Of a stretch of DNA of 64,000 nucleotides, positions 1 through 64,000 are shown piece by piece. The first letter of the stretch is position 1. The number at the start of each line of letters is the position of its first letter. The notes under the pieces were generated by a model, which was given only the letters and a program-made list of their open reading frames with translations, had not been told where the DNA came from and did not search any database. Origin of the DNA: Sphingobium sp. AP49 (GTDB lineage: Bacteria; Pseudomonadota; Alphaproteobacteria; Sphingomonadales; Sphingomonadaceae); the NCBI RefSeq assembly GCF_000281715.2, contig NZ_CP124576.1:4347501-4411500 (forward strand). The letters run 5' to 3'. The translations under genes were made by a program, and so were the position numbers.

Positions 1-248
1 TGCTGCTGATGGTCGATGATGACCGCTTCCCACTCGCGCCCGGCGAAGTGCCGGTCGAACGCTCGATCCGCTTCCGGACGCTCGGCTGCTATCCGCTGAC
101 CGGCGCGGTCGAGAGCGAGGCCTCGACCCTGTCGGAGGTGATCCAGGAGATGCTGCTCACCACCACATCCGAGCGCCAGGGCCGCGCCATCGACAAGGAT
201 GCCGGCGGCGCCGGCATGGAGAAGAAGAAGCAGGAGGGGTATTTTTGA
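1..248 (+). CDS. cysD: Sulfate adenylyltransferase subunit 2 (CysD), C-terminal fragment
   Basis: This is the last ~81 codons of CysD; the 5' part lies outside the window. CysD is the PP-loop ATP-sulfurylase subunit that adenylates sulfate to APS in the cytoplasm, with CysN supplying GTP hydrolysis. The visible tail carries the family's highly conserved end: [12 protein letters not shown], the TTSERQGR stretch and the terminal [10 protein letters not shown]. The frame is open to the left edge and stops with TGA at 246-248. The next gene, 127 bp downstream on the same strand, is its partner cysN fused to cysC, so this is a standard cysD-cysNC arrangement with palindromic repeats in the gap. 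Identity is secure; only the length is unknown. Confidence 0.95.
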
Positions 249-255
249 CGCGCCA

Positions 256-360
256 CGGAATGCGTAGCGTTCCGAAGCGTCAACCCCGGCGAAGGCCGGG
301 GCCTCAGGCCTCCGGGCTGCCCCTCACCAAGATCAACGAGATCCCAGCCTTCGCTGGGAT
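256..360. repeat. Three REP-like palindromes between cysD and cysNC
   Basis: The gap holds three consecutive hairpins. The first spans 256-274 (CGGAA/TTCCG plus inner pairs). The second spans 284-301 and is perfect: CCCCGGC, GAAG, GCCGGGG. The third spans 341-360 and is perfect: ATCCCAGC, CTTC, GCTGGGAT. The last two share the layout stem-GAAG/CTTC-stem and are related in sequence, as copies of one dispersed palindrome family would be. From memory, very similar GCTGGGAT-type palindromes are abundant between genes in sphingomonads and Caulobacter. They may act as mRNA stabilisers or partial attenuators between cysD and cysNC. A genome-wide count is needed to confirm REP status. Confidence 0.7.
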
Positions 361-375
361 GACGGGACAAAGCCA

Positions 376-2295
376 ATGACCGACACGCTCGCCGACCCGA
401 TCTACCAGACCGATGCCCTCATCGCGCAGGACATCGACGCCTATCTCGACGTCCATCAGCACAAGACCATGCTGCGCTTCATCACCTGCGGCAGCGTCGA
501 TGACGGCAAGTCCACCCTGATCGGGCGGCTGCTCTATGATTCGAAGATGATCTTCGAGGATCAGCTCGAAGCGCTGCAGGCCGACAGCAAGCGCGTCGGC
601 ACGCAAGGGGGCGAGATCGACTTCGCCCTGCTGGTCGATGGCCTCGCCGCCGAGCGCGAACAGGGCATCACCATCGACGTCGCCTATCGCTTCTTCGCCA
701 CCGAGAAGCGCAAGTTCATCGTCGCCGATACGCCGGGCCATGAACAATATACCCGCAACATGGTCACCGGCGCGTCCACCGCCGACCTGGCCGTCATCCT
801 GATCGACGCGCGCAAGGGCATCCTCACCCAGACGCGGCGCCACTCCTACCTCGCCCATCTGATCGGCATCCGCAACATCGTGCTCGCCGTCAACAAGATG
901 GACCTGGTCGGCTATGACCAGGCCGTGTTCGACGGCATCGTCAAGGATTATGCCGAGTTCGCGCAGAGCATCGGCATCAGCGCCTTCACGCCCATCCCCA
1001 TCTCCGGCTTCAAGGGCGACAATATCACCGCCCATTCGGAGAATACGCCCTGGTACAAGGGGCCGACCCTGATGGCCCATCTCGAAAGCGTCGAGGTCGA
1101 TGCCACCACCGCGGCCGCCAAGCCCTTCCGCATGCCGGTCCAGTGGGTCAATCGCCCGAACCTCGACTTTCGCGGCTTTGCCGGCCTGATCGCCAGCGGA
1201 TCGGTCAAGCCGGGCGACGCCGTGCGCGTCCTGCCCTCGGGCAAGACATCGACGATCAGTCGCATCGTCACGCTCGACGGTGACCTGGACGAGGCGATCG
1301 CCGGCCAGTCGGTGACCTTGTGCTTTGCCGACGAGATCGACTGTTCGCGCGGCGACGTCATCGCCGTGGCCGACAATCCGCCGGAGGTCTCCAGCCAGTT
1401 CGAGGCGACCATCGTGTGGATGGATGACGAGGCGATGCTGCCGGGTCGGCCCTATTGGCTCAAGATCGGTACCCAGAGCGTCTCGGCCACCGTCCAGGCG
1501 CCCAAATATGTCGTCAACGTCAACACCATGGAGCATCTGGCCGCCAAGACGCTGGACTTGAATGCCATTGGCGTGGCTGAACTGGCGACCGACAAGGCCA
1601 TCACGTTCGAGCCCTATGCCGATAATCGCACGCTCGGCGGCTTCATCCTCATCGACAAGATCAGTAACCGCACCGTCGCGGCAGGCATGCTCCACTTCGC
1701 GCTGCGCCGCGCCCAGAATGTCCATTGGCAGGCGACCGACATCGGCCGCGACGCCCATGCGAGCCTCAAGAACCAGACCCCGCGCGTGCTGTGGTTCACC
1801 GGCCTGTCCGGCTCGGGCAAGTCGACCATCGCCAATGAGGTGGAAAAGCGGCTCGCCCTCATGAACCGCCACACCTTCCTGCTCGACGGCGACAATATCC
1901 GCCATGGCCTCAACAAGGATCTGGGCTTTACCGATGCCGACCGGGTGGAGAATATCCGCCGCGTCGGCGAGGTCGCCAAGCTGATGACCGATGCGGGCCT
2001 CATCGTTCTCACCGCCTTCATCTCCCCCTTCCGCGCCGAGCGCGAGATGGTGCGCCAGATGCTCCCCGAGGGCGAGTTCATCGAGATCTTCGTCGATACC
2101 CCGCTGGAGGTGGCCGAGGCGCGCGACGTCAAGGGTCTCTACAAGAAGGCCCGCTCGGGCAGCCTCAAGAACTTCACCGGCATCGACAGTCCCTATGAGG
2201 CGCCCACCGCTCCGGAAATCCGGGTCAACACCGTCGAGATGACCCCGGAAGAGGCCGCCGAGCATATCATCCGCAAGATCATGCCGCTCAAATGA
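376..2295 (+). CDS. cysNC: Bifunctional sulfate adenylyltransferase subunit 1 / APS kinase (CysNC)
   Basis: A 639-residue fusion. Residues ~30-450 are the CysN GTPase, with G1 GSVDDGKST at 39-47, DTPGHEQY at 118-125 and NKMD at 173-176; it drives APS formation with CysD. Residues ~465-639 are APS kinase (CysC), with P-loop GLSGSGKST at 476-484 and the SPFRAER segment near 550; it phosphorylates APS to PAPS. The junction follows the EF-Tu-like domains directly. CysN-CysC fusions are common in alphaproteobacteria. The ATG at 376 begins a typical CysN leader. The stop codon overlaps the cysQ start by 4 bp (ATGA), indicating coupled translation with the phosphatase that removes PAP. Confidence 0.96.
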
Positions 2296-3035
2296 GCAAC
2301 GTCATGACAGACGCGGACCTCGCCGCCCATCTCGCCGAGACCGCCGGCCGCCTGCTGCTGGAGGTCCGCGCCTCGGGCCTGTTCAGCGCCAAGGCGCTCG
2401 GCAAGGCCGGCGACCAGACCGCCAACCAGTTCCTGGTCCATGCCCTCCAGGAACAGCGGCCCGACGACGGCCTCCTCTCCGAGGAGATGGCCTGTGACGG
2501 CGCGCGGCTCCAGCATAGTCGGGTGTGGATCGTCGATCCGGTCGACGGCACCCGCGAATATGGCGAGGCGCGCGCCGACTGGGCCGTCCATGTCGGCCTC
2601 GCCATCGACGGCGTCGCCACCATCGGCGCGGTCGCGCTACCCGGCCATGAGGACGGCATCGTCCTGCGCACCGACCAGCCGCGCATCGTGCCGCCCGCGC
2701 CCCAGAAACTCCGCATGGTCGTGTCCCGCACCCGCCCCGCACCCCAGGCGGTCGCGGTCGCAGAGGCGCTGGGCGCCGAACTGGTCCCCATGGGATCGGC
2801 CGGCGCCAAGGCCATGGCCGTGATCCTGGGCCAGGCCGACATCTATCTCCATGCCGGCGGCCAATATGAATGGGACAGCTGCGCCCCCGCCGCCGTCGCA
2901 CTCGCTCACGGCCTCCACGCCTCCCGCATCGACGGATCACCGCTCACATACAACCAGCAAGACACATACATGCCTGACCTCCTCATCTGCAGGCACGAAC
3001 ATGCCGACAGCGTGCTGGAGGCACTGAAGGGCTAG
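2292..3035 (+). CDS. cysQ: 3'(2'),5'-bisphosphate nucleotidase CysQ
   Basis: A 247-residue inositol-monophosphatase-superfamily enzyme. It shows the Mg-binding LLSEE (61-65) and DPVDGT (82-87) motifs and the C-terminal [14 protein letters not shown] signature. CysQ hydrolyses 3'-phosphoadenosine 5'-phosphate (PAP) to AMP, relieving inhibition of PAPS-using enzymes, and can adjust PAPS levels. Its position immediately after cysNC, with start overlapping the cysNC stop, supports CysQ over a sugar or inositol phosphatase. A second in-frame ATG at 2304 is possible, but the overlapping one at 2292 fits coupling. The gene ends tail-to-tail with the esterase on the other strand, sharing the four bases CTAG. 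Confidence 0.93.
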
Positions 3036-4483
3036 GCGCGGGTCGCCAGCCCGGCGCCGACATCGCGGCCCGCCCAGGCGCGCCAGCGATCGCCGTCGGG
3101 GTCGACCTCCACCCGGTCCGTCAGGTCGAAGATCTTCACCGCCGGCCGATCCACCGTATAGGCAGGCCAGTCCGGCTCGGGTGCGCCATGGCGGACGAAA
3201 TGGGCGATATGGTCGGTCATCCGCCGGCCAAGCGCAGCGCGGCGCCCGCGCATCGGCCCGCCCCGGACGAAGGCGGCGCGCAGGCCGCGCATCGGCCAGG
3301 CCAGAGTCAGGTCCAGCCCATGGGCGGCGCCGGCAATCGGATGGCGATAGTCGAAGCGGTAGAACCAGGTCGGTGCCTGCCCCGACTGCCGATCGGCGAA
3401 ATGGCGCGTCGGCATCAGGAAGGCGAGATCCGTGCCGAGCGCGCGGCGCCCCGCCTTGTCACGCGGATAGGCGGCGAGGATGCGCGCGGCATGATCGGCC
3501 GGCAATTGTGCATGCAGCAGTGCTTCCAACGCCGGCCAGTCGGTCGGCAGGATATCGCCCGGCATCAGTTCAAACAGGCGGATCTCCTCGCGCGTGGCGC
3601 CAGCGAGCAAGGGCACCGGAGCCGCCGGTTCAGCCACCGCTTCCGCCAGCGAGCCGGGCAGCAGGTCGCCGTCGAACCAGGGAGCGGAAGGAATGGTGCC
3701 GGGATTGGCCGCGCCGGCCGCGCCCTGCGCCTCGAACAGGTGCAGCAGGTCCATGCTGCGCAGCCGGGCGAGATCGGGATCGCCGAGCGCCGCCATATAA
3801 TCACGCGCCACCTGTTCGCTGCGGTCCCGGCCATGAATCAGGCTGACCGCACCGCTCTGCATGATCGCCCCGGCAAAGAGGCCGCGCGCGGACGGCGCGT
3901 GGAGCAGCAGCGAGACCGACATCGAGCCGGCCGACTGGCCGCCAACCGTCACCCGCGCAGGATCGCCGCCGAAGGCCGCGATATTGTCGCGCACCCAGGC
4001 GAGCGCCGCAATCTGGTCACGCAGGCCGAGATTGGATGGCACGCCGGGCACGACCGCGCCGAAATTGACGAAGCCGAGCACACCCAGCCGATAGTTGAGG
4101 GTGACGACGATGATGTCACCGTCGCGCGCCAGTTCGCTGCCGTCATAGGCGTGACCGCCGCCCGCAACGAAGGCGCCGCCATGAATCCAGACATAGACCG
4201 GCAGCGGGCCGGCAGCGCCGTCGGGCACATGGATATTGAGCGACAGGCAGTCCTCGGCAAAGTCGGGCGTCGTCAGGCGCGCGCGTTTCGCCTGATTGCC
4301 ATACATTTGCGGGCATTGCGGTCCAGGGCGCGATGAATCGCGCACATCATTCCAGCGGGTCGGCGCTTCGGGAGCGGCGAAACGCTCCGCCCGCGCATAG
4401 GGAATACCGCGCCAGCAGCGCACGCCGTCTGCCATGATGCCACGCACCGGCCCGGCCGTCGTCGCCACCGTCAATCCGTCCAT
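3032..4483 (-). CDS. Type-B carboxylesterase
   Basis: A 483-residue member of the carboxylesterase type B / p-nitrobenzyl esterase family (alpha/beta hydrolase). Visible elements are the N-terminal WRGIPYA block, EDCLSLNIHVP at ~78-87, oxyanion-hole HGGAF at 101-105, the nucleophile elbow GGQSAG with Ser184, and a late His in AGAAHGLDL. Most relatives have GESAG at the elbow; here Gln replaces Glu. No signal peptide is apparent, so a cytoplasmic enzyme cleaving carboxylic esters or lactones is likely. A TetR gene lies 97 bp upstream on the same strand and may control it. The natural substrate cannot be inferred beyond an uncharged ester, perhaps the entry step of the neighbouring catabolic genes. 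Confidence 0.9.
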   Translation of the reverse strand: MDGLTVATTAGPVRGIMADGVRCWRGIPYARAERFAAPEAPTRWNDVRDSSRPGPQCPQMYGNQAKRARLTTPDFAEDCLSLNIHVPDGAAGPLPVYVWIHGGAFVAGGGHAYDGSELARDGDIIVVTLNYRLGVLGFVNFGAVVPGVPSNLGLRDQIAALAWVRDNIAAFGGDPARVTVGGQSAGSMSVSLLLHAPSARGLFAGAIMQSGAVSLIHGRDRSEQVARDYMAALGDPDLARLRSMDLLHLFEAQGAAGAANPGTIPSAPWFDGDLLPGSLAEAVAEPAAPVPLLAGATREEIRLFELMPGDILPTDWPALEALLHAQLPADHAARILAAYPRDKAGRRALGTDLAFLMPTRHFADRQSGQAPTWFYRFDYRHPIAGAAHGLDLTLAWPMRGLRAAFVRGGPMRGRRAALGRRMTDHIAHFVRHGAPEPDWPAYTVDRPAVKIFDLTDRVEVDPDGDRWRAWAGRDVGAGLATRA

Positions 4484-4580
4484 GCCATGCCCCTCCTGCT
4501 TTGTGGCGGGATGCTAGGCGGCGTCGGATGCGCCGCCAACGCGCAAGACACAGATAGCGGCGGGGCGATGCCCCTTGCGA

Positions 4581-5141
4581 TCAGGGCTGCATCGAGGGGG
4601 TGACGACCAGCCGGTCGAGAATTTCCGCCATGCGGTCGAGGGGATAATCCGGCTCCTGCTGCAGCCACCAGGCGAGAATTTCCACCGTGGCGCTGACCGC
4701 GAAGACGATGCGCAGTTCGTCGGGCAGCCAGCCGGCATCATGCGGGGTCTGCTGCGCCAGTTGCCGGGCCTGGTCGGTAAATTCCTGCTTGAGCATCGTC
4801 GCCGCGCCGCCGGTGAGGAAAGCGGACCAGAGCGCCCGCCGCTCCGCGACATAGGCGAAGAGCGTCAGGCAGGACTGCCGCGCATCGTCGGCGAACAGGA
4901 TCGGCAGCGCGCGTTGCAGCAAATCGGCGATCTGTCCGGCGGCCAGATCGTGCAGCAGCGCGTCCTTGGAGGGATAATGACGGAAGAAAGTGGCGTAGCC
5001 GACCTCCGCCTCGCGCGCGACCTCGCGGATCGTCACCTGGTCATAGGGCCGGGTTTCCAGCAGGTGGAGCATCGCGTCGAGCAGCTGGCGGCGGGAGCGC
5101 AGCTGGCGCGCATCGGTGGGCGGGGTATCCATCTTGGCCAT
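4581..5141 (-). CDS. TetR/AcrR-family transcriptional regulator
   Basis: A 186-residue protein with the TetR N-terminal helix-turn-helix: LDAMLHLLETRPYD, then TIREVAREAEVGYATFFRHY at ~38-57, followed by the KDALLHDL helix. The C-terminal ligand domain is divergent, as usual, so the effector is unknown. TetR proteins normally repress neighbouring genes and release DNA on binding a small hydrophobic ligand. Transcribed leftward toward the carboxylesterase and divergent from the SnoaL-like gene at 5265, it could control both through the 123-bp gap. I saw no strong palindrome in that gap. An internal Met three residues in (MDTPP) is an alternative start. Confidence 0.9.
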   Translation of the reverse strand: MAKMDTPPTDARQLRSRRQLLDAMLHLLETRPYDQVTIREVAREAEVGYATFFRHYPSKDALLHDLAAGQIADLLQRALPILFADDARQSCLTLFAYVAERRALWSAFLTGGAATMLKQEFTDQARQLAQQTPHDAGWLPDELRIVFAVSATVEILAWWLQQEPDYPLDRMAEILDRLVVTPSMQP

Positions 5142-5264
5142 GGCTTAGGGCTTTCGCGCCCGGCTGAACAGGGGGATGGATCGCCAGACCGATGATCCGA
5201 CCCCGGCCCATTGCCCGACGGCCCCGCCCGACTAGGGTCTGCCCGACAGGAGAGGATGGGCATT

Positions 5265-5777
5265 ATGGACAAGCGGATCGAAATGCTGATCGCCAAGGAG
5301 GAGATCAGGGACCTGGCGCAGCTCTATTCGCGCGGGGTCGACCGCCAGGATATCGGGCTGCTCAAGACGCTCTATACGCAGGACGCCACCGACAGCCATG
5401 GCCCCTATTATGACGGGCCGGCCGACGCCTATATCGGCTTTCTGGAGGCATCGCTGCCGCACATGCATATCGGCGGCCATTTCATCTGCAACCATCTGAT
5501 CAGTGTCGACGGCGATCATGGCGAGGGCGAGGTCTATGCCATCGCCTGGCACCTGATCCCCGACGGCAAGGGCGGATTGCTGCACGACATGCAGGGGGTG
5601 CGCTATATCGACAGCTATCGCCGCGTCGATGGCCAATGGCGCTTTGCCAAGCGGGTGGTGAGTTTCGACATGAAGCTGCTGCACCCCGCCGGCGACCATG
5701 GCGACAAGCCCGTGCCGGTGAATGACCCGAGCTATGCGCTGCTGGCGCCGCTGTTTGCCCGGGGGGCCGGCCGCTAA
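5265..5777 (+). CDS. SnoaL-like (NTF2-fold) domain protein
   Basis: A 170-residue protein starting MDKRIEML. It looks like the SnoaL_4 group: a helical start with EEIRDLAQLYSRGVDRQD, then alternating strands containing HIGGHFICNHLI and YIDSYRRVDGQWRF. This is a small cone-shaped alpha+beta barrel used by polyketide cyclases, dehydratases, isomerases and small ring-hydroxylating subunits. The purine-rich AGGAGAGG at 5248-5255 places the ribosome correctly for the ATG at 5265 and is too close to the in-frame ATG at 5256, so I chose 5265. It precedes a TauD-like oxygenase by ~106 bp. A role as hydratase, dehydratase or isomerase in the same pathway is inference only. Confidence 0.8.
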   Translation: MDKRIEMLIAKEEIRDLAQLYSRGVDRQDIGLLKTLYTQDATDSHGPYYDGPADAYIGFLEASLPHMHIGGHFICNHLISVDGDHGEGEVYAIAWHLIPDGKGGLLHDMQGVRYIDSYRRVDGQWRFAKRVVSFDMKLLHPAGDHGDKPVPVNDPSYALLAPLFARGAGR

Positions 5778-5810
5778 CCGCTTCGCTGCAGCGATGTCGC
5801 CACCGCTTCC

Positions 5811-5839
5811 TTGACAGTCAAATCAACAATCCTGTTGAT
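5811..5839 (+). promoter_or_regulatory. Promoter box with 18-bp inverted repeat before TauD-like gene 1
   Basis: A consensus -35 hexamer TTGACA at 5811-5816 is followed by a perfect palindrome at 5822-5839: ATCAACA, ATCC, TGTTGAT. The palindrome covers the expected spacer and -10 region, the usual place for a repressor site. The dioxygenase ATG is at 5884. The same design (TTGAC box plus palindrome containing TGTT) recurs at 8306-8343 and 44198-44234. The site is directly visible; its use is inferred. Confidence 0.6.
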
Positions 5840-5883
5840 GACAGCGCAGAAGAGACGGGCGCAGCAGGCGCCCGCTGGAGCGG

Positions 5884-6705
5884 ATGATGGCCTTTTCGAC
5901 GATCGATCTGACCCCGCGCATCGGCACCGAGATCCGGACCGATGCGGCGACTTTGGTGTCGGGTGACCATGCCGATAACATCCTGGAGCTGTTGCAGCAG
6001 CGCGGCGTGCTGATCGTGCGCGGCCTGCACATGAGCAGCGACGATCAGCTGGCCTTTTCCCACACGCTTGGCCGGGTCCAGCCGCAGGGCGAGGGCGGCA
6101 TCTTCAAGGTGACGATCGATCCCAGGGAAAATCCGGGCGCCGAATATATCAAGGGCGCCTTCTTCTGGCATATCGACGGGGCGAGCGACGATGTCCCCAA
6201 TTTCGCCGCGACGCTGAACGCCAAGTCGTTGTCGAAGACCGGGGGCAGCACCTATTTCGCCAATACCTATGCAGCATGGGACGACCTGCCCGAGGACGAG
6301 AAGGCCGCCTATGACGGGCTGCGCGTGGTCCATAGCTTCGAGACGTCGCAACGCTATGTGAACCCCGAGCCGACCGTGGGCGAGCTGAATTTCTGGCAGA
6401 TGCGCACGCCCAAGGTCCATCCTTTGGTCTGGACCCATGAGACCGGGCGCAAGTCGCTGGTGCTGGGATCGACCGCCGACCATGTCGAGGGGATGGACCC
6501 GGCGCAGGGCCGCGTGCTGCTGTCGAAGCTGCGTGAATGGGCGATCCAGCCGCAATTCGTCTATCGCCATGACTGGACGCAAGGCGACCTGCTGATCTGG
6601 GACAATAGCGGCACGATGCACCGGGTCGATCCCTATCCGCTGGAAGAGAATCGCATGATGCACCGCACGACGATCGAGGCGATCGAGCAACTGGTCGGCG
6701 CCTGA
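5884..6705 (+). CDS. TauD/TfdA-family Fe(II)/2-oxoglutarate dioxygenase (1)
   Basis: A 273-residue cytoplasmic oxygenase. The iron triad is visible: HxD in FWHIDG (His96, Asp98) and the distal His246 in GTMHRVDPY, with 2-oxoglutarate-binding arginines at 257 and/or 261 in RMMHR. The family couples 2-oxoglutarate decarboxylation to hydroxylation, often cleaving C-O, C-N or C-S bonds of sulfonates, aryloxyalkanoates or carboxylates. The protein is clearly paralogous to the one at 8372, with the same FANTYAAW/FCNTYAAY block and the same spacing of catalytic residues. It sits behind its own operator-like promoter and is followed by an SDR that could oxidise the alcohol product. The substrate is unknown. 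Confidence 0.92.
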   Translation: MMAFSTIDLTPRIGTEIRTDAATLVSGDHADNILELLQQRGVLIVRGLHMSSDDQLAFSHTLGRVQPQGEGGIFKVTIDPRENPGAEYIKGAFFWHIDGASDDVPNFAATLNAKSLSKTGGSTYFANTYAAWDDLPEDEKAAYDGLRVVHSFETSQRYVNPEPTVGELNFWQMRTPKVHPLVWTHETGRKSLVLGSTADHVEGMDPAQGRVLLSKLREWAIQPQFVYRHDWTQGDLLIWDNSGTMHRVDPYPLEENRMMHRTTIEAIEQLVGA

Positions 6706-6753
6706 AATCGCGCCAAGCGCGACACCGAAATTGACACATGGGAAGGATGAAGG

Positions 6754-7506
6754 ATGACAAGGTCTCTAAATGGTCGCACGGCCGTGGTCACGGGTGCGGG
6801 ATCGGGCATTGGCCGCGCCATCGCGCTGCGCCTGGCCGAGGACACGGCAAAGATCGCGGTGTGGGACATTAATGGCGAGGGCGCAGCCGAGACCGTCAAG
6901 CTGATCGAGGCGGCCGGCGGCACCGCCATCGCCATCACCGCCGACTGTTCGGACAAGGCGGCGATCCATGCGGCGGCGGAAGAGACGCGCACCAAGCTGG
7001 GACCGATCGCGATCCTGGTGAACAATGCCGGCATCGCTCCCTTCACCCCGTTCATGGATATTGACGACGACCTGTTCGACAAGGTGATCCACATCAACCT
7101 GCGCGGTCCCTATCTGCTGACCAAGGAAGTGCTGCCCGACATGCTGGCCGCCGGCTGGGGCCGGGTGATCAACATCACCTCCTCCTCGGTCCAGTCGGGC
7201 TCCTTCGCCCAGGGCCATTATGTCTCGTCCAAGGGCGGCCTGATGGGCATGACCAAGGCGCTGGCGCTGGAATTCGCGCCGAGCGGCGTGACCTTCAACA
7301 TGGTGCCGCCCGGCTTCATCGACACGCCGATGCTGCGCGCCGCGCCGATCGACGCCGATGCCTTTGCCCAGACGCTGCCGATGAAGCGGATCGGCAAGCC
7401 GGAAGATATCGCCGCCGCCTGTGCCTATCTGGCGTCGGAAGAGGCCAGCTACATTACCGGCCAGACGATCAGCACCAATGGCGGCCGCTACATGGGCTCG
7501 CACTGA
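6754..7506 (+). CDS. Short-chain dehydrogenase/reductase (SDR)
   Basis: A 250-residue classical SDR with the cofactor motif TGAGSGIG at ~14-21, NNAG near 90, an ITSSS block and the catalytic YVSSK near 157-161. The WDIN acidic segment at the end of beta-2 suggests NAD(H) preference. It most resembles 3-oxoacyl-ACP reductase/3-hydroxyacyl-CoA dehydrogenase-like SDRs, which oxidise secondary alcohols in catabolic clusters. A GGAAGGATGAAGG purine stretch just before the ATG serves as ribosome site. It lies 48 bp after TauD-like gene 1, so the two are probably co-transcribed and it may oxidise the hydroxylated product. A strong stem-loop follows at 7515-7544. Confidence 0.9.
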   Translation: MTRSLNGRTAVVTGAGSGIGRAIALRLAEDTAKIAVWDINGEGAAETVKLIEAAGGTAIAITADCSDKAAIHAAAEETRTKLGPIAILVNNAGIAPFTPFMDIDDDLFDKVIHINLRGPYLLTKEVLPDMLAAGWGRVINITSSSVQSGSFAQGHYVSSKGGLMGMTKALALEFAPSGVTFNMVPPGFIDTPMLRAAPIDADAFAQTLPMKRIGKPEDIAAACAYLASEEASYITGQTISTNGGRYMGSH

Positions 7507-7514
7507 GAGCTTGA

Positions 7515-7544
7515 TTGAAAATGCGCGAAAGAGCGCATTTTCAA
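7515..7544 (+). terminator. Perfect 12-bp stem-loop after the SDR gene
   Basis: TTGAAAATGCGC at 7515-7526 pairs perfectly with GCGCATTTTCAA at 7533-7544 around a six-base loop (GAAAGA). It begins eight bases after the SDR stop codon. The T-run lies inside the 3' arm rather than after it, so it is a terminator or mRNA-end stabiliser rather than a textbook intrinsic terminator. Confidence 0.6.
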
Positions 7545-7550
7545 GAGACC

Positions 7551-7627
7551 GCACCGGCCCACCCCCCCACCCGACCACCCAGCCATGATATCCTGATGGG
7601 CGGTCGGGTGGGGGTGTGGGCCGGTGC
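7551..7627. repeat. 77-bp near-perfect palindrome (MITE/REP-like element)
   Basis: The arms 7551-7576 and 7602-7627 are inverted copies, matching at 25 of 26 positions and beginning GCACCGGCCCAC. The 25-bp centre is itself partly palindromic around GATATC (7587-7592). The whole element could fold into one cruciform or RNA hairpin. It has no coding potential I can support. Such long symmetric intergenic elements are usually dispersed, non-autonomous repeats; copy number elsewhere in the genome would decide. Confidence 0.65.
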
Positions 7628-7655
7628 AGATGCGCCGAAGGCGCCAAACGAAAGC

Positions 7656-7688
7656 GCAAGCGCTTGCATGGCCAAGGCGCTTGCATGG
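7656..7688. repeat. 12-bp palindrome followed by a 17-bp tandem duplication
   Basis: GCAAGCGCTTGC at 7656-7667 is an exact palindrome. GCGCTTGCATGG occurs at 7660-7671 and again at 7677-7688, a direct repeat with 17-bp period. This lies 27-60 bp before the TetR start at 7715, where the regulator's own promoter or operator would be expected. It may be a binding site or simply the edge of the adjacent palindromic element. Confidence 0.5.
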
Positions 7689-7714
7689 GCGGCCCGGCTA
7701 TTTATGCTCCGGCC

Positions 7715-8299
7715 ATGGTCCAGAAACGTCGCGTCGGCGCCGAAAGCTCCGAAACCCGCGCCCGGATCGTGGAGGCCACCGAACAGGTGATCCGCGACGA
7801 AGGCTATGCCGCCGCCAGTTCGCGCCGCGTCGCGCTGCGCGCCGAGCTGCCGCCTTCGCTCGTCCATTATTATTTCCCCAGCACCGACGATCTGCTGCTG
7901 GCAGTGTTCCGGCGCGGCGCGGAACAGAGCGACGCGATGATCGAGGCGGCGCTGACCAGTGCCGATCCGGTCCGCGCGCTGTGGCGCTTCTTTTCCGACC
8001 CCAGCCGCAACGCGCTGGCGATGGAATTTGTCGCCATGGCCAATCATCGCAAGGCGATCCGCGCCGAAATCGCCCGCCACAGCGAGGCGATGCGCACCCG
8101 CCAGGCGCAGTTGATGGAGCAGGTGCTGGGCGATCGCCTGGCCGGACACAAGGTGACGGCGGCGGGCCTCAGCCTGTTGCTGGCCGCGGTCGGCCGCACA
8201 TTGGTGATGGAAGCCGACATGGGGGTCGCCAGCGGACATAGTGATGCCCGCGCGTCGGTCGAAGCCCTGCTGGACGAATTGCTGCCACCCGAAAAATGA
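7715..8299 (+). CDS. TetR-family transcriptional regulator
   Basis: About 194 residues, starting MVQKRRVGAES. The helix-turn-helix is clear: RARIVEATEQVIRDEGYAA, then SRRVALRAELPPSLVHYYF, then STDDLLLAVFRRG. The C-terminal domain contains the HSEAMRTRQAQLMEQVL helix seen in BetI/AcrR-like members. I preferred the ATG at 7715 to an upstream in-frame ATG at 7616 because the extra residues are arginine-rich translation of the palindromic repeat region. It is followed after 72 bp by the second TauD-like gene, whose promoter holds a perfect 16-bp palindrome, so that gene is its most likely target. Ligand unknown. Confidence 0.85.
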   Translation: MVQKRRVGAESSETRARIVEATEQVIRDEGYAAASSRRVALRAELPPSLVHYYFPSTDDLLLAVFRRGAEQSDAMIEAALTSADPVRALWRFFSDPSRNALAMEFVAMANHRKAIRAEIARHSEAMRTRQAQLMEQVLGDRLAGHKVTAAGLSLLLAAVGRTLVMEADMGVASGHSDARASVEALLDELLPPEK

Positions 8300-8305
8300 G
8301 AGGCA

Positions 8306-8343
8306 TTGACTTTTCCATGCCCCTATGTTGAACATGTGTTCAA
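8306..8343 (+). promoter_or_regulatory. Promoter region with 16-bp palindromic operator before TauD-like gene 2
   Basis: A TTGACT -35-like hexamer at 8306-8311 is followed at 8328-8343 by the exact palindrome TTGAACATGTGTTCAA, covering the likely -10/start area of the dioxygenase gene at 8372. The half-site TGAACA/TGTTCA is the same as in the palindrome before the IclR gene at 44219-44234. No convincing -10 is visible, which is common in alphaproteobacterial promoters. Confidence 0.6.
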
Positions 8344-8371
8344 ACGTGCAGGGACGCATAGGAGAGCAGGC

Positions 8372-9211
8372 ATGTCCGCTACAACGATTACCCGTTTTTC
8401 GCATGAAGCCATCAAGCCGAGCATCGGCAGCCGTATCCTCAACAGCAAGGAGGAGTTGCTGGCGGGCGAACTGGCGCCGCAGATCCGCGAACTGCTGGAA
8501 CAGCGCGGCGTGCTGGTCTTCCCGAAGATCAATTTCACCGACGAGGAACAGATCGCCTTCACCAAGACGCTGGGCGCCTTCGCCCCCGAGCACAAGGGCG
8601 GCGAGGAAATCCACAAGATCACGCTCGACGTGAAGGAAAATCCGCAGAGCGCCGAATATCTCAAGGGCTCGCTCTACTGGCATATCGACGGCACGATGAA
8701 CGATGTGCCGATCCTTGCCTCTTTGCTGTCGTGCAAGGTGCCGGCGACCTGGGGCGGCAATACCGGCTTCTGCAACACCTATGCCGCCTATGAGGCGCTG
8801 ACCGACGAGCAGAAGGCGGAGTATGAGAAGCTGCGCGTGATCCACTCGGTCTGGGCGACGGTCTTCTATTATGAGCCCGAACCCAGCCTCGCCAAGCTGA
8901 AGGGCATGCGCCAGGTCGGCGAGAATGAGTTGCCCCTGGTGTGGAACCACAAGTCGGGCCGCAAGTCGCTGGTGCTGGGCTGCACCGCCCAGCGGGTCAA
9001 GGATCTCGATCCCTATGCCAGCGCCGAAATCCTGGTCGGGCTGCGCGAATGGGCGACCCGCGAGGAGTTCAGCTACAGCCATGAATGGAGCGTCGGCGAC
9101 CTAGTGATCTGGGACAATACCGGCACCATGCACCGGGCCGAGAAATATGATCCCGACTGCAACCGCATGATGCACCGCACCAAGCTGCAGGGCGAAGAAC
9201 CCTTCGAGTAA
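8372..9211 (+). CDS. TauD/TfdA-family Fe(II)/2-oxoglutarate dioxygenase (2)
   Basis: A 279-residue paralogue of the oxygenase at 5884. Iron ligands His104 and Asp106 lie in YWHIDG, the distal His254 in GTMHRAEKY, and Arg265/Arg269 in RMMHR. The start at 8372 (MSATTITRF) is preceded by AGGAG at 8360-8364 with good spacing; an upstream in-frame ATG at 8306 would place the operator inside the gene and is rejected. The reaction is a 2-oxoglutarate-dependent hydroxylation in the cytoplasm, substrate unknown. Two diverged copies with separate regulators suggest two related substrates or successive hydroxylations. A terminator hairpin lies 23 bp downstream. Confidence 0.92.
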   Translation: MSATTITRFSHEAIKPSIGSRILNSKEELLAGELAPQIRELLEQRGVLVFPKINFTDEEQIAFTKTLGAFAPEHKGGEEIHKITLDVKENPQSAEYLKGSLYWHIDGTMNDVPILASLLSCKVPATWGGNTGFCNTYAAYEALTDEQKAEYEKLRVIHSVWATVFYYEPEPSLAKLKGMRQVGENELPLVWNHKSGRKSLVLGCTAQRVKDLDPYASAEILVGLREWATREEFSYSHEWSVGDLVIWDNTGTMHRAEKYDPDCNRMMHRTKLQGEEPFE

Positions 9212-9233
9212 GAAACGGCCGACCGGCCTTTCC

Positions 9234-9268
9234 ACGCCCGCCGCCCATCCCGGGTTGGCGGGCGTTTC
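9234..9268 (+). terminator. Intrinsic terminator after TauD-like gene 2
   Basis: ACGCCCGCC at 9234-9242 pairs perfectly with GGCGGGCGT at 9257-9265, followed by T residues (TTTC). It separates the dioxygenase from the luciferase-like gene beginning at 9291. A smaller GGCC/GGCC hairpin precedes it. Confidence 0.65.
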
Positions 9269-9290
9269 TGTCCTGCCATCGGAGCACGCC

Positions 9291-10298
9291 ATGACCAATC
9301 CCCTGACCTTCGGCTATCTCTATGATTTCCGAAACCCGACCCAGTGGGAACGGCGTCCGGCCGACCTTTATGCCGAAATACTGGATTTCGTCGCCTGGAG
9401 CGAGACAGCGGGCTTTGCCGGCGCCTGGGTGCCCGAACATCATGGCGCCGACGATGGTTATATGCCCGCGCCCAATGTCGCGCTGGCGGCGATCGCGGCG
9501 CGGACCAGCCGGATCAAATTGGGATCGGCGATCGCCCTCGCCCCGCTCTATCATCCGCTGCGCTTTGCCGAGGAATGCGCGATACTCGACATCCTGTCCG
9601 ACGGCCGGCTGGAGATGGCGCTGGCGATCGGCTATCGCCGCCGCGAGACGCAGGCCTATGGCGTCGATTTCGGCAAGCGCGGCGCGCGCTTCGACGAGTT
9701 TCTGGCGATCGTCCAGCGGCTCTGGGCCGGCGAGACGGTCAGCTTTGCCGGCCAGCATTACAGCATCGACAATGCCGTGCTGAAACCCGGCGCGCCGCGC
9801 GGTCGCATCCCCCTCTATATTGGTGGCTTCGCCGAAAAGGCGCTGGCGCGGGTCGCGAAATATGCCGACGGCTATTTCGGCAATGAGGAGGTGTGCGGCC
9901 TTTATGCCGACAAGCTGCGCGCCGAAGGCAAAGACCCCGCATCAGCGCGCATCCGCATCCAGAGCCTGTTTACGCTGGTCGCCGACGATCCCGAGGCGGC
10001 GATGGAGGAAATGGCCCCCTATTTCCACCATGTGAACGAGACCTATGGCGCCTGGCTGGCGGAGGACCAGGCATCGGGGATCGACAATGTGGCGCTGAAA
10101 CCGATGTCGCTCGACGCGTTCAAGCGCAGCGGCATCTTGCAAATTCTTACCCCCGACGCGGCGATCGACCATTTCCGCGCGATGCAGCAACGCATCAATG
10201 TCGAGCATATCATGATGATGCTGCCCCCCGGCCTGCCGCCGGCCAGGTTCCAGCCCTATGCCCAGTGTTTCGCCGACAAGGTGATGCCTGCCTTTTGA
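9291..10298 (+). CDS. Luciferase-like (LLM class) flavin-dependent oxidoreductase
   Basis: A 335-residue TIM-barrel enzyme of the bacterial luciferase family. It shows the N-terminal GYLYDFRNP strand, the VPEHHGADDGYMPAPNVALAA segment, AIALAPLYHPLRFAEECAILD, and LGSAI and GYRR blocks typical of FMN/F420-type LLM proteins. Members use reduced flavin with O2 for Baeyer-Villiger, desulfonation or hydroxylation reactions, or act as dehydrogenases. The ATG at 9291 follows GGAG at 9281-9284; an earlier in-frame ATG at 9255 lies inside the terminator. It ends just before a bidirectional terminator. No flavin reductase is adjacent. Interesting given the LuxC/LuxE-like pair 14 kb away, but nothing indicates luminescence. 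Confidence 0.88.
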   Translation: MTNPLTFGYLYDFRNPTQWERRPADLYAEILDFVAWSETAGFAGAWVPEHHGADDGYMPAPNVALAAIAARTSRIKLGSAIALAPLYHPLRFAEECAILDILSDGRLEMALAIGYRRRETQAYGVDFGKRGARFDEFLAIVQRLWAGETVSFAGQHYSIDNAVLKPGAPRGRIPLYIGGFAEKALARVAKYADGYFGNEEVCGLYADKLRAEGKDPASARIRIQSLFTLVADDPEAAMEEMAPYFHHVNETYGAWLAEDQASGIDNVALKPMSLDAFKRSGILQILTPDAAIDHFRAMQQRINVEHIMMMLPPGLPPARFQPYAQCFADKVMPAF

Positions 10299-10383
10299 GG
10301 GGGAGGATCGGCATCTGGCAGCAGACGGTGGAGATGCCAGCGGACACCGTGCCCCTGGACAGTCCCCGCTGAGCGCCAGGACA

Positions 10384-10416
10384 AAGGGGCCGGGGCGATG
10401 ATCGCCCCGGCCCCTT
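10384..10416. terminator. Bidirectional terminator between convergent genes
   Basis: A perfect 16-bp stem: AAGGGGCCGGGGCGAT at 10384-10399 pairs with its complement at 10401-10416 around a minimal centre. It sits between the rightward LLM gene (ends 10298) and the leftward E1-beta gene (ends 10443). A/T pairs at the base give short U-runs on either strand. Confidence 0.75.
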
Positions 10417-10442
10417 GCAGCCTTTCCCTCTGAACAGCCTGA

Positions 10443-11429
10443 TTAGGCCATCAGCGCCTTGACCGCATCGGCCACACGGTCAGGCGAGACGATATAAGCA
10501 TCCTCCAGCACCTTGGCGAAGGGCACTGGCGACTTGGGCGCACCCAGGCGGCGGACCGGGGCCTTGAGCTGGCCGAACAATTCCTCCGCAATGGTCGCCG
10601 CAATCTCGCCGCCCGGGCCGAAGTCCCGCACCGCTTCATGCGCCACCAGCGCGCGCCCGGTCTTGGCGACCGAGGCCAGCACCGCCTCCCGATCCCAGGG
10701 CGACACCGTGCGCAGGTCGATCAGTTCGGCCGAGATCCCCGCCTCGGCCAGCGCCGGCAGTGCCGCCTGGCAGCGCAATACCTGCGAAGACCAGGAAATG
10801 ATCGTGATGTCCGTGCCTTCCTGCACGATCCGCGCCTTGCCCAGCGGGATCGGGGTCGCGACCTCGTCCACCTCGCCGGGGATGAACAGGCTGCCGGCAG
10901 ATTCGATGAAGATGCAGGGGTCGGGGTCCTGGATGCAGGACAAGAGCAGCCCCTTGTAATCGGCCGGGGTCGACGGCGCGACCACCTTGATGCCGGCGGT
11001 ATGGGCGAACCAGCCTTCCAGATGGTCGGCATGCTGGCCCGCCGTCTGCCAGCCCGCGCCGGTCAGGGTGCGGATGGTGATCGGCACCGTGCTCTGCCCG
11101 CCCGACATGAAGCGCAGCTTGGCGGCATGGTTGAAGATCATGTCCATGCAGACGGTAGTGAAGTTCATCAGCATGATTTCCGCCACCGGCTTGTAGCCGG
11201 CCAGCGCCGCGCCGATCGCCGCACCGATGATCGCCTGTTCGGAGATCGGCGTGGATTTGACGCGATCGTCGCCGAAGCGGGTCGACAGGCCAGCGGTCGC
11301 GCCGGTGACGCCACCGCCCTCGCGATCGGCGACATCCTCGCCCAGCACCAGCACCTTGTCATCCTCCGCCATCGCCTGGGCGAGCGCCGAATTGACGGCC
11401 TGGAGCGAATTCATCTTCTTGGCCGTCAT
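10443..11429 (-). CDS. 2-Oxoacid dehydrogenase E1 component, beta subunit
   Basis: A 328-residue transketolase-type beta subunit. Recognisable blocks are the VLVLGEDVAD N-terminal strand, STPISEQAIIGAAIGAALAG, the EIMLMNF core, the LTGAGWQTAGQHADHLEGWFAHTAGIKVVAPSTP region (shown in parts) and SAELIDLRTVSPWD. With the alpha subunit it forms the thiamine-diphosphate E1 that decarboxylates a 2-oxoacid or acetoin and reductively acylates a lipoyl domain. Its ATG overlaps the alpha-subunit stop (ATGA, 11426-11429), so the pair is co-translated. No E2 acyltransferase or E3 follows; the nearest lipoyl protein is the free-standing domain at 21132. It could be pyruvate, branched-chain or acetoin type. 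Confidence 0.9.
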   Translation of the reverse strand: MTAKKMNSLQAVNSALAQAMAEDDKVLVLGEDVADREGGGVTGATAGLSTRFGDDRVKSTPISEQAIIGAAIGAALAGYKPVAEIMLMNFTTVCMDMIFNHAAKLRFMSGGQSTVPITIRTLTGAGWQTAGQHADHLEGWFAHTAGIKVVAPSTPADYKGLLLSCIQDPDPCIFIESAGSLFIPGEVDEVATPIPLGKARIVQEGTDITIISWSSQVLRCQAALPALAEAGISAELIDLRTVSPWDREAVLASVAKTGRALVAHEAVRDFGPGGEIAATIAEELFGQLKAPVRRLGAPKSPVPFAKVLEDAYIVSPDRVADAVKALMA

Positions 11430-12421
11430 GCGGGCATCTCCTCGGCAAACACGTCGCGGCGCAGTTCGTCGACCGACGGCAGCGGGCTGGCGAGCCCGAA
11501 TTCCTGGGCATCCTCGACCTCGGCCTCGATCTTGGCCTGCATCTGCGCCAATTGATCTTCGGTCGCATGGCCCTGTGCCACCAGCCATGCCTTGAAGGCC
11601 GGCAATGGATCCTTGGCGATCGCCGCAGCCTTTTCTTCCTTGGTCATATATTTGTCGTCGTCGCCCAGGACGTGACCCAGGAAACGGAAGGTCTTGCATT
11701 CCAGCAGGGTCGGCCCCTCGCCCTCGCGGGCGCGGGTGATCGCCTCATGCGCGGCGGCATACATGGCGAGCGGATCATTGCCGTCGACGGTATGACCGGG
11801 CATGCCGTAACCGATCGCGCGCTTGGCGATGAAGTCGACCGAGGTGCCATTTTCGTAGCGCGTATGTTCGGCAAAACCGTTATTCTGGCAGACGAAGATC
11901 ACCGGCAGCTTCCACACCGACGCCAGGTTCAGCGCCTCGTGGAAGGCGCCGATGTTCGATGCGCCGTCGCCGAAATAGGCGATCGTCACCCGCTTCGATC
12001 CGTCGAGCTTTGCCGCCCAGGCAAGGCCGTTGGCGATCGGCATGGAGGAACCGACGATGCCGGTCGTCACCATCACCCCGGTTTCGGGATGGGTAAGGTG
12101 CATCGGTCCGCCCTTGCCCTTGCAGGTGCCATCGACGCGGCCGGCAATCTCCGCCCAGAGCGGGCGCAGCGGCATGTCCTTGGCCACCATGTCGTGAATG
12201 CCGCGATAGATGGTGCAGATCTTGTCATCATCGGTCAGCAGCGACGAGATGGTGGCGGGAATCACCTCCTGCCCGCGTGCCGAATAATAGGGCATGACCA
12301 GCCGCCCGAGGCGAATGGTCTTGCGGATCGCGTCGTCGTTGCGCTCGATCCGGATCATGCGGCGGTAGATGTCCACCAGCGCTTCCGGGCTTGGCGCCGG
12401 GGCGTTGCTCAGCTCTGCCAT
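11426..12421 (-). CDS. 2-Oxoacid dehydrogenase E1 component, alpha subunit
   Basis: A 331-residue thiamine-diphosphate subunit. It contains the YYSARGQEVIP substrate-channel start, YRGIHDMVA, KGKGGPMH, and the ThDP-binding motif running from GDGASNIGAFHEALN to VIFVCQNN (GDG...NN). The start MAELSNAP at 12421 follows GAGG in the minus strand; the frame remains open much further upstream but has no plausible start or family similarity there. It forms an alpha2beta2 E1 with the following gene. Divergent from the MDR gene at 12626 with a ~200-bp intergenic region. The E1 may oxidatively decarboxylate a 2-oxoacid released by the pathway, or serve acetoin cleavage. Confidence 0.9.
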   Translation of the reverse strand: MAELSNAPAPSPEALVDIYRRMIRIERNDDAIRKTIRLGRLVMPYYSARGQEVIPATISSLLTDDDKICTIYRGIHDMVAKDMPLRPLWAEIAGRVDGTCKGKGGPMHLTHPETGVMVTTGIVGSSMPIANGLAWAAKLDGSKRVTIAYFGDGASNIGAFHEALNLASVWKLPVIFVCQNNGFAEHTRYENGTSVDFIAKRAIGYGMPGHTVDGNDPLAMYAAAHEAITRAREGEGPTLLECKTFRFLGHVLGDDDKYMTKEEKAAAIAKDPLPAFKAWLVAQGHATEDQLAQMQAKIEAEVEDAQEFGLASPLPSVDELRRDVFAEEMPA

Positions 12422-12625
12422 GGGTTCCTCAATGGCTATTGGATGTGCCCCTTGCATTGGCCGTCCGGGACCGGGGGTCAACTCGCCCCGGCGATATGTG
12501 CCGGATGCAGCGGGAAGGCCGGGAAAAGGCCCGTTTTTCCTGCCGATTTCGCTCCACCGATATAGGGTGGCCAATGCTTGCAATGCGAACCGATCGGCCC
12601 AAGCTGCCGGCGAGGAGAGCGCGCG

Positions 12626-13633
12626 ATGACGAATATGCTGACCGCCGTCGCCAGGGGTGGCGAAGGGATTGAAGGGATCGCGATCCGCACGGCGCCGATC
12701 CCGGCGGCCGGCCCCGGCGAGGCGCTGGTACGGTTGACGGCAGCGACGCTCAATTTCCGCGATCTCATCATCGCCAGAGGCATGATGCCGGGCCTCGCCA
12801 AGGAACCCGATTATGTACCGCTGTCCTGCGCCACCGGGGAAGTCGTCGCGATCGGCGAAGCTGTATCGCATGTAAAGCCGGGCGACCGGGTCAACCCGAT
12901 CTTCGCGCTGGGCTGGCTGGAGGGACGCCAACCGAGCATGGCGATGCTGGGCGGCAGTACCGATGGGGTCGCGCGCCAATATGCCGTTTTTCCGGCTGAA
13001 AGCCTGTGCATCGTGCCGGACTCGCTCGGCGATCTGGAGGCGGCAACGCTGACCTGCGCCGGCCTCACTGCCTGGAATGCGCTGTTCCTGCCGCGCCCGC
13101 TCCAACCCGGCGAATGGATATTGTGCCAGGGCACCGGCGGCGTCTCGATCGCCGCACTGCAATTTGCCAAGGCGGCGGGTGCCCATGTCGCGATTACATC
13201 CTCCTCCGACGCGAAGCTGGCGCGCGCCCGTGCGCTGGGCGCCGACGTCACGGTCAACTATCGCACCGATCCGGATTGGCCCGGTGCGATCCGCCGCGCA
13301 CTTGGCGGACGCGGAGTCGACATATTGGTCGATGTGGTCGGCGCCAGCCAGATCGAGACCGCAGCCGCCCTGCTCAACCCCGGCGGCGTGATCGCTGCGA
13401 TCGGCATGCTGGGATCGGAATTCAGCTGGCACTTCGCGGATGTCGGCGGCCATCCGGTCGCCCGCATCTCGGTCGGCAACCGCGCCGAACATGAGGCGAT
13501 GCTGGCCTTCTGCGCGCAGCACCGCATCCGCCCGGTGGTTGATGCCGTCTATGATTTATCCCGCCTGGCCGACGCCTATCGCCATCTGGAAAGTGGCGAT
13601 TTCTTCGGCAAGATCGGGATCAACCTGCTTTAG
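12626..13633 (+). CDS. Zinc-independent MDR oxidoreductase (quinone oxidoreductase-like)
   Basis: A 335-residue medium-chain dehydrogenase/reductase. The catalytic domain includes GEALVRLTAATLNFRDLI and CATGEVVAIGEAVSHVKPGDRV; the nucleotide-binding domain has GTGGVSIAALQFAKAAGA and later GVDILVDVVG. The cysteine and histidine zinc ligands of alcohol dehydrogenases are absent, so an NADPH-dependent quinone, enone or enoyl reductase is more likely. ATG 12626 follows GAGGAG at 12612-12617. Divergent from the E1 genes and followed closely by a small unknown ORF. Possible roles are reduction of an alpha,beta-unsaturated carbonyl intermediate or a housekeeping detoxification reaction; the sequence alone does not decide. 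Confidence 0.87.
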   Translation: MTNMLTAVARGGEGIEGIAIRTAPIPAAGPGEALVRLTAATLNFRDLIIARGMMPGLAKEPDYVPLSCATGEVVAIGEAVSHVKPGDRVNPIFALGWLEGRQPSMAMLGGSTDGVARQYAVFPAESLCIVPDSLGDLEAATLTCAGLTAWNALFLPRPLQPGEWILCQGTGGVSIAALQFAKAAGAHVAITSSSDAKLARARALGADVTVNYRTDPDWPGAIRRALGGRGVDILVDVVGASQIETAAALLNPGGVIAAIGMLGSEFSWHFADVGGHPVARISVGNRAEHEAMLAFCAQHRIRPVVDAVYDLSRLADAYRHLESGDFFGKIGINLL

Positions 13634-13649
13634 GATCTGGAAGAGACCA

Positions 13650-13922
13650 ATGAACAAGGATGAACAGGCGCGCGAAGCGGCCGAACGGGTGCTGCAGCTG
13701 GAGGCCGAGCTGGAGGCGGAGGGCGACGCCCGCACCGGCGGCGATGAACTCGCCCACTCGCGGGCAGTGCTGCATCAATGGGTAGACAGCGTGGTTGCGG
13801 TCGTCGCCTCACCCGGCGTGGGTCGGGTGACGCTGATCCATGGCGATGGCAGCCAGACCAAAATCGCTTCGCCCAACCTGCCCTTCCTCCTGTCGCGCCC
13901 CGCCCGTTTCGCGGACGAATAG
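13650..13922 (+). CDS. Small hypothetical protein
   Basis: A 90-residue frame beginning MNKDEQAREAAERV 16 bp after the MDR stop, with a weak GGAAGAG ribosome site. The first half is highly charged and helical (Glu/Ala-rich, possibly a short coiled coil). The second half, from HQWVDSVVAVVASPGVGRVTLIH, is more strand-like. I do not recognise a family. Codon third positions look like those of neighbouring genes, and the gap to the convergent flavoprotein is only 33 bp, which supports it being real. It may be co-transcribed with the MDR gene. No function is proposed. Confidence 0.5.
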   Translation: MNKDEQAREAAERVLQLEAELEAEGDARTGGDELAHSRAVLHQWVDSVVAVVASPGVGRVTLIHGDGSQTKIASPNLPFLLSRPARFADE

Positions 13923-13955
13923 CCAGCGCGGATCAGAAAGGGCTGGCCGCATCAC

Positions 13956-15638
13956 CTAGAATTGATTGTCCAGCCCGGCCGCATGCTTGGCCGCAATATA
14001 GCCGAACACCATCGAGGGTCCGATACTCGAACCGGCACCGGGATAGACATTGCCCATCACCGACGCGGTCGATACCCCGGTGGCGTACAGCCCTGGGATC
14101 ACACCACCATCTGCGCCGACCACCCTGCCCTTCGCATCGGTGATGACACCGCCATAAGTGCTGACGTCCCCGGGCACGACAGGCACGGCATAGAAAGGCC
14201 CCTGTTCGATCGAACCGAGCGCGCTCTGATCCGAGAACGGGTCACCGACGAAACCGCAATTGTCATAGGCGCGTTCGCCACGGTGAAAATCCTCGTCCAC
14301 ACCCTTGGCAACGAAGCCGTTCCAGCGCGCAACCGTGGCCGCCAGCGCGACGGCATCGACGCCGATGCTGTGGGCCAGACCCTCCAGCGTATCGGCCCTA
14401 TGAAGATAGCCGTCCTCAATCCAGCCATCGGGGATCGCCTTGTCAATGAAGCGGCCGGCGACCGCATACAGGCCGACATATTGTCGGTCGAAGATCGCCC
14501 AGCTCGGTACGGCCGCGTTTCGTTTGAGCATGGTTTCGCAATATAGTTCGTAACTGCCGCCTTCGTTCATGTAGCGGACGCCGCTCTGGTCGACCAGGAT
14601 GGCATGCGGCTTGCCAGTCATCGACTGGGCGCCAGGCGCGACATAACCCTTGTCCCAGCCAGGCGCCGGGGTCATCTGATAGCCGACCATCTGGTCCATC
14701 TGGGCCAACTGGCCGCCGACCCGTTCCAGTTCCTGAAGCATCTCGCCGGTATCGCCTTCGGGGGTCTGCGACCATTGCGCGCGCGTTCCCGGCATATAAT
14801 GGTCACGCATCGCCTGATTCCGGGCAAAGCCGCCCGCATTGACGAGCACGCCCAGGCGCGCGCCGATCCGCCATGGCTTGCCGTCCTTCATCGTCACAGC
14901 ACCAATGACGCCATCATCCCCGACGATCAGTTCGCTGACCGGCGAATCCAGCCGGACGTCGACGCCCGCCGCCAACGCCGCCTTGAGCATCCGTCCCTGC
15001 AGCGCCGCGCCGGCCGTGGTATATTTGCGCCCGAACAGCTTGTCGCGAATGGTACGCAGCGCGATCCGGGCGAGCAGCCTGCCCGCCGCCTTGTTCGTTC
15101 GCCGATGCCCCTGCGCTTCCATCCCCTCGACCAGGGTCACATTGAATTCCGCGAAACCCTGGCGCAGCTTGTCGGCCCAATCGCCCAGTTCCTTGCGGTT
15201 GAACGGCTTGGCGACGACCGTGCGCGAGGTTTTGCAGCCGCCCGGCTGTTCGTCATAATAATCCGGCCAGAAGGTCGATCCGCGTTGCAACGCGATGCCA
15301 TTATCGACCAGAAAGTCGATCGCGCGTGGCGCCTGGCTGACATAGGCCAGCCGCTTGTCACGCGAGGTGCCCGGGGCCGGATTGCCATCCAGTTGCTGCA
15401 ACGCATCAAGATAGGTCATCGCCGCGTCCGCGCTGTCCTTCTCGCCATCCGCCAGCATGAAAGGATTGGCCGGTATCCACATCACGCCACCAGACTTGGC
15501 GGTCGTGCCACCCGCCCAGGGGGATTTTTCCAGAATGGCGACGGATTTACCGGCCTTGCGCATGACGAGCGCCGAACTCATCGATCCGGCGCCGCTGCCA
15601 ACGACCACCCAATCGAACGTCTCGTCGAACCCGTTCAT
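13956..15638 (-). CDS. FAD-dependent 3-ketosteroid-dehydrogenase-like flavoprotein
   Basis: A 560-residue FAD_binding_2 (fumarate reductase/KstD-type) protein. The dinucleotide site VVVGSGAGSMSSALVMRKAG is at ~11-30, followed by EKSPWAGGTTAKSGG, WIPAN, and a C-terminal PGDVSTYGGVITDAKGR block and GNVYPGAGSSIGPSMVFGY. This arrangement is characteristic of 3-oxosteroid 1-dehydrogenases and related flavoproteins that desaturate cyclic ketones next to a carbonyl, passing electrons to a quinone-type acceptor. Close neighbours are an enoyl-CoA hydratase (divergent, 137 bp away) and the MDR enzyme. A steroid or other alicyclic ketone substrate is suggested but not proven; Delta4-dehydrogenases and fumarate-type reductases share the fold. 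Confidence 0.87.
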   Translation of the reverse strand: MNGFDETFDWVVVGSGAGSMSSALVMRKAGKSVAILEKSPWAGGTTAKSGGVMWIPANPFMLADGEKDSADAAMTYLDALQQLDGNPAPGTSRDKRLAYVSQAPRAIDFLVDNGIALQRGSTFWPDYYDEQPGGCKTSRTVVAKPFNRKELGDWADKLRQGFAEFNVTLVEGMEAQGHRRTNKAAGRLLARIALRTIRDKLFGRKYTTAGAALQGRMLKAALAAGVDVRLDSPVSELIVGDDGVIGAVTMKDGKPWRIGARLGVLVNAGGFARNQAMRDHYMPGTRAQWSQTPEGDTGEMLQELERVGGQLAQMDQMVGYQMTPAPGWDKGYVAPGAQSMTGKPHAILVDQSGVRYMNEGGSYELYCETMLKRNAAVPSWAIFDRQYVGLYAVAGRFIDKAIPDGWIEDGYLHRADTLEGLAHSIGVDAVALAATVARWNGFVAKGVDEDFHRGERAYDNCGFVGDPFSDQSALGSIEQGPFYAVPVVPGDVSTYGGVITDAKGRVVGADGGVIPGLYATGVSTASVMGNVYPGAGSSIGPSMVFGYIAAKHAAGLDNQF

Positions 15639-15775
15639 CCGCGTCTCTCCCTTTTCCGTTCGTCCGAGCTATCGCGGCAAGCGCGCCATGGGGAGGGCAG
15701 CCCCGCGCTTATCGCCACGGCGACGTTGGCGGCGCACGCGCCCATGCTAGAGCGGAGACAAGGAGAGCCAAGCGC

Positions 15776-16576
15776 ATGAGCCAAGACCTGCCCCAATATC
15801 GCACTATCCAGCTTGAACGGCGCGCGCGGCTGCTGGTGGTCACGCTGAACCGGCCCGAGGCGCTGAATGCGGTCAATCTCGACCTGCATGACGAACTGCC
15901 CGAGGCACTGACCTTTGCAGGCCGCGACAATGGGTCGGACGTGGTGTTGCTGACCGGCGCCGGCCGCGCCTTTTCGGCCGGCGGCGACATCGCCCATATG
16001 GAGCATAATGCCGCCAACCCGCATCTCTTCGACCATGAGGCGCGGCAGGCCAAACGGATCGTGTCCGCTCTGCTCGATATCGAAAAGCCGGTGGTGTGCC
16101 GGATGAACGGCCATGCCGTAGGGCTGGGCGCGTCGATCGCGTTGCTGTGCGACATCATCTTTGCCGCCGAGGGCGCGAAAATCGGCGATCCGCATGTCGG
16201 CATCGGCCTGGTCGCGGGCGATGGCGGCGCGGTCATCTGGGCGCAGCGGATCGGCATCGCCAAGGCGAAAGAATATCTGCTGACTGGCGAATTGCTGAGC
16301 GCGACCAAGGCGGCGGAGATCGGCCTCATCAACCACTGCATGCCAGCCGACGAGCTAGACGCGGCGGTCGATGCCTTCTGCGCGAAGCTGCTGGCCGGCG
16401 CCCCAAACGCGATCCGCTGGACCAAGATCCTGACCAATATGGAACTGAAGCGGATCGCCTCTGCAGTGATGGACGCCGGCATCGCCTATGAATCGCTCAG
16501 CGTCCGTACCGCCGACCATCGCGAAGGCATTGCCGCCCTCAAGGAAAAGCGGACAGCGAAGTTTACCGGGCGATAG
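15776..16576 (+). CDS. Enoyl-CoA hydratase/isomerase family protein
   Basis: A 266-residue crotonase-fold protein. The first oxyanion-hole segment is GRAFSAGGDIAHM (~67-79) and the second is RMNGHAVGLGASIALLCDI (~113-131). The position usually held by the first hydratase Glu falls in the DPHVGIGLVAGDGG region, where the Glu is not obvious, so isomerase, hydrolase or lyase activity is possible. Crotonases act on CoA thioesters in the cytoplasm. Divergently transcribed from the ketosteroid-dehydrogenase-like gene with a 137-bp gap, and followed after ~200 bp by bphP, which is probably unrelated in function. Confidence 0.88.
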   Translation: MSQDLPQYRTIQLERRARLLVVTLNRPEALNAVNLDLHDELPEALTFAGRDNGSDVVLLTGAGRAFSAGGDIAHMEHNAANPHLFDHEARQAKRIVSALLDIEKPVVCRMNGHAVGLGASIALLCDIIFAAEGAKIGDPHVGIGLVAGDGGAVIWAQRIGIAKAKEYLLTGELLSATKAAEIGLINHCMPADELDAAVDAFCAKLLAGAPNAIRWTKILTNMELKRIASAVMDAGIAYESLSVRTADHREGIAALKEKRTAKFTGR

Positions 16577-16690
16577 CCATAGCGGATACCGGCCCATTCG
16601 CCCCATCGCGCCGTCGGTCCATCCCGTTCAGTACACCCCCGTCAGCGACCGGCCAGAAAGCTTAAGCCAGATTAATGACAATGCCGTCCC

Positions 16691-16715
16691 GCTTCCCTAA
16701 GCGATTAGGGCAAGC
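16691..16715 (+). promoter_or_regulatory. Inverted repeat upstream of bphP
   Basis: CCCTAA (16695-16700), GCGA, TTAGGG (16705-16710) is a perfect palindrome, extended outward by GCTT/AAGC with one extra base. If bphP starts at the GTG at 16792, this lies ~80 bp upstream, a normal operator position. If the gene started at the ATG at 16675 it would be coding, which argues for the downstream start. Confidence 0.45.
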
Positions 16716-16791
16716 GCATGGCAACCCGACCCGTAATGGTGCGTTTAGCGAGGCTGGCGATCGATCGTCACGGCGTGAATACGGAGTATAT

Positions 16792-19344
16792 GTGGCGGAC
16801 TTTGACAAGGTCGACCTGACCAACTGCGATCGCGAACCGATCCACCTCCTCGGCGCGATCCAGCAACCCGGGTTCCTGATCGCCGTCAGCACCGACTGGA
16901 TCATCGCCCGGGTGTCGAACAATATCCGTGACCTTCTTGGCATGGCCCCTGCCGATCTTATCGGCACGCCCTTGCCGGACTATGTTTCGGCGAACTTTCT
17001 CCACGATCTGCGCAATCGCATATCCCTGCTGGCCGAACCCGACATGGTCGAGCGACTGTTTGCCTGCCCATTAGGCCCGTCGGGCCAAATTTATGACGTT
17101 GCCGTCCATTTTTCCGATGGCCAGATCATCATCGAAGCCGAGCCAGGCACCGCGGCCGGCGGCGATTCGACCAACGCGGTCCGCGCGATGATGTCGCGGC
17201 TCGATCGAACGAAGGACCTGACCGCCTTCTATCGGGAGGGCGCCCGCCAGGTCCGGGCACTGCTCGGCTATGACCGGGTGATGGTCTATAAATTCGCGGC
17301 GACCGGCGCAGGCGCCGTCGTGGCCGAGGCCTGCAAGCCCGGAATCGGCAGCTTCCTGGGCCTGAACTATCCGGCCAGCGACATTCCGAAACAGGCCCGC
17401 GCCCTCTACAAGCGCAACCTGGTGCGCGTCATCCGCGACGTAAACGCCGAACCCGTCCCAATCGTGCCGTCGATCGACGGCGCGGGCAAGCGGATCGACC
17501 TTTCGCTCTCCATCCTGCGATCGGTCTCCCCCATTCATATCGAATATCTCAAGAATATGGGGGTGGCCGCTTCGCTGTCGATCTCCATCATCGTCAATGA
17601 CGAGTTGTGGGGCCTGTTCGCCTGCCATCATTATGCCCCGCGCGCGCCCACGTTCGAGCGACGGTCGGTATGCGAGCTGTTTGCCGAGATGTTCGCGATG
17701 CGGCTGGAATCGCGGGAACGTCGCCTTATCAGCGAATATGAGCAGCGTGCCCGCGACATTTCCGACCAGTTGCTGGGGGCCGTCGCATCCGACGAGACAT
17801 TGCTCCAGGACCCCGACTGGCTCGGCGACATCCTGACCAGCGCGATCCCGGCCGATGGCGTGGGTGTATGGATCAACGGCAATTACGCTTTTTCCGGCAT
17901 CGTCCCGCCGACCGAGGATTTCCGGAGAATTGTGCGCGCGCTCAACGCGCTGGCGGCGGGAAGGGTCTACACCACCGATCATATCGGCGGCCTGGTCGAT
18001 GGTGCCCATGCGTTTGCCGACCAGGTCGCCGGCCTGCTCGCAATCCCCATTTCCCGTTCCCCGCGGGACTATGTCATCCTGTTTCGGCGTGAGCTGAAAC
18101 AGTCCGTGCGCTGGGCCGGCGACCCGCACAAGCCGATTGAATATGGCCCGAACGGCCCGCGATTGACCCCGCGCGAGAGCTTCGCGGAATGGCAGGAAAC
18201 GGTGGAAGGCCATGCCGAACCGTTTACGCCTTCACAGATCCGCGTCGCCGAAACACTGCGTGCAACCCTGATCGAAGTGGTGTTGCGGCTCGCCGACGAA
18301 GCCGCGGCCGAACGGCGCGTATCAACGGCACGCCAGGAGATGCTCATCGCCGAGCTCAATCACCGCGTGCGCAACATATTGGGCGTGATCCGGGGCCTGA
18401 TCCGGCAGTCCCAGCCCGACAGCCCCGAAGTGCAGGAATTTGTGCGATTGGTTGACGGACGCATTCATGCGTTGGCCCGCGCCCATAATCAGATTACCGA
18501 CGATCATTGGGGACCAGCACCGCTGGGCGCGCTGATCGAGGCCGAGGCCGCCGCCTTCGCTGCCGATCGACAGAGCGCCATCCTTGCCGAAGGGGAGCCA
18601 ACCCTGCTCAATCCCCAGGCCTATTCGACGATGGCATTGGTGATCCACGAACTGGTCACCAACTCAACCAAATATGGCAGCCTGTCGGGCGAGGGCGAAG
18701 TGCATATCGGCTGGTCGCGCGACGACTCCGGCGACCTGACCCTGGTCTGGCAGGAGGTCGGGGGGCCGCCGGTCACGCCGCCCCGACGCAAGGGGTTCGG
18801 GACAACGATCGTCAATCGCTCCGTGCCCTACGACCTGGGCGGCAAGGCGCGCATCGACTATGCCGTGGACGGGGTGCGGGCGACATTCGTCATCCCGGCG
18901 CGCCATGTATCCGAAGCGCGCAATCTGCAGGGATCGGCAATCCAGTTGCCCAAACCGACGGTTTCGAGCCAAAAGGCCGTCGATCCGACCCTGATCGGCC
19001 AGAAATCCGTGCTGCTGGTCGAGGATAGCCTGATCATCGCGCTTGATGCCGAGGATATTCTCAACCGCTTTGGGGCGTCGGTATCGACGGCATCGACCCC
19101 GGAGGCGGCGCATGATCTGCTCGACAACAGCCGATTTGATTTCGCCATTCTCGACATCAATCTGGGCGACCAGACAAGTTTCGGCGTCGCCGACCGGCTG
19201 CGTGAACTGGGCACATCCTATTTCTTCGCATCGGGCTATGGCGAACAGGCAAGCCTGCCGATGGAGCATCGATCCGCCACCGTCGTGCAGAAACCCTACA
19301 CCACCCACAATATCGCCAAGGCCATCGAAGAAGTGTTTGGCTGA
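16792..19344 (+). CDS. bphP: Bacteriophytochrome HWE-type histidine kinase with fused response regulator (BphP)
   Basis: About 850 residues from a GTG at 16792 preceded by GGAG (16783-16786). An in-frame ATG at 16675 would add 39 residues of poor character and lacks a ribosome site. Domains: PAS with biliverdin-binding Cys12 in DLTNCDREPIH; GAF with PASDIP (194-199) and His249; a second His pair in CHHYAPR; PHY; an HWE kinase with phospho-acceptor His524 in ELNHRVRN and the WQE signature; and a C-terminal receiver with phospho-acceptor Asp788 in AILDINLG. It senses red/far-red light via biliverdin and signals by phosphotransfer. Cys12 matches the position in the Pseudomonas aeruginosa protein. 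It converges on bphO. Confidence 0.93.
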   Translation: MADFDKVDLTNCDREPIHLLGAIQQPGFLIAVSTDWIIARVSNNIRDLLGMAPADLIGTPLPDYVSANFLHDLRNRISLLAEPDMVERLFACPLGPSGQIYDVAVHFSDGQIIIEAEPGTAAGGDSTNAVRAMMSRLDRTKDLTAFYREGARQVRALLGYDRVMVYKFAATGAGAVVAEACKPGIGSFLGLNYPASDIPKQARALYKRNLVRVIRDVNAEPVPIVPSIDGAGKRIDLSLSILRSVSPIHIEYLKNMGVAASLSISIIVNDELWGLFACHHYAPRAPTFERRSVCELFAEMFAMRLESRERRLISEYEQRARDISDQLLGAVASDETLLQDPDWLGDILTSAIPADGVGVWINGNYAFSGIVPPTEDFRRIVRALNALAAGRVYTTDHIGGLVDGAHAFADQVAGLLAIPISRSPRDYVILFRRELKQSVRWAGDPHKPIEYGPNGPRLTPRESFAEWQETVEGHAEPFTPSQIRVAETLRATLIEVVLRLADEAAAERRVSTARQEMLIAELNHRVRNILGVIRGLIRQSQPDSPEVQEFVRLVDGRIHALARAHNQITDDHWGPAPLGALIEAEAAAFAADRQSAILAEGEPTLLNPQAYSTMALVIHELVTNSTKYGSLSGEGEVHIGWSRDDSGDLTLVWQEVGGPPVTPPRRKGFGTTIVNRSVPYDLGGKARIDYAVDGVRATFVIPARHVSEARNLQGSAIQLPKPTVSSQKAVDPTLIGQKSVLLVEDSLIIALDAEDILNRFGASVSTASTPEAAHDLLDNSRFDFAILDINLGDQTSFGVADRLRELGTSYFFASGYGEQASLPMEHRSATVVQKPYTTHNIAKAIEEVFG

Positions 19345-19365
19345 CGCCGCGCCAGCCCGATCGCC

Positions 19366-19929
19366 TCAGCGCGCGCGCTGATCCACAAGCGCAGCGGCGG
19401 CAAAGACCGCGAAAGCCTGTTTGGCGCCACGGATTGCCGCGTCCAGCCAGGCCTCGCCCTGCGCGGCATCCTCGATCGTCGCAAGGATGCGTTGCCACCC
19501 GCCCTGCGCATGCGCCGCCGAAAGATAGGCCTTGGGCAAGCCATCCCCGACCTGTCGGGCCAGGAATACACCGCCCAACCGTGATCCTTCCAACACATAG
19601 AGCGCGCCCCAGCGCGCCGCCCCGTCATAGGCGCCTTCGACCGGCAGAGCTGCCGGGACAGGCATGTCTAGCGCTTTGAGATCGGCCAGCAGGGCATCGG
19701 TCCGTCCGGTCCAGTCGGGCAGCAGCGCGCACGGGGCCAGCGCCGCTTCCAGCGCCGGCAGCGCACGGGCATGGGCGGTCAGGAAGCCGGCATAACCGTC
19801 CCGGTCGCGCAGATCATAACCGGCGAAAGCCGCATCGACCCTGTCATGGTCGTCCCGGGTCCGGCTGCGCAATGCGGCATGCACATCATGGCGGGATCGA
19901 CGGTTCTGGCTGGTGTCGGACAATTGCAT
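19366..19929 (-). CDS. bphO: Biliverdin-producing heme oxygenase (BphO)
   Basis: About 187 residues from MQLSDTSQ; an alternative ATG at 19977 would add 16. It belongs to the bacterial heme oxygenase/TenA-like helical fold. LRSRTRDDHDRVD carries the proximal heme ligand His28, and YVLEGSRLGG is the distal-helix glycine motif. The enzyme opens heme to biliverdin, CO and iron, supplying the BphP chromophore. It lies 21 bp from the 3' end of bphP in convergent orientation rather than in an operon, so light sensor and chromophore synthesis are linked by proximity but separately transcribed. No ribosome site is convincing for either start. Confidence 0.9.
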   Translation of the reverse strand: MQLSDTSQNRRSRHDVHAALRSRTRDDHDRVDAAFAGYDLRDRDGYAGFLTAHARALPALEAALAPCALLPDWTGRTDALLADLKALDMPVPAALPVEGAYDGAARWGALYVLEGSRLGGVFLARQVGDGLPKAYLSAAHAQGGWQRILATIEDAAQGEAWLDAAIRGAKQAFAVFAAAALVDQRAR

Positions 19930-20026
19930 CGAACGGGAGGTAGGATCGATGGCCGTCGATGTAAATGCTTCGCACATTCAATTCATGACGGAGCATGGAC
20001 GGCGCGAGACGGGCAGAGGCACCGCT

Positions 20027-21130
20027 TCAGACGATATCGCCAATCCGGACCCAGCGGCGTTCGGCGCTCGACACGCGGATGGCTTCCTGGATGCGCTCCA
20101 CCTCCAGCGCGCGGGCAAAGTCCGGGGCCGCCACGCCGCGACCATGGATCGCCTCCACCATGGCCTGCATCGACAGCGCCATCGGATAGCTGGGCTGGGG
20201 TTCGCTCTGCCAGTCGAGGGCGATGCCGGGCGTCTGTTTGAAGGCGTCGGGCAGGGCCACCGCCTCCAGCGTGCCGCCCAATTGCCCCGCGCGCAGCGTA
20301 CAGTCTCGCGCGGTCGGGAAAGTGGGCGAGGTCGACACCATCCGCCCCTTCTCGCCGAACAGGTCGAGCAGGAAACCGTCATGCAGGGCCATGCTCCAAC
20401 TGATCTGCATCTGCAGCACCAGCCCGCTTTCAAAGCGCAGGATGACATTGGCGAGGTCGGTGGTTTCCGGCGTGATGGTGTCACCGTCCGGGAAGGTCCA
20501 GCGCTGCAATATCCGGCTATCATCGGCGACCAGCTCGGCGATCGGGCCGAGCAGATGGAGCAGCAGATAGAGCGCATGGCTGCCATTGTTGCGCACCGCC
20601 GACACGCCCTGCCCGGCCTGCGCGAACCAGTTATAGGGGAACAGCTTGTTGGGCTGGTTGAACAGCGAGATGTTGAAATGGCAGGTACCGCCGAGCGGCG
20701 TGCCGATATGGTCGTCGTCCAGCATCGCCTTCATCTGGCGCAGGGCGGGCAGATATTGCGAGAAGGCATCGACCACGCCGATGCTGCTACTGTCGCGCCA
20801 GGCCGTGTCGATCGCCTGCGCCCCGGCCCAGTCGGGCGCATGGGGGCTGGCATTATAGACATGCTTGCCATGGGCGAGCGCGGCCAGCACCATCGGCAGG
20901 CGGACGCTGGGCCGGGTGCCGAGGTCGACAATGTCGATGTCGGGATCGGCGCACATCTCCTCCGCATTCCAGAAGGCACGTGGCAGGCCCAGCCGCTGTT
21001 GCGCGGCGCGTGCCGTCTCCTCACGCGAGGTGCAGATCGCCGTCACCTCGATGCCCGGGATGGCGCGCCAGGCAGGCAGATGCGCGAAGGCGCCCCAGGC
21101 GGCGCTGACGATACCGACGCGCAACACCAT
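20027..21130 (-). CDS. Gfo/Idh/MocA-family oxidoreductase
   Basis: A 367-residue NAD(P)-dependent dehydrogenase starting MVLRVGIVSAAWGAFAHLP, with a Rossmann N-terminus and the DIDIVDLGTRPSVRLPMVLAALAHGKHVY segment (shown in pieces), where family members have the EKP-type catalytic block; here it reads HGKHVYNAS, so the usual Lys is displaced. The C-terminal beta-sheet domain contains GSHALYLLLHLLG. Such enzymes oxidise or reduce sugar-like or cyclitol hydroxyls, biliverdin, or trans-dihydrodiols. The gene begins one base after the lipoyl-domain gene stop, so they are translationally coupled. That pairing with a carrier domain is unusual and gives no direct substrate clue. Confidence 0.85.
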   Translation of the reverse strand: MVLRVGIVSAAWGAFAHLPAWRAIPGIEVTAICTSREETARAAQQRLGLPRAFWNAEEMCADPDIDIVDLGTRPSVRLPMVLAALAHGKHVYNASPHAPDWAGAQAIDTAWRDSSSIGVVDAFSQYLPALRQMKAMLDDDHIGTPLGGTCHFNISLFNQPNKLFPYNWFAQAGQGVSAVRNNGSHALYLLLHLLGPIAELVADDSRILQRWTFPDGDTITPETTDLANVILRFESGLVLQMQISWSMALHDGFLLDLFGEKGRMVSTSPTFPTARDCTLRAGQLGGTLEAVALPDAFKQTPGIALDWQSEPQPSYPMALSMQAMVEAIHGRGVAAPDFARALEVERIQEAIRVSSAERRWVRIGDIV

Positions 21131-21131
21131 C

Positions 21132-21362
21132 TTACTCGATCGTGCCCAGGACGGTACCGACCTCATAGGTTTCGCCCGGCTGGGCGATGATGCGCAACGT
21201 GCCGCTGGCCGGCGCCTCGACCTCGTTCGCCGACTTGTCGGCTTCGAGCAGATAGAGCGGCTGGCCCTCGGTGACGGTCGCGCCGTCTTCGGCCAGCCAT
21301 TCGGCAATCTGCGCCTCGGTCATCGAAAAGCCGATCTTGGGCAGCAGGATGTCGGTGGCCAT
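21132..21362 (-). CDS. Free-standing lipoyl (biotinyl/lipoyl) domain protein
   Basis: A 76-residue protein that is a single lipoyl-type domain: MATDILLPKIGFSMTEAQIAEWL at the start, then the lipoylation hairpin LEADKSANEVEAP with target Lys43 and the PASG turn. The EADK setting matches E2 lipoyl domains (ETDK) rather than the AMKM of biotin carriers. There is no peripheral-subunit-binding or acyltransferase domain. It could shuttle acyl or electron equivalents for the E1 alpha/beta pair encoded at 10443-12421, or act in another lipoate-dependent step. It lies between a CMD-like gene (117 bp upstream) and an oxidoreductase one base downstream. The start at 21362 is family-typical. Confidence 0.88.
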   Translation of the reverse strand: MATDILLPKIGFSMTEAQIAEWLAEDGATVTEGQPLYLLEADKSANEVEAPASGTLRIIAQPGETYEVGTVLGTIE

Positions 21363-21479
21363 GTTCAGTCCCCTTTTAAGCGGAAATATCTTTCCTCCTG
21401 CTATCGCGCCTGCGGCCGCGAACAATGCGCAAAAGCGACCGTCCGCCGCCATATCACTGGCGCGATAGAAGGGCGGGGA

Positions 21480-22133
21480 TCAATAGCCGCGCGTATCGGT
21501 CCAATTGTCGGCTTCTCCCGGCTTGTAGGTCTTGCCCGGCGTCTTGCCCGAACCGGTGCGCAGGTCGAAGCCGATCGGGTCGGCCCCGCCCTCGATCCCG
21601 ACGTCGAAGGAGGAGAGCGCCCAGCTGGTCATGACATAATGGCCGATCGAGAAGACCAGATCCATTTTCTGCCGGGTGTCGAGATAGGTACCCAGCCCGT
21701 CCCAGGTGGCGTCGCTGATCTTGCCATCCTCGATCAGTTCGTCGACCGAGCGCAGCACCAGCGCGTCTTCCTCTACCCAGTCGCCGCCTTCGGGGAAATC
21801 GCGGACCGCGCCGATTTCCTCCAGGGTGATGCCGGCGTTGAGCGCATAGCCGACATGGTTGTGCCACTCATAGGCCGAGTTCACCCGCCAGGCGACGCGC
21901 AGGATCAGCAGTTCGAGCGCGCGGGTCGACAGCGTGTTCGCCATCAACAGATGCTTACCCCAGATATTATACACCTTGCCCAGCGCGGGATGGTTGCCCA
22001 TCACCATCATGACATTGGTCTTGGACCCTTCCTCCCAGGCATTAGGCTCGCCCCAGAAGGCGAAGACCTCGCGCGCGTCGTCGGTCCACTGGTCGCGCGG
22101 CAGATGGGGAATGCGGGGGGTGATGTCGGTCAT
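21480..22133 (-). CDS. Carboxymuconolactone decarboxylase (CMD)/AhpD-like protein
   Basis: A 217-residue protein with the CMD core TRALELLILRVAWRVNSAYEWHNHVGYALNAGITLEEI (quoted in parts; ~72-110). The EWHNHV stretch corresponds to the family's active-site region. The AhpD CxxC redox pair is absent, so a peroxidase role is unlikely and decarboxylase, lyase or isomerase chemistry more likely. Such large CMD proteins are frequent in aromatic and terpenoid catabolic clusters of sphingomonads and mycobacteria. It follows the DUF1330-like gene by 21 bp on the same strand, probably in one operon with it and the MFS transporter. Confidence 0.85.
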   Translation of the reverse strand: MTDITPRIPHLPRDQWTDDAREVFAFWGEPNAWEEGSKTNVMMVMGNHPALGKVYNIWGKHLLMANTLSTRALELLILRVAWRVNSAYEWHNHVGYALNAGITLEEIGAVRDFPEGGDWVEEDALVLRSVDELIEDGKISDATWDGLGTYLDTRQKMDLVFSIGHYVMTSWALSSFDVGIEGGADPIGFDLRTGSGKTPGKTYKPGEADNWTDTRGY

Positions 22134-22154
22134 GATGCTTCCTCGATGGAGAAT

Positions 22155-22457
22155 TTAAAGACCCTCGACCAGCAGCACGCGATAGGGCGCAGCCTGCATC
22201 CGCAGCGGGAGCGCGGCCTGATATTCGGGGCTGTCATACCAGGCGCGGGCCTTGGCGGCGTCGGGAAATTCCAGGATGATCGCGCCGTCCGCGCCGTCGC
22301 CCTCCAGCAATTGCTGCGCGCCATAGACGGCGAGCGGGCGGATGCCGTAATGGGCGACGAAGGTCGCCGCATTGGCGCGGTTCATCGCGCTATAGGCGTC
22401 CATCGCGGCCTGATCGGTGATCGGGCCTTCGCGGGTGATGATCATATATGCGGGCAT
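22155..22457 (-). CDS. DUF1330-family small protein
   Basis: A 100-residue ferredoxin-like alpha+beta protein beginning MPAYMIITREGPITD. It has the DUF1330 pattern: an initial strand YMIITRE, a central GADGAIILEFPD strand and the AKARAWYDSPEYQAALPLR helix characteristic of this dimeric-barrel family. The biochemical role of DUF1330 is not established; the fold resembles ABM/EthD-like small oxygenases or isomerases. It begins 17 bp after the MFS transporter stop and is 21 bp before the CMD gene, so it is part of a compact leftward operon. A role with the CMD protein is guilt by association only. Confidence 0.85.
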   Translation of the reverse strand: MPAYMIITREGPITDQAAMDAYSAMNRANAATFVAHYGIRPLAVYGAQQLLEGDGADGAIILEFPDAAKARAWYDSPEYQAALPLRMQAAPYRVLLVEGL

Positions 22458-22474
22458 GGCCAGCGCTCCTGGCG

Positions 22475-23839
22475 TCAGTGGATGGCGGCCGGCATCGCAG
22501 CCCCGCCCCAGCCGCCGACGGCGGCGAAATCCTTGCGGCAACTGCGGCTGGCGAACCAGGCGAGGATGGTGCTGGGGATGCCGACCAGCAGCGCCCAGCG
22601 CATCGCCATGCCCAGCGAATCCTCGCCATAGATGGGGCGCAATGCGTCACTGAGCGCGCCGACCAGCACCGGCCCGCCGCCCAGGCCGACGACCTGGATC
22701 GACACCATCAGCACCGCGATCGCCGTGGCGCGCGAGCGCGAGGGCACCAGTCCTGCCACGACCGCCATCAGTGGCGCAGCGGACAGGCCGCCCAGCAGCA
22801 TGTTGAGGCCATAGAGCGGGAAGACGCGCTCGCCCGGCCCGGTCAGGATCATCCAGCCGATGCCGGTCGCGCAGGCCCCCGACAGCATCAATATCCAGAC
22901 ATACCAGCGCAGATCGCGGCGTCCCAGGAAATCGGCGAGCGGCCCGCCCAGCGTATGACCGATCGCCGAGCCGAAGAAGAGCGCGCCGCCCATCTGCAAC
23001 CCGGCCTGACTGGCGGGCATGCCATGGGTCCGTTCCATGAAAGCCGGCGCCCAGCTGATGAAGCCCATGGTCAGCAGCGCATTGAGCGAAGCGGCAGCGA
23101 TCAGCGGCGGCAGGGTACGGATCGCCAGCAATTCGCGCGCGGTCTGGAGGAAGGGCACGGGCCGCGCCTGTTCCACCGAGGCACCGTCGGCCAGGCCCGA
23201 GCGGCTGTCGCGCAGGGTGAACCAGACGATCGGCGCCAGGATGAAGCCGGGGATGGAGGCAAAGATCAGGGTCTCGCGCCAGCCATAGGTCTGCACCGCC
23301 CAGCCACCGACGGCAGGACCAAGAAAGGTACCGAGCGAAGCGCCCAGCAGGAAGATCGACAGCGCGGTCGCGCGCTGGCGGATCGGGAAAAGATCGGCGA
23401 TCCAGGCCTGTGACGGCGGCGTGAAGCCGCCTTCGCCAAGGCCGATGCCGGCCCGGCCGATCAGCAGGATCCAGAAGCTCTTCGCCAGGCCACAGACGAT
23501 GACGGCGGCGCTCCACACGGTGGCGGCGATGGCGACGATCTTGCGCTTCGACCAGCCATCGGCCAGCCGCGCCAGCGGGATGATGGCCAGGATATAGACG
23601 ATCGCGATGATCATGTCCTTGGCCATGCCGATCGCGGCGTCGGACAGGTGCAGTTCGTGGCGGATCGGTTCGACCATCACCACCATCAGATAGCGTTCGC
23701 CCTGGACCGAGGCCGACACCAGCACCATCAGGAACAGGAAATAGGCGCGATAGGCCATGGAAGGCAGTGCTTCGGGTTGCTGGACGGCAACGGGCGGAAC
23801 GGCGGGAGCCGTGTCGAAATGCGGGTCGCTGTCTGCCAT
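22475..23839 (-). CDS. MFS transporter (spinster/hexuronate-like)
   Basis: A 454-residue integral membrane protein with about 12 hydrophobic segments. MFS signatures are present: LARLADGWSKRKIVA in the loop after TM2, GIGLGEGGFTPPSQAWIADLFP in TM4-TM5 (typical of the spinster-like subfamily) and GGPLADFLGRRD in the second half. The first ~28 residues are a Pro-rich cytosolic tail. It probably imports or exports an organic acid or lipid-like compound of the adjoining CMD/lipoyl/oxidoreductase operon, which it heads. Upstream lies a strong terminator separating it from the LuxC-like gene. Direction and substrate cannot be told from sequence. Confidence 0.9.
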   Translation of the reverse strand: MADSDPHFDTAPAVPPVAVQQPEALPSMAYRAYFLFLMVLVSASVQGERYLMVVMVEPIRHELHLSDAAIGMAKDMIIAIVYILAIIPLARLADGWSKRKIVAIAATVWSAAVIVCGLAKSFWILLIGRAGIGLGEGGFTPPSQAWIADLFPIRQRATALSIFLLGASLGTFLGPAVGGWAVQTYGWRETLIFASIPGFILAPIVWFTLRDSRSGLADGASVEQARPVPFLQTARELLAIRTLPPLIAAASLNALLTMGFISWAPAFMERTHGMPASQAGLQMGGALFFGSAIGHTLGGPLADFLGRRDLRWYVWILMLSGACATGIGWMILTGPGERVFPLYGLNMLLGGLSAAPLMAVVAGLVPSRSRATAIAVLMVSIQVVGLGGGPVLVGALSDALRPIYGEDSLGMAMRWALLVGIPSTILAWFASRSCRKDFAAVGGWGGAAMPAAIH

Positions 23840-23946
23840 GCGCTTGTCCTCACCCTCATGCGGCGCGGTCCTTGCGCGCGACTATTGTGCGGCTGTCTGC
23901 CGTCATCCTTGGCGCGATTTGAGACCGGTTCGCCCGGCGAGGCAAT

Positions 23947-23991
23947 GCGGGCGGGAAAGGATCGCTTGCGCGATGGCCCTTCCCCGCCCGC
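23947..23991 (-). terminator. Long hairpin terminator after the LuxC-like gene
   Basis: GCGGGCGGGAAAGG at 23947-23960 pairs, with few mismatches, with CCCTTCCCCGCCCGC at 23977-23991. An inner perfect stem ATCGC/GCGAT (23961-23974) closes on a TTGC loop. It lies just 3' of the LuxC-like gene (ends 24001) and upstream of the MFS gene, so it likely ends the luxE-luxC transcript. No long U-tract follows. Confidence 0.6.
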
Positions 23992-24000
23992 GAGGGAGGA

Positions 24001-25419
24001 TCAGGCGTCCTCGTCGCTCATCCAGTGGACGAAGCGCTGGAGCGGCAACATGCCGTCATGGGCGCCGCCCATCACATGCTTGGCCGCGCCGCCCAGGCGC
24101 ACGACGCGCTGCGCCCCGGCGCTGGCGAGGCGATCGCGCAGCGCCAGCTTGGCGGCGGGCGGATAGATGCCGATCGTCTGGGTCGCGACATTCACATAGC
24201 GCACCGCGTCATCGAGCGACGCGACATGGACGACATTGGCGGTCTTGTTGCTCGGATGGAAATCGACTGGCTCGTCGGTCAGGATGACGAGGCCGCGGCC
24301 ATCGGGCTTGCCCCAGACTTTGGTGTCGTCGCCCATCAGGGTCAGCATCTCGATCTCGTCGCGCACCTCGACCGGCAGCGGATGCGCCACTGCAGACGTC
24401 GTTTCGCGATCGAGGCCAAGTTTCTCCTGCAGCTTCGCGCAAAAGACCTCCACCCCGGCCCGGTCGCCCTCGACAAAGATGAAGCGGCTGGCGAGGCAGG
24501 CCTCCTGATTCATCGTCGCGACGTCGGTGGCGGCGGCATCGGCGACATCGTCGATGACGGCGGGGTCGAACCCTTCCGGCCCGATCATCGATATCGACGT
24601 CTTGGGATCGAACGAGACCATCTGGATGCCGGGGCCGAGATATTTGATGACATTCTTGATCGCGTCGCCGCCGCCCCAGGCAACGATCTTGTCGAAATAT
24701 TGCGGGCGATAGAGCGTCCCTTCGATCCGCTCGTCGCCGCCGCGCCAATAGACCGCTGACATGGAGCGGACGACCGGATGATTAGGATCGACATCGGCCA
24801 TGGTGCGCAGCATCGCGACGCAGGTGAACGGGTCGCTCGACGGCATCTTGAAGACGTTGACCGCCTTCACCAGCGCGCCCTGCGCGATCGAGGAGATGCA
24901 GCCGGTGGGCGAATTTCCCGCCAGCATATGCACCATGCGCGGCGGGAAGGCGCGCAGCGCGCCGCGATTGCCGTGCATGTCGGTACGTTCGACCCAGCGG
25001 TCGAGCGCGGCAGGATTGAGGAAGCTCGATTCGATGCTGCAGCGGAGCCCCTCGGGCGTCAGGAAATGCTTAGCCCGACGGAACAGATTTTCCACCACCC
25101 GGCGCGGCAGCGGATTGACCTTGAGCGTATGCTCCAGTGCCGCCTGCAGATAGGGATTGGTCTCGAAATCCATCCGCTGCCCGGCCTCGACCAGGAAATC
25201 GATGATCTCGCTGACCGGCATATCGAGCAGCGGCGGCAGTTCGGATCGCGGCGCGACCAGCGCATTGAGGTCGATCTGCGGCGTCGCGAAATCGACGCCC
25301 AGGTCGCGCGAACGATGGCGCACCGCCCCGCCCTCGACCAGCTTCCCGCGCACGAAATGATCGACGCGGATCGGTTCGGCCGCCGTTTCGACCGGCGCTG
25401 TCTGTTCAAGCACGCTCAT
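24001..25419 (-). CDS. LuxC-like acyl-CoA reductase
   Basis: A 472-residue aldehyde-dehydrogenase-superfamily protein of the LuxC (acyl-CoA reductase) family. Features are HMLAGNSPTGCISSIAQGALVKAVNVFK in the cofactor domain (quoted in parts, ~164-191), SFDPKTSISMIG, and the catalytic nucleophile Cys308 in NQEACLASR, analogous to the LuxC acyl-enzyme Cys. LuxC reduces activated acyl groups to aldehydes with NADPH. Its ATG overlaps the stop of the upstream LuxE-like gene (25416-25419), as in fatty-acid-reductase complexes. luxA/luxB and luxD are absent here, so the pair more likely reduces a carboxylic acid to aldehyde in catabolism or biosynthesis. Confidence 0.88.
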   Translation of the reverse strand: MSVLEQTAPVETAAEPIRVDHFVRGKLVEGGAVRHRSRDLGVDFATPQIDLNALVAPRSELPPLLDMPVSEIIDFLVEAGQRMDFETNPYLQAALEHTLKVNPLPRRVVENLFRRAKHFLTPEGLRCSIESSFLNPAALDRWVERTDMHGNRGALRAFPPRMVHMLAGNSPTGCISSIAQGALVKAVNVFKMPSSDPFTCVAMLRTMADVDPNHPVVRSMSAVYWRGGDERIEGTLYRPQYFDKIVAWGGGDAIKNVIKYLGPGIQMVSFDPKTSISMIGPEGFDPAVIDDVADAAATDVATMNQEACLASRFIFVEGDRAGVEVFCAKLQEKLGLDRETTSAVAHPLPVEVRDEIEMLTLMGDDTKVWGKPDGRGLVILTDEPVDFHPSNKTANVVHVASLDDAVRYVNVATQTIGIYPPAAKLALRDRLASAGAQRVVRLGGAAKHVMGGAHDGMLPLQRFVHWMSDEDA

Positions 25420-26768
25420 GCCACACCTCGCACATAGGCATCGACGGTACCCGCGCAGCCGATCTTGTCGTCGCCGTCCAGATCGGCATAGCGGGCAATA
25501 TTGTCGCGAATGGATGGCCCGCTATTGCCGCAGGCACAGGGGCTGTAGTCGACCGATATCCGGTCGCCGGTGATGACCCCGCCCCAGCGGCCGTCGAGCG
25601 ACAGGTCGAAGAAGGCGGCCCGCCCCTCCACTTCGCCGTCATGGGCGTGATCGATCAGCGCGTCGCCATCCTTGTCGAGGATCATCGGCACGATCCAGGG
25701 CGGCACATGATAACGCCCGCCCTCGCGGCATTTGGGCATGCCGCTGTTGAGTTCCTGCATCGAATAATTCTGGAAATGCCGGCCTTCGGGGATGTTGAAG
25801 GTTTCGTGCACGAACTGCTGATAGTCGTCCGGCAGTTGTGCGCGCTTCAGGCCGCCGCCGATATAGATGCAGTTGTCCGGGTTGAAATCCTTGGCGCTAT
25901 AGCCGCGCTCCCGCACCGCCTTGGCGACATGGTAGAGCGCGTTCCACATGCCCGCGATATAGAGTTTGTCGGCGCGATGTTCGATCATCGCATCGGCGGC
26001 GATATGAACGGCGGCGTCCATCGCCTCCTGCCGGAAGCGGGACGTTTCCTCGAACTCGGCAATGTCGCCGGGCAGCGCGCTGCCGTCCGCCATCGCCTTG
26101 CGCAGCACCACCATGCGGGTCAGCGATCCGACGGTGATCGGCGGCACCGGATATTGGAACATTTCCCTGGCGGGATCGCCAAAGGCCGCGCGCTGGGCTT
26201 CCCCGATAATCTCGTTCTTGGGTACCTTGGCAACCGGGGCCAGACCCATGATGCGGCGATCCTGCGCCGGCTGCACGCCCGATCCCCAGGCAAAGACATT
26301 GACGGTATCGATCTTCGACCAGTCCATGTCCGCCTGCGACGCGATCAGCATCGCCGACTTGCCGGTGGTGCCGCTGGAGCAGGAGACATAATGGCCGGCC
26401 GCCTGCAGCCGGTCGATCCAGTCGTCGACATCGGTGATACCATCCAGGTCGATGTCGGTCACGGGATGGGCGGAAATGGTGTTGAGCCACTGGGTCAGCT
26501 TGTCCCAGCGCTGCTGCATCAGCCAGTTTTCGGGATAGCTCTTGTACGCCGTATGCGGGAACAGCAGCTTCACCGCGTCGTCGAGCGAGGTGACTTCGCT
26601 AATCCCCGCTTCCCGCGCGCGGTGGCCGAGCAGGCGGATGCCGTCCTTCTTTTCCTGAAACCGTTCGTTCAGCGCCGCGATCTGCGCGCCGCGCAATTCG
26701 GCATGGGGAATGTTGAATCGATAGTCCGAACTGACCAGTCCGGTGAGGCGATCGGCCTGCGCGCCCAT
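25416..26768 (-). CDS. LuxE-like acyl-protein synthetase/ligase
   Basis: A 450-residue adenylating enzyme of the LuxE/PaaK group. The nucleotide-binding loop SSGTTGK is at 131-137; a central YIGGGLKRAQLP and the NYSMQELNSGMPKCREGG stretch occupy the place of the acyl-adenylate pocket. A cysteine-rich SPCACGNSG segment lies near the C-terminus, where LuxE proteins carry the acyl-accepting Cys. It would activate a carboxylate with ATP and hand it to the co-encoded LuxC-like reductase. Start MGAQADRL at 26768 is preceded by AAGGAG; an in-frame ATG at 26840 would run through the divergent TetR promoter and is rejected. A CoA-ligase role like PaaK is the alternative. Confidence 0.83.
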   Translation of the reverse strand: MGAQADRLTGLVSSDYRFNIPHAELRGAQIAALNERFQEKKDGIRLLGHRAREAGISEVTSLDDAVKLLFPHTAYKSYPENWLMQQRWDKLTQWLNTISAHPVTDIDLDGITDVDDWIDRLQAAGHYVSCSSGTTGKSAMLIASQADMDWSKIDTVNVFAWGSGVQPAQDRRIMGLAPVAKVPKNEIIGEAQRAAFGDPAREMFQYPVPPITVGSLTRMVVLRKAMADGSALPGDIAEFEETSRFRQEAMDAAVHIAADAMIEHRADKLYIAGMWNALYHVAKAVRERGYSAKDFNPDNCIYIGGGLKRAQLPDDYQQFVHETFNIPEGRHFQNYSMQELNSGMPKCREGGRYHVPPWIVPMILDKDGDALIDHAHDGEVEGRAAFFDLSLDGRWGGVITGDRISVDYSPCACGNSGPSIRDNIARYADLDGDDKIGCAGTVDAYVRGVA

Positions 26769-26795
26769 ATCCTGCTCCTTGCCCTTGTGGCTTCG

Positions 26796-26831
26796 GTGCA
26801 TTAATAGCACCTGATGCGTATCATTATGCAC
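26796..26831. promoter_or_regulatory. Operator-like palindromes between the luxE-like and TetR genes
   Basis: The 90-bp divergent gap holds nested dyads: TGATGCGTATCA at 26812-26823 (one mismatch pair) is flanked by GTGCATTAAT (26796-26805) and ATTATGCAC (26823-26831), which are inverted copies apart from one extra base. This is a typical site for a TetR dimer controlling both itself and the divergent operon. Confidence 0.6.
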
Positions 26832-26858
26832 GATTCGCAAAATGCGGCAAGGGCCATA

Positions 26859-27524
26859 ATGATGCTGGTCATGGACACACCGATTTCAGACCCTCGCCCG
26901 GCCGCCGGGCGCCCGACCCGCGCGCAGGCCCAGGCGCGCCAGGCCGAAATGCTCGACGCCGCGCTCGACATGTTCCTCGACAAGGGGTTCGAGCTGACGA
27001 CAATGGAGGCGGTGGCGACCGCCGTCGGTATGACCAAGCGAACCATCTATGCCCGCTATCCCGACAAGGCGGCCCTGTTCATGGCCGCGGTCGGCCGGGC
27101 GATCGCCCGCACCGCCACGCCGCGCGCCGCGCTGGAGGCAATCGCGGGAGAGGATCTGGAAACCACGCTGGTCGCGATCGCCCGGCTGCGCATCGCCGAC
27201 CTGTCGACGCCGGCGGGCGTCCGGCTGCGGCGGATCATCACCACCGAATCCTATCGCTTCCCCGACCTTCTGATGCTGTCCTACAGTCAGGGTGCCCAGC
27301 CGGTGCACGACCATCTGGCCGATTTGCTGCGCCGGCATGATAGCGCCGGGGCGATTTGCGTGGACCGGCCGGACATGGCAGCCAGCCTATTCATGACGAT
27401 GGTGCTGGGCGGGCCGATCCGGCTGGTGGGATCGCCCCAGCCGATGAGCGCCGCCGAGGTGGACGACTGGGTACGGGCCGCCGTGCGCCTGTTCCTCAAC
27501 GGCATAAGGACGAGAGACGACTAG
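26859..27524 (+). CDS. TetR-family transcriptional regulator
   Basis: About 221 residues. The N-terminal arm is Arg/Pro-rich (AAGRPTRAQAQARQ); the HTH is EMLDAALDMFLDKGFELTTMEAVATAVGMTKRTIYARYPDK (in parts, ~28-68). The C-terminal part with RLRRIITTESYRFPDLL resembles the AefR-like TetR C-terminal domain. Several in-frame ATGs exist; 26859 (MMLVMDTP) has AAGG six bases upstream and leaves a sensible divergent promoter, whereas 26814 and 26826 fall inside the palindromes. It is divergent from luxE-luxC and followed by an MFS transporter and SDR; it most likely represses luxE-luxC and perhaps the rightward genes. Confidence 0.87.
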   Translation: MMLVMDTPISDPRPAAGRPTRAQAQARQAEMLDAALDMFLDKGFELTTMEAVATAVGMTKRTIYARYPDKAALFMAAVGRAIARTATPRAALEAIAGEDLETTLVAIARLRIADLSTPAGVRLRRIITTESYRFPDLLMLSYSQGAQPVHDHLADLLRRHDSAGAICVDRPDMAASLFMTMVLGGPIRLVGSPQPMSAAEVDDWVRAAVRLFLNGIRTRDD

Positions 27525-27576
27525 ACCGCTGACCGCCCGAAAGAGGCGGCAGGTAGCTTTATCGAAGGAGAGGGAG

Positions 27577-28803
27577 ATGGAATCAGCCTATTGGGGTGAG
27601 TTGCGGACGCATTGGCGCCCCCTGCTCGCCGCGACGATGGGACTGGGCTTCGGCATCGGCCTGTCGGCCTATTCGATGAGCCTGTTCGCCCCGAAGATGA
27701 TCGACGCGTTCGACTGGCCAAAGTCGCAATTCGCCCTGCTGGGCAGCTTTGGCCTGCTGATGCTGATCATGCAGCCGATCACCGGGCGGCTGACCGACCG
27801 CTTCGGGGTACGCGCGGTATCGGCCGTCGGCGTGCTGGCGGGGCCGATCGCCTATCTGGGCTTTGCTTTCCAGCCCGGCAGCATCCGCGCCTTCTTCGCC
27901 GTCGCCGTGCTGCAGATCATCCTCGGCACGCTCACCACATCGCCGGTCTATACCCGCATCGTCGCCGAACGGTTCGAGCGGGCACGCGGCCTGGCCTTCT
28001 CGATCGTAATGACCGGTCCGCCACTGGTCGGCGCGGTGATCGCGCCGCTGCTCGGCAGCTTCATCGAGAGCCAGGGCTGGCGCAACGGCTATCTGCTGAT
28101 GGGCGCCATCACCCTGGTCTTCGGCCTGATCGCGGTGCTGCTGACGCCACCGCATGTGGGCGTGCATCCGCATGACGAGGCGGAAGATCAGGCCGGGCCG
28201 GCTCCGGTCGGCAGCCGCGTCATCTTCCGCAATCCCGCCTTCTGGGTGCTGATCGTCGGCATGGTGCTGGTCAATTTCCCGCAAGGACTCGCTTCGGCCC
28301 AGATGAAGCTGGTGCTGATGGACAGCGGCGCCGCGTCGCAGACGGCGACCTGGCTGATTTCCATCTATGCGATCGGCGTGCTGCTCGGCCGTTTCGCCTG
28401 CGGCCTGTCGCTCGACCGGATGCCGCCGCACCATGTCGCCGCGCTGGCGCTGGCGATGCCGGCGATCGGCATGGCGCTGATGGCCTCGCCGCTGGATGCG
28501 ACCATCGTCCTTGCCCTCTCGGTCGCGATGATGGGGCTGGCGCAGGGGGCGGAGGGCGACATTGCCGCCTATCTCGTCTCGCGCCGCTTTGGCCTGGGCG
28601 TGTTCAGCCTGGTCATGGGTTTTGTCGGCGCGGCGATCGCGGGCGGGGCAGCGCTGGGGTCGCTGACGCTCAGCCTCACCTTAAGCATCTGGGGCAGCTA
28701 TGCGCCGTTCCTGGCGCTGAGCGCCTGCGTCACCCTGGCCGGCGCGGCCCTGTTCCTGACCCTGGGGCGCCGTCCCCCCACCATGGAGCCCGTCTACGCA
28801 TGA
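27577..28803 (+). CDS. MFS transporter (monocarboxylate/oxalate-formate-like)
   Basis: A 408-residue, 12-helix transporter. It has MGLGFGIGLSAYSMSLFAPKM in TM1, a GRLTDRFGVRAVSAVG loop after TM2, and GRFACGLSLDRMPP in the second half. A His/Asp-rich central loop (HVGVHPHDEAEDQ) separates the halves. The TM1 pattern is that of MCT/OFA-type carriers, which move monocarboxylates or dicarboxylates. The ATG follows GAAGGAGAGGGAG with good spacing. The last codons overlap the next SDR gene by 4 bp (ATGA), so uptake and dehydrogenation of a shared substrate is plausible. It lies 52 bp after the TetR gene. Confidence 0.9.
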   Translation: MESAYWGELRTHWRPLLAATMGLGFGIGLSAYSMSLFAPKMIDAFDWPKSQFALLGSFGLLMLIMQPITGRLTDRFGVRAVSAVGVLAGPIAYLGFAFQPGSIRAFFAVAVLQIILGTLTTSPVYTRIVAERFERARGLAFSIVMTGPPLVGAVIAPLLGSFIESQGWRNGYLLMGAITLVFGLIAVLLTPPHVGVHPHDEAEDQAGPAPVGSRVIFRNPAFWVLIVGMVLVNFPQGLASAQMKLVLMDSGAASQTATWLISIYAIGVLLGRFACGLSLDRMPPHHVAALALAMPAIGMALMASPLDATIVLALSVAMMGLAQGAEGDIAAYLVSRRFGLGVFSLVMGFVGAAIAGGAALGSLTLSLTLSIWGSYAPFLALSACVTLAGAALFLTLGRRPPTMEPVYA

Positions 28804-29663
28804 GCGACACCCAACGCACCGCGATCGTCACCGGCGCCAGCGCCGGCGTCGGCAAGGAAGCCGCCCGCGCCCTGCTGCAACAGGGCTGGCGGGTGATCGG
28901 CATCGGCCGTGACGCCGCGCGTTGCGCCGAGGCGGAGGCCGATCTTAAGGCCACGGCGGGCGCGGATTTCACCATGTTCCGCGCCGACCTGTCTTCGATG
29001 GCCGACACCGCGCGTGTCGCCGGCGAAATTGCCGCGATCGCGCCGGAGATCGACGCGCTACTCAATAATGCCGGCGGTGTGGTGGCGGAAAGGGTCATCA
29101 CGCCAGAGGGGGTCGAGGCGACCTTTGCCTCCAACCATCTCGCGCCCTTCCTGTTGACGCAAAAGCTGCTGCCCAATCTGCGCGCCGCTGCTGCCAAGAG
29201 GGGGCCGGGCGCAGTGCGCGTGATTGCCGTTTCCTCCACCGGGCATGAGCAAAGCCAGGGCATCCAGTGGGACGACCTGACCTTTGCCGATCATTTCGTC
29301 GGCGGCGCGGCCTATTGCCATGCCAAGCTCGCCAATATCCTGTTCACCCGCGAACTGGCCCGCCGCGTGGCCGATGACGGCATCCTCGCCCACGCCATGC
29401 ACCCGGGCGTCGTCGCCAGCAATTTCGCCAGTCACTGCGACGCGCCGATGCAGGCCTATATGGAATCGATCCTCGACCGATCGGTGACGCCGGCGCAGGC
29501 CGCCGACACATTGGTCTGGCTGGCCAGTGCCGAAGAGCCGGGGCGCAGCAGCGGCGGCTATTTCCATCAGCGCGCCGAGCTCACGCCATCCGCCGCCGCG
29601 CAGGATGATGCGCAGGCGCTGAAGCTGTGGCAGCTCAGCGAAGCGATGGTGGCGGGTTTCTAA
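28800..29663 (+). CDS. SDR oxidoreductase (retinol-dehydrogenase-like)
   Basis: A 287-residue SDR with cofactor motif TGASAGVG (~11-18), Arg after beta-2 (GIGRD) suggesting NADP(H), LLNNAGG (~87-93), an AVSSTGHEQS block with the active Ser, and YCHAK (~172-176). The length and the SSTGHE pattern are like the retinol-dehydrogenase/WWOX-type SDRs acting on hydrophobic alcohols or ketones. Translationally coupled to the upstream MFS gene. It ends tail-to-tail with the minus-strand SDR, the stop codons interleaving over 29660-29663. Substrate unknown. Confidence 0.88.
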   Translation: MSDTQRTAIVTGASAGVGKEAARALLQQGWRVIGIGRDAARCAEAEADLKATAGADFTMFRADLSSMADTARVAGEIAAIAPEIDALLNNAGGVVAERVITPEGVEATFASNHLAPFLLTQKLLPNLRAAAAKRGPGAVRVIAVSSTGHEQSQGIQWDDLTFADHFVGGAAYCHAKLANILFTRELARRVADDGILAHAMHPGVVASNFASHCDAPMQAYMESILDRSVTPAQAADTLVWLASAEEPGRSSGGYFHQRAELTPSAAAQDDAQALKLWQLSEAMVAGF

Positions 29664-30601
29664 CCCCGCCCCTCGGCCACGATGCGGAACTCGTCGAAAA
29701 TATCGCTCGGGATGGCATAGCCGGCGTCATCGTCGCGGATCGTGTCAATATGGGCGGCGACCTGCTCGGCACTGGGTGGTGCATCCAGCCCATGATCCCA
29801 TCCCTTTGTGGCGCCGACGAACACCCGTGATATCCGGCCGCCCAGCGCCGAATAGATGCTATGGGTAGACGTGCAGCTGTCATGCGCGAGATAGGCGACG
29901 AGGCCGGCGGTGAAGCGTGGATCGAAGCTGGGGCCGAGCGCCCGGCCCCAGGGGTTGTCGCCCAGCGTACCCTGGCTCATGCCTGCGGACATGCGGCTGG
30001 CAGCGTTGGGCATGACCGCGTTGCAGACTATGCCATAAGGCCGGCCTTCCTCGGCCAGATTGTGCATCAGACCCATGACCCCGCCCTTGGCCGCGCCATA
30101 GGCCGAAAGCTGGGCCATCCCCAGCATCCCGCCGCCCGATGTGGTGAGGACAAGCCGGCCGCCGCCCTGCGCCCGCATATGCGGCCAGGCGGCGCGCGCG
30201 ACATTGAAGGAGCCGCGCACATGGACGGCGAGCAGCGCGTCGAGATCGGCGGCGGTCAGATCCTCGACCGGCGCAAAGCGCATATTGCCGGCATTGGCGA
30301 TGACTGCGTCAATCCGGCCGAAGCGGGCGATGGCAAGGTCGATCATCGCCTGCGCGCCGTCGGGCGACGACACATCATCGCCATTGGCGATCGCGATGCC
30401 GCCCGCCGCAACGATGTCTGCCGTGACCGCATCGGCCATGGTCGGGCTGGCCCCCTCCCCCATCACTGATCCGCCCAGATCATTGACGATGACGGCGGCG
30501 CCACGCGCGGCGATGTCCAGCGCATAGGCACGGCCCAGGCCCCCGCCCGCCCCGGTGATGAGGACGGTGCGGCCGGTAAAGTCGATCCTCTCCATGCTCA
30601 T
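29660..30601 (-). CDS. SDR oxidoreductase (multifunctional-enzyme-2-like 3-hydroxyacyl-CoA dehydrogenase type)
   Basis: A 313-residue SDR: TGAGGGLGRAYALDIAARGA (~17-36), VNDLGG after beta-2, NAG, a TTSGGG block and YGAAK (~176-180). The VNDLGGS motif and ~300-residue length are those of the (3R)-hydroxyacyl-CoA dehydrogenase domain of peroxisomal multifunctional enzyme 2, common in steroid and fatty-acid catabolic clusters. The C-terminal ~70 residues (VFVGATKGWDH onward) form the usual extension. Start MSMERI at 30601 overlaps the upstream stop (ATGA), coupling it to the diaminopentanoate-dehydrogenase-like gene; MERI at 30595 is an alternative. Confidence 0.87.
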   Translation of the reverse strand: MSMERIDFTGRTVLITGAGGGLGRAYALDIAARGAAVIVNDLGGSVMGEGASPTMADAVTADIVAAGGIAIANGDDVSSPDGAQAMIDLAIARFGRIDAVIANAGNMRFAPVEDLTAADLDALLAVHVRGSFNVARAAWPHMRAQGGGRLVLTTSGGGMLGMAQLSAYGAAKGGVMGLMHNLAEEGRPYGIVCNAVMPNAASRMSAGMSQGTLGDNPWGRALGPSFDPRFTAGLVAYLAHDSCTSTHSIYSALGGRISRVFVGATKGWDHGLDAPPSAEQVAAHIDTIRDDDAGYAIPSDIFDEFRIVAEGRG

Positions 30602-31635
30602 CCCAGTTGCGCGATGACCTGCGGCAGATCGGCGGTGGTGCGGATGCCCGGCGGCGCATCGCACACGGCCGGAATGGCGTTTACTGCCCGATGAGCGGTG
30701 AGACCGGGGGTAAAGGCGGCATAATCCTCCGGCGCCACCGGGAAGCTGATGTGGACGTCGAGCGGGGTGTCGCCCTCCACCCGGATGCGCCAGCCCGATT
30801 CGCGCAATTCCCAGTCGGGCCGGTCGATGTCGCGGGTGCAATACCAGTTGGCGCGGAAGCGCAGCACGGCCTTGTCGCCCTGCATCCCCGATATGGTGAT
30901 GCGCTGGGCGCCGACCGTGCCGGCGGCAATCGTGCCGGCCGCGATCGTCACGTCGCGGGTCGCCGCCGCCATTTCGCCAAATGCTTCCCACCGGTCGACC
31001 GCGATGCCGGCGGCGTCGGCCAGTTGGGCGAGCGAGCCGGCGAAATCATGCTTCACATAGTCGACCTTGCGCTGGTCGAATTGCGTCGGCGCGACGCCAT
31101 AGCCCATGATGTTGAACAGCAGGTCGGGCGAATCCCGGCTTTCCATGTCCGCAAATTCGTCGATCGTCAGGCAGTCATGCCGACGCGAGAGCGAGAGCAA
31201 GGGAATGGTCAGCGCCTCGGTCACGAAACCGGGGCTGGAGCCGGTGCTGTAGATCGAACTGTTGCCGGCCTGGCAGGCGGCCTCGATCCGGGCGCGGACA
31301 TCCGGGTCCATGGAGGCGGGATGATGGAAATCGCCGCGCGTGGTGACGACATTCTTGCCCGATGCCAGCAGCCGGCACAGTTCGTCGATATCGGTCCCCT
31401 GCCGCATGTAGAGGACGCAATCGGCCGGGGTCGCGACCAGCGCATCGACATCGCTGGTGGCAACGATCCCTTGCGGATCGATGCCGGCGAGCGTGCCCGC
31501 GTCCTGCCCCGCCTTCGCCGCTGAACTGACCCACAGGCCGGCCAGGTCCAGCCCCGGATGCTCGATCACAGCGCGCAGGGCGCGACCGCCGATATTCCCG
31601 GTCGCCCACTGGATCACCCGATAGTTTCTACCCAT
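30598..31635 (-). CDS. Dihydrodipicolinate reductase-like / 2,4-diaminopentanoate dehydrogenase-family protein
   Basis: A 345-residue NAD(P)-binding protein. The N-terminus YRVIQWATGNIGGRALRAV is the hallmark of a widespread family annotated as dihydrodipicolinate reductase or 2,4-diaminopentanoate dehydrogenase, with the later TTRGDFHHPA and STGSSPGFVTEAL blocks. True family functions are mostly unknown; in actinobacteria and sphingomonads they often accompany lipid or steroid genes. MGRNYRV at 31635 follows a GGGAGAGG ribosome site at proper spacing; the ATG at 31641 is too close to it. Probably co-transcribed with the downstream SDR, and 27 bp after the TonB receptor stop. Confidence 0.85.
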   Translation of the reverse strand: MGRNYRVIQWATGNIGGRALRAVIEHPGLDLAGLWVSSAAKAGQDAGTLAGIDPQGIVATSDVDALVATPADCVLYMRQGTDIDELCRLLASGKNVVTTRGDFHHPASMDPDVRARIEAACQAGNSSIYSTGSSPGFVTEALTIPLLSLSRRHDCLTIDEFADMESRDSPDLLFNIMGYGVAPTQFDQRKVDYVKHDFAGSLAQLADAAGIAVDRWEAFGEMAAATRDVTIAAGTIAAGTVGAQRITISGMQGDKAVLRFRANWYCTRDIDRPDWELRESGWRIRVEGDTPLDVHISFPVAPEDYAAFTPGLTAHRAVNAIPAVCDAPPGIRTTADLPQVIAQLG

Positions 31636-31661
31636 CGCCATCCTCTCCCTTGCCGCCCCGA

Positions 31662-33842
31662 TCAGAATTTGACGCCGGCCTGGACACCCCAGGTCGCTGG
31701 CGCGCTCCAGACATTGCCGATACCGAAATTGTTGCTGAGTACCTGGGTGCGGTAGCGGCTGTCGGTGACATTGTCGCCGAAGACGGCCAGCGAGAAACGG
31801 TCGCTGGCGTCGGTCCATTCCGCCCGCAGCGCCAGCACTTCATAGCCCTTCTGCGCGAACTGGGTGCCGGACGGACCGAAATAGAATTTGGAGGTGTAAT
31901 AGAGATTGCCCGAAAGCGCGAGCGCCCCGCCGGCCAGGTCGAGCGTGTAGCGCGCGCCGACATTGCCGGTGAAGTCGGGCGTACGCTGCATATGCACGTC
32001 GTTGAGTTGGGTCGGCACGACGACGAAGCTGATCCCCTGCGCCGCGCAGGCGGCAAGGGTGCAGCGCGTGTAGATCGGCGCATCCTCGAAATTGGTGTAG
32101 CGCGCATGGGTATAGGCAGCGCCAACATTGAACTGGAACCGGTCGGTCAGCCGGTAGGAGAGTTGTCCCTCCAGGCCATAGATTTCCGACGAGGCGGCGT
32201 TGATGATCTGCGCGGAGGGCGGGTTGCCGCGATAGAGCGACACCTGGAGATTCTTGTAATCATAATAATAGGCCGACAGGTCGACCGACAGGCGGCGATC
32301 ATCATATTTGAAGCCGACTTCATAGGCGTCGATATCCTCGGGCGCGACCTTGTTGCCGGTATTGCCGCCGACGTCGAGAATGCCCGACTTATAGCCCTTG
32401 CTATAGGAGGCATAGATGCTCGATTCCTCGCTCGGCTTATAGCGCAGCACGGCACGCGGCGTGAACTTGTCGCCCTTGAGATCGGGCACATAGGTCCGCA
32501 CCCCCGAGAAGGCGACCATATAATAGGCATCACCGATCTTGTCGTGGCTATAGCGACCACCGACCGTAAGGAAGAGGTCCGGCGTAAAGGCATAAGTGAG
32601 GTCGGCAAAGGCGGCATAGGATTTGCTGTCGGTGCCCGAGCCGCCAAGCGGAATGCTGGCCAATGGATCGGTCGCGGTTGGCGTGCCGACCCGCGTGCCC
32701 CATGTGTCCTTGTTATTGAAATAGAAGAGGCCGGCGGTCCATTGCAACGGCCCGCCGGGCTTGGACGTCAGCAGCAGTTCCTGCGAGAAGGTCTTGCTGC
32801 GCACCGGGATGTGCAGCAGGAAGATGTTGGCCGCCGTGCTGTCCAGATCCTCGACGATCAGCGAATTTTCGTCGCGATACTGCGTGTATGAGGTGAGGTC
32901 GGCAAAGCCGAGATCGGCCTTGAGCGTCCCCTGGATCACGTCGTTGTTGGAAAGAAATTCGGTCGGACCGCCGGTCGCGACCTCATCATGCTTGGTCGCA
33001 TAGAGGCTGGGCGGCAGGTTGGTGCCGGCCCCGCCGATATCGTCGCCGACATAGATATTGGTGTTGAGCAGGGTCGGATCATCGGTATCGCTGTGGGTGT
33101 AGCGCAGCAGCAGCGACACCGAATCGCTGATATCGGCCTTGATCCCGCTGCGCACCGACCAGTTGCTGTAACGCCCGTCGCTGTCGCTGCCGGTGGTGAT
33201 ATTATGGACGAAGCCGTTGCCGCGCCGGAACAGCGCCTCGACGTCCATCGCCACATCCTGGACCACGCCGAACGTGGCATAGCCCTGCACCGCCAGGCTG
33301 TTGAAACGGCCATAGCTGACCTTGAACTCGCCCGCGCCGTCGCTGCTGGGGTCGGCCGTGGTCAGCAGGATCGCGCCGCCGGTGGTATTGCGGCCGAACA
33401 GCGTGCCCTGCGGTCCTTTCAGCACCTGTACGCTCTTGAGGCTCATCAACTGGAAATCGGCGGCCAGGGGGTTGGGCGAATAGAAACCGTCCACATAGAT
33501 GCCGACATTGGCGCCACCACCCGAACTGGCGACCGCCGTGCCGACGCCGCGAATGGTCGGCTGGACGAAGGCGGCAGCGCTGTCGAAGCGCAGCGCCGGG
33601 GTGACGGTGGCGATGTCGGTCAGCTGGCTGGCGCCGGCGCTGGTCAACTGGTCCTGGGTCACGGTGGTGATACTGATCGGCACGTCGCGCGACAGTTCCG
33701 CGCGACGCTGCGCGGTGACGACGATCAGATCGCTGTCATTCTGCGGTGCGGCGGCCTGCGCATTGGCCTGTTGCGACGCGGTGGCGAGCAACATCGCCAT
33801 CGTTGCGCACGATGATGCGATAAGGGTGTTGCGACGGATCAT
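31662..33842 (-). CDS. TonB-dependent outer-membrane receptor
   Basis: A 726-residue receptor. A signal peptide (MIRRNTLIASSCATMAMLLATASQQANA) is followed by a TonB-box-like DLIVVTAQRR, the plug domain (VPISITTVTQDQL, IRGVG, VQVLKGPQGTLFGRNTTGG) and a long beta-barrel ending in the outer-membrane sorting signal with C-terminal Phe (GVQAGVKF). The VTAQRR box and plug style are typical of sphingomonad receptors importing organic substrates, not just siderophores. It heads the leftward run with the diaminopentanoate-dehydrogenase-like gene and the SDR, so it probably imports the substrate or an intermediate of the surrounding pathway. Substrate specificity cannot be read from sequence. Confidence 0.94.
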   Translation of the reverse strand: MIRRNTLIASSCATMAMLLATASQQANAQAAAPQNDSDLIVVTAQRRAELSRDVPISITTVTQDQLTSAGASQLTDIATVTPALRFDSAAAFVQPTIRGVGTAVASSGGGANVGIYVDGFYSPNPLAADFQLMSLKSVQVLKGPQGTLFGRNTTGGAILLTTADPSSDGAGEFKVSYGRFNSLAVQGYATFGVVQDVAMDVEALFRRGNGFVHNITTGSDSDGRYSNWSVRSGIKADISDSVSLLLRYTHSDTDDPTLLNTNIYVGDDIGGAGTNLPPSLYATKHDEVATGGPTEFLSNNDVIQGTLKADLGFADLTSYTQYRDENSLIVEDLDSTAANIFLLHIPVRSKTFSQELLLTSKPGGPLQWTAGLFYFNNKDTWGTRVGTPTATDPLASIPLGGSGTDSKSYAAFADLTYAFTPDLFLTVGGRYSHDKIGDAYYMVAFSGVRTYVPDLKGDKFTPRAVLRYKPSEESSIYASYSKGYKSGILDVGGNTGNKVAPEDIDAYEVGFKYDDRRLSVDLSAYYYDYKNLQVSLYRGNPPSAQIINAASSEIYGLEGQLSYRLTDRFQFNVGAAYTHARYTNFEDAPIYTRCTLAACAAQGISFVVVPTQLNDVHMQRTPDFTGNVGARYTLDLAGGALALSGNLYYTSKFYFGPSGTQFAQKGYEVLALRAEWTDASDRFSLAVFGDNVTDSRYRTQVLSNNFGIGNVWSAPATWGVQAGVKF

Positions 33843-33990
33843 ATAACCTCTCCCATGGCACGGCGCCGGTTGTCCGACGCTCTATTGATGGGCGGCATGA
33901 TAGAACGGAGAACGCCGGTCTCTCGCCTCGTTTGTGCAGCCAGAGGAGGCGCGTGCGCCATCCATCGCCCGGGCGTTGCCCCGCCCGTCG

Positions 33991-35655
33991 CTATGGTCCG
34001 ATATAGCCGATCCTGTCCTGACGCGGGTCAGGTGTGTCGGCGCGCCAGCGGACCGAACCGAATGGCCGTTCCAGCCGGCGTCGTACGCGCACCTGCCCGG
34101 CCTTGCGATCGAAGGCGCGGGCCGCCTGCTGCGCCAGCTTGTCTGCGTGGGTGAAACGATCGCGCATATGCAGATAGTCACCCCAGGTCGGACATTGATA
34201 GCGTTCGGTCCACAGCGCCGGATCCGCGATGTCGCGCGCGATCGACCAGTTGAAGCCGCCATTGCGCATCCGGGTGCGCTGCACCTCCACCATCGCGGCA
34301 TAGAAATCGCGCGCCAGATCGGGATCGACATCATAGTCGATCTCGATGATGACTGGTCCCGACCGCCGGGTAAGTGCCATGCCGACCTCTGGTTCACCGG
34401 CGATGACGAACGGTTCGACGTCGGCCTCGCTGGTTTCCGGCAGCGGCAGCAGCAGCCCGACGACCGGCAGCAGCGCCAGCGCCAGGCCAGAACCATACAT
34501 GGCGATGTCGACCGACCAGCGGCTGGCGACCAAGCCCCACAGCAATGCGCCGATCGCGATGCCCCCGGTCAGCGCCGAAGAGAAGAGCGAGAGCGCGCGC
34601 GCCGTCACCCATCGCGGCGCGGACAATTGCACCGAAACATTGAACAGGGCGATGGTCAGGATATTGGCGCCGCCTGCCACCAAAAGCGCAAGGCAGGTCA
34701 GCGATACATCACGGCTGACCCCGACCAGAGCCAGCGCAATGCCACTGATGATCGCCAGCAGGGCGGTCGTCGCCTGCGTGCCGAACCGATCCCGGCATGG
34801 CTCCACCAGCAGCGCACCCAATACCGCCCCCACGCCGCTGGCCCCTAGCAGCAGACCATAGACGCTGGCGTTACCACCCAGCAGATCCTTGGCGACCAGC
34901 GGCGCCAGCGCCGATGCCGACGCACCGGCGAGGCCGAACAGGAAGGCGCGCGCCAGCACGGTCCGGATTGCCCCGGCATGCAGGGCATAACGCATGCCCG
35001 ACACCAGCGCCCGGTGGAATTGTTCGGGCGGCAGCCGTCCGGGAACGTGGCGGCGGCGCCACACGAAGAAAGCCAGGAAGAGCGGCAGATAGCAGATGGC
35101 GTTGATCGCGAAGGCGGCATGCGCGCCCGCCGCCAATACGATGATACCGCCCAGTGCCGGACCAAAGCTGCGCGCGACATTATAGCTGATGGTACCAAGC
35201 GCGACGGCCGCAGGCAGCAGGCGCGGCCCAACCTGTTCACTGATCGACGCCTGCCATGCAGGCGAATACAGCGCCACGCCCGCACCGATAAGCGAACAGA
35301 AGCCGAGCAACATCCAAGGCGAAGTGTGGCCCGTCCAGGCAAGGACGGTCAACAGCGCCGCACAGGCCGTGGAAAAGGCGAGGCCCGTCATCGCGATCCT
35401 GCGCCGGTCGAACATGTCGGCAAAGGCGCCGGCCGGCAGGGTGACCAGCATCAGCGGCAGCATCAGCGCGGTCTGCACCAGTGCGACCATGCTGGGCGAT
35501 GCGCTCATCCGCGTCATTTCCCAGGCGGCCCCGACCCCCAGGATCAACTGGCCAAAGTTGGAGAGCAGACTGGCGGTCCAGATACGGCGGAACACCGGTT
35601 CGCGCAGCGGCGCGAAGCTGCCGCCCGCCCTCTGTGCGACGTCGTTATCCGCCAT
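33991..35655 (-). CDS. MFS exporter (EntS-like, MFS_3) with C-terminal ABM-like domain
   Basis: A 554-residue protein. Residues ~1-400 are a 12-helix MFS_3 transporter (N-terminal REPVFRRIWTASLLSNFGQLI, ALVQTALMLPLMLVTLPAGAFADMFDRRRIA in parts). After the last helix and an acidic linker (PETSEADVEP) a soluble ~120-residue domain follows: VIIEIDYDVDPDLARDFYAAM, WTERYQCPTWGDYLHMRDRFT, resembling a dimeric alpha/beta-barrel (antibiotic biosynthesis monooxygenase-like) fold. Such fusions occur in the transmembrane secretion effector group. Start MADNDVAQ at 35655 is preceded by GAGGAGAGAGGG. It may export a toxic intermediate; whether the ABM-like domain is catalytic or a sensor is unknown. Confidence 0.87.
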   Translation of the reverse strand: MADNDVAQRAGGSFAPLREPVFRRIWTASLLSNFGQLILGVGAAWEMTRMSASPSMVALVQTALMLPLMLVTLPAGAFADMFDRRRIAMTGLAFSTACAALLTVLAWTGHTSPWMLLGFCSLIGAGVALYSPAWQASISEQVGPRLLPAAVALGTISYNVARSFGPALGGIIVLAAGAHAAFAINAICYLPLFLAFFVWRRRHVPGRLPPEQFHRALVSGMRYALHAGAIRTVLARAFLFGLAGASASALAPLVAKDLLGGNASVYGLLLGASGVGAVLGALLVEPCRDRFGTQATTALLAIISGIALALVGVSRDVSLTCLALLVAGGANILTIALFNVSVQLSAPRWVTARALSLFSSALTGGIAIGALLWGLVASRWSVDIAMYGSGLALALLPVVGLLLPLPETSEADVEPFVIAGEPEVGMALTRRSGPVIIEIDYDVDPDLARDFYAAMVEVQRTRMRNGGFNWSIARDIADPALWTERYQCPTWGDYLHMRDRFTHADKLAQQAARAFDRKAGQVRVRRRLERPFGSVRWRADTPDPRQDRIGYIGP

Positions 35656-35727
35656 CCCTCTCTCCTCATTCCGCGTCTTTCGGCCAGCCTGCACCAGCGT
35701 GGCCGCAGAGGCCAATAACCGCGCCAT

Positions 35728-35745
35728 CAATCGCCCGCGCGATTG
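35728..35745. promoter_or_regulatory. Inverted repeat in the MFS/thiolase divergent gap
   Basis: CAATCGC (35728-35734), CCGC, GCGATTG (35739-35745) is a perfect 7-bp dyad roughly midway in the 161-bp region between the divergent MFS fusion and thiolase genes. Its position suits a shared operator; the nearest encoded regulator is the MarR protein after the thiolase. Confidence 0.45.
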
Positions 35746-35816
35746 GGTGACCTCACGCTTCCATGCGATAGGATTCGAGAGTCCCGCCTGCGGGAAAAGA
35801 GATCAGGAGAAGAGCC

Positions 35817-37073
35817 TTGGCCGAAGCCTATATCATTGATGCCGTCCGCACCCCGCGCAGCATCGGCAAGATGGGCAAGGGCGCGCTGTCGCACATGCAC
35901 CCGCAGCATATTGCCGTCGCCGTGCTGAAGGCGCTCAAGGATCGCAACAATCTCAACACCGCCGATGTCGACGACATCATCTGGGGCACCAGCGCGCAAA
36001 TGGGGCTGCAGGGTGGCGATCTGGGACGCATGGCAGCGCTCGACGCGGGCTATGACGTCAAGGCATCGGGCGTAACGCTCGATCGCTTCTGTGGCAGCGG
36101 TCTCACTGCCACCAACCTGGCTGCGGCGCAGATCATGTCGGGCATGGAGGATCTGGTCATCGCCGGCGGTACCGAGATGATGTCCTATGTCACCTGGTAT
36201 GGCCAGTCGCTGCGCGAGGCAGGGGTGAAGGCGCCCGGTGGCCTTGGCACCGGCAATATGCGCCTGCAGGAGAAACATCCCCAGTCGAACCAGGGCGTGG
36301 CGGCCGACGCGATCGCCGCGATGGAAGGCATCACCCGCGCGGATCTGGATGCCTTTGGCGCGGAGAGCCAGCGCCGCGCCGGGATTGCGCTCAAGGAAGG
36401 CCGTTTCGCCCGATCGACCGTGCCGGTGCTGGACGATGACGGCACCGTCGTTCTGGATCATGAGGAATATCCCCGGCCCGACACCACCGCCGAGCAGTTG
36501 GCCGGGCTGAAGCCGGCCTTTGCGGCCTTCATGGACATGCCCTCACGCCAGGACGGACCGACCTTCCGCCAGCTCATCAACCAGAAATATCCCGACCTGG
36601 CGATCGAGCCGCTGCACCATGCCGGTACCTCGTCGGGCGTGGTCGATGGCGCGGCCGCCATCCTGCTGGCGTCGAAAGCCTATGCCGATGCCCATGGGCT
36701 GAAGCCTCGCGCCCGGATCGTTGCCACCGCGAATGTCGGCGACGATCCGACGCTGATGCTGAATGCCCCCGTCCCGGCCGCGCGCAAGGTGCTGGCCAAG
36801 GCCGGCCTCACCGTGGCGGACATCGACGTGTTCGAGGTGAACGAGGCATTCGCCGTGGTGACCGAGAAATTCATCCGCGACCTCGGCATCGATCGGGCCA
36901 AGCTGAACCCCAATGGCGGCGCGATCGCGCTGGGCCATCCGATCGGCGCGACCGGGGCGGTGCTGATCGGCACTGCACTGGACGAGCTGGAGCGAACCGA
37001 CGGCCGCTATGCCCTCATCACCATGTGCGCGGCCGGCGGCATGGCGCCCGCCATCATCATCGAACGTGTCTGA
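35817..37073 (+). CDS. Thiolase (acetyl-CoA acyltransferase)
   Basis: A 418-residue thiolase with the three family signatures: acyl-enzyme Cys92 in LDRFCGSGL, the GHPIGATG block with His374, and the proton-transfer Cys404 in CAAGG. The start is a TTG at 35817 preceded by AGGAGAAGAG; no closer ATG exists and the first residues (MAEAYIIDAVRTP) are those of a thiolase N-terminus. It cleaves 3-oxoacyl-CoA to acetyl- or propionyl-CoA and a shortened acyl-CoA, the final step for the hydratase and dehydrogenase products encoded around it. It is followed by a MarR gene that may regulate it. Confidence 0.93.
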   Translation: MAEAYIIDAVRTPRSIGKMGKGALSHMHPQHIAVAVLKALKDRNNLNTADVDDIIWGTSAQMGLQGGDLGRMAALDAGYDVKASGVTLDRFCGSGLTATNLAAAQIMSGMEDLVIAGGTEMMSYVTWYGQSLREAGVKAPGGLGTGNMRLQEKHPQSNQGVAADAIAAMEGITRADLDAFGAESQRRAGIALKEGRFARSTVPVLDDDGTVVLDHEEYPRPDTTAEQLAGLKPAFAAFMDMPSRQDGPTFRQLINQKYPDLAIEPLHHAGTSSGVVDGAAAILLASKAYADAHGLKPRARIVATANVGDDPTLMLNAPVPAARKVLAKAGLTVADIDVFEVNEAFAVVTEKFIRDLGIDRAKLNPNGGAIALGHPIGATGAVLIGTALDELERTDGRYALITMCAAGGMAPAIIIERV

Positions 37074-37155
37074 GCGCATAGTCCGTCCGCAGCGCTGCGC
37101 CGAACAGGAGGAGGCCGCTTTCGTTTCGCCGCGATGGCGCTATGCTGCGCGCACA

Positions 37156-37620
37156 ATGGAAAGCCTGCAGGACAAGACACTCGCCGACAACCCGCCGGCG
37201 CTGATGCGCAACGCGACGATGAAACTGACCATCATCGCGCGCCAGCTCCGTGCCCATTTCGACCAGAGCGTGGTGCGGCTGGGCGTTACCCGATCGCAAT
37301 GGACGGTAATTGCCGCCGTCGCGCGCTATCCCGGCACGACCCAGCGCCATATCGCCAACCTGCTAGAAATGGCCGAGGCATCGGCCGGTCGATTGATCGA
37401 CCGACTGTGCGCAGACGGACTGCTGGAGCGGCGACAGAAGGATGATGACCGTCGCGCCCACGCCGTGTTCCTGACCGAGCGGGGCCAGGCCATCACCATG
37501 CAATTGTCAGGCATCGCCCAGGAGAATGAGGAAGTCGCCTTTGCCGGCTTCTCAACCGACGATCTCAAGCGGCTGAACAGCCTGCTCGACACGATCTCGG
37601 AAAATATCGTCAAGCCCTGA
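37156..37620 (+). CDS. MarR-family transcriptional regulator
   Basis: A 154-residue winged-helix regulator: LGVTRSQWTVIAAVARYPGTTQRHIANLLEMAEASAGRLIDRL (in parts, ~42-84) forms the HTH, followed by wing DGLLERRQKDDDRRAHAVFLTERG (in parts) with the DxRR signature. MarR proteins often respond to aromatic acids or acyl-/aroyl-CoA esters and repress catabolic or efflux genes. It lies 82 bp downstream of the thiolase gene on the same strand and could regulate the thiolase/MFS divergent region or the strongly palindromic promoter at 38148. I chose the ATG at 37156; the open frame upstream overlaps the thiolase. Confidence 0.9.
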   Translation: MESLQDKTLADNPPALMRNATMKLTIIARQLRAHFDQSVVRLGVTRSQWTVIAAVARYPGTTQRHIANLLEMAEASAGRLIDRLCADGLLERRQKDDDRRAHAVFLTERGQAITMQLSGIAQENEEVAFAGFSTDDLKRLNSLLDTISENIVKP

Positions 37621-37717
37621 GGGCGATTGCCGTTCCGGCCGATGCAACGGCCTGCCCAACCTTCATCGTCCCGCCGCAGGCCCGGGTGCGATATGCCGGC
37701 GCCCTTCCTGCCCGAAC

Positions 37718-37750
37718 AAAAAAAGGGCCGCTCCTGTCGAGGAGCGGCCC
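37718..37750 (-). terminator. Rho-independent terminator of the small exported protein gene
   Basis: On the minus strand a perfect 10-bp stem (GGGCCGCTCC at 37725-37734 with GGAGCGGCCC at 37741-37750, six-base loop) is followed immediately by seven T residues (A-run 37718-37724 on the plus strand). This is a textbook intrinsic terminator 45 bp after the stop of the leftward gene at 37796. Confidence 0.9.
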
Positions 37751-37795
37751 ATTCGCTATCGGCAGGGCGCAGGGGAGGCCGCGTCCTGCGATCTC

Positions 37796-38098
37796 TTAGC
37801 GTGCGGTCAGCAGGTCCTTCTTCGACAGGCTGGTGGTCAGCTTGCCGTCAGCCGCGGTCAGGCTGGACGCCGGCACATTCACCATCTTGCCGTTGAGGAT
37901 GATCTGGGCATTGCCATCGGCGGCGACGCGATAGACGGCGGCCAGGCGATCACCACCGGCAGTGTAGAGCATCTTGCCCTTGAAATCGGCGGCACTGGTG
38001 GCCGACGTGATCTGGACGGCTTCGTCAGCGGCAGCGATCTGCGGCAGAGCTGCGGCGGCGAAGGAGAGCGACAGAGCGATCTTGGCGAAACGAGTCAT
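37796..38098 (-). CDS. Small exported (periplasmic) protein of unknown function
   Basis: A 100-residue precursor. The first ~24 residues (MTRFAKIALSLSFAAAALPQIAAA) form a Sec signal peptide with cleavage after AxA; the mature ~75 residues are hydrophilic, beta-rich and contain VYRVAADGNAQIILNGKMVNVPASSL. There are no cysteines and no transmembrane helix, so it is probably soluble in the periplasm. I do not recognise the family with certainty; it resembles the small PRC-like or YpeB-like periplasmic proteins of sphingomonads. It is a single-gene unit with its own strong terminator and a promoter framed by a 13-bp inverted repeat, so its expression seems tightly controlled. Confidence 0.8.
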   Translation of the reverse strand: MTRFAKIALSLSFAAAALPQIAAADEAVQITSATSAADFKGKMLYTAGGDRLAAVYRVAADGNAQIILNGKMVNVPASSLTAADGKLTTSLSKKDLLTAR

Positions 38099-38147
38099 GG
38101 CACAACCTCTTCAACTAAAAACTGTCGGGGACCCATATCCCCTTAAC

Positions 38148-38195
38148 ACTAAGCTAGGTTAGCTATTCCCGGAGATAATGTCAACCTAGCTTAGT
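38148..38195 (-). promoter_or_regulatory. Promoter framed by a perfect 13-bp inverted repeat
   Basis: ACTAAGCTAGGTT at 38148-38160 is the exact reverse complement of AACCTAGCTTAGT at 38183-38195, separated by 22 bp. On the minus strand a consensus TTGACA (-35) occupies 38184-38179, and 17 bp later TAACCT (weak -10) falls in the other arm. Each arm therefore overlaps one promoter element of the small exported protein gene. The arrangement suggests two operator half-sites clamping the promoter. Confidence 0.7.
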
Positions 38196-38236
38196 ATTTA
38201 TTTTTGCATGTGCGAACAGCAACTTGGATGGGTACG

Positions 38237-38268
38237 AAAAAGGGCCGCGCCCAGGCTGAGCGCGGCCC
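38237..38268 (-). terminator. Intrinsic terminator of the minus-strand SDR gene
   Basis: GGGCCGCGC at 38242-38250 pairs perfectly with GCGCGGCCC at 38260-38268; on the minus strand the stem is followed by five T residues (A-run 38237-38241). It lies 30 bp beyond the stop of the SDR gene that ends at 38298. Confidence 0.85.
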
Positions 38269-38297
38269 AATGGCCCAATTGCAGCGACTCCGCGGAC

Positions 38298-39089
38298 TCA
38301 GCGCGGCGGAAAGCGAATCGCGCCGTCGATGCGGAACAGCTGAGCGTTGATGTAGCTGTTGCGCGTGATCTCCAGCGCCAGGCCGGCAAATTCCGCCGGC
38401 TTTCCAAGGCGCTTGGGGAAGGGCACGCTGTTGTTGAGGCTTTCATACATGGCCGGATTCATGTCCTTGAAGCGCAGCATCGGCGGCGTCGCAAAGATGC
38501 CCGGCATGATCGCATTGACGCGAATCCCCAATTCCATCAGGTCGCGCGCCATCGGCAGCACCATGCCATTGACCCCGGCCTTGAGCGAGCCATAGGCAAC
38601 CTGGCCGACCTGCCCATCCTGCGCCGCAGCACTGGAGGTCAGAAGAATGCTACCTCGCTCGCCATCCTCGAGTGGGTCGAGCGCGGCCATGCCGAGCGCC
38701 GCGATCGACGCCATGCGATAGCTCGCAACCAGCACGCCTTCGGCCGAGATCGCATAATCCTGTGTCGACATGCGCTTGAAGCCGCCGGTCTCCTTGTCCT
38801 TCGACACGGTCTTGCCGCCCTTCGACACCACCGCGCAATGGACCAGGATACGTTCCTGGCCCTGTGCGGCACGGGCGGCATCGAAGCCGGCGAGCACGCT
38901 GTCTTCCGACATGATGTCGACCTTGCAGAAGGTGGCGCCGACCTCCGCCGCGATCGCGTTCCCGCTCTCTTCGTTGATGTCGAAGATCGCGACCTTCACC
39001 CCCGCGTCGCGTAATGCCCGTACCGTCGCCAGCCCCAGGCCCGACGCGCCGCCGGTCACCACGGCGGACAGGGAAGAGTCGAGTTTCAT
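38298..39089 (-). CDS. SDR oxidoreductase (3-hydroxyacyl-CoA dehydrogenase type-2-like)
   Basis: A 263-residue SDR starting MKLDSSLSAVVTGGASGLG. Cofactor motif TGGASGLG (~12-19), Asp after beta-2 (IFDIN) for NAD, SSAAAQDG block with catalytic Ser, YGSLK (~165-169) and a C-terminal GIRVNAIMPGIFATPPM. The sequence and size fit HSD10/type-2 3-hydroxyacyl-CoA dehydrogenases, oxidising 3-hydroxyacyl-CoA or hydroxysteroids with NAD. Where classical SDRs have NNAG, here HCAVV appears. GGGAGA precedes the ATG at 39089 on the minus strand. Single-gene transcript with its own terminator; divergent from the CoA-transferase at 39297. Confidence 0.88.
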   Translation of the reverse strand: MKLDSSLSAVVTGGASGLGLATVRALRDAGVKVAIFDINEESGNAIAAEVGATFCKVDIMSEDSVLAGFDAARAAQGQERILVHCAVVSKGGKTVSKDKETGGFKRMSTQDYAISAEGVLVASYRMASIAALGMAALDPLEDGERGSILLTSSAAAQDGQVGQVAYGSLKAGVNGMVLPMARDLMELGIRVNAIMPGIFATPPMLRFKDMNPAMYESLNNSVPFPKRLGKPAEFAGLALEITRNSYINAQLFRIDGAIRFPPR

Positions 39090-39117
39090 GGCATGTCTCC
39101 CACATCTGTTTTCGGAC

Positions 39118-39134
39118 CGGCTATGGCATAGCCG
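39118..39134. promoter_or_regulatory. Palindrome in the SDR/CoA-transferase divergent region
   Basis: CGGCTAT (39118-39124), GGC, ATAGCCG (39128-39134) is a perfect 7-bp dyad 29 bp upstream of the leftward SDR start, in a 207-bp divergent intergenic region that has no other coding content I can support. Confidence 0.4.
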
Positions 39135-39296
39135 CAAGGCGGCTCAAGCCATGACCCGATCAACGCCGCCAATATCGCTGCGGCGCTAGGGCGCCGGGGC
39201 GCATCGCGATAGCGATAGCAGGCCTGCCGGGCTTGCAGCCACCAGCGCAGCTTCTACCCTTTCTGCAACAGGCCGCATCATGCGGCAGATGAGGGG

Positions 39297-40535
39297 ATGG
39301 CTGATTTTATGACCCAGGTGATGAAGGGGGTGCGCGTTCTGGAAGTGGCGCAGTTCACCTATGTGCCGGCTGCCGGCGCGATCCTGGCCGACTGGGGCGC
39401 AGACGTCATCAAGATCGAGCATCCGGTGCGCGGCGACACGCAGCGCGGTTTCCTGAACATGGGCGGGGTGCAGCTCGATCCGCTGCGCCACACCCTGTTC
39501 GAGCATCCCAATCGCGGCAAGCGCAGCGTCGGCATCGACCTGTCGACGGAGGAAGGCCAGGCCGTGCTCTATGAGCTGGCCAAGAGCGCTGACGTGTTCC
39601 TGACCAACTATCTTCCCCAGGTGCGGCAGAAGAACAAGTTCGACATCGAGCATATCCGCGCGGTCAATCCCAACATCATCTATGCCCGTGGCAGCGCGCT
39701 GGGGAACAAGGGACCCGAGCGCGAGGTCGGTGGCTTCGACGGCACCTGTTTCTGGTCGCGCAGCGGCGTCGCCTATTCGATGACGCCCGAGGAACTGCCC
39801 GGCCCGCTGACCCAGGGCATCCCCGCCTTTGGCGACTCGATCGGCGGCATGTTCATCGCCGGCGGCATTTCCGGCGCTCTGCTCCACCGCGAAAAGACCG
39901 GCGAGGCGGTCGAGCTGGACGTGTCGCTGCTGTCGAGCGCCTGGTGGGCATCGGGGGCGCTGATCGCGCAGGTGATGGAAACCGACATCCTGACCCGCAA
40001 CGGCATGCCGACCTCCGGCGGATCGCTGCGCAACCCGTTCATGGGCAATTTCACCACATCGGACGGCGGCACGATCAACCTGTGCATGGTCAGCCCCACC
40101 GGCCTGATCGCCGACACATTCGCCCATGTCGGCGTGCCCGAGGCGGCGGACGATCCGCGCTTCAAGGATGTGCTGTCGCTGATCGACAATGCTGGCGCGG
40201 CGAGCGACATATTGGTCAAGGCCTTCGCCCAGAAGCCCTTCGCCTATTGGCGCGAGCATCTGAAAACCATGAAGGGCCAGTGGGCACCGATCCAGAGCTT
40301 CAAGGATCTGCTGACCGACGAGCAGGCGCTGGCCAACGACATGATCATCGAGGTCGAGGGTGCCGACGGTGGCGCACCATTGCGGCTGGTCCGCGGCCCG
40401 GTGCAGTTTGACGGCCAGCCGGTGCAGACCACCCGTTCGCCCCAGGCGTCGGAACATACCGAACTGGTGCTGATGGAACTGGGCGTCGAATGGGACCAGA
40501 TTGAACAATGGAAGGCCAGCGGCGCTATTGCCTGA
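39297..40535 (+). CDS. CaiB/BaiF family III CoA-transferase (1)
   Basis: A 412-residue family III CoA-transferase. The N-terminal GVRVLEVAQFTYVPAAGAILADWGADVIKIEHP (in parts, ~11-43), NRGKRSVGIDL (72-82) and the catalytic Asp148 in GGFDGT are clear, with the later LHREKTGEAVELDVSLL. It transfers CoA between acyl-CoA and a free carboxylic acid without ATP. ATG 39297 is preceded by GAGGGG. It starts a rightward run with a small conserved protein and two adenylating ligases, so this block is devoted to CoA activation of carboxylates. Substrate could be an aromatic or alicyclic acid. It is distinct from the second family member at 52238. Confidence 0.92.
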   Translation: MADFMTQVMKGVRVLEVAQFTYVPAAGAILADWGADVIKIEHPVRGDTQRGFLNMGGVQLDPLRHTLFEHPNRGKRSVGIDLSTEEGQAVLYELAKSADVFLTNYLPQVRQKNKFDIEHIRAVNPNIIYARGSALGNKGPEREVGGFDGTCFWSRSGVAYSMTPEELPGPLTQGIPAFGDSIGGMFIAGGISGALLHREKTGEAVELDVSLLSSAWWASGALIAQVMETDILTRNGMPTSGGSLRNPFMGNFTTSDGGTINLCMVSPTGLIADTFAHVGVPEAADDPRFKDVLSLIDNAGAASDILVKAFAQKPFAYWREHLKTMKGQWAPIQSFKDLLTDEQALANDMIIEVEGADGGAPLRLVRGPVQFDGQPVQTTRSPQASEHTELVLMELGVEWDQIEQWKASGAIA

Positions 40536-40572
40536 AGGGGCGGACGTCGGGGGGCTGGAAGGCAGGAATGAT

Positions 40573-40863
40573 ATGAAACCGGGTACGAAACTGAAGAGCG
40601 CGGTGTGCGACACCGAAGTGATGGTGATCCGCAGCGGTGCCGGCGCGATCGAATGCGGCGGCAGCGCCATGGGCGAGGCCAAGCCGGAAACGGTGGGCAC
40701 GCCCGCCGCCGATTTCAGTGCCGGGACGCTGATGGGCAAGCGCTATGTCGATCCGGCCGGCAGTTTCGAGCTGCTGTGCGTCAAGCCGGGCAAGGGATCG
40801 CTGTCGGTCGACGGCGTGGCGCTGAGCCCCAAGGACGCCAAGCCCCTGCCCGCTTCGGACTGA
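40573..40863 (+). CDS. Small conserved protein linked to CoA ligase
   Basis: A 96-residue protein from MKPGTKLKSAVCDTEVMVIR, with AGGA before the ATG. Three cysteines (VCDTE, ECGG, LLCVKPG) and many glycines suggest a compact beta-rich fold, possibly metal-binding, but no known motif is complete. I recall similar short proteins beside acyl-CoA ligases in sphingomonads and mycobacteria, function unknown. It lies 37 bp after the CoA-transferase and 10 bp before the ligase gene, so it is almost certainly translated from the same mRNA. It might be a ligase accessory or regulatory subunit; this is inference from position only. Confidence 0.72.
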   Translation: MKPGTKLKSAVCDTEVMVIRSGAGAIECGGSAMGEAKPETVGTPAADFSAGTLMGKRYVDPAGSFELLCVKPGKGSLSVDGVALSPKDAKPLPASD

Positions 40864-40873
40864 CGCCCATCCC

Positions 40874-42370
40874 ATGAACATCGCCCTGTTCCTCGAAATG
40901 GCGGCTGATGCCGCGCCCGACCGCATCGGCCTGGTCTGTGACGGCCAGCGCTGGAGCTATGCCCGGCTGCTGGCCGGCGCGCGCGGCGCCGCCGCGCTGA
41001 TCCGCCAGAGTGGGTGCAGCCATGTTGCGCTGCTGGACGAGAGCAGCGAGGCGGCGGCAATGGCGCTGTTCGGTGCGGCGATTGCCGGCGTGCCCTATGT
41101 CCCGCTCAACTATCGGCTGGCGGACGCGGACCTCGCCGCCCTGTTGCAGCGGATTACCCCGGCACTGATCGTCGGCGACGTCGCGCGGGTGGAGCGCCTG
41201 TGTCCCTCGGCTGAGAACAAGGTGCTGGCGCGGGGAGATTTCGTGACCGCCGCGCTCGACGCTGCGGCTGATGCGCCGACCGAGGCGGATGAGGGCGATG
41301 GCGTCGCCATCCAGCTGTTCACCAGCGGCACGACCGCCGCGCCCAAGGCGGCGATCCTGCGCCACGCCAATCTGGTGTCCTATATATTGGGCACGGTCGA
41401 GTTCGGCGCGGCGCCCGAAGAGGATGCCGCGCTGGTCAGCGTGCCGCCCTATCATATTGCCGGCATCGCCGCCTTGCTCAGCTCCATCTATGCGCTGCGC
41501 CGCATATTGCTGCTCCCCGCCTTCGATCCGGCCGCCTGGCTCGACCTGGCGGCAGGCGAGCGGGCGAGCAACGCCTTTGTCGTGCCGACCATGCTCTCGC
41601 GTATCATCGAGACGGTGGACAAGGGTGTCCAACCCGACCTGAGCAACCTGCGCGCGGTCGCCTATGGCGGCGGCAAGATGCCGCTGGAGCTGATCCAGCG
41701 CGCGCTCGACCTGTTCCCCGACACCGGCTTCACCAACGCCTATGGCCTGACCGAGACCAGCTCAACCGTCGCTTTGCTGGGACCGGATGAGCATCGCGCC
41801 GCCCATGTGGCGACCGATCCCGCCGCCCGCGCCCGGCTGGCGTCGGTCGGCCGGCCGCTGCCGACGGTCGAGATCGAGATTCGCGACGAGGAAGGGCGTT
41901 GCCTGCCCGCCGGAGAGCCGGGCGAAATCTATGTCCGTGGTGACCAGGTGTCGGGCGAATATCGCGAGCGCAGCGCGCTCGACGCCGATGGCTGGTTCCC
42001 GACCCGCGACGCCGGCTATATCGATACGGAGGGTTATCTGTTCCTGTCGGGCCGCGCCGACGACGTGATCGTGCGCGGCGGCGAGAATATCTCGCCCGGC
42101 GAGATCGAGGATGTGATGCTGGCCCTGCCCGCCATTGCCGAAGCGGCGGCCGTTGCCATCCCCTCGGCCGAATGGGGCGAGGCGGTCGGCCTGATCGTGG
42201 TCGTGCGCGACGGACATGACGCGCCGGCCGACGAGGAGCTGAAGCAGGTCATCCGCGCCCGGCTGCGCTCTTCGCGAGTGCCCGAGCGCGTGCTCTTTGC
42301 CAAGAGCCTGCCCTATAATGAAATGGGCAAGCTCCTCCGCCGGGAAATCAAGAAGCTCTTCGCAGCCTGA
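40874..42370 (+). CDS. AMP-dependent acyl-CoA synthetase (1)
   Basis: A 498-residue ANL-superfamily ligase. The P-loop LFTSGTTAAPKAA (~150-162; Ala replaces the usual Gly), PPYHIAGIAAL, the YGLTET adenine motif, the GWFPTRDAGYIDTEGYLFLSGRADD hinge region (in parts) and the catalytic Lys in NEMGKLLRREI near the C-terminus are all present. It adenylates a carboxylic acid and forms its CoA thioester. It is coupled to the 96-residue protein 10 bp upstream. The side-chain or aromatic acid acted on cannot be told from sequence; the medium size fits aryl/alicyclic-acid or steroid side-chain ligases. Confidence 0.92.
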   Translation: MNIALFLEMAADAAPDRIGLVCDGQRWSYARLLAGARGAAALIRQSGCSHVALLDESSEAAAMALFGAAIAGVPYVPLNYRLADADLAALLQRITPALIVGDVARVERLCPSAENKVLARGDFVTAALDAAADAPTEADEGDGVAIQLFTSGTTAAPKAAILRHANLVSYILGTVEFGAAPEEDAALVSVPPYHIAGIAALLSSIYALRRILLLPAFDPAAWLDLAAGERASNAFVVPTMLSRIIETVDKGVQPDLSNLRAVAYGGGKMPLELIQRALDLFPDTGFTNAYGLTETSSTVALLGPDEHRAAHVATDPAARARLASVGRPLPTVEIEIRDEEGRCLPAGEPGEIYVRGDQVSGEYRERSALDADGWFPTRDAGYIDTEGYLFLSGRADDVIVRGGENISPGEIEDVMLALPAIAEAAAVAIPSAEWGEAVGLIVVVRDGHDAPADEELKQVIRARLRSSRVPERVLFAKSLPYNEMGKLLRREIKKLFAA

Positions 42371-42643
42371 CATGGCGGTCGCCCCGCCGGCCGGCTGGGC
42401 CGAGGCGCAACGGGACGCGATCCAGACGCTGGCCAGCAATGCAGGCGTCGAAAGTGACAGCGATGCTGACACCCCCCGACGGCGCTGGCCCTCCATCTCG
42501 CTGCATCGCTGGGCCTGCGCCAACAGCGTATGATCACGGGCGGCAGGCTGGGGCGGGGCACGGCAAAGCCAGACTATTTACTCATCGCCACGGCGTTGCG
42601 CACGATGGCTGACCGGCGGCCGGTCCTGACGCACAATCGTGCG

Positions 42644-44176
42644 ATGGAGACGGATCACCCCAACCTGCCGGCGCTCGCGGCCGCCGCGCTGCAACGGCCC
42701 GCCGATCAGCCGGCGATAGACTATGAGGGCGCATGGCTGGGCTGGGGGCAGTTGCGCGCCGTAGCCGATGCGATTCGCGCGACGCTGGACGCAAGCGGCA
42801 TCGCGCCCGACGCCCCCGTTGCCTTCGTCGCGCGCAATCGACCGGCGGCGCTGGCCGCGCTGCTCGGCCTGATCGCGCAGGGGCGGACGATCCGCATGAT
42901 CTATGCCTTCCAGGCCGGCGCTACCATCGCTCGCGATCTGGCCCGCATGGCACCCGGTGCGCTGGTCGCCTTTGCCGAGGATATCGGGCCGGACATCCGG
43001 GCCGTGCTGGAACAGGAAGGCATCGTCGCGGTCGCGATCGACGGCATGACCGCCGCCGCCCTGCCCGGCCATGCACGGGCATCGGCGCAGGCCCGGCTTC
43101 GCCACGGCCCCGCCGCACCGCAGATCGAGATCTTGACCAGCGGCACCACTGGTCCGCCGAAAAGCTTCGCCGTGCCCTATGCGCTGCTCGAACGGCATTT
43201 CCTCTCGACGCCCCTGACCCGGCAGCAGGTGGACGATCCCCAGGCAGCGCCGCCCTTCCTGCTCTATTTCCCGCTCGGCAACATCACCGGCCTCTATTCG
43301 ACCCTGCCGATGCTGCTGCGCGGGCAGCGGGTCGAACTGCTGGAGCGCTTTTCGCTCGACGCCTGGCATGCGCATGTGCGGCGCTGGCGCCCCAGCCATG
43401 GCGGGCTGCCCCCGGCGAGCGTGCAGGCCGTGCTGGACGCCGGCATTCCGGCCGAAGACCTGGCCTCGCTGCGCGCGATCGGCTGCGGCGCGGCGCCGCT
43501 CGACCCCGGCGTGCAGCGGGCGTTCGAGGCGCGCTACGGCATTCCCATCCTGCTCTCCTATGGCGCGACCGAGTTCGCCGGGCCAGTGGCGTCGATGACC
43601 GCTGCGCTCCATGCCGAATGGGGCGCCAGCAAGATCGGTTCGGTCGGGCGCGCCATGGCGGGGGCGCAGTTGCGCATCGTCGATGCCGAAAATGGCGCGC
43701 CGCTGCCGCCCCATACGGAAGGGTTGCTCGAAGTCATCTCGCCCCGGATCGGACCGGACTGGATTCGCACCGCTGATATCGGGCTGATCGACACCGACGG
43801 CTTCCTGTTCCTGCGCGGTCGGGCCGATGGCGCCATCATCAGGGGCGGCTTCAAATTGCTGCCCGAGTCGATCGAACGCGCCCTGATGCTGCACCCGGCC
43901 GTGGCAGAAGCGGCCGTTACCGGCATGGCGGACAGCCGCCTGGGACAAGTGCCAGCCGCCGCGATACGACTCCACCCGGCCATTGCTGCGCCCAGCACGG
44001 TTGCACTTGAAGACCATGTCCGGCGGCATCTTCCAGCCACGCATGTTCCCGTAAAATGGATTTTTCTTAATGACTTACCGCGCACATCATCGCTGAAGAC
44101 GGACCGTTGCGCGTTACAGCAGCTCTTTGCAGATATGTCGTCAGACATGCGGAATGAGACAGAAGATATCACATAA
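42644..44176 (+). CDS. AMP-dependent synthetase/ligase (2)
   Basis: About 510 residues from METDHPNLPALAAAALQR; an ATG at 42605 and one at 42530 are alternatives, and none has a good ribosome site. Motifs: ILTSGTTGPPKSF P-loop, LLSYGATEF, DWIRTADIGLIDTDGFLFLRGRADG (in parts) and a Lys near the end in SLKTDRCAL. The N-terminal half is divergent and unusually Ala-rich, so it is not a close paralogue of ligase 1. It probably activates a second carboxylate. It ends ~80 bp before the IclR gene, and base composition drops just there (AT-rich promoter). The 273-bp gap upstream holds nothing else I can support. Confidence 0.87.
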   Translation: METDHPNLPALAAAALQRPADQPAIDYEGAWLGWGQLRAVADAIRATLDASGIAPDAPVAFVARNRPAALAALLGLIAQGRTIRMIYAFQAGATIARDLARMAPGALVAFAEDIGPDIRAVLEQEGIVAVAIDGMTAAALPGHARASAQARLRHGPAAPQIEILTSGTTGPPKSFAVPYALLERHFLSTPLTRQQVDDPQAAPPFLLYFPLGNITGLYSTLPMLLRGQRVELLERFSLDAWHAHVRRWRPSHGGLPPASVQAVLDAGIPAEDLASLRAIGCGAAPLDPGVQRAFEARYGIPILLSYGATEFAGPVASMTAALHAEWGASKIGSVGRAMAGAQLRIVDAENGAPLPPHTEGLLEVISPRIGPDWIRTADIGLIDTDGFLFLRGRADGAIIRGGFKLLPESIERALMLHPAVAEAAVTGMADSRLGQVPAAAIRLHPAIAAPSTVALEDHVRRHLPATHVPVKWIFLNDLPRTSSLKTDRCALQQLFADMSSDMRNETEDIT

Positions 44177-44197
44177 ACGAGAGCGTCTCATTTTCTG

Positions 44198-44234
44198 TTG
44201 ACAGCCCTCCACCGTTAGTGAACAACTATGTTCA
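44198..44234 (+). promoter_or_regulatory. Promoter and inverted-repeat operator before the IclR gene
   Basis: Consensus TTGACA at 44198-44203 is followed by the dyad TGAACA (44219-44224), ACTA, TGTTCA (44229-44234). The IclR start is at 44254 with AAGGAGAGGA just before it. The dyad overlaps the -10/start region, suggesting autoregulation, and shares half-sites with the palindrome at 8328-8343. Confidence 0.65.
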
Positions 44235-44253
44235 ATAACGAAGGAGAGGAACC

Positions 44254-45120
44254 ATGGCTCTAATCGAGTCCCATAAGGCGAAGGCGTGCAAGCCGGAGTC
44301 CAACAAGGCGAAGATTGCCAAGCGCGTCATCGAGGTGTTGGAGTTTTTCGACGAGGAACATCCCCAGGCGACGGTGATGGACATCGTGCGCCGGTTCGAC
44401 CGTCCTCAGTCGAGCACCTCAGAGCTTCTGTCGAGCTTGGTCGACCTGGGTTTGCTGCACAAGGATCCCGGCTCGCGATCCTATTCCCCCACCCCTCGCG
44501 CAGCTCTGCTGGGCGCAAGCATTCAGCCCAAGCTGGTTCGTGACGGCGTGCTGACCGGCCTGATCGATCGCCTGTCGGCGCAGACCGGCCTTGGCATCGC
44601 CGTATTCGGCATGGTCGGTCTCAATGTGCAGATCGTCAACTGGCGCGCCGGCAAGCGGGTGTTCCGTACGGCCGGTAGCGGCGGCCTTGCCGGCGGCCAG
44701 CAGGAGCGCCTGTCAGACTCGGTCGCAGGCCTGCTGATGCTGTCCACCGTAGCGCAGCCGCGCCGTGACGGCCTGATCCGTCGCCTGAACGCGGAAGCCG
44801 CACCGGAACGCAAGTTCAACTTCCCGGAGGTTGCGGCCCGTGTCCAGCGCTGCCGTGACGAAGGCTATATCACCGGTTTCGCCGGCTTCGGCTCGATTGC
44901 CGACGTCACGGCCATGCTGCTGCCCCATATGCCCGACGGCCAGCCGCTCGCGATCGGCTTTGTCTATGAACCGTCCGAACAGATCGACGCCGCCGGCCTT
45001 CAGCGCACGCTCCATGAAACCGTGCGTCGCTCGGTCGAGGAACAATCGCCGGCCGCGTCCGTCCAGCCGATCTTCGAAGCTGCCAGCTGGCAGGGCGCGC
45101 TGGAGGTGAAGCATGGCTGA
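44254..45120 (+). CDS. IclR-family transcriptional regulator
   Basis: A 288-residue protein. After a short basic leader, the winged HTH is IAKRVIEVLEFFDEEHPQATVMDIVRRFDRPQSSTSELLSSLVDLGLLHKD (in parts, ~21-72); the remainder resembles the IclR effector domain, including GLGIAVFGMVG and GSIADVTAMLLP. IclR proteins bind aromatic acids or CoA-pathway intermediates and act as repressors or activators. Perfect AAGGAGAGGA precedes the ATG. It overlaps the amidohydrolase start by eight bases (ATGGCTGA), so regulator and enzyme are translated together. It may regulate the whole 44-58 kb block, and possibly TauD gene 2, as the shared operator suggests. Confidence 0.87.
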   Translation: MALIESHKAKACKPESNKAKIAKRVIEVLEFFDEEHPQATVMDIVRRFDRPQSSTSELLSSLVDLGLLHKDPGSRSYSPTPRAALLGASIQPKLVRDGVLTGLIDRLSAQTGLGIAVFGMVGLNVQIVNWRAGKRVFRTAGSGGLAGGQQERLSDSVAGLLMLSTVAQPRRDGLIRRLNAEAAPERKFNFPEVAARVQRCRDEGYITGFAGFGSIADVTAMLLPHMPDGQPLAIGFVYEPSEQIDAAGLQRTLHETVRRSVEEQSPAASVQPIFEAASWQGALEVKHG

Positions 45121-46387
45121 TGTGAAGGACAAGGACGTCGCCGACGCCCAGGCCGCAAAGAAATATTGGTCGGCCGAAGGCTATACCGAAGGCGGCGTCA
45201 TCCGCGAGGTCGATTATTCCACCCAGTCGGGCGGGCTTGATCCGTCGCTGGCCGGCATCAAGATTGTCGATACCGACACCCATATCACCGAGGCGCCCGA
45301 CCTGTTCACCTCGCGTGCGCCGGCCCAGTACAAGGCCAAGGTGCCTTATGTGAAGCTGGACAATGACGGCGTCGAGCGCTGGTATGTGGGCGACCGCAAT
45401 TTCGGATCGATGGGCGGCAACGTCATCCGCGCCGACAATAACAAGCTGCTCGGCCGCCTCGCCTTCCCCAAGCTGGCGCAGGCCCATCCCGGTGGCCATC
45501 TGATGAAGGAACGGCTGCAGGCGATGGACGATATGGGCATCTATGCCCAGATCGGCTTTCAGAATTCGGGCGTGACCCAGGCCGGTTCGCTGATGTCGCT
45601 GGGCGACCCCGACCTCGCCGTCGCGATCATCCAGATGTATAATGACGCATCGGCCGAATATCAGCAGGTGTCGGGCAACCGCATCTTCAACATGGCCCAT
45701 CTGCCCTTTTGGGACCAGAAGGCGATGGAGACCGAAGCCCGGCGCTGCGTCGACATGGGGCTGCGCGGCTTCGTGCTGCCCGACACGCCCGAGCGCGTCG
45801 GCGTGCCCAGCTTCCTCAATGACTATTGGACGCCGTTTCTGGAAATGTGCGAGGCGGAAGAACTGCCGATCAATTTCCACCTCAATGCGGCGATCGACCC
45901 CAATACGCTCACCTGGGACGGCTTCGGCTTTGAACAGACGCTGTCGGTGGTCGCCACCATGTTCTCGATCGGCAATGCCGCGACGCTGGGCAACTGGATG
46001 GTCTCGGGCCGCCTCGACCGTCATCCCAAGCTCAAGATCGGCCTGATCGAGAGCGGTGCGGGCTGGGTGCCCTTCGCGATCGAGGCGCTGGAGCATCAGT
46101 TCAACGAGATGCTGCCGAGCAAGATGGGCATGCTGCACAAGCGGCCGTGGGAATATTTCCGCGACCATTTCTGGGTCACCTTCTGGTTCGAGAAGGTCGC
46201 GCCCAAGCTGTTGCTGGAAACGATCGGCGTCGACAAGCTGATGTTCGAGACCGATTTCCCGCACCCGACCTCGCTCTATCCGGGCGTGCAGGAACATCTT
46301 AAGGATGTGCTGGGCGGCTATGACTTCGCGGTGAAGAAGAAGGTGCTGCAGGACAACGCCGTGCACCTCTACAAGCTGCCCTTCTGA
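45113..46387 (+). CDS. Amidohydrolase-2-family metal-dependent hydrolase/decarboxylase
   Basis: A 424-residue TIM-barrel enzyme of the PF04909 type (ACMSD, gamma-resorcylate decarboxylase, related hydrolases). The first metal site is DTDTH (Asp53, Asp55, His57), followed by a second His in INFHLN and the late acidic metal ligand in MFETDFPHPTS. Members catalyse non-oxidative decarboxylation or hydrolytic ring and C-C bond opening of aromatic-derived acids. It is co-translated with the IclR regulator and closed by a strong terminator, forming a two-gene unit. Several sphingomonad catabolic clusters carry such proteins near Rieske oxygenases, as here. Reaction not assignable. Confidence 0.9.
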   Translation: MADVKDKDVADAQAAKKYWSAEGYTEGGVIREVDYSTQSGGLDPSLAGIKIVDTDTHITEAPDLFTSRAPAQYKAKVPYVKLDNDGVERWYVGDRNFGSMGGNVIRADNNKLLGRLAFPKLAQAHPGGHLMKERLQAMDDMGIYAQIGFQNSGVTQAGSLMSLGDPDLAVAIIQMYNDASAEYQQVSGNRIFNMAHLPFWDQKAMETEARRCVDMGLRGFVLPDTPERVGVPSFLNDYWTPFLEMCEAEELPINFHLNAAIDPNTLTWDGFGFEQTLSVVATMFSIGNAATLGNWMVSGRLDRHPKLKIGLIESGAGWVPFAIEALEHQFNEMLPSKMGMLHKRPWEYFRDHFWVTFWFEKVAPKLLLETIGVDKLMFETDFPHPTSLYPGVQEHLKDVLGGYDFAVKKKVLQDNAVHLYKLPF

Positions 46388-46411
46388 CGGCAGCGGCCAG
46401 GACAAAAGCAG

Positions 46412-46443
46412 AAGGGGCGCTCCTGTCGGAAGCGCCCCTTTTT
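46412..46443. terminator. Terminator after the amidohydrolase gene (probably bidirectional)
   Basis: AAGGGGCGCT (46412-46421) pairs perfectly with AGCGCCCCTT (46431-46440) around CCTGTCGGA, followed by TTT to give a five-T run. It ends the IclR-amidohydrolase transcript; read leftward, a TTTT run also follows after four bases. Confidence 0.88.
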
Positions 46444-46504
46444 CGTTGCGGATGCGCGGTCGTCAAGGACAGCCGGTCATTGGAGCGGACATGTAAAAGC
46501 GCTC

Positions 46505-46528
46505 CGCCGCCCGACAATCCGGGCGGCG
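46505..46528 (-). terminator. Stem-loop after the leftward Rieske gene
   Basis: CGCCGCCCG (46505-46513) pairs perfectly with CGGGCGGCG (46520-46528) around a six-base loop. On the minus strand it lies 24 bp past the Rieske stop and is followed six bases later by TTTT. A likely terminator for the leftward operon. Confidence 0.7.
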
Positions 46529-46552
46529 ATGCCATGATCGGATAAGCCTATT

Positions 46553-47914
46553 TCAGGCGAGCGGCTTGGGCGCCCCGGTATCCATATAACGCGACAGGTT
46601 ATAATGGAGGCTGGCCACCGCCCGCTCCATATAGGGGTTAGGCTGGGTGCCGCGGAAGCCGACATTCTTCATGCCCTGCTGCACCGCCTGCATGTTGGTG
46701 AAGTCCTGCTGCAGCACCGGGGGCCACTCTTCCGCGCTGGTATATTCCCATTCGGTAGCGGGCGTTTCCGCTTCCGGGAAGAGTTCATAGACCGCCGCCT
46801 CGAAAATGCACTTGTCCGGGTCCGCGCCATAGGGGCGGGCGGAATAGCAGAGCATGTTGTTGACGGCATGGCCGATCTGGAAATTGGGGAAGATCTGCCA
46901 GGCGGTGCCGCTCTTGGCCGTATGGGCGGGTTCGACCACCGGCCAGAAGACCCCGCGCTTCTCATCATCGGCGCGGGCGGTGGCGAGCCAATGTTGCAGC
47001 ACCTGCGGCGCGGGGGTGCCCTCGGGCAGTTCGTCCTTCAATCGCTGGGCGGCGGCGACCAAAGTCATGGTCGTGTTGGTATTGGCATTTTCCCAGGTGA
47101 AAAGCTGCATCTCTGCGGTCGACAGGCGCGGATCCTCGCCCGATCCGATGCGCAGCTTGGCCTGGTTCTCGTCCATATTCTTGGGCGCTTCATAGCCGAT
47201 ATTGGTGTGCAGCCCATGTTTGCGCGCCCAGCCGCGAAATTCGCCGAAGGCGTTGAATTCGGGATGGGTGGTCTGGACATGATAGGTCTCGCTGAACGCC
47301 TCCATCGCGACCTTCCAGTTGCAGTCGAAGATGATCCATTTGCGCCAGCGATAGCGCATATTCTGGAGGCCGAAGGGATCGAGCATGTCGGGCACCACGC
47401 CCAGATAATCGGCGAGCGGGCCGCAATCGGGATCGAGATTGATCCAGGCCCAACCGCCCCAACTATCGACGCTGACCTTGCCGAGCGCGGTGCGCTGCGC
47501 CGTCAGCTTGCCCTGCCAGTCGTCGGCATGGTTGGCGAAGGTGCATTGCCCCTGGCGGTCGAAGGTCCAGCCATGGAAGCCGCAGATGATCGACTTGCGG
47601 TTGCCGCGCGCGTTGCGCTGGCCCGCCGGCGTGTCGATCAGCCGGCGGCCGCGATGCGGGCAGACATTGTGATAGGCGCTGAGCTCATCCGGCCCGGTGC
47701 GCATGATGATGACCGAATCTTCGAGAATGTCATAGGTGACGAAATCGCCGACATTGGGGATATCCTCCAGTCGGGCCGCCTGCAGCCAGACCTTGCGCCA
47801 CAGCCGATCCTGCTCGGCGCGGGCATAGTCCTTGGACACATAGGCTTCGACCGGGACGATGACCGGTTCGATAAGGTCATTACCGGGCGCCACGATGCTG
47901 CTGATCTCGTTCAT
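46553..47914 (-). CDS. Rieske non-heme iron oxygenase, large subunit (1)
   Basis: A 453-residue aromatic-ring-hydroxylating-type alpha subunit. The Rieske cluster ligands are Cys85/His87 (NVCPHRGR) and Cys111/His114 (CGFHGW). The mononuclear iron site is AMEAFSETYHVQTTH with His212 and His217. The C-terminal catalytic domain is longer than in ketosteroid 9-alpha-hydroxylase, closer to phthalate- and toluate-type enzymes and CntA-like proteins. It hydroxylates an organic substrate with O2 and needs an external ferredoxin/reductase. Last gene of the leftward operon, 75 bp after the enoyl-CoA hydratase. No beta subunit is nearby, suggesting an alpha3 enzyme. Confidence 0.92.
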   Translation of the reverse strand: MNEISSIVAPGNDLIEPVIVPVEAYVSKDYARAEQDRLWRKVWLQAARLEDIPNVGDFVTYDILEDSVIIMRTGPDELSAYHNVCPHRGRRLIDTPAGQRNARGNRKSIICGFHGWTFDRQGQCTFANHADDWQGKLTAQRTALGKVSVDSWGGWAWINLDPDCGPLADYLGVVPDMLDPFGLQNMRYRWRKWIIFDCNWKVAMEAFSETYHVQTTHPEFNAFGEFRGWARKHGLHTNIGYEAPKNMDENQAKLRIGSGEDPRLSTAEMQLFTWENANTNTTMTLVAAAQRLKDELPEGTPAPQVLQHWLATARADDEKRGVFWPVVEPAHTAKSGTAWQIFPNFQIGHAVNNMLCYSARPYGADPDKCIFEAAVYELFPEAETPATEWEYTSAEEWPPVLQQDFTNMQAVQQGMKNVGFRGTQPNPYMERAVASLHYNLSRYMDTGAPKPLA

Positions 47915-47989
47915 GGCCTATTCCTTCTCCATTCTACCCTTTTGCCATGCCCGCGTCGCCCGGGCTTGACGAATTAAGACAGGATCGGG

Positions 47990-48769
47990 TCAGCGCCCGG
48001 TCCATTGCGGCTTGCGTTTCTCGGCAAAGGCGCGCGGTCCTTCCTGCGCATCCTCGCTATGATAGGTATATTCCGAAGCCGCGCGGGCGGCCTGCAGCGC
48101 GGCGGCGCGACCCATCTCGGTCGCCAGCATCACCGTGTCGCGCCCGGCCTTCACCGACAGGGGCGCGCCCTCCAAAATCTCCGCCGCCAGATCGAGCGCC
48201 GTCTGCATCAGCGCCTCCGGCTCGGCCAGGCGATTGACCAGGCCGATCTCATAAGCGCGCTGGGCGGTGATCGGTTTGCCGGTGAGGATGATCTCCATCA
48301 TGATCCGCTGCGGGATCATGTGAATGAGCGGCGCGGCCCAGGGCGAACTCCGCCCGACCTTCACTTCGGTAATGGCGAAGCGCGCGGCCGTGCTGGCGAC
48401 GCACAGGTCGCAGGCCTGGGCGATCATCCAGCCGCCGGCAAAGGCGACGCCGTTGACTGCCGCGATCGTCGGCTTGCTGAGTTCGATACTGTCATAGGGC
48501 AGCGGGAACATGGCGCGCGGCGGCACGGTCATGCCGGTATCGACCATTTCCTTGAGGTCACCGCCCGCGCAAAAGGCCTTGTCGCCCGCACCGGTCAGGA
48601 TGGCGACGCGCAGCGCGGGATCATGCTCGAACCGGTCCCAGGCGGCGCGCAGCCCCTCGCGCACGTCGCGGCCCAAGGCATTGCGCTGGTCGGGGCGGTT
48701 GATGGTGAGGATGGCGATGCCGTCGGCCCGCGCCTCAAACAGGACTGCGTCGGTTGAAGCGTCGGGCAT
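47990..48769 (-). CDS. Enoyl-CoA hydratase/isomerase family protein
   Basis: A 259-residue crotonase. Oxyanion-hole residues lie in KAFCAGGDLKEM (~62-73) and AAVNGVAFAGGWMIAQACDL (~101-120). The hydratase Glu positions are not obvious: ITEVKVGRSSPWAA carries one Glu near the right place. It acts on a CoA thioester made by the acyl-CoA dehydrogenase of the same operon. The ATG at 48769 overlaps the stop of the CoA-hydrolase gene, so translation is coupled. The frame is open further upstream but overlaps a real gene, so I chose MPDASTDAV. Hydratase is likeliest; isomerase, dehalogenase or C-C hydrolase variants of this fold cannot be excluded. Confidence 0.9.
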   Translation of the reverse strand: MPDASTDAVLFEARADGIAILTINRPDQRNALGRDVREGLRAAWDRFEHDPALRVAILTGAGDKAFCAGGDLKEMVDTGMTVPPRAMFPLPYDSIELSKPTIAAVNGVAFAGGWMIAQACDLCVASTAARFAITEVKVGRSSPWAAPLIHMIPQRIMMEIILTGKPITAQRAYEIGLVNRLAEPEALMQTALDLAAEILEGAPLSVKAGRDTVMLATEMGRAAALQAARAASEYTYHSEDAQEGPRAFAEKRKPQWTGR

Positions 48770-50016
48770 CAATACCCCCTCTGCTGGATGATATGGGCCG
48801 CCCGCTCCAGTTCCTCGCGGAAGGCGGGGTCGGCGATGGCGATCAGGCGGCGGGTGCGTTCGGCGAGCGTCTGCCCCTTGAGTTCGGCCGCGCCATATTC
48901 GGTGACGATGATGTCGACATCGCTGCGCGCGGTGGTGACCGGGCCGGACAGGCTGGGCACGATCTTGCTGAGGCTGCCGCCCTTGGCCGAGGCGGAGAGC
49001 GCAATGATCGAGCAACCGCCGGGCGAGCGGGCACCGGCACGGACGAAATCGACCTGGCCGCCGGTGCCGCCCAGATAGGCCGCGCCCGACTGTTCGGCAT
49101 TGACCTGACCGGTCAGGTCCACCTCCAGCGCGCTGTTGATCGTGACGAGGCGCGAAAGCCGCCCGAGGACTGCGGCGTCATGGGTGTAGCTGGTCGCGCA
49201 CATGCGGATGGCCGGATTATTATGCGCCCAGTCATAGAGGCGCCGGGTGCCGATCAGCGCGCCATTGATCGAAACGCCAGTGTCGATTTCCTTGCGCGCA
49301 TTGGTCAGCACGCCGGCCTGCGCCAGTTCGACCAGCCCATCGCCCAGCATGCCCGAATGGACGCCCAGATCCTTGCGATCACCCAGCAGCCGCAGGATCG
49401 CGTCGGGCACCGCGCCGACCCCGGTCTGGATCACCGATCCGTCACCGATATAGGCGGCGCAATGGCGCGCAATCGCCTGGTCAGTCTCGCTGATCTTCGC
49501 GGGCGCCACCTCGACCGGCGGGCGCGACACGGGAATGGCGACGTCGATGGCGGATGCCGGGATCAGTTCGCCCGGCACATAGGGCACGGCTTCGTTGATC
49601 TCCGCGATCACCACCCGCGCCTTGTCCACGGCGGCGCGGACATAGTCGCCGATCAGGCCGCAGCTATGATTGCCATCGGCATCGGCAGGGCTGAGCTGGA
49701 TCATCGCCACGTCGCAGCCGATGATGCCGGCCGTGATCATCGGCGCGACCTGGCTGACATGGACGGGGATGACCTGCAGCTTGCCAGCCTTGGTCATCGA
49801 CCGCAGCGCGCCGATCGCACCCATGGAGGAGAGGCGGAAACTGTCGGCGCTTTCGGGAGTGAAGAGCCCTGAGAAACTGGTGGCGATGAAGGCGGACAGA
49901 TCGCCGATCCCGGCGCCCTGTTCGATCAGCGCACTGACCAGGCTGACCGGCTCGCCGCAGGCCTGGCCAAAGACGATGCGGTCGCCGCGCCGTAGATAGG
50001 ACGTGAGGTCGATCAC
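48769..50016 (-). CDS. Acetyl-CoA hydrolase/transferase (family I CoA-transferase)
   Basis: A 415-residue protein of the acetyl-CoA hydrolase/4-hydroxybutyrate CoA-transferase family: early GDRIVFGQACGEPVSLVSAL, GVGAVPDAILRLL, LGVHSGMLGDGLVELAQAG (parts of the core), ALEVDLTGQVNAEQ and the late VDIIVTEYGAAELKG. The catalytic Glu of such transferases is probably in the SALEVDLTGQVNAEQ region. The start is GTG at 50016, overlapping the CitE-like stop as GTGA (50013-50016). It would move CoA from acetyl- or acyl-CoA to a free acid, or hydrolyse the thioester, recycling CoA after the lyase step. Confidence 0.88.
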   Translation of the reverse strand: MIDLTSYLRRGDRIVFGQACGEPVSLVSALIEQGAGIGDLSAFIATSFSGLFTPESADSFRLSSMGAIGALRSMTKAGKLQVIPVHVSQVAPMITAGIIGCDVAMIQLSPADADGNHSCGLIGDYVRAAVDKARVVIAEINEAVPYVPGELIPASAIDVAIPVSRPPVEVAPAKISETDQAIARHCAAYIGDGSVIQTGVGAVPDAILRLLGDRKDLGVHSGMLGDGLVELAQAGVLTNARKEIDTGVSINGALIGTRRLYDWAHNNPAIRMCATSYTHDAAVLGRLSRLVTINSALEVDLTGQVNAEQSGAAYLGGTGGQVDFVRAGARSPGGCSIIALSASAKGGSLSKIVPSLSGPVTTARSDVDIIVTEYGAAELKGQTLAERTRRLIAIADPAFREELERAAHIIQQRGY

Positions 50017-50894
50017 AGCTTCCCGACCTGGCGCAGCAACTGCTCGGCTCGGCTGAGATAGGGCCGATCGAGCATCCCGCCCTTGTAGCCGATCGCGCCG
50101 ACGCCGGGATTGGCGGCGAAGATGTCGACGATCGCCTGGGCTTCGGCGATTTCTTCCGCGGTCGGAGTGAAGGCAGCGTTGATGACATCGACCTGCGCCG
50201 GATGGATCGCCAGCATGCCGCGATAGCCGTCGCGCCGCACCTTCTCGGCCCGCGCCTTCAGCCCGTCGAGATCGCGGAAATCGCCCTGGATCGTCTCGAT
50301 CGCGGTGACGCCGGCGGTCGCGGCCCCCAACAAGCACATCGACCGCGCCAGTTCATAAGTGAAGCCATAGCTGCCGTCGGCATTGCGGTTGGAACTGGCG
50401 CCGATCGAGTCGGCCAGATCCTCCGCGCCCCAGGTCAACGCCACCACGCGCGGCGCGCCCTTGTAATCGCCGGTGTGGAACATCGCCTCGGCCGTTTCGG
50501 TGACCAGCACGATCAGCGGGGTTGATCCGCGTTCGATGCCATGGGCAGCCTCGAAGGCGGTCAGATAATGGTCGAGCAGTTCGACATCCTGCCGGCCATA
50601 GACTTTGGGCAGCATGATACCGCCCGGCCGCGCCGGCATGATCGCGACGAGATCGTCGAGCGTATAGGGGCCGTCGAGCGGATTGACCCGGACCCAGAGT
50701 CGTTCGCGGCCTTCGCTGCGGGCGGCGAGAAAGTCATGCACCATCTGGCGGGCGAGCGGCTTGTTCTCGGTCGCGACAGCATCCTCCAGATCGAACAGCG
50801 CGATATCGGCGGCGCTGTCCGCCGCCTTGGCCATCTTCTTCTCGCTGTCGCCCGGCGCGAACAGCCAGGAGCGCATCTTGATCGGCAGCGTCAT
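50013..50894 (-). CDS. HpcH/HpaI aldolase / citrate lyase beta-like (CitE) protein
   Basis: A 293-residue TIM-barrel lyase beginning MTLPIKMRSWLFAPGDSEKKM, which is the CitE/malyl-CoA lyase N-terminus. DLEDAVATENK (~41-51) holds metal-binding acidic residues; LWVRVNPLDGPYT, LPKVYG, and VALTWGAEDLADSIGA carry the later Glu-Asp metal pair. Such enzymes cleave or form C-C bonds in malyl-CoA, methylmalyl-CoA or citryl-CoA analogues, or act as thioesterases. ATG at 50894 follows GAGGCGAAAG; a TTG at 50909 is possible. It sits 12 bp after the acyl-CoA dehydrogenase gene and is coupled to the CoA-transferase, suggesting a CoA-dependent retro-aldol step. Confidence 0.9.
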   Translation of the reverse strand: MTLPIKMRSWLFAPGDSEKKMAKAADSAADIALFDLEDAVATENKPLARQMVHDFLAARSEGRERLWVRVNPLDGPYTLDDLVAIMPARPGGIMLPKVYGRQDVELLDHYLTAFEAAHGIERGSTPLIVLVTETAEAMFHTGDYKGAPRVVALTWGAEDLADSIGASSNRNADGSYGFTYELARSMCLLGAATAGVTAIETIQGDFRDLDGLKARAEKVRRDGYRGMLAIHPAQVDVINAAFTPTAEEIAEAQAIVDIFAANPGVGAIGYKGGMLDRPYLSRAEQLLRQVGKL

Positions 50895-50905
50895 CGTCTT
50901 TCGCC

Positions 50906-52072
50906 TCAATAGGATTTGGGCAATTCCAGCACCTTTTCGGCGATGAAATTGAGGATCATGTGGGGGCTGACCGGGGCGGTGCGCGGGATCAGCACTTCGC
51001 GCAGCAGCCGTTCGACGTGATATTCCTGGGCATAGCCCATGCCCCCCAGGGTCAGCATCGCGGTATGGCAGGCCTCGAACGCGGATTCGGCGGCGAGATA
51101 TTTGCCGCTGTTCGCCTCCACGCCGCAGTCATCGCCCTTGTCGAACAAAGTGGCGGCCTTCATCACCATCAGGTTCGCGGCCTCCAGCTGCATCCAGCAT
51201 TTGGCGAGCGGATGCTGAATGCCCTGATTCATGCCGATCGGCCGGTCGAAGACGATGCGTTCGCGGGCATAGCGGGCGGCGCGCTGGATCGCGTTGCGGC
51301 CGATGCCGATCGCTTCGGCGCCGAGCAGGATGCGCTCCGGGTTCAGCCCCTTGAGGATGATCCTGAAGCCCTGCCCCTCCTCGCCGATCCGATCCTCCTC
51401 GGGGATGAAGAGGTCGTTGATGAACAGCATGTTCGAGCCGACCGCGTGGCGGCCCATCTTGGGGATCAATTGATGCTCGATCTTCTCGCGATCGAGCCTG
51501 GTGAAGAAGAGAGACAGGCCCTGCGTCTTGTTCTTCACCTGATCGAGCGGCGTGGTGCGGGCAAGCAGCATCATCCGGTCGGCGACATGGGCGTTGGTGA
51601 TCCAGATTTTCTCGCCATTGACGCGATAGCCGCCCTCGACCCGCTCGGCCCGGGTCTTGAGCTTGGTGGTGTCGAGCCCGGTATTGGGTTCGGTCACGGC
51701 AAAGCACATCTTCTCCGCGCCCGAGATGATCGGCGGGATCATCCGCTGCTGCTGTTCTTCCGTCCCGAACAGCGCGATCGGCTCCAGGCTGAAGACCGGG
51801 CCGTGGATGCTGGATGCGGCAGTCATGCCGCCGCCGGCCTCCGCCACCGCCTGCACCATGATCGCCGCCTCGGTAATGCCCAGGCCCGCACCGCCCGCCG
51901 CTTCGGGCATGGCGATGCCCAGCCAGCCGGCGTCGGCCATCGCCCGGTGGAAATCGAACGGGAAGACGGCGTCCTTGTCGCGTTCAAGCCAATAGTCATC
52001 GGGGAACTGGGCGCAGAGCTGGAACACGGCATCGCGGATGTTCCGCTGGTCTTCGGTAAGGGCAAAATCCAC
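50906..52072 (-). CDS. Acyl-CoA dehydrogenase
   Basis: A 388-residue ACAD. FAD/substrate regions: CFAVTEPNTGLDTTKLKTRAERV (in parts), GEKIWITNAHVADRMMLLAR, GMNQGIQHPLAKCWMQLEAA and the C-terminal LGGMGYAQEYHVERLLREVLIPR (in parts), where related enzymes have the catalytic Glu. It oxidises an acyl-CoA to the 2-enoyl-CoA, handing electrons to ETF. No ATG fits; GTG at 52072 gives the family N-terminus VDFALTEDQRNI, with GGA upstream. It is the first gene of the five-gene leftward operon and is divergent from the CoA-transferase at 52238. A full-length stand-alone ACAD, unlike the split pairs near 58-63 kb. Confidence 0.9.
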   Translation of the reverse strand: MDFALTEDQRNIRDAVFQLCAQFPDDYWLERDKDAVFPFDFHRAMADAGWLGIAMPEAAGGAGLGITEAAIMVQAVAEAGGGMTAASSIHGPVFSLEPIALFGTEEQQQRMIPPIISGAEKMCFAVTEPNTGLDTTKLKTRAERVEGGYRVNGEKIWITNAHVADRMMLLARTTPLDQVKNKTQGLSLFFTRLDREKIEHQLIPKMGRHAVGSNMLFINDLFIPEEDRIGEEGQGFRIILKGLNPERILLGAEAIGIGRNAIQRAARYARERIVFDRPIGMNQGIQHPLAKCWMQLEAANLMVMKAATLFDKGDDCGVEANSGKYLAAESAFEACHTAMLTLGGMGYAQEYHVERLLREVLIPRTAPVSPHMILNFIAEKVLELPKSY

Positions 52073-52148
52073 GGGTTTTCCGGCCTTGGCTTGGGGAGGG
52101 TCCAACGGATTTCGGGGTATCAGCGGGCATCCGGCCCGACAATTGAGC

Positions 52149-52170
52149 CGCCCCACATATCGGTGGGGCG
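52149..52170. promoter_or_regulatory. Inverted repeat shared by the two divergent catabolic operons
   Basis: CGCCCCAC (52149-52156), ATATCG, GTGGGGCG (52163-52170) is a perfect 8-bp dyad in the 165-bp gap between the leftward acyl-CoA dehydrogenase and rightward CoA-transferase. It lies ~70-80 bp from either start, suiting a regulator that controls both directions. A second, shorter dyad TTGGC/GCCAA is at 52201-52213. Confidence 0.55.
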
Positions 52171-52237
52171 AAGGGGTTGCGCGTGGATTTCGCGCCGTCC
52201 TTGGCCTAGCCAAAAAGGGATGGAACAGGAGAGCAAG

Positions 52238-53413
52238 ATGAACGCGACGCAGGCGCATGGGGAGGCGCGCAAGGGGCCTTTGGCCGGGATCCGCGTGGTG
52301 GACCTGACCGCCATGGTGTTCGGCCCCTATGCGACCCAGATCATGGCCGACATGGGCGCCGACGTCATCAAGATCGAGCCGCCGGCGGGCGACAATACCC
52401 GCTATATCAACGCCGGACCGACGCCGGAGCTGGGCGGCGTTTTCACCAACGTCAATCGCGGCAAGCGCAGCGTGGTGCTGGACCTGCGGCAGGAGGAGGA
52501 CAAGGCGGCGCTGCGCGCACTGATCGCGACGGCCGATGTCTTCATCCATTCGATGCGGGGCAAGGCGATCGCAAAGCTGGGTTTCGACTATGCCGCAGTG
52601 AAGGCGATCAGGCCCGACATCGTCTACACCAATTGCTATGGCTATAGCCGGCGCGGGCCGGATGGCGACAAGCCCGCCTATGACGACACGATCCAGGCCG
52701 AATGCGGCATTCCCCATCTGCAGCAGTTGATGACCGGCAAGCCCGATTTCATGGCGACGATCATCGCCGACAAGGTGGCGGGCCTCACCGGCCTCTATGC
52801 GACGATGATGGCGCTGTTCCACCGCGAGCGCACCGGCGAGGGGCAGGAGGTGGAAGTCTCCATGTTCGAGACCATGGCCTCCTTCATGCTGACCGAACAT
52901 GCCAGCGGCATGTTGTTCGAGCCGCCGCTGGGTCCGGCCAATTATCACCGCGTCGTCGCCCGCAACCGCAAGCCCTATGCGACCAAGGACGGCCATGTCG
53001 CCGCGCTGGTCTATAATGACAAGCATTGGAACGCCTTCGTCGCGGCGGTGAACCCGCCCTGGGCAACCGAGGAGTTCGACACGCTGACCAAGCGCGCGAA
53101 GCAGATCGACCGGGTCTATGGCCTGCTCGGCGAGACCTTTGCCGAGCGGACGACGCAGGAATGGCTCGACCTGCTGGAGGCACTGCATATCCCCGCCGCG
53201 CCGCTGCGCACCACCGACGAGCTGTTCGACAATGCGCATCTCAACGCGATCGGCTTTTTCGAGACGGTGGAGACGCCGCAGGGGCCGGTACGCTTCCCCG
53301 GCGTGCCGACATGGTTCTCGCAAACGCCGGGCCGGGTTGCAGGTGGCGCGCCGGAACTGGGCGCACATAGCCGGGAAGTGCTGGACGAACTGGGCGTGGT
53401 CGCCCATCGGTAG
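52238..53413 (+). CDS. CaiB/BaiF family III CoA-transferase (2)
   Basis: A 391-residue CoA-transferase with GIRVVDLTAMVFGPYATQIMADMGADVIKIEPP (in parts, ~17-49), NRGKRSVVLDL (73-83), PAYDDTIQAECG with the catalytic Asp (149 or 150) and HRERTGEGQEVEVSMFETMA (part). AGGAG at 52227-52231 supports ATG 52238. It begins the rightward operon: CoA-transferase, Rieske oxygenase, EthD protein, luciferase-like enzyme, exported propeller protein. It likely makes the CoA thioester of the substrate or an intermediate, or detaches CoA before oxygenation. It differs clearly from the family member at 39297. Confidence 0.92.
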   Translation: MNATQAHGEARKGPLAGIRVVDLTAMVFGPYATQIMADMGADVIKIEPPAGDNTRYINAGPTPELGGVFTNVNRGKRSVVLDLRQEEDKAALRALIATADVFIHSMRGKAIAKLGFDYAAVKAIRPDIVYTNCYGYSRRGPDGDKPAYDDTIQAECGIPHLQQLMTGKPDFMATIIADKVAGLTGLYATMMALFHRERTGEGQEVEVSMFETMASFMLTEHASGMLFEPPLGPANYHRVVARNRKPYATKDGHVAALVYNDKHWNAFVAAVNPPWATEEFDTLTKRAKQIDRVYGLLGETFAERTTQEWLDLLEALHIPAAPLRTTDELFDNAHLNAIGFFETVETPQGPVRFPGVPTWFSQTPGRVAGGAPELGAHSREVLDELGVVAHR

Positions 53414-53465
53414 GGCGATGGGTTGGGGCGGCGCCTTGGCGCTCCCCGGCCCGCCCTATACCACT

Positions 53466-53489
53466 TCACCCAAGCAAGACATTGGGTGA
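53466..53489 (+). promoter_or_regulatory. Inverted repeat overlapping the ribosome site of the second Rieske gene
   Basis: TCACCCAA (53466-53473) pairs perfectly with TTGGGTGA (53482-53489) across eight bases. The right arm merges into GGTGAGG, the ribosome-binding site for the ATG at 53498. Folded RNA could hide the ribosome site; as DNA it could be an internal operator. Confidence 0.55.
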
Positions 53490-53497
53490 GGCATGTG

Positions 53498-54898
53498 ATG
53501 GTTGAGGCTGCTGAAATGACGCGCGCGGCGTTCCCGCTGGAAATCAGCGATCCCGAGCGCATTCCTACCGCGCGCTATTATGACGAGGCCTTCTACCAGC
53601 GCGAATGCGAAGAATTATGGCCTCATGTCTGGCAGATGGCCTGCCGTGTCGAACAGGTGCCCGAAGTCGGCGATTGGATCGAATATAGCAATCTGGGCAA
53701 GTCCGTCATCATCGTGCGGACCAAGGACGGTATCCGCGCCTATCATAATGCCTGCCGCCATCGCGGCGTGCCGCTGACCGAGGGCAGCCATGGCAATTGC
53801 AAGGGCAAGGGGTTCATCTGCCCCTTCCATGGCTGGCGCTGGAATATCGAGGGCAAGAATACCTTCGTCTATGGCCGGCACATGTTCTCCGAGCATCAGC
53901 TGGACGAGCAGGACCTGGCCCTGCGCCCTTGCCGTACCGAGATCGAGATGGGCTGCGTCTTCATCAATTTCGATGACGAGGCGCCGTCGCTGCGCGAGCA
54001 GCTTGGCCCGCTGGCGATCGGGCTGGAGGCCTATAATGCCGACAAGATGCGCGCCGAATGGTGTTTCGGCACGGTCCTGCCGGCCAATTGGAAGATCGCG
54101 ATGGAAGCCTTCATGGAAGGCTATCATGTCATGCGCACCCATCCGCAGCTGCAGCAGAAGGTGCCGATCCTCTATAACATGATGTACGGCATGGACACCG
54201 GCGGGATCGGCGTGCCGATCAATCCCAACCGGTCGATGAAGGAAAATATCGAGGACCAGGTCGAGCATATGCAGTTGCTGAGCGACGGCATGGCCGGCAT
54301 GTGCCACGCCAAGGATGTCGCCGTCGCCCGCACCCTGATCGACGTCGAACTGCCCGAGGATCCGGGCCAGGCGATCATGCAATGGTTCGGCATGGTCAAT
54401 CATTTCGTGACCCAGGCCGGGCAGGCACGCGGCGAGCCGACGCCCGACCTCAACAAGATCGCGGTCGAAACCCCGGTCAAGTCGGTCGAGTTCATCTTCC
54501 CCAATTATTTCCTGCTGCCCTTCCTTTCCAGCATGGCCGCTTATCGCATCCGCCCGCTCGGCCCGGAAAGCTGCATGTTCGAGCTGTGGTCGCTGACCCA
54601 TTTTGCCGAGGGGCAGGAGCCGCCGGTGGTGATGGAGCCGGTGATGCTGCCCTATGACAGCGACCAGTTCCCGATGATCCCGCGCCAGGATTATTCCAAC
54701 ATCCCGATCCAGCAGAAGGGCCTTCATGCCGAAGGGTTCGACTTCATGCGCCTGTCCAAGGATATCGAAGGGCTGATCAGCAATTACCAGCGGATCATCG
54801 ACGGCTATCTGAACGGCGTGTCGCCCGACAAGCTGGTTGCAGGCACGCAGAAGCTGGCCGGCAATTTCGACGGACCGATCGTCGACCTGGGCTTCTGA
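53498..54898 (+). CDS. Rieske non-heme iron oxygenase, large subunit (2)
   Basis: A 466-residue alpha-type subunit from MVEAAEMTRAAFPLEI. Rieske ligands are Cys86/His88 (NACRHRG) and Cys108/His111 (CPFHGW); the iron site AMEAFMEGYHVMRTH gives His208 and His213. ATG 53498 has GGTGAGG at suitable distance; the frame open back to 53423 has no ribosome site. Unlike Rieske protein 1, the first Rieske loop reads CRH, and the catalytic domains differ, so they are distant paralogues acting on different substrates or positions. It needs ferredoxin and reductase; only a ferredoxin (60295) is in the window. It is followed by an EthD-domain gene after 20 bp. Confidence 0.92.
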   Translation: MVEAAEMTRAAFPLEISDPERIPTARYYDEAFYQRECEELWPHVWQMACRVEQVPEVGDWIEYSNLGKSVIIVRTKDGIRAYHNACRHRGVPLTEGSHGNCKGKGFICPFHGWRWNIEGKNTFVYGRHMFSEHQLDEQDLALRPCRTEIEMGCVFINFDDEAPSLREQLGPLAIGLEAYNADKMRAEWCFGTVLPANWKIAMEAFMEGYHVMRTHPQLQQKVPILYNMMYGMDTGGIGVPINPNRSMKENIEDQVEHMQLLSDGMAGMCHAKDVAVARTLIDVELPEDPGQAIMQWFGMVNHFVTQAGQARGEPTPDLNKIAVETPVKSVEFIFPNYFLLPFLSSMAAYRIRPLGPESCMFELWSLTHFAEGQEPPVVMEPVMLPYDSDQFPMIPRQDYSNIPIQQKGLHAEGFDFMRLSKDIEGLISNYQRIIDGYLNGVSPDKLVAGTQKLAGNFDGPIVDLGF

Positions 54899-54918
54899 AC
54901 GCATAGGGAGGCGCGGCG

Positions 54919-55269
54919 ATGCACAAGCTGGTCATCCTGCTCAAACGTCGCGCCGACCTGACACCGGAACAGTTCCGGGCCTATTATGAAGGGCAGCATG
55001 CCCCGCTATGCCTGCGCTACATGATCGGCGTCAGCCATTATGCGCGCCGCTATATCGGCCCGGGGCCGGGTATGCCGGACCTGCCCTTCGACGTCATCAC
55101 CGAGGTGTGGATCAAGGATCGCGCGGCGTTCGACATGGTGCTGGACGCGATGGGCAAGGGCATTCTGCCCGACGATGTGATCGCCGACGAGGCACAATTG
55201 TTCGACCGCGCCCAGTCGCGCTTCTGCGCCATGCTGGCCGAACATGAGACGCATATTCCGGCGACATGA
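54919..55269 (+). CDS. EthD-domain protein
   Basis: A 116-residue dimeric alpha/beta-barrel protein: MHKLVILLKRRADLTPEQFRAYYEGQHAPL (in parts) is the EthD signature, with the WIKDRAAFDMVLDAMG helix and an EAQLFDRAQ segment at the C-terminus, where EthD proteins usually have a LFxD pattern. EthD-like proteins are small partners or cofactor-free oxygenases/isomerases in ether and polyketide metabolism; their chemistry is often unknown. It lies 20 bp after the Rieske gene and 13 bp before the luciferase-like gene, so co-translation is near certain. It could process the unstable product of the oxygenase. Confidence 0.88.
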   Translation: MHKLVILLKRRADLTPEQFRAYYEGQHAPLCLRYMIGVSHYARRYIGPGPGMPDLPFDVITEVWIKDRAAFDMVLDAMGKGILPDDVIADEAQLFDRAQSRFCAMLAEHETHIPAT

Positions 55270-55282
55270 AGGGACGACAGGC

Positions 55283-56203
55283 ATGAAATTCGCGTTCGGC
55301 ATGCCCCGGCTGATCGAGCTGAAGGCGACGATGCAGCCCTGGGAATTGTCGGTCACGGGGGCGGACCAGACGCGGCTGGCCAAGCTGGCCGATGACCTCG
55401 GCTATGACATGATCAGCGTGCCGGAACATTTCCTGATCCCCCGCGCCCATGTCGATCTGTCGGGGCCGCATCATTTCCATGCCTATGCGGCGATGGGCTA
55501 TTATGCCGGCGCGACCAGTCGTATCCGCATCAACAGCTCGATCGCGATCCTGCCGCTGCAGCATCCCGCGATCACCGCCAAGGCGCTGTCGACGATCGAC
55601 TGGTTGTCGGGCGGCCGGGCGATGGTGACCTTTGGCGCGGGCTGGCTGGAGGAGGAGTTCGACCTGCTCGGCGCCCCCTTCCACCAGCGCGGGCGGATGT
55701 GCGACGAATATTTGGCTGCGATCGTCGAGCTGTGGACCAGCGACGATCCACATTATGAGGGCGAGTTCGTGTCCTTCCGCGACGTCGCCTTTGCGCCGCG
55801 CCCGGTGCAGCAGCCGCATCTGCCGATCTGGATGGGCGGGGAAGCCGACGCGGTGTTGAAGCGCGCCGCGCGCCATGCCAGCGGCTGGTGGCCCTATCTG
55901 ACCAAGCCCGAGGATATCCCGGCGAAGATCGACTTCATCAAGTCGCAGTCCGGCTATGACGGCCGCCCGTTCGACGTGATGTACGGCTTTGCCACCAGCC
56001 GGGTCGGCGAAGGCCATGCCGTGGTCGACGATCCGCGCGCCCGGCCGGGCATGACCGCGCCGGAGATCATCGATCGGCTCGGCTGGTTCCAGACGCTGGG
56101 CGTGACCATGAGTTCGGTGCCGATCCCGGCGGTGCGCAGCATCAGCGAATATGAGGATTATGCCCGCTGGGTGATCGAGGAGATCAAACCCAGGCTGGCC
56201 TGA
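55283..56203 (+). CDS. Luciferase-like (LLM class) flavin-dependent oxidoreductase (2)
   Basis: A 306-residue TIM-barrel LLM protein, starting MKFAFGMPRLIEL. Family features: ISVPEHFLIP, INSSIAILPLQHPAITAKALSTIDWLSGGR (in parts), GAGWLEEEFDLLG and the PHLPIWMGGEADAVLKRAARHASGWWP block (in parts), which matches the F420/FMN-type LLM subfamily seen in actinobacteria and sphingomonads. It would oxidise or oxygenate an organic substrate, e.g. Baeyer-Villiger ring insertion. ATG 55283 is preceded by GGGACGACAGG. Fourth gene of the rightward operon. No flavin reductase gene is nearby. Not closely related to the LLM at 9291. Confidence 0.9.
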   Translation: MKFAFGMPRLIELKATMQPWELSVTGADQTRLAKLADDLGYDMISVPEHFLIPRAHVDLSGPHHFHAYAAMGYYAGATSRIRINSSIAILPLQHPAITAKALSTIDWLSGGRAMVTFGAGWLEEEFDLLGAPFHQRGRMCDEYLAAIVELWTSDDPHYEGEFVSFRDVAFAPRPVQQPHLPIWMGGEADAVLKRAARHASGWWPYLTKPEDIPAKIDFIKSQSGYDGRPFDVMYGFATSRVGEGHAVVDDPRARPGMTAPEIIDRLGWFQTLGVTMSSVPIPAVRSISEYEDYARWVIEEIKPRLA

Positions 56204-56225
56204 CAAGAACAGATTGAGGAGAAGG

Positions 56226-58088
56226 ATGATGGCAGGCAGGCTTATGGGCGGAGCCACACTGATCCCGGCGTCGCTGCTGCTGGTCGTGGGACATCAGGCC
56301 GTTGCTACCACTACCCCACCCAGCCACGAGCGGGTGGTGATCGATGCCCTGCCGCTGCCGCCGACCGCGCCATCCGATACGCCTGGCGCCTGTACCACCG
56401 CAATCAATCCGCGCGCTACCGGCTGCATGTCCGCCCATTATTTCGCGCTGCAGGCGGGCAGCTTCCTGCCGGACGGGCGTCATGTCGTGGCGCGGGTGAC
56501 GTTTGCCGGGGCATCCGATCCTGCCAGTCCCTATCGCGGCGAGCAGTTGATCCTGGTCAAGACCGATGGCAGTCGTTTCGCCAATGGCGATGCTTGGAAA
56601 TGCCTCAGCTGCGGCATGACCGATCCGATGCCGCGAGACATGAGCTATCCCCAAAGCTTTCATGACGGTCGCCGCGTTCTGGCTGGCAGCACCATATTCG
56701 ACTGCGGCACACTCGCGCTGACCGATGATCGCTGTACGCCGACCGGGATCCGCGCCTATCCGGTCCACTGGCAGGTCAGCGCCGACGACAGCGGCCGACC
56801 CGGCATGATGCGGGAGTTGCGCCTCCATCCCGACAATGACCATATCGGCTTCAATGCGGTGGCGATCAACGACGGGCGCATGGACCAGTTCGGCTATACC
56901 GCCCGGCTGCACTTCAATGCCCCTAAGGCACGTTATGATCTGGAACAGGTCAACCTGCTGTTCCGGCCGGGAATCGAGAATCGCACGTTGCGGCCCGTGC
57001 CGGGCAAGCCGGGACAATTGGAGATCAACAAGGCGGGGATCGAGGTCGGCGAATTTCGCGGCTTCACCGCCGACGGCCGCGAAGCCGTCTATGTCGGTTA
57101 TCCATGGGAATCGTCGAACATCGACATTTTTGCGGTTGGCCTGGCCGACGGCAGGGTGCGCCGCCTGACCAGCCACCCCGAATATGTCGACCCGGTCGAT
57201 TTTTCGCCCGACGGCCAATGGATGGCGATAGAGGATACGCGCGGCACAGATCGGCAGATGTTCCTGGCGGCGATGCGCGGCATTCCGCCGATCACCGACC
57301 TGCTCAGTTCCAGCGCCGTATCCTCCACTCGCAACAATATGGATCGACGTTTCTTCAACCTGGTGCTGCTCGACGCGCAGGGCGATCGTGGCGCCTATAT
57401 GGGCCAGATATTGACCGATCAGCCCGGCGTACCGGGATCGGCGGGCGATCCCAACTGGAACGCGATGGCCGACCCACGCTGGTCGCCCGACAGCCGGGCC
57501 ATCGTCTATTGGCAGGCGCTGGCAACCACGCCGGCCTGCGGCGGCGCCAATCCGCTGCCCTGTCCGACCTCGACCGAGCCGGGCGGTCGCCATGCTCGGC
57601 TGATGATCGCCCGCTTGCCCGATCGCAAGGCAAGCGCCGCGGTAAAGCCGGTTGCCCTGCCCGACCGGATCGGCTGGGCGACGGCCTATGTTCCGGGCAT
57701 GCCTACCCCCAAGAGAGCGTTACTGCCGGCGGGCGACTATGTGCTGCATGGGCTGAAGTCCGGAACGGCACAGGTGCGCGTCGTCCAGCGCGCCGACGGC
57801 AAGGCGATCGATAGCATCTCTGCCCGTTACCAGAATTATTCCGACGATGGACGCAGCCAGATCAACGGCGGCGAGTCGGTCAGCGAAAAACGCGCCAATC
57901 CGCAGACGACACAAATATTGTGGAAATCCGACCTGCGCCAGAGCGGCGCAGTATCCGGCAGCAAGACATCAAGTCCGGATGGTTTCGCCCTATCGATCGA
58001 CGTGATGGTGAACAAGCTGGAAGCAGCCGGCACACTCAGCACGATGATCGACGGCAAGACCTATAAACAACCTGCAAACGGTACCTGA
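56226..58088 (+). CDS. Exported PD40/TolB-like beta-propeller protein of unknown function
   Basis: A 620-residue precursor. The signal peptide is MMAGRLMGGATLIPASLLL then VVGHQAVA; the ribosome site AGGAG at 56217-56221 favours ATG 56226 or 56229. The body has WD40-like/PD40 repeats: FSPDGQWMAIEDTRGTD, PRWSPDSRAIVYW and related blade strands, plus CLSCGM and other cysteine pairs that may form periplasmic disulfides. No peptidase triad or TolB-specific N-domain is recognised. It begins 22 bp after the LLM gene, ending the rightward operon, so it may bind or process the substrate in the periplasm. Function unassigned. Confidence 0.8.
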   Translation: MMAGRLMGGATLIPASLLLVVGHQAVATTTPPSHERVVIDALPLPPTAPSDTPGACTTAINPRATGCMSAHYFALQAGSFLPDGRHVVARVTFAGASDPASPYRGEQLILVKTDGSRFANGDAWKCLSCGMTDPMPRDMSYPQSFHDGRRVLAGSTIFDCGTLALTDDRCTPTGIRAYPVHWQVSADDSGRPGMMRELRLHPDNDHIGFNAVAINDGRMDQFGYTARLHFNAPKARYDLEQVNLLFRPGIENRTLRPVPGKPGQLEINKAGIEVGEFRGFTADGREAVYVGYPWESSNIDIFAVGLADGRVRRLTSHPEYVDPVDFSPDGQWMAIEDTRGTDRQMFLAAMRGIPPITDLLSSSAVSSTRNNMDRRFFNLVLLDAQGDRGAYMGQILTDQPGVPGSAGDPNWNAMADPRWSPDSRAIVYWQALATTPACGGANPLPCPTSTEPGGRHARLMIARLPDRKASAAVKPVALPDRIGWATAYVPGMPTPKRALLPAGDYVLHGLKSGTAQVRVVQRADGKAIDSISARYQNYSDDGRSQINGGESVSEKRANPQTTQILWKSDLRQSGAVSGSKTSSPDGFALSIDVMVNKLEAAGTLSTMIDGKTYKQPANGT

Positions 58089-58091
58089 GGA

Positions 58092-59006
58092 TCAGCCCCA
58101 GAGCGCATCGGCGGCGGCGAGCGCCTGCCCGCCACGTCCGCCCAGATCGCCGATCAGCGCCTTGAGCCGATAGGTCCACAGGTGCAGCGGATGCTCCAGC
58201 GTCACCCCCATGGCGCCGAGGAACTGGTGGAAATCATAGACGCTCGTCCGCGCCGATTCCTGAGCATAGAGCGCGGCCAGCGCCGCGTCGCCCGCGTCCA
58301 GTGTGCCGGCTGCTTTCATCGCCAGCCAGTACAGGCCGTTCGCGCGCACCTGTGCCTCGGCCAGGCGGTGGCGCAGCGCCTGGAAGGTGGCGAGGGGCCG
58401 GCCGAACTGCTGGCGGTCGGTGACATAGGTGGCCGTGCTGTCCAGCGCGGCGGCGAGCAGGCCCGCCGCCTCTGCCGCCAGCGCCACGCGCCAGCGGGTG
58501 CGGATATCGCCGGCCGACACGTCATGATCGGTCAGGTCGTCGGGCTGAGCGATCAGGCTGCCCATCGGATAGGCATAAAGGGCTTCGGGTTCGGTCCGGA
58601 CATGCTCGGGACCTGCGACGAAGCTGCGCACCCGGTCCGGTCCGACCAGCAGCACCGTCGCGCCCGGCGCAAGGAAACGGATCGGACGATGCGCCTTCCC
58701 TTCCTCCCCCAGGCAAAGCGGACGCGGCGTCGCATCACCCAGCAATGGGCGGATGAGAGCGCTGGCCGCAGCCTCCACCGCCTGCGGCAGGCGGGCCAGC
58801 CGTTCGACCACCAAGGCGGCGCTGATCGCGCCCAGATCGGGATCGAAGCCGATGTCGAGGAAGCCGCCCTCCGCCAGGTCGCGGTCGAGCGCGTCACTGG
58901 TAAGGGCAAAGCCCGCCTCATGCAGCGTCGCGCCGGCATAGGGCCGGGTCAGCGTGTCGATCGCGTCGAGGATCGCGATCTGGTCGTCGGTCAGGGACAG
59001 GTCCAT
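58092..59006 (-). CDS. Acyl-CoA dehydrogenase, small/partner subunit (pair A)
   Basis: A 304-residue ACAD-fold protein with a normal C-terminal helical domain (WRVALAAEAAGLLAAALDSTATYVTDRQQFGRPLATFQALRHRLAEA, in parts) but a degenerate N-terminal/middle domain and no recognisable catalytic Glu. This fits the alpha2beta2 heteromeric acyl-CoA dehydrogenases known from steroid side-chain degradation, where two unlike half-active proteins form one enzyme. Its start overlaps the stop of the large-subunit gene (59006-59008 region, ATGA), so the pair is co-translated. The long tail-to-tail neighbour at 58088 is the propeller gene. Substrate probably a bulky acyl-CoA. Confidence 0.87.
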   Translation of the reverse strand: MDLSLTDDQIAILDAIDTLTRPYAGATLHEAGFALTSDALDRDLAEGGFLDIGFDPDLGAISAALVVERLARLPQAVEAAASALIRPLLGDATPRPLCLGEEGKAHRPIRFLAPGATVLLVGPDRVRSFVAGPEHVRTEPEALYAYPMGSLIAQPDDLTDHDVSAGDIRTRWRVALAAEAAGLLAAALDSTATYVTDRQQFGRPLATFQALRHRLAEAQVRANGLYWLAMKAAGTLDAGDAALAALYAQESARTSVYDFHQFLGAMGVTLEHPLHLWTYRLKALIGDLGGRGGQALAAADALWG

Positions 59007-60151
59007 CAGCGCGGCTCCCGCGGCAGTTTGAGCACATCGGTCGCGATGATGTTGAGCTGGATCTCCGCCGCGCCCGCCGCGATGCCGGCCACGATCCCGC
59101 GCTGATGGTGCATCTTGAGATAGGGATGCGCGTCGGCCAGCGCCTGCGGCAGATATTCGACCACGAACTCGCACACGCGCCGCTCGGCCATCACCGTGGC
59201 AAAGCGGGCGGAACTGGATTCGGCGCCGATCGCCTCGCCCCGACAACGGCGATCGACGATCGCATAGCTGGCCATCCGCGCGGCTTCGCACAGGGCGGCG
59301 GCATGGGCGGCCTCGATCCGTACCGCTTCACCGGCAAATTCGCCCTGCGCCTGGAGCAGCGCCACCGCCCGGTCGAGCGCCGCGCGGGCAAGTGCATAGC
59401 GGGGAATGCCAAGCCGCTCATTGGTGAGCGAATAGCCGATAATCTCCCAGGCCTGGCCTTCCTCGCCCAGCCGTGCCTCGACCGGCACGACGACATCGTC
59501 GAAGAAGACCTCATGAATATCGCCCTCGCCGATCAGCGAGGGGATTTGCCGCACGGTGATGCCGGGCGTGTCCATCGGCACCAGCAGGATGGAAATGCCC
59601 TTCTTGCGATCGTCGCTGGTGCGGCAGACCAGGAAACAGGTGTCGGCCAGCCCCGCATAGCTGGTCCAGATCTTCTGCCCCGACACGCGATAGACATCAC
59701 CGTCGCGGGTTGCGCGGGTGCGCAAGGAGGCCAGGTCGGAACCGGAACCGGGTTCGGAAAAGCCCTGACACCACAGCGCCCGGCCGCCGGTGATCGCAGG
59801 CAGATATTGCGCTTTCTGCGCTTCCGAGCCGTAGCGGATCAGCGTCGGCCCGACCCAGTTGACGTTCATATATTGGCCGCCGCGCGGTTCGCCCGCGATC
59901 CACATCTCCTCGGCCAATATGGTCTGGTGCCAGGGATCGAGCCCCTGGCCGCCAATCTCCTTCGCCCAATGCGGGGTCAGCAGGCCTTCGTCGGCGAGCC
60001 GTCCGCAAAAGGTGCGGGCATAATCGGTCAGCGCCGGGGAAGCCGGGCCATGCTGCGAGAAACGCTCCCAATCGTCCGGCAAAGTCGCGGCGAGAAAATC
60101 GCGCAACCGCTGGCGAAAAGCCTCTTCATCCTGCGTCCATTCAAAGTCCAT
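59006..60151 (-). CDS. Acyl-CoA dehydrogenase, large/catalytic-type subunit (pair A)
   Basis: A 381-residue ACAD from MDFEWTQDEEAFRQRL. It contains WCQGFSEPGSGSDLASLRTRA (part), GQKIWTSYAGLADTCFLVCR, the DDVVVPVEARLGEEGQ beta-domain and the C-terminal IQLNIIATDVLKLPREPR. The size, the WCQGFSEP motif and the C-terminal LPREPR are those of FadE-type subunits of heteromeric dehydrogenases. ATG at 60151 was chosen; ATG 60163 lies inside a hairpin. Coupled with the small subunit. It would desaturate a bulky acyl-CoA. Divergent from the Rieske ferredoxin at 60295. Confidence 0.9.
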   Translation of the reverse strand: MDFEWTQDEEAFRQRLRDFLAATLPDDWERFSQHGPASPALTDYARTFCGRLADEGLLTPHWAKEIGGQGLDPWHQTILAEEMWIAGEPRGGQYMNVNWVGPTLIRYGSEAQKAQYLPAITGGRALWCQGFSEPGSGSDLASLRTRATRDGDVYRVSGQKIWTSYAGLADTCFLVCRTSDDRKKGISILLVPMDTPGITVRQIPSLIGEGDIHEVFFDDVVVPVEARLGEEGQAWEIIGYSLTNERLGIPRYALARAALDRAVALLQAQGEFAGEAVRIEAAHAAALCEAARMASYAIVDRRCRGEAIGAESSSARFATVMAERRVCEFVVEYLPQALADAHPYLKMHHQRGIVAGIAAGAAEIQLNIIATDVLKLPREPR

Positions 60152-60159
60152 CAGTCCAC

Positions 60160-60183
60160 GCATCCCCTGCCGAACAGGGATGC
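60160..60183. promoter_or_regulatory. Inverted repeat between acyl-CoA dehydrogenase pair A and the ferredoxin gene
   Basis: GCATCCCCTG (60160-60169) and CAGGGATGC (60175-60183) form a dyad with one extra C and a five-base centre, directly upstream of the leftward start at 60151 in the 143-bp divergent gap. It may be an operator or a leader hairpin. Confidence 0.45.
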
Positions 60184-60294
60184 GATACTTAAGAGCGACG
60201 CGGCGCGACAGGGCAGCGGGCAAGAGAACGCCCCGGTGATGGGCTTGGGCCGGCCCTTGCCGCGACCGGCGCGCTTGGGGCAGCCTTGCACGGC

Positions 60295-60609
60295 ATGAGC
60301 GACCAAGATTTTATCGCCACTGTACCGCTGGACGCGGTGCCACCGGGCAAGACCAAGGCCGTGACCATCGCTGGTCGCGACCTGTTATTGTGCAACAGCG
60401 ACGGGCAAATCCACGCCATTGCCGCGCTGTGCTCGCACGCCGACGAGCCGCTCGCCTGCGGCCGCATCCGCCTGGGCTGGATCGCCTGCCCGGCCCATGG
60501 CGCCCGTTTCGACCTGGAAACCGGCGAGCCGCTGACCGGTCCCGCAAGCGAACCGATCGCCACCTATCCCGTTCGCATCATTGACGGGATGATCGAGGTC
60601 GCCGCCTGA
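60295..60609 (+). CDS. Rieske-type [2Fe-2S] ferredoxin
   Basis: A 104-residue stand-alone Rieske protein: Cys46/His48 (CSHAD) and Cys65/His68 (CPAHG) ligate the cluster, as in BphF/NdoA-type ferredoxins. It carries electrons from a reductase to a Rieske oxygenase such as those at 46553 or 53498; the alternative is a NirD-like subunit. ATG 60295 (MSDQDF) was chosen over the one at 60286. No reductase is adjacent. It lies divergent to acyl-CoA dehydrogenase pair A and 92 bp before pair B. Its position between two dehydrogenase pairs suggests that oxygenation and side-chain oxidation belong to one pathway. Confidence 0.9.
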   Translation: MSDQDFIATVPLDAVPPGKTKAVTIAGRDLLLCNSDGQIHAIAALCSHADEPLACGRIRLGWIACPAHGARFDLETGEPLTGPASEPIATYPVRIIDGMIEVAA

Positions 60610-60701
60610 TCCTCCATCGCCTTGGGGATATCGCCGCCCGCCATCTTGCGAGCAGCGGCGCAATTGGGCCTAGCGTCAGGCATGAGAGGAACCGGAATGG
60701 G

Positions 60702-61910
60702 ATGGAGGCAGCAGGCTTGACCGACGCGCTCGACACGCTGCGCCTTGAGGTGCGCCAATGGCTGGCGGACAATGCCCCCCGGGGCTGGCGCGACCGCAGC
60801 AGCAGCGAGGCCGCCTTCCTGCAGATCCAGCGCGACTGGTTCGCGAAACTGGTCGAGGGCGGCTATGCCGTGCCGCACTGGCCGGCCCAATGGCCGGGCG
60901 GCGGCCGCAGCCTCGCCGAACAGAAGATCCTTTATGAGGAACTGGCGCGCGCCGACACGCCGCGCCTGCTGCTGTCCTTCATGTCGACCTATCATGCCGC
61001 CTGCACGCTGTTTGAATGGGCGAGCGCAGAACAGCAGGCATTGTATATCCCGCGCATCCTGGCCGGCGAAATCTGGTGCCAGGGCTTTTCCGAGCCCAAT
61101 GCCGGGTCCGACCTCGCCAATGTCCGTACCCGCGCCGAGCGGATCGGCGACCATTATGTCGTGAACGGCCAGAAGCTCTGGTCGACCATGGGCCAATTCG
61201 CCGACAAATGCCTGTTGCTGGTGCGCACCGGCAATGACGGGCCGAAGCAGGCCGGCCTCACCTATCTGCTGCTCGACCTCAAGGCGCCGGGCGTCACCGC
61301 GCGGCCGATCCACCAGATTCATGGCGACGAGGAATTTGCCGAGCTGTTCCTCGACAATGTCGAGATTCCCGTCGCGGACCGGCTGGGCGAAGAGGGACAG
61401 GGCTGGGCCGTGGCCCAATCGACCCTGTCGTCCGAACGCGGCCTCACCCTGCTGGAACTGAGCGCCCGGCTGCGTGGTGCCTTGTGGCGGCTCGCCGACC
61501 TGATCCGCGCGCAAGGGCGGCAGGGCGATAGCGGCATCGTGCGCGACTTCGGCCGGCTGAGCGCCAAGGTCGACGCGACCTGCGCCGTCGCCGACCAGTT
61601 CCTTGCCAACCGCATCGCCGGGATCGAGCGGGTCGGTGACGCATCGATCGTCAAGCTGTCCTATTCGCGCACCCTGCGGGACTATACATCGCTTGGGCTG
61701 CGACTGGGCGGCATCGAGGCGCAATATCACAGCCCGATCACCTTTGGCGGCGGCATGGAGACCGGCAACTGGATGGCCGATTTCATGAACAGCTATGCCT
61801 GGACCATCGCCGGCGGCAGCGACGAGGTGCAACGCAACATCATCGCGGAACGGCTGGTGGGCATGCCGCGCGAACCGAAAAGCTGGACCTTGAAGGAGGG
61901 CGCGGCATGA
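60702..61910 (+). CDS. Acyl-CoA dehydrogenase, large/catalytic-type subunit (pair B)
   Basis: A 402-residue ACAD. Features: VPHWPAQWPGGGRS, WCQGFSEPNAGSDLANVRTRAE (part), GQKLWSTMGQFADKCLLLVR and the C-terminal FAD motif SDEVQRNIIAERLVGMPREP. This is the FadE-type larger subunit of a split dehydrogenase; the next gene encodes the partner and overlaps by 4 bp (61907-61910). GAGAGGAACCGGAA precedes ATG 60702. It is similar in layout to pair A but in opposite orientation, suggesting an old duplication and specialisation for successive rounds of side-chain oxidation or different substrates. Confidence 0.92.
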   Translation: MEAAGLTDALDTLRLEVRQWLADNAPRGWRDRSSSEAAFLQIQRDWFAKLVEGGYAVPHWPAQWPGGGRSLAEQKILYEELARADTPRLLLSFMSTYHAACTLFEWASAEQQALYIPRILAGEIWCQGFSEPNAGSDLANVRTRAERIGDHYVVNGQKLWSTMGQFADKCLLLVRTGNDGPKQAGLTYLLLDLKAPGVTARPIHQIHGDEEFAELFLDNVEIPVADRLGEEGQGWAVAQSTLSSERGLTLLELSARLRGALWRLADLIRAQGRQGDSGIVRDFGRLSAKVDATCAVADQFLANRIAGIERVGDASIVKLSYSRTLRDYTSLGLRLGGIEAQYHSPITFGGGMETGNWMADFMNSYAWTIAGGSDEVQRNIIAERLVGMPREPKSWTLKEGAA

Positions 61911-62887
61911 ACATGACCCGCGCGGAAGTGCAGGATGCGGCCGACAAGGCCTTCGGTCAGAGCGATCTGGCCCCGGACGCGGCGCAAAGCTGGGCGCTGA
62001 TCGCCGAGATGGGCTGGCTGATGATGGGCGTGCCGGAGGAACTGGGCGGCCTTGGCCTTGGCCGCGAGGCGGCGGGCGTCATCCATCAGGGCATGGGCAA
62101 GGCGTTGGTGCCGGGTCCGGTGCTGGCGCAGATGCTGACGATCGAGGCGCTGGCGGCGGCCGATGACCTGCCCGGACGCGACGCGCTGATCGCCGACGCC
62201 ATGGCGGGCGAGGTCATGACCGCATCGCTGGCGGGCGGGCTGGATGGCGCTGACGGCCTGACCTGCGTGCCGGATGCCGATACTGCCAGCCATATCCTGC
62301 ATGTCACGGCGGATCGGGTGACGCTGGTGCCGACCGAGCAGGTCGCCGTCACCTATCGCACCGGATGGGACAAGAGCCGGCGCCTGTTCGACGTCGCGAT
62401 CAAGGGGCCGGGCCTGACGCTGGCACAGGGCGACGCCGCCCGCGCGATGGCCGATCGGATCGAGGCGCTACGTCTCTATTGCCTGGCAGGCGACAGCCTT
62501 GGCGGGGCCGAGGCGGCACTGGCGATGACCGTCGCCTATCTCGAAACGCGGCAGCAGTTCGACCGGCCACTGGCGCTGTTCCAGGCGCTCAAGCATCGCG
62601 TCGCGGACATGCGAACGCAGCTCAGCGCCGCCGACGCGCTGTTCTGGAGCCGGGCGCAGCAGGCCGACGCCGATGTCATAGCGCTTGGCGCGCTCAAGGC
62701 GCTGGCCTGCGCCGTCTATCGGCTGGTCGCGGAAGAGGCGATCCAGCTCCATGGCGGCATCGGCCTCACCATGGAACATCCCTGTCATCTGTTCCTGAAG
62801 CGCGCGATGCTCAATTGCGTGCTCGGCGGCGACGCGGATCATTGGGACGAACAAGCGGGCAGGGCGGCGCTGACAGCGGCGGCCTGA
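61907..62887 (+). CDS. Acyl-CoA dehydrogenase, small/partner subunit (pair B)
   Basis: A 326-residue ACAD-like protein: a shortened N-terminus, VPEELGGLGLG, a diverged middle domain and a recognisable C-terminal domain (SLGGAEAALAMTVAYLETRQQFDRPLALFQALKHRVADM in parts; EEAIQLHGGIGLTMEHP). The LHGGIG motif, shared with true ACADs, is kept here but reads QFLGAMGV in pair A, so the two partner subunits have diverged. Translationally coupled to the large subunit. The heteromer would oxidise a bulky acyl-CoA to its enoyl-CoA with ETF as acceptor. Confidence 0.9.
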   Translation: MNMTRAEVQDAADKAFGQSDLAPDAAQSWALIAEMGWLMMGVPEELGGLGLGREAAGVIHQGMGKALVPGPVLAQMLTIEALAAADDLPGRDALIADAMAGEVMTASLAGGLDGADGLTCVPDADTASHILHVTADRVTLVPTEQVAVTYRTGWDKSRRLFDVAIKGPGLTLAQGDAARAMADRIEALRLYCLAGDSLGGAEAALAMTVAYLETRQQFDRPLALFQALKHRVADMRTQLSAADALFWSRAQQADADVIALGALKALACAVYRLVAEEAIQLHGGIGLTMEHPCHLFLKRAMLNCVLGGDADHWDEQAGRAALTAAA

Positions 62888-62906
62888 CACCATCACGGGA
62901 GAGAAG

Positions 62907-64000
62907 ATGATGCGCCGATCGATTGCCCTCTGCATGACAGCCCTGTCACTGGCTCTGGTCGGGACGGCAGGGACCGGCGCCGACGCCCAGCCGGGCAGCG
63001 CCCCGGCCGCTGCAGCCGAAGACCCGCTCTTCACTCAGCCCTATATCGATATCGACGAATGGCGCGATGCGCCGGTTCGGCACCGCTATGTCCATGGCGG
63101 GTTCAAGGGGACGGAAACCCGCTTCTCCTTCTATTTTCCCGACAAGAAGCAATATCAGGGCCGCTTCTTCCAGCACATCACGCCTGTCCCCGATGACGAA
63201 AATCTGGCGCAGAAGCTGACCGACGGCGAGGAAAATTATATCGGCTTCTCGATCGCGTCGGGGGGCTATTATGTCGAGACCAATGGCGGCGGCCGCGACC
63301 AGGTGGGTATGCCGGGCAAGCCCAATGACTTCACCATCGCCGCCTATCGCGCCAATGCCGCTTCGGCCCGCTATTCGCGCGTCGTCGCGCAGCAGATGTA
63401 CGGTGGCAAGCGCCCCTATGGCTATGCCTTTGGCGGCAGCGGCGGCGGTTTCCGCACCGTCGGGTCGATCGAGAATACGACGGGCGTGTGGGACGGCGTC
63501 GTCCCCTATGTGCTGGGATCGCCGATGGCGCCGCCCAACATGTTCTCGGTCCGGATGCGCGCAATGCGCGTGCTCAACGACACATTCCCGCAGATCCTCG
63601 ATGCGGTCGAACCGGGTGGCAGCGGCGATCCCTATGCCGGGCTGACGCCGCAACAGGCGTCGGTGCTGCGCGAGGTGACGGCGATGGGTTTCCCGACGCC
63701 CAGCTGGTTCGGCTGGAAGACGATGGGCATCCATGGCTTTGCCGCCCTCTATGGCGGGATGGTGATGGCGGATGCCGGCTATTTCACCGATTTCTGGACC
63801 AAGCCGGGCTATCTTGGCCATGATGATCCCAAGAGTTTCGAGGGCTATCGGCTGCAGCATGACGCCACCGTCGCCGCGCCGATCAGCGCGGCACAGGCGG
63901 CGGAACTGAAGCTCGACACGCGCATCACCGATGGCGCGGCCAATGTCGACAATGCCTTTGCCGCGCTGCAGGGCCGGGCGGCGCAGCGCATCGTCGCCTT
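62907..64000 (+). CDS. Exported alpha/beta-hydrolase-like protein, truncated at window edge
   Basis: An open frame from ATG 62907 (or 62910), after GGGAGAG, runs to the window end without a stop (364 codons). It starts with a signal peptide (MMRRSIALCMTALSLALVG, cleavage near GADAQ). The mature part contains FSFYFPDKKQYQGRFFQHI, YYVETNGGGRDQ and AYAFGGSGGGFRTVGS-like elbow GYAFGGSGGGFRTV, where the Ser would be the nucleophile, followed by a conserved ENTTGVWDG. The pattern recalls secreted tannase/feruloyl-esterase-type hydrolases, but I do not recognise the family securely. It may free the substrate acid from an ester outside the cytoplasm. It lies 19 bp after dehydrogenase pair B, probably in the same operon. 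Confidence 0.75.
   Translation, partial: MMRRSIALCMTALSLALVGTAGTGADAQPGSAPAAAAEDPLFTQPYIDIDEWRDAPVRHRYVHGGFKGTETRFSFYFPDKKQYQGRFFQHITPVPDDENLAQKLTDGEENYIGFSIASGGYYVETNGGGRDQVGMPGKPNDFTIAAYRANAASARYSRVVAQQMYGGKRPYGYAFGGSGGGFRTVGSIENTTGVWDGVVPYVLGSPMAPPNMFSVRMRAMRVLNDTFPQILDAVEPGGSGDPYAGLTPQQASVLREVTAMGFPTPSWFGWKTMGIHGFAALYGGMVMADAGYFTDFWTKPGYLGHDDPKSFEGYRLQHDATVAAPISAAQAAELKLDTRITDGAANVDNAFAALQGRAAQRIVA

Follow-up and report, generated by a model that had tools for sequence, protein, structure and literature searches.

The window analysed here, 64,000 nt of Sphingobium sp. AP49 (GCF_000281715.2, NZ_CP124576.1, positions 4,347,501–4,411,500 of the forward strand), contains two gene arms that run outward from a divergent gap of 165 bp. 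The leftward arm (minus strand) encodes an acyl-CoA dehydrogenase (ACAD) with a GTG start (50906..52072; Pfam and NCBIfam matches), a CitE-like C-C lyase (50013..50894; best PDB match citrate lyase beta-like), a class I CoA-transferase-like protein with Gly in place of the catalytic Glu (ACoAH, 48769..50016), a crotonase-fold hydratase/isomerase with one catalytic Glu (ECH, 47990..48769) and a Rieske oxygenase alpha subunit (RO1, 46553..47914). The rightward arm (plus strand) encodes a CaiB family III CoA-transferase (52238..53413; CoA_transf_3, 375.9 bits), a second Rieske oxygenase alpha subunit (RO2, 53495..54898), an EthD-domain protein (54919..55269), a luciferase-like oxidoreductase (LLM, 55283..56203; TIGR03619, 202 bits, above its cut-off) and a propeller protein. 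All ten reading frames carry the families named in the original prediction, as judged from Pfam and NCBIfam profile matches, and the close packing that it described is also found: spacing within each arm ranges from -22 to +81 bp, with 81 bp between CaiB and RO2, 75 bp between RO1 and ECH and at most 22 bp at the remaining junctions.

The best NCBIfam model of both Rieske proteins is GbcA, with scores of 114 (RO1) and 101 (RO2) against a cut-off of 670, which indicates that their function is not the same as that of GbcA. The best PDB match of RO1 is phthalate 3,4-dioxygenase, an aromatic dioxygenase, with CntA second, and that of RO2 is CntA (carnitine oxygenase). Both proteins contain the Rieske motif C-x-H...C-x2-H, the 2-His iron motif and a Glu placed three residues ahead of the first iron His; CntA presumably carries a Glu at the same bridging position, and we take this residue to mark the GbcA/CntA type. 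By these sequence features RO1 and RO2 fit the GbcA/CntA type, whose members are not known to have a beta subunit. The missing Rieske partners that had been presented as a puzzle are accordingly no longer one, as a Rieske ferredoxin with a C-x-H...C-x2-H motif (profile match) is encoded at 60286..60609 (plus strand). An aryl-acid pathway with RO1 and RO2 as aromatic dioxygenases would agree with their annotation as aromatic ring-hydroxylating dioxygenases, with the best PDB match of RO1 and with the protocatechuate 4,5-dioxygenase genes located about 11 kb beyond RO1 in RAC03 (plasmid NZ_CP016453.1), but it is considered highly improbable because GbcA is the top-scoring model for both proteins, RO2 is nearest to carnitine oxygenase, and a ring-cleavage dioxygenase family is present in none of the 40 window proteins scanned with Pfam.

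Extent and conservation of the cluster

Synteny was compared in 80 relative loci, each covering up to 10 kb on either side of RO2 (threshold E 1e-10). Thirteen of them, from several genera, have the complete order RO1-ECH-ACoAH-CitE-ACAD diverging from CaiB, with RO2 no more than 6 kb away, and it also occurs on plasmid NZ_CP016453.1. Such recurrence of the core order goes beyond chance. The ten genes are not a natural unit: the propeller gene was not found in any of the 80 loci at E 1e-10, including that of Sphingobium scionense, the closest relative (RO1 and RO2 98–99% identical to those of the window), EthD and LLM are optional, and the cluster is larger. At the same threshold EthD was not found in L003–L008, L010, L014 and L015, and LLM is present in L002, L011 and L013 only, among the 13 complete loci. 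Reduced versions also exist: L054 lacks ECH and CitE, L025 lacks ECH, ACoAH and CitE, and L060 and L073 retain just RO1 and CaiB.

Judged from gene content and synteny, the unit is composed of 3–16.6 kb and 46.5–63 kb of the window, two parts that lie about 30 kb apart here. Its rightward extension is formed by the ferredoxin (in 9 of the 13 complete loci and RAC03; not found in L010, L011, L013 and L055) and two pairs of acyl-CoA dehydrogenase genes. The small subunit of pair b (58092..59006, minus strand) occurs in every one of the 13 complete loci and also in RAC03, and its large subunit (59006..60223 as an open reading frame, true start probably 60151, minus strand) is found at 82–98% in 12 of the 13, the locus L011 ending before this gene; the L003 copy has pimC_large as best model. 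The large subunit of pair c (60702..61910, plus strand; in 11 of the 13) has as best PDB match 4x28, which we take to be ChsE4-ChsE5, followed by Tcur3483, and the best NCBIfam model of the small subunit (61907..62887, plus strand) is IpdE2, at 116 against a cut-off of 450. A probable further member is an amidohydrolase (45113..46387, plus strand; Amidohydro_2), copies of which at 82–83% lie near RO1/RO2 in L016 and L017.

The leftward extension, on the same kind of evidence, is the block at 3–16.6 kb with two TauD-type dioxygenases, an SDR, a TetR-type regulator, the two subunits of a ThDP-dependent E1 and a KstD-like protein. It opens at its outer end with a carboxylesterase (3032..4483, minus strand; COesterase, 298.9 bits; the RAC03 plasmid cluster has a 69% protein at its corresponding end), followed on the plus strand by a SnoaL/NTF2-like protein (5262..5777; profile match; 66% in RAC03), TauD-type dioxygenase 1 (5884..6705; TauD, 191 bits), an SDR dehydrogenase (6754..7506; profile match; 92% in RAC03), the TetR-type regulator (7616..8299; 69% to a RAC03 protein annotated TetR/AcrR, family in nine other loci), TauD-type dioxygenase 2 (8372..9211, reading frame from 8306; profile match; 80% in RAC03) and a luciferase-like oxidoreductase (9255..10298; profile match; 68% to the one near the RO1 homologue of Rhodococcus sp. 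USK13). Next come, on the minus strand, E1 beta (10443..11417) and E1 alpha (11426..12421) of the 2-oxoacid dehydrogenase type, 84% and 89% identical to their L010 counterparts (best NCBIfam models pyruvate dehydrogenase E1 beta and E1 alpha), then the KstD-like FAD dehydrogenase (13956..15638, minus strand) and a second crotonase (15776..16576, plus strand; ECH_1) whose family adjoins the cluster in L010 and L027. In RAC03 the carboxylesterase, NTF2, SDR, TetR and TauD genes of this block are contiguous with the core, and no E1 genes are annotated within 41 kb there; a DNA search did not find the left block within 60 kb beyond RO1 in S. scionense. Among 298 genomes of the family, RO2 (at least 63%) is present in 11, the KstD-like protein (at least 57%) in 12 and both in 10, and TauD-2 (at least 63%) co-occurs with RO2 in all 8 genomes that have it. 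CitE was rejected as a cluster marker, with matches in 232 of the 298 genomes at E 1e-60; at 74–83% identity it also stands without other cluster genes in L106–L109, L111 and L115. The patchy distribution of the cluster, together with the nearby amidohydrolase and esterase genes, would suit a biotransformation that does not support growth, such as detoxification or the inactivation of a hormone, in which the CoA genes only salvage a side chain; the single ACAD, the two ACAD pairs, the lyase and the E1 suggest instead full use of the carbon, and such a role is judged very unlikely.

The KstD-like enzyme has 7p18 (3-oxosteroid 1-dehydrogenase) as best PDB match (E 5.3e-76), with an NCBIfam score of 560 against the cut-off of 789 for 3-ketosteroid 1-dehydrogenase. 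This likeness and that of ACAD pair c to 4x28 and Tcur3483 would be explained by a steroid or bile-salt cluster for side-chain or ring degradation by the 9,10-seco route in its sphingomonad variant, all the more as the side-chain pathway of Sphingomonadaceae is still described as unresolved in PMC8399759, and as bsd I of Caenibius tardaugens likewise has an ACAD pair together with genes for an amidohydrolase and a TetR regulator (PMC12882949). On the other hand, the CoA genes listed there for bsd I are others (SclA ligase, Scd4AB, MaoC), and the KshA_C domain (PF19298) has no match in the AP49 genome and none in 11 of 15 genomes searched, AP49 included, that bear the cluster or parts of it (four have matches, three of them above 85 bits; completeness of 14 of the 15 is unstated). 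A genome without a KshA_C match disfavors the 9,10-seco route, and we regard the steroid alternative as distinctly unlikely. IpdE2, tried as a steroid marker, was above its cut-off in none of the 15 genomes; it was dropped because it has matches, none above the cut-off, in 9 of 14 control genomes.

A motif in the divergent promoter

The palindrome CGCCCCAC-ATATCG-GTGGGGCG is present at 52149–52170, as had been reported, with no second copy in the 4.5-Mb genome when up to three mismatches are allowed. As an operator it does not hold: across 17 promoters compared the left arm is not conserved, and apart from this window only S. scionense shows the full palindrome, with each arm one base shorter there. 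What is kept across genera is the right half, which forms a conserved promoter motif (52157..52172, plus strand) that is exact in 13 of 16 relative core promoters and has one mismatch in two more. It was also found in L060, L073, L089, L093 and L113. The L010 core promoter does not have it, nor do L112 and L114, which are standalone modules.

The motif is repeated upstream of E1 alpha (12477..12502, minus strand; PWM 20.9, against a maximum of 16.0 in eight Markov windows used as a null), where a second, weaker copy lies at 12543..12568 (minus strand; one mismatch to the 16-mer; PWM 14.8). At the same place it scores 22.1 in L003 and 18.7 in L007 and L015, and low, 4.0–9.9, in the other six of nine relatives. 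The best score within 250 bp upstream exceeds the 95% null of the window (3.3) here and in all nine loci with E1 alpha of at least 77%, and the 99% null (11.5) in four of these ten; a 250-bp scan did not detect the motif upstream of two distant E1 homologues. A weak copy precedes the carboxylesterase (4549..4574, plus strand), with a PWM score of 15.0 that by itself is inside the null range of 6.4–16.0, and the RAC03 carboxylesterase promoter scores 14.1. Genome-wide, 6 of 13 matches at up to two mismatches fall inside the window (1.4% of the genome), two of them within genes (6170 and 43764). The repetition upstream of E1 alpha suggests a regulon, in which the core arms and outlying genes would share regulation via this motif. 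The co-regulation of the two arms proposed originally is probable. The TetR-type protein is a candidate regulator of the motif.

The CoA module and a proposed pathway

For RO1, ECH, ACoAH, CitE, ACAD, CaiB, RO2 and the KstD-like protein, no model among the matches listed reaches its NCBIfam equivalog cut-off. CitE is nearest to RipC_Ccl (NF038242) with 161.5, below the 375 required for an (S)-citramalyl-CoA lyase, and CaiB to succinyl-CoA:mesaconate CoA-transferase with 203 against 700. The left-arm ACAD gene directly adjoins that of the lyase. In ECH the first-Glu position is Met and the second Glu is kept, both invariant in 13 sequences. The fold assigned to the CoA-transferase-like protein is evident from its sequence matches, and Gly occupies the catalytic Glu position in 15 of 15 orthologues, invariantly in a 13-sequence alignment and in 119 of the 120 best matches listed, the remaining one being without that stretch; a sample of the class I CoA-transferase class (n=26) has 19 Gly and 7 Glu. 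Lacking the acyl-enzyme Glu, the protein is probably a hydrolase of thioesters or C-C bonds and not a transferase. IpdAB acts as a C-C bond hydrolase. Database names of the Glu-less subfamily are acetyl-CoA/acyl-CoA hydrolase, acetyl-CoA hydrolase/transferase and, once, 4-hydroxybutyrate CoA transferase.

The module from ECH to CaiB is found on its own in L112–L114. In two other families the Glu-less protein has a 61–62% homologue of the left-arm ACAD as its neighbor, and a parallel locus from another alphaproteobacterial family has the order CaiB-ACAD-Glu-less protein-CaiB-MaoC-CitE-IclR (the MaoC of parallel locus L142 is nearest to RipB_Ich, 134 against 340, and also matches the Pfam Mesaconyl-CoA hydratase family). 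A plain itaconate/methylsuccinate utilization operon, with Rieske and other genes adjacent by chance, would account for the separate occurrence of the module and for the same set of protein families as given in PMC12290011. It is nevertheless improbable, since RO1 comes immediately after the module in 13 of the 80 loci, the promoter motif is common to the core and E1 alpha, the Ict-like protein has no catalytic Glu, neither MaoC nor MmgE/PrpD is found among the ten arm genes, and CitE scores far under the RipC cut-off.

The reading we prefer, at roughly even probability, is that the two arms may lie at the center of a conserved gene cluster under common regulation that breaks down an alicyclic, probably terpenoid-like, compound. 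The reactions and substrate are predicted from protein families. RO1 and RO2 (alpha-only), supplied by the neighboring ferredoxin, and the TauD dioxygenases would hydroxylate a ring system that the SDRs and the KstD-like flavoprotein would oxidize, the E1 alpha/beta pair would cleave a 2-oxo acid or acyloin, and the ACAD pairs would shorten the cleavage product. In the lower pathway, which is deduced from the families and the gene set with the parallel in another family, CaiB may put CoA on a branched, alkylsuccinate-like dicarboxylate, the left-arm ACAD would form the enoyl-CoA, the crotonase would hydrate or isomerize it, and CitE would release acetyl-CoA and a 2-oxo acid from a tertiary hydroxyacyl-CoA, by analogy with methylsuccinate degradation. 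A bolder version, which we hold to be unlikely, is an undescribed polycyclic terpenoid-type route in which E1 alpha/beta opens the ring via a Rieske-made acyloin or diketone and a widespread, unrecognized Glu-less hydrolase subfamily performs the end steps, possibly on C-C bonds like IpdAB. Abscisic acid was considered because a retro-aldol step would yield dehydrovomifoliol; the enzymes of the first steps of its breakdown are still to be identified according to PMC9599779, which leaves no gene set to compare with.

The families and the conserved gene set thus agree with the single oxidative CoA-thioester pathway originally proposed, and from the analogy offered with it the terpenoid part is supported and the steroid or bile-acid part, by the 9,10-seco route, is disfavored by the zero KshA_C matches in the genome. 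A search of titles and abstracts in the open-licence literature found no paper describing the cluster, in line with the earlier statement that the gene combination matches no pathway that could be named. The ten-gene list becomes a defined module, with alkylsuccinate activation, dehydrogenation, hydration and lyase cleavage as template and a common promoter motif, and its end steps would be a variant of known itaconate/methylsuccinate breakdown with a Glu-less CoA-transferase-like protein. This singles out a Glu-less CoA-transferase-fold subfamily that goes by differing database names, and, should the substrate prove to be a plant or polycyclic terpenoid, would explain in genetic terms how sphingomonads of soil and water turn it over.

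Comparison with known systems

RO1 and RO2 share with the GbcA/CntA oxygenases the top NCBIfam model, the first or second PDB match and the Glu position, and differ in scoring 101–114 against 670. The RO1 homologue of Rhodococcus sp. USK13 is surrounded by a flavoprotein monooxygenase (best match the pentalenolactone D synthase PtlE, 675 against 1100), a ThDP enzyme, an aldehyde dehydrogenase and a TauD protein, and that of M. branderi by a similar annotated gene set plus mycofactocin-coupled SDRs. Both TauD proteins of the window have PtlD as second-best match, but PtlE and PtlD are biosynthetic enzymes, the matches are below their cut-offs, and the PtlE-type monooxygenase family is absent among the window proteins scanned with Pfam. 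The steroid alpha2beta2 ACADs (ChsE4-ChsE5, Tcur3483) resemble pair c as top PDB matches of its large subunit and in having large/small gene pairs, whereas the pairs of the window are known from paired genes and remain below the IpdE2 and PimC/D cut-offs. The bile-salt clusters of Sphingobium sp. Chol11 and C. tardaugens, as described in PMC8399759 and PMC12882949, likewise belong to a sphingomonad host and have in common ACAD pairs, KstD and Rieske genes, an amidohydrolase and TetR, and differ in that AP49 has no KshA_C match and their side-chain clusters contain other CoA genes. By its families the CoA part most closely resembles, among systems that can be named, the itaconate/methylsuccinate cluster ich-mcd-mmgE-ict-ccl of Pseudomonas and Cupriavidus (PMC12290011). 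It differs from that cluster in CoA transfer probably via CaiB, an Ict-like protein without the catalytic Glu, a crotonase hydratase instead of the MaoC-type Ich, and arm genes without MmgE/PrpD and with Rieske genes attached, but both bring together an ACAD, a CitE-type lyase, an Ict-family fold and a hydratase.

Ten arm genes and the conserved unit

All ten open reading frames of the two divergent five-gene operons (46553..58088) exist with the families named in the original prediction, according to ORF calls and family profiles: Rieske oxygenase RO1, crotonase-fold ECH, CoA-transferase-like ACoAH, CitE lyase and acyl-CoA dehydrogenase (ACAD) in the left arm, and CaiB CoA-transferase, Rieske oxygenase RO2, EthD protein, luciferase-like oxidoreductase (LLM) and an exported propeller protein in the right arm. 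The window (G000:C1:4347501-4411500) belongs to a single-contig genome of 4.5 Mb, whose closest named relatives in an RO2 scan of genome contigs are Sphingobium. Intergenic spacing inside the arms ranges from -22 to +81 bp and the divergent gap between them is 165 bp. The translations place the most likely ACoAH start at a GTG (50016) that overlaps the stop of CitE, and that of ECH at 48769, overlapping the stop of ACoAH.

The grouping of these ten genes as one unit was not borne out. Among the best 80 of 173 relative loci taken from the RO2 scan, the complete order RO1-ECH-ACoAH-CitE-ACAD<>CaiB with RO2 at most 6 kb away was found in 13 (L002-L008, L010, L011, L013, L014, L015 and L055; L011 and L013 are counted although the locus end cuts RO1). 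A contig end truncates L027, L069 begins inside CaiB, L025 lacks ECH, ACoAH and CitE, L054 lacks ECH and CitE, and only RO1 and CaiB are kept in L060 and L073; most remaining loci hold RO2 relatives in other gene settings. To the right of the core, ACAD pair b is represented by its small subunit in all 13 complete loci and by its large subunit in 12; pair c is found in 11 and a Rieske ferredoxin in 9. EthD and LLM are optional members, and the propeller gene is found in 0 of the 80 relative loci, including the closest relative S. scionense (RO2 99% identical), in which LLM is followed by the ACAD pair. In the window a propeller-repeat gene lies between LLM and the ACAD pair (56226-58088); since it was not found in those 80 loci, S. 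scionense included, it may be a recent insertion. The predicted catabolic cluster is real and conserved, larger than the ten-gene finding and with other limits, and it is probably co-regulated.

In another locus the island extends rightward (L087:2583-10511) with DUF2889, thiolase-like, P450, SDR, a 736-aa fused double ACAD and crotonase genes (SDR and crotonase identified by eye), and matches in comparably long frames occur near the core in several further cluster genomes.

The left block and the shared promoter motif

In other loci the families of the left block (window 5.9-16.6 kb: TauD, SDR, TetR, E1 alpha/beta, KstD-like and second crotonase) adjoin the core, from which about 30 kb separate them in the window. 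In Sphingobium sp. RAC03, plasmid pBSY17_1 (NZ_CP016453.1) carries left-block genes and core in one run, in the order carboxylesterase (69% identical to the window protein), NTF2 (66%), SDR (92%), TetR (69%), TauD (80%), RO1 (89%), the rest of the core, CaiB, RO2, and the ACAD pairs with ferredoxin; no E1 genes are annotated within those 41 kb. At L016 and L017, an amidohydrolase 82-83% identical to that of window 45113-46387 occurs together with RO1, RO2, EthD, SDR and a pair of TauD-family genes. A DNA search for the left block in the 60 kb beyond RO1 of S. scionense matched only RO1's own end. Inside the split, the window encodes a bacteriophytochrome-like HWE histidine kinase with a receiver domain (16675-19344).

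Among 298 sampled genomes from the family, RO2 (at least 63% identity) is present in 11 and the KstD-like protein (at least 57%) in 12, with both in 10, and all 8 genomes with TauD 2 (at least 63%) are also RO2 genomes. Fisher tests gave 6e-16 and 1e-13 (1e-14 and 3e-12 with this genome left out), although true significance is lower because identity thresholds were chosen after the lists were seen and shared ancestry was ignored.

The palindrome proposed between the arms (52149-52170) is present and unique in the genome, but only its right half is kept in relatives. Of the 16 relative ACAD-CaiB promoters compared, 13 have an exact copy of ATATCGGNNNGGCGAA, those of L014 and L027 have a copy with one mismatch, and in that of L010 the pattern was not found. 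It also precedes CaiB in L060, L073 and the plasmid loci L089 and L093; among the standalone CoA modules it occurs in L113 and was not found in L112 or L114. Another element, TCGAACRGCTGTTCA, stands just upstream of the motif in the CaiB promoters of L004-L007, L015 and L089 and is absent from the window promoter.

A matrix built from 13 distinct sites, with the window and S. scionense left out, gave 34.5 for the core site and 20.9 for the site preceding E1 alpha (12477-12502), compared with a maximum of 16.0 in eight second-order Markov windows. Further window copies at 12543 (14.8) and 4549 (15.0) are both inside this null range; RAC03 has a copy scoring 14.1 at the carboxylesterase promoter equivalent to 4549. 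For the nine loci with an E1 alpha at least 77% identical, the 250 bp preceding this gene scored 22.1, 18.7, 18.7, 9.9, 7.2, 6.4, 6.0, 5.2 and 4.0 with identical orientation throughout, values that are not independent because related promoters share ancestry; 396 random 250-bp window stretches gave 95% and 99% points of 3.3 and 11.5, and two distant E1 homologues scored below zero upstream. With up to two mismatches this genome holds 13 motif matches, 6 of them in the window (two intragenic, 6170 and 43764), against 8 genome-wide for a reversed control pattern. The binomial chance of 5 of the 12 other matches falling in 64 kb is about 4e-7, uncorrected for a pattern picked after the core site was seen.

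The CoA module and its Glu-less protein

ECH-ACoAH-CitE-ACAD<>CaiB looks like a unit in its own right, because it is found alone, lacking RO1 and RO2, in the 20 kb covered at L112, L113 and L114. The best models for CitE and CaiB, RipC_Ccl and succinyl-CoA:mesaconate CoA-transferase, both score far below cut-off. CitE 74-83% identical also occurs in other sphingomonads (L106-L109, L111 and L115), where this CitE type must serve another role since the rest of the module is missing.

ACoAH has a clear fold assignment (PDB 4-hydroxybutyrate CoA-transferases, E 1.7e-88), with Gly where two aligned structures have the catalytic Glu of the HSEM/HTEM motif. This Gly is found in 15 of 15 orthologues; of the 120 best hits listed from the database, 119 share it and the remaining one is without that stretch. 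A class-wide sample of 26 homologues divides into 19 with Gly and 7 with Glu. Among the latter is this genome's second class I CoA-transferase homologue (G000:C1:4493618-4494868). In another family, the L142 operon reads CaiB-ACAD-Glu-less protein-CaiB-MaoC-CitE-IclR, its MaoC having RipB_Ich as best model (134 vs 340) and Mesaconyl-CoA hydratase as second Pfam family, and L149 reads IclR-CaiB-ACAD-Glu-less protein (IclR and CaiB called by eye).

In the cluster crotonase, Met occupies the position of the first Glu and the second Glu is retained, which would suit an isomerase or modified hydratase. If the module works like methylsuccinate degradation (PMC12290011), an alkylsuccinate-like acid would be activated, dehydrogenated, hydrated and cleaved by the lyase.

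Rieske oxygenases and substrate class

RO1 homologues 63-64% identical occur in Rhodococcus sp. USK13 and Mycobacterium branderi beside annotated FAD-dependent oxidoreductase, SDR, TauD, ThDP enzyme, aldehyde dehydrogenase and CoA-transferase genes. The USK13 flavoprotein (USK13 alone of the two loci was scanned) is FMO-like with PtlE as best match (675 vs 1100), and its ThDP enzyme matches models of the acetolactate-synthase type; two M. branderi SDRs exceed the mycofactocin-coupled cut-off. Along with the KstD-like enzyme and an ACAD pair of steroid type, these neighbourhoods point to polycyclic alicyclic compounds as the putative substrates. The classical steroid route is disfavoured by the lack of a KshA_C match in this genome; of the 15 genomes searched, 4 gave a match, in 3 of them above 85 bits. 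Elsewhere in the genome, another TauD homologue, the third, is interrupted by an in-frame stop (G000:C1:2517635-2519538) and lies about 1 kb from a two-mismatch motif copy; with the ACAD matches found at 2.56 Mb, it may mark a second related locus.

GbcA is the best-scoring model for both RO1 (114) and RO2 (101), under a cut-off of 670. Among PDB entries, carnitine oxygenase is the nearest match to RO2; for RO1 it comes second, behind phthalate 3,4-dioxygenase. Both RO1 and RO2 contain N-W-K...E-x-F-x-E-x-Y-H...T-H; in CntA the bridging residue is Glu. The GbcA/CntA type is not known to have a beta subunit. The Rieske ferredoxin gene lies close by. An RO2 paralogue (37% identical, G000:C1:4059626-4060924) has an in-frame TAG. 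In coupling a CoA module like that of itaconate/methylsuccinate degradation to Rieske oxygenases of the GbcA/CntA type, the cluster represents a new variant.
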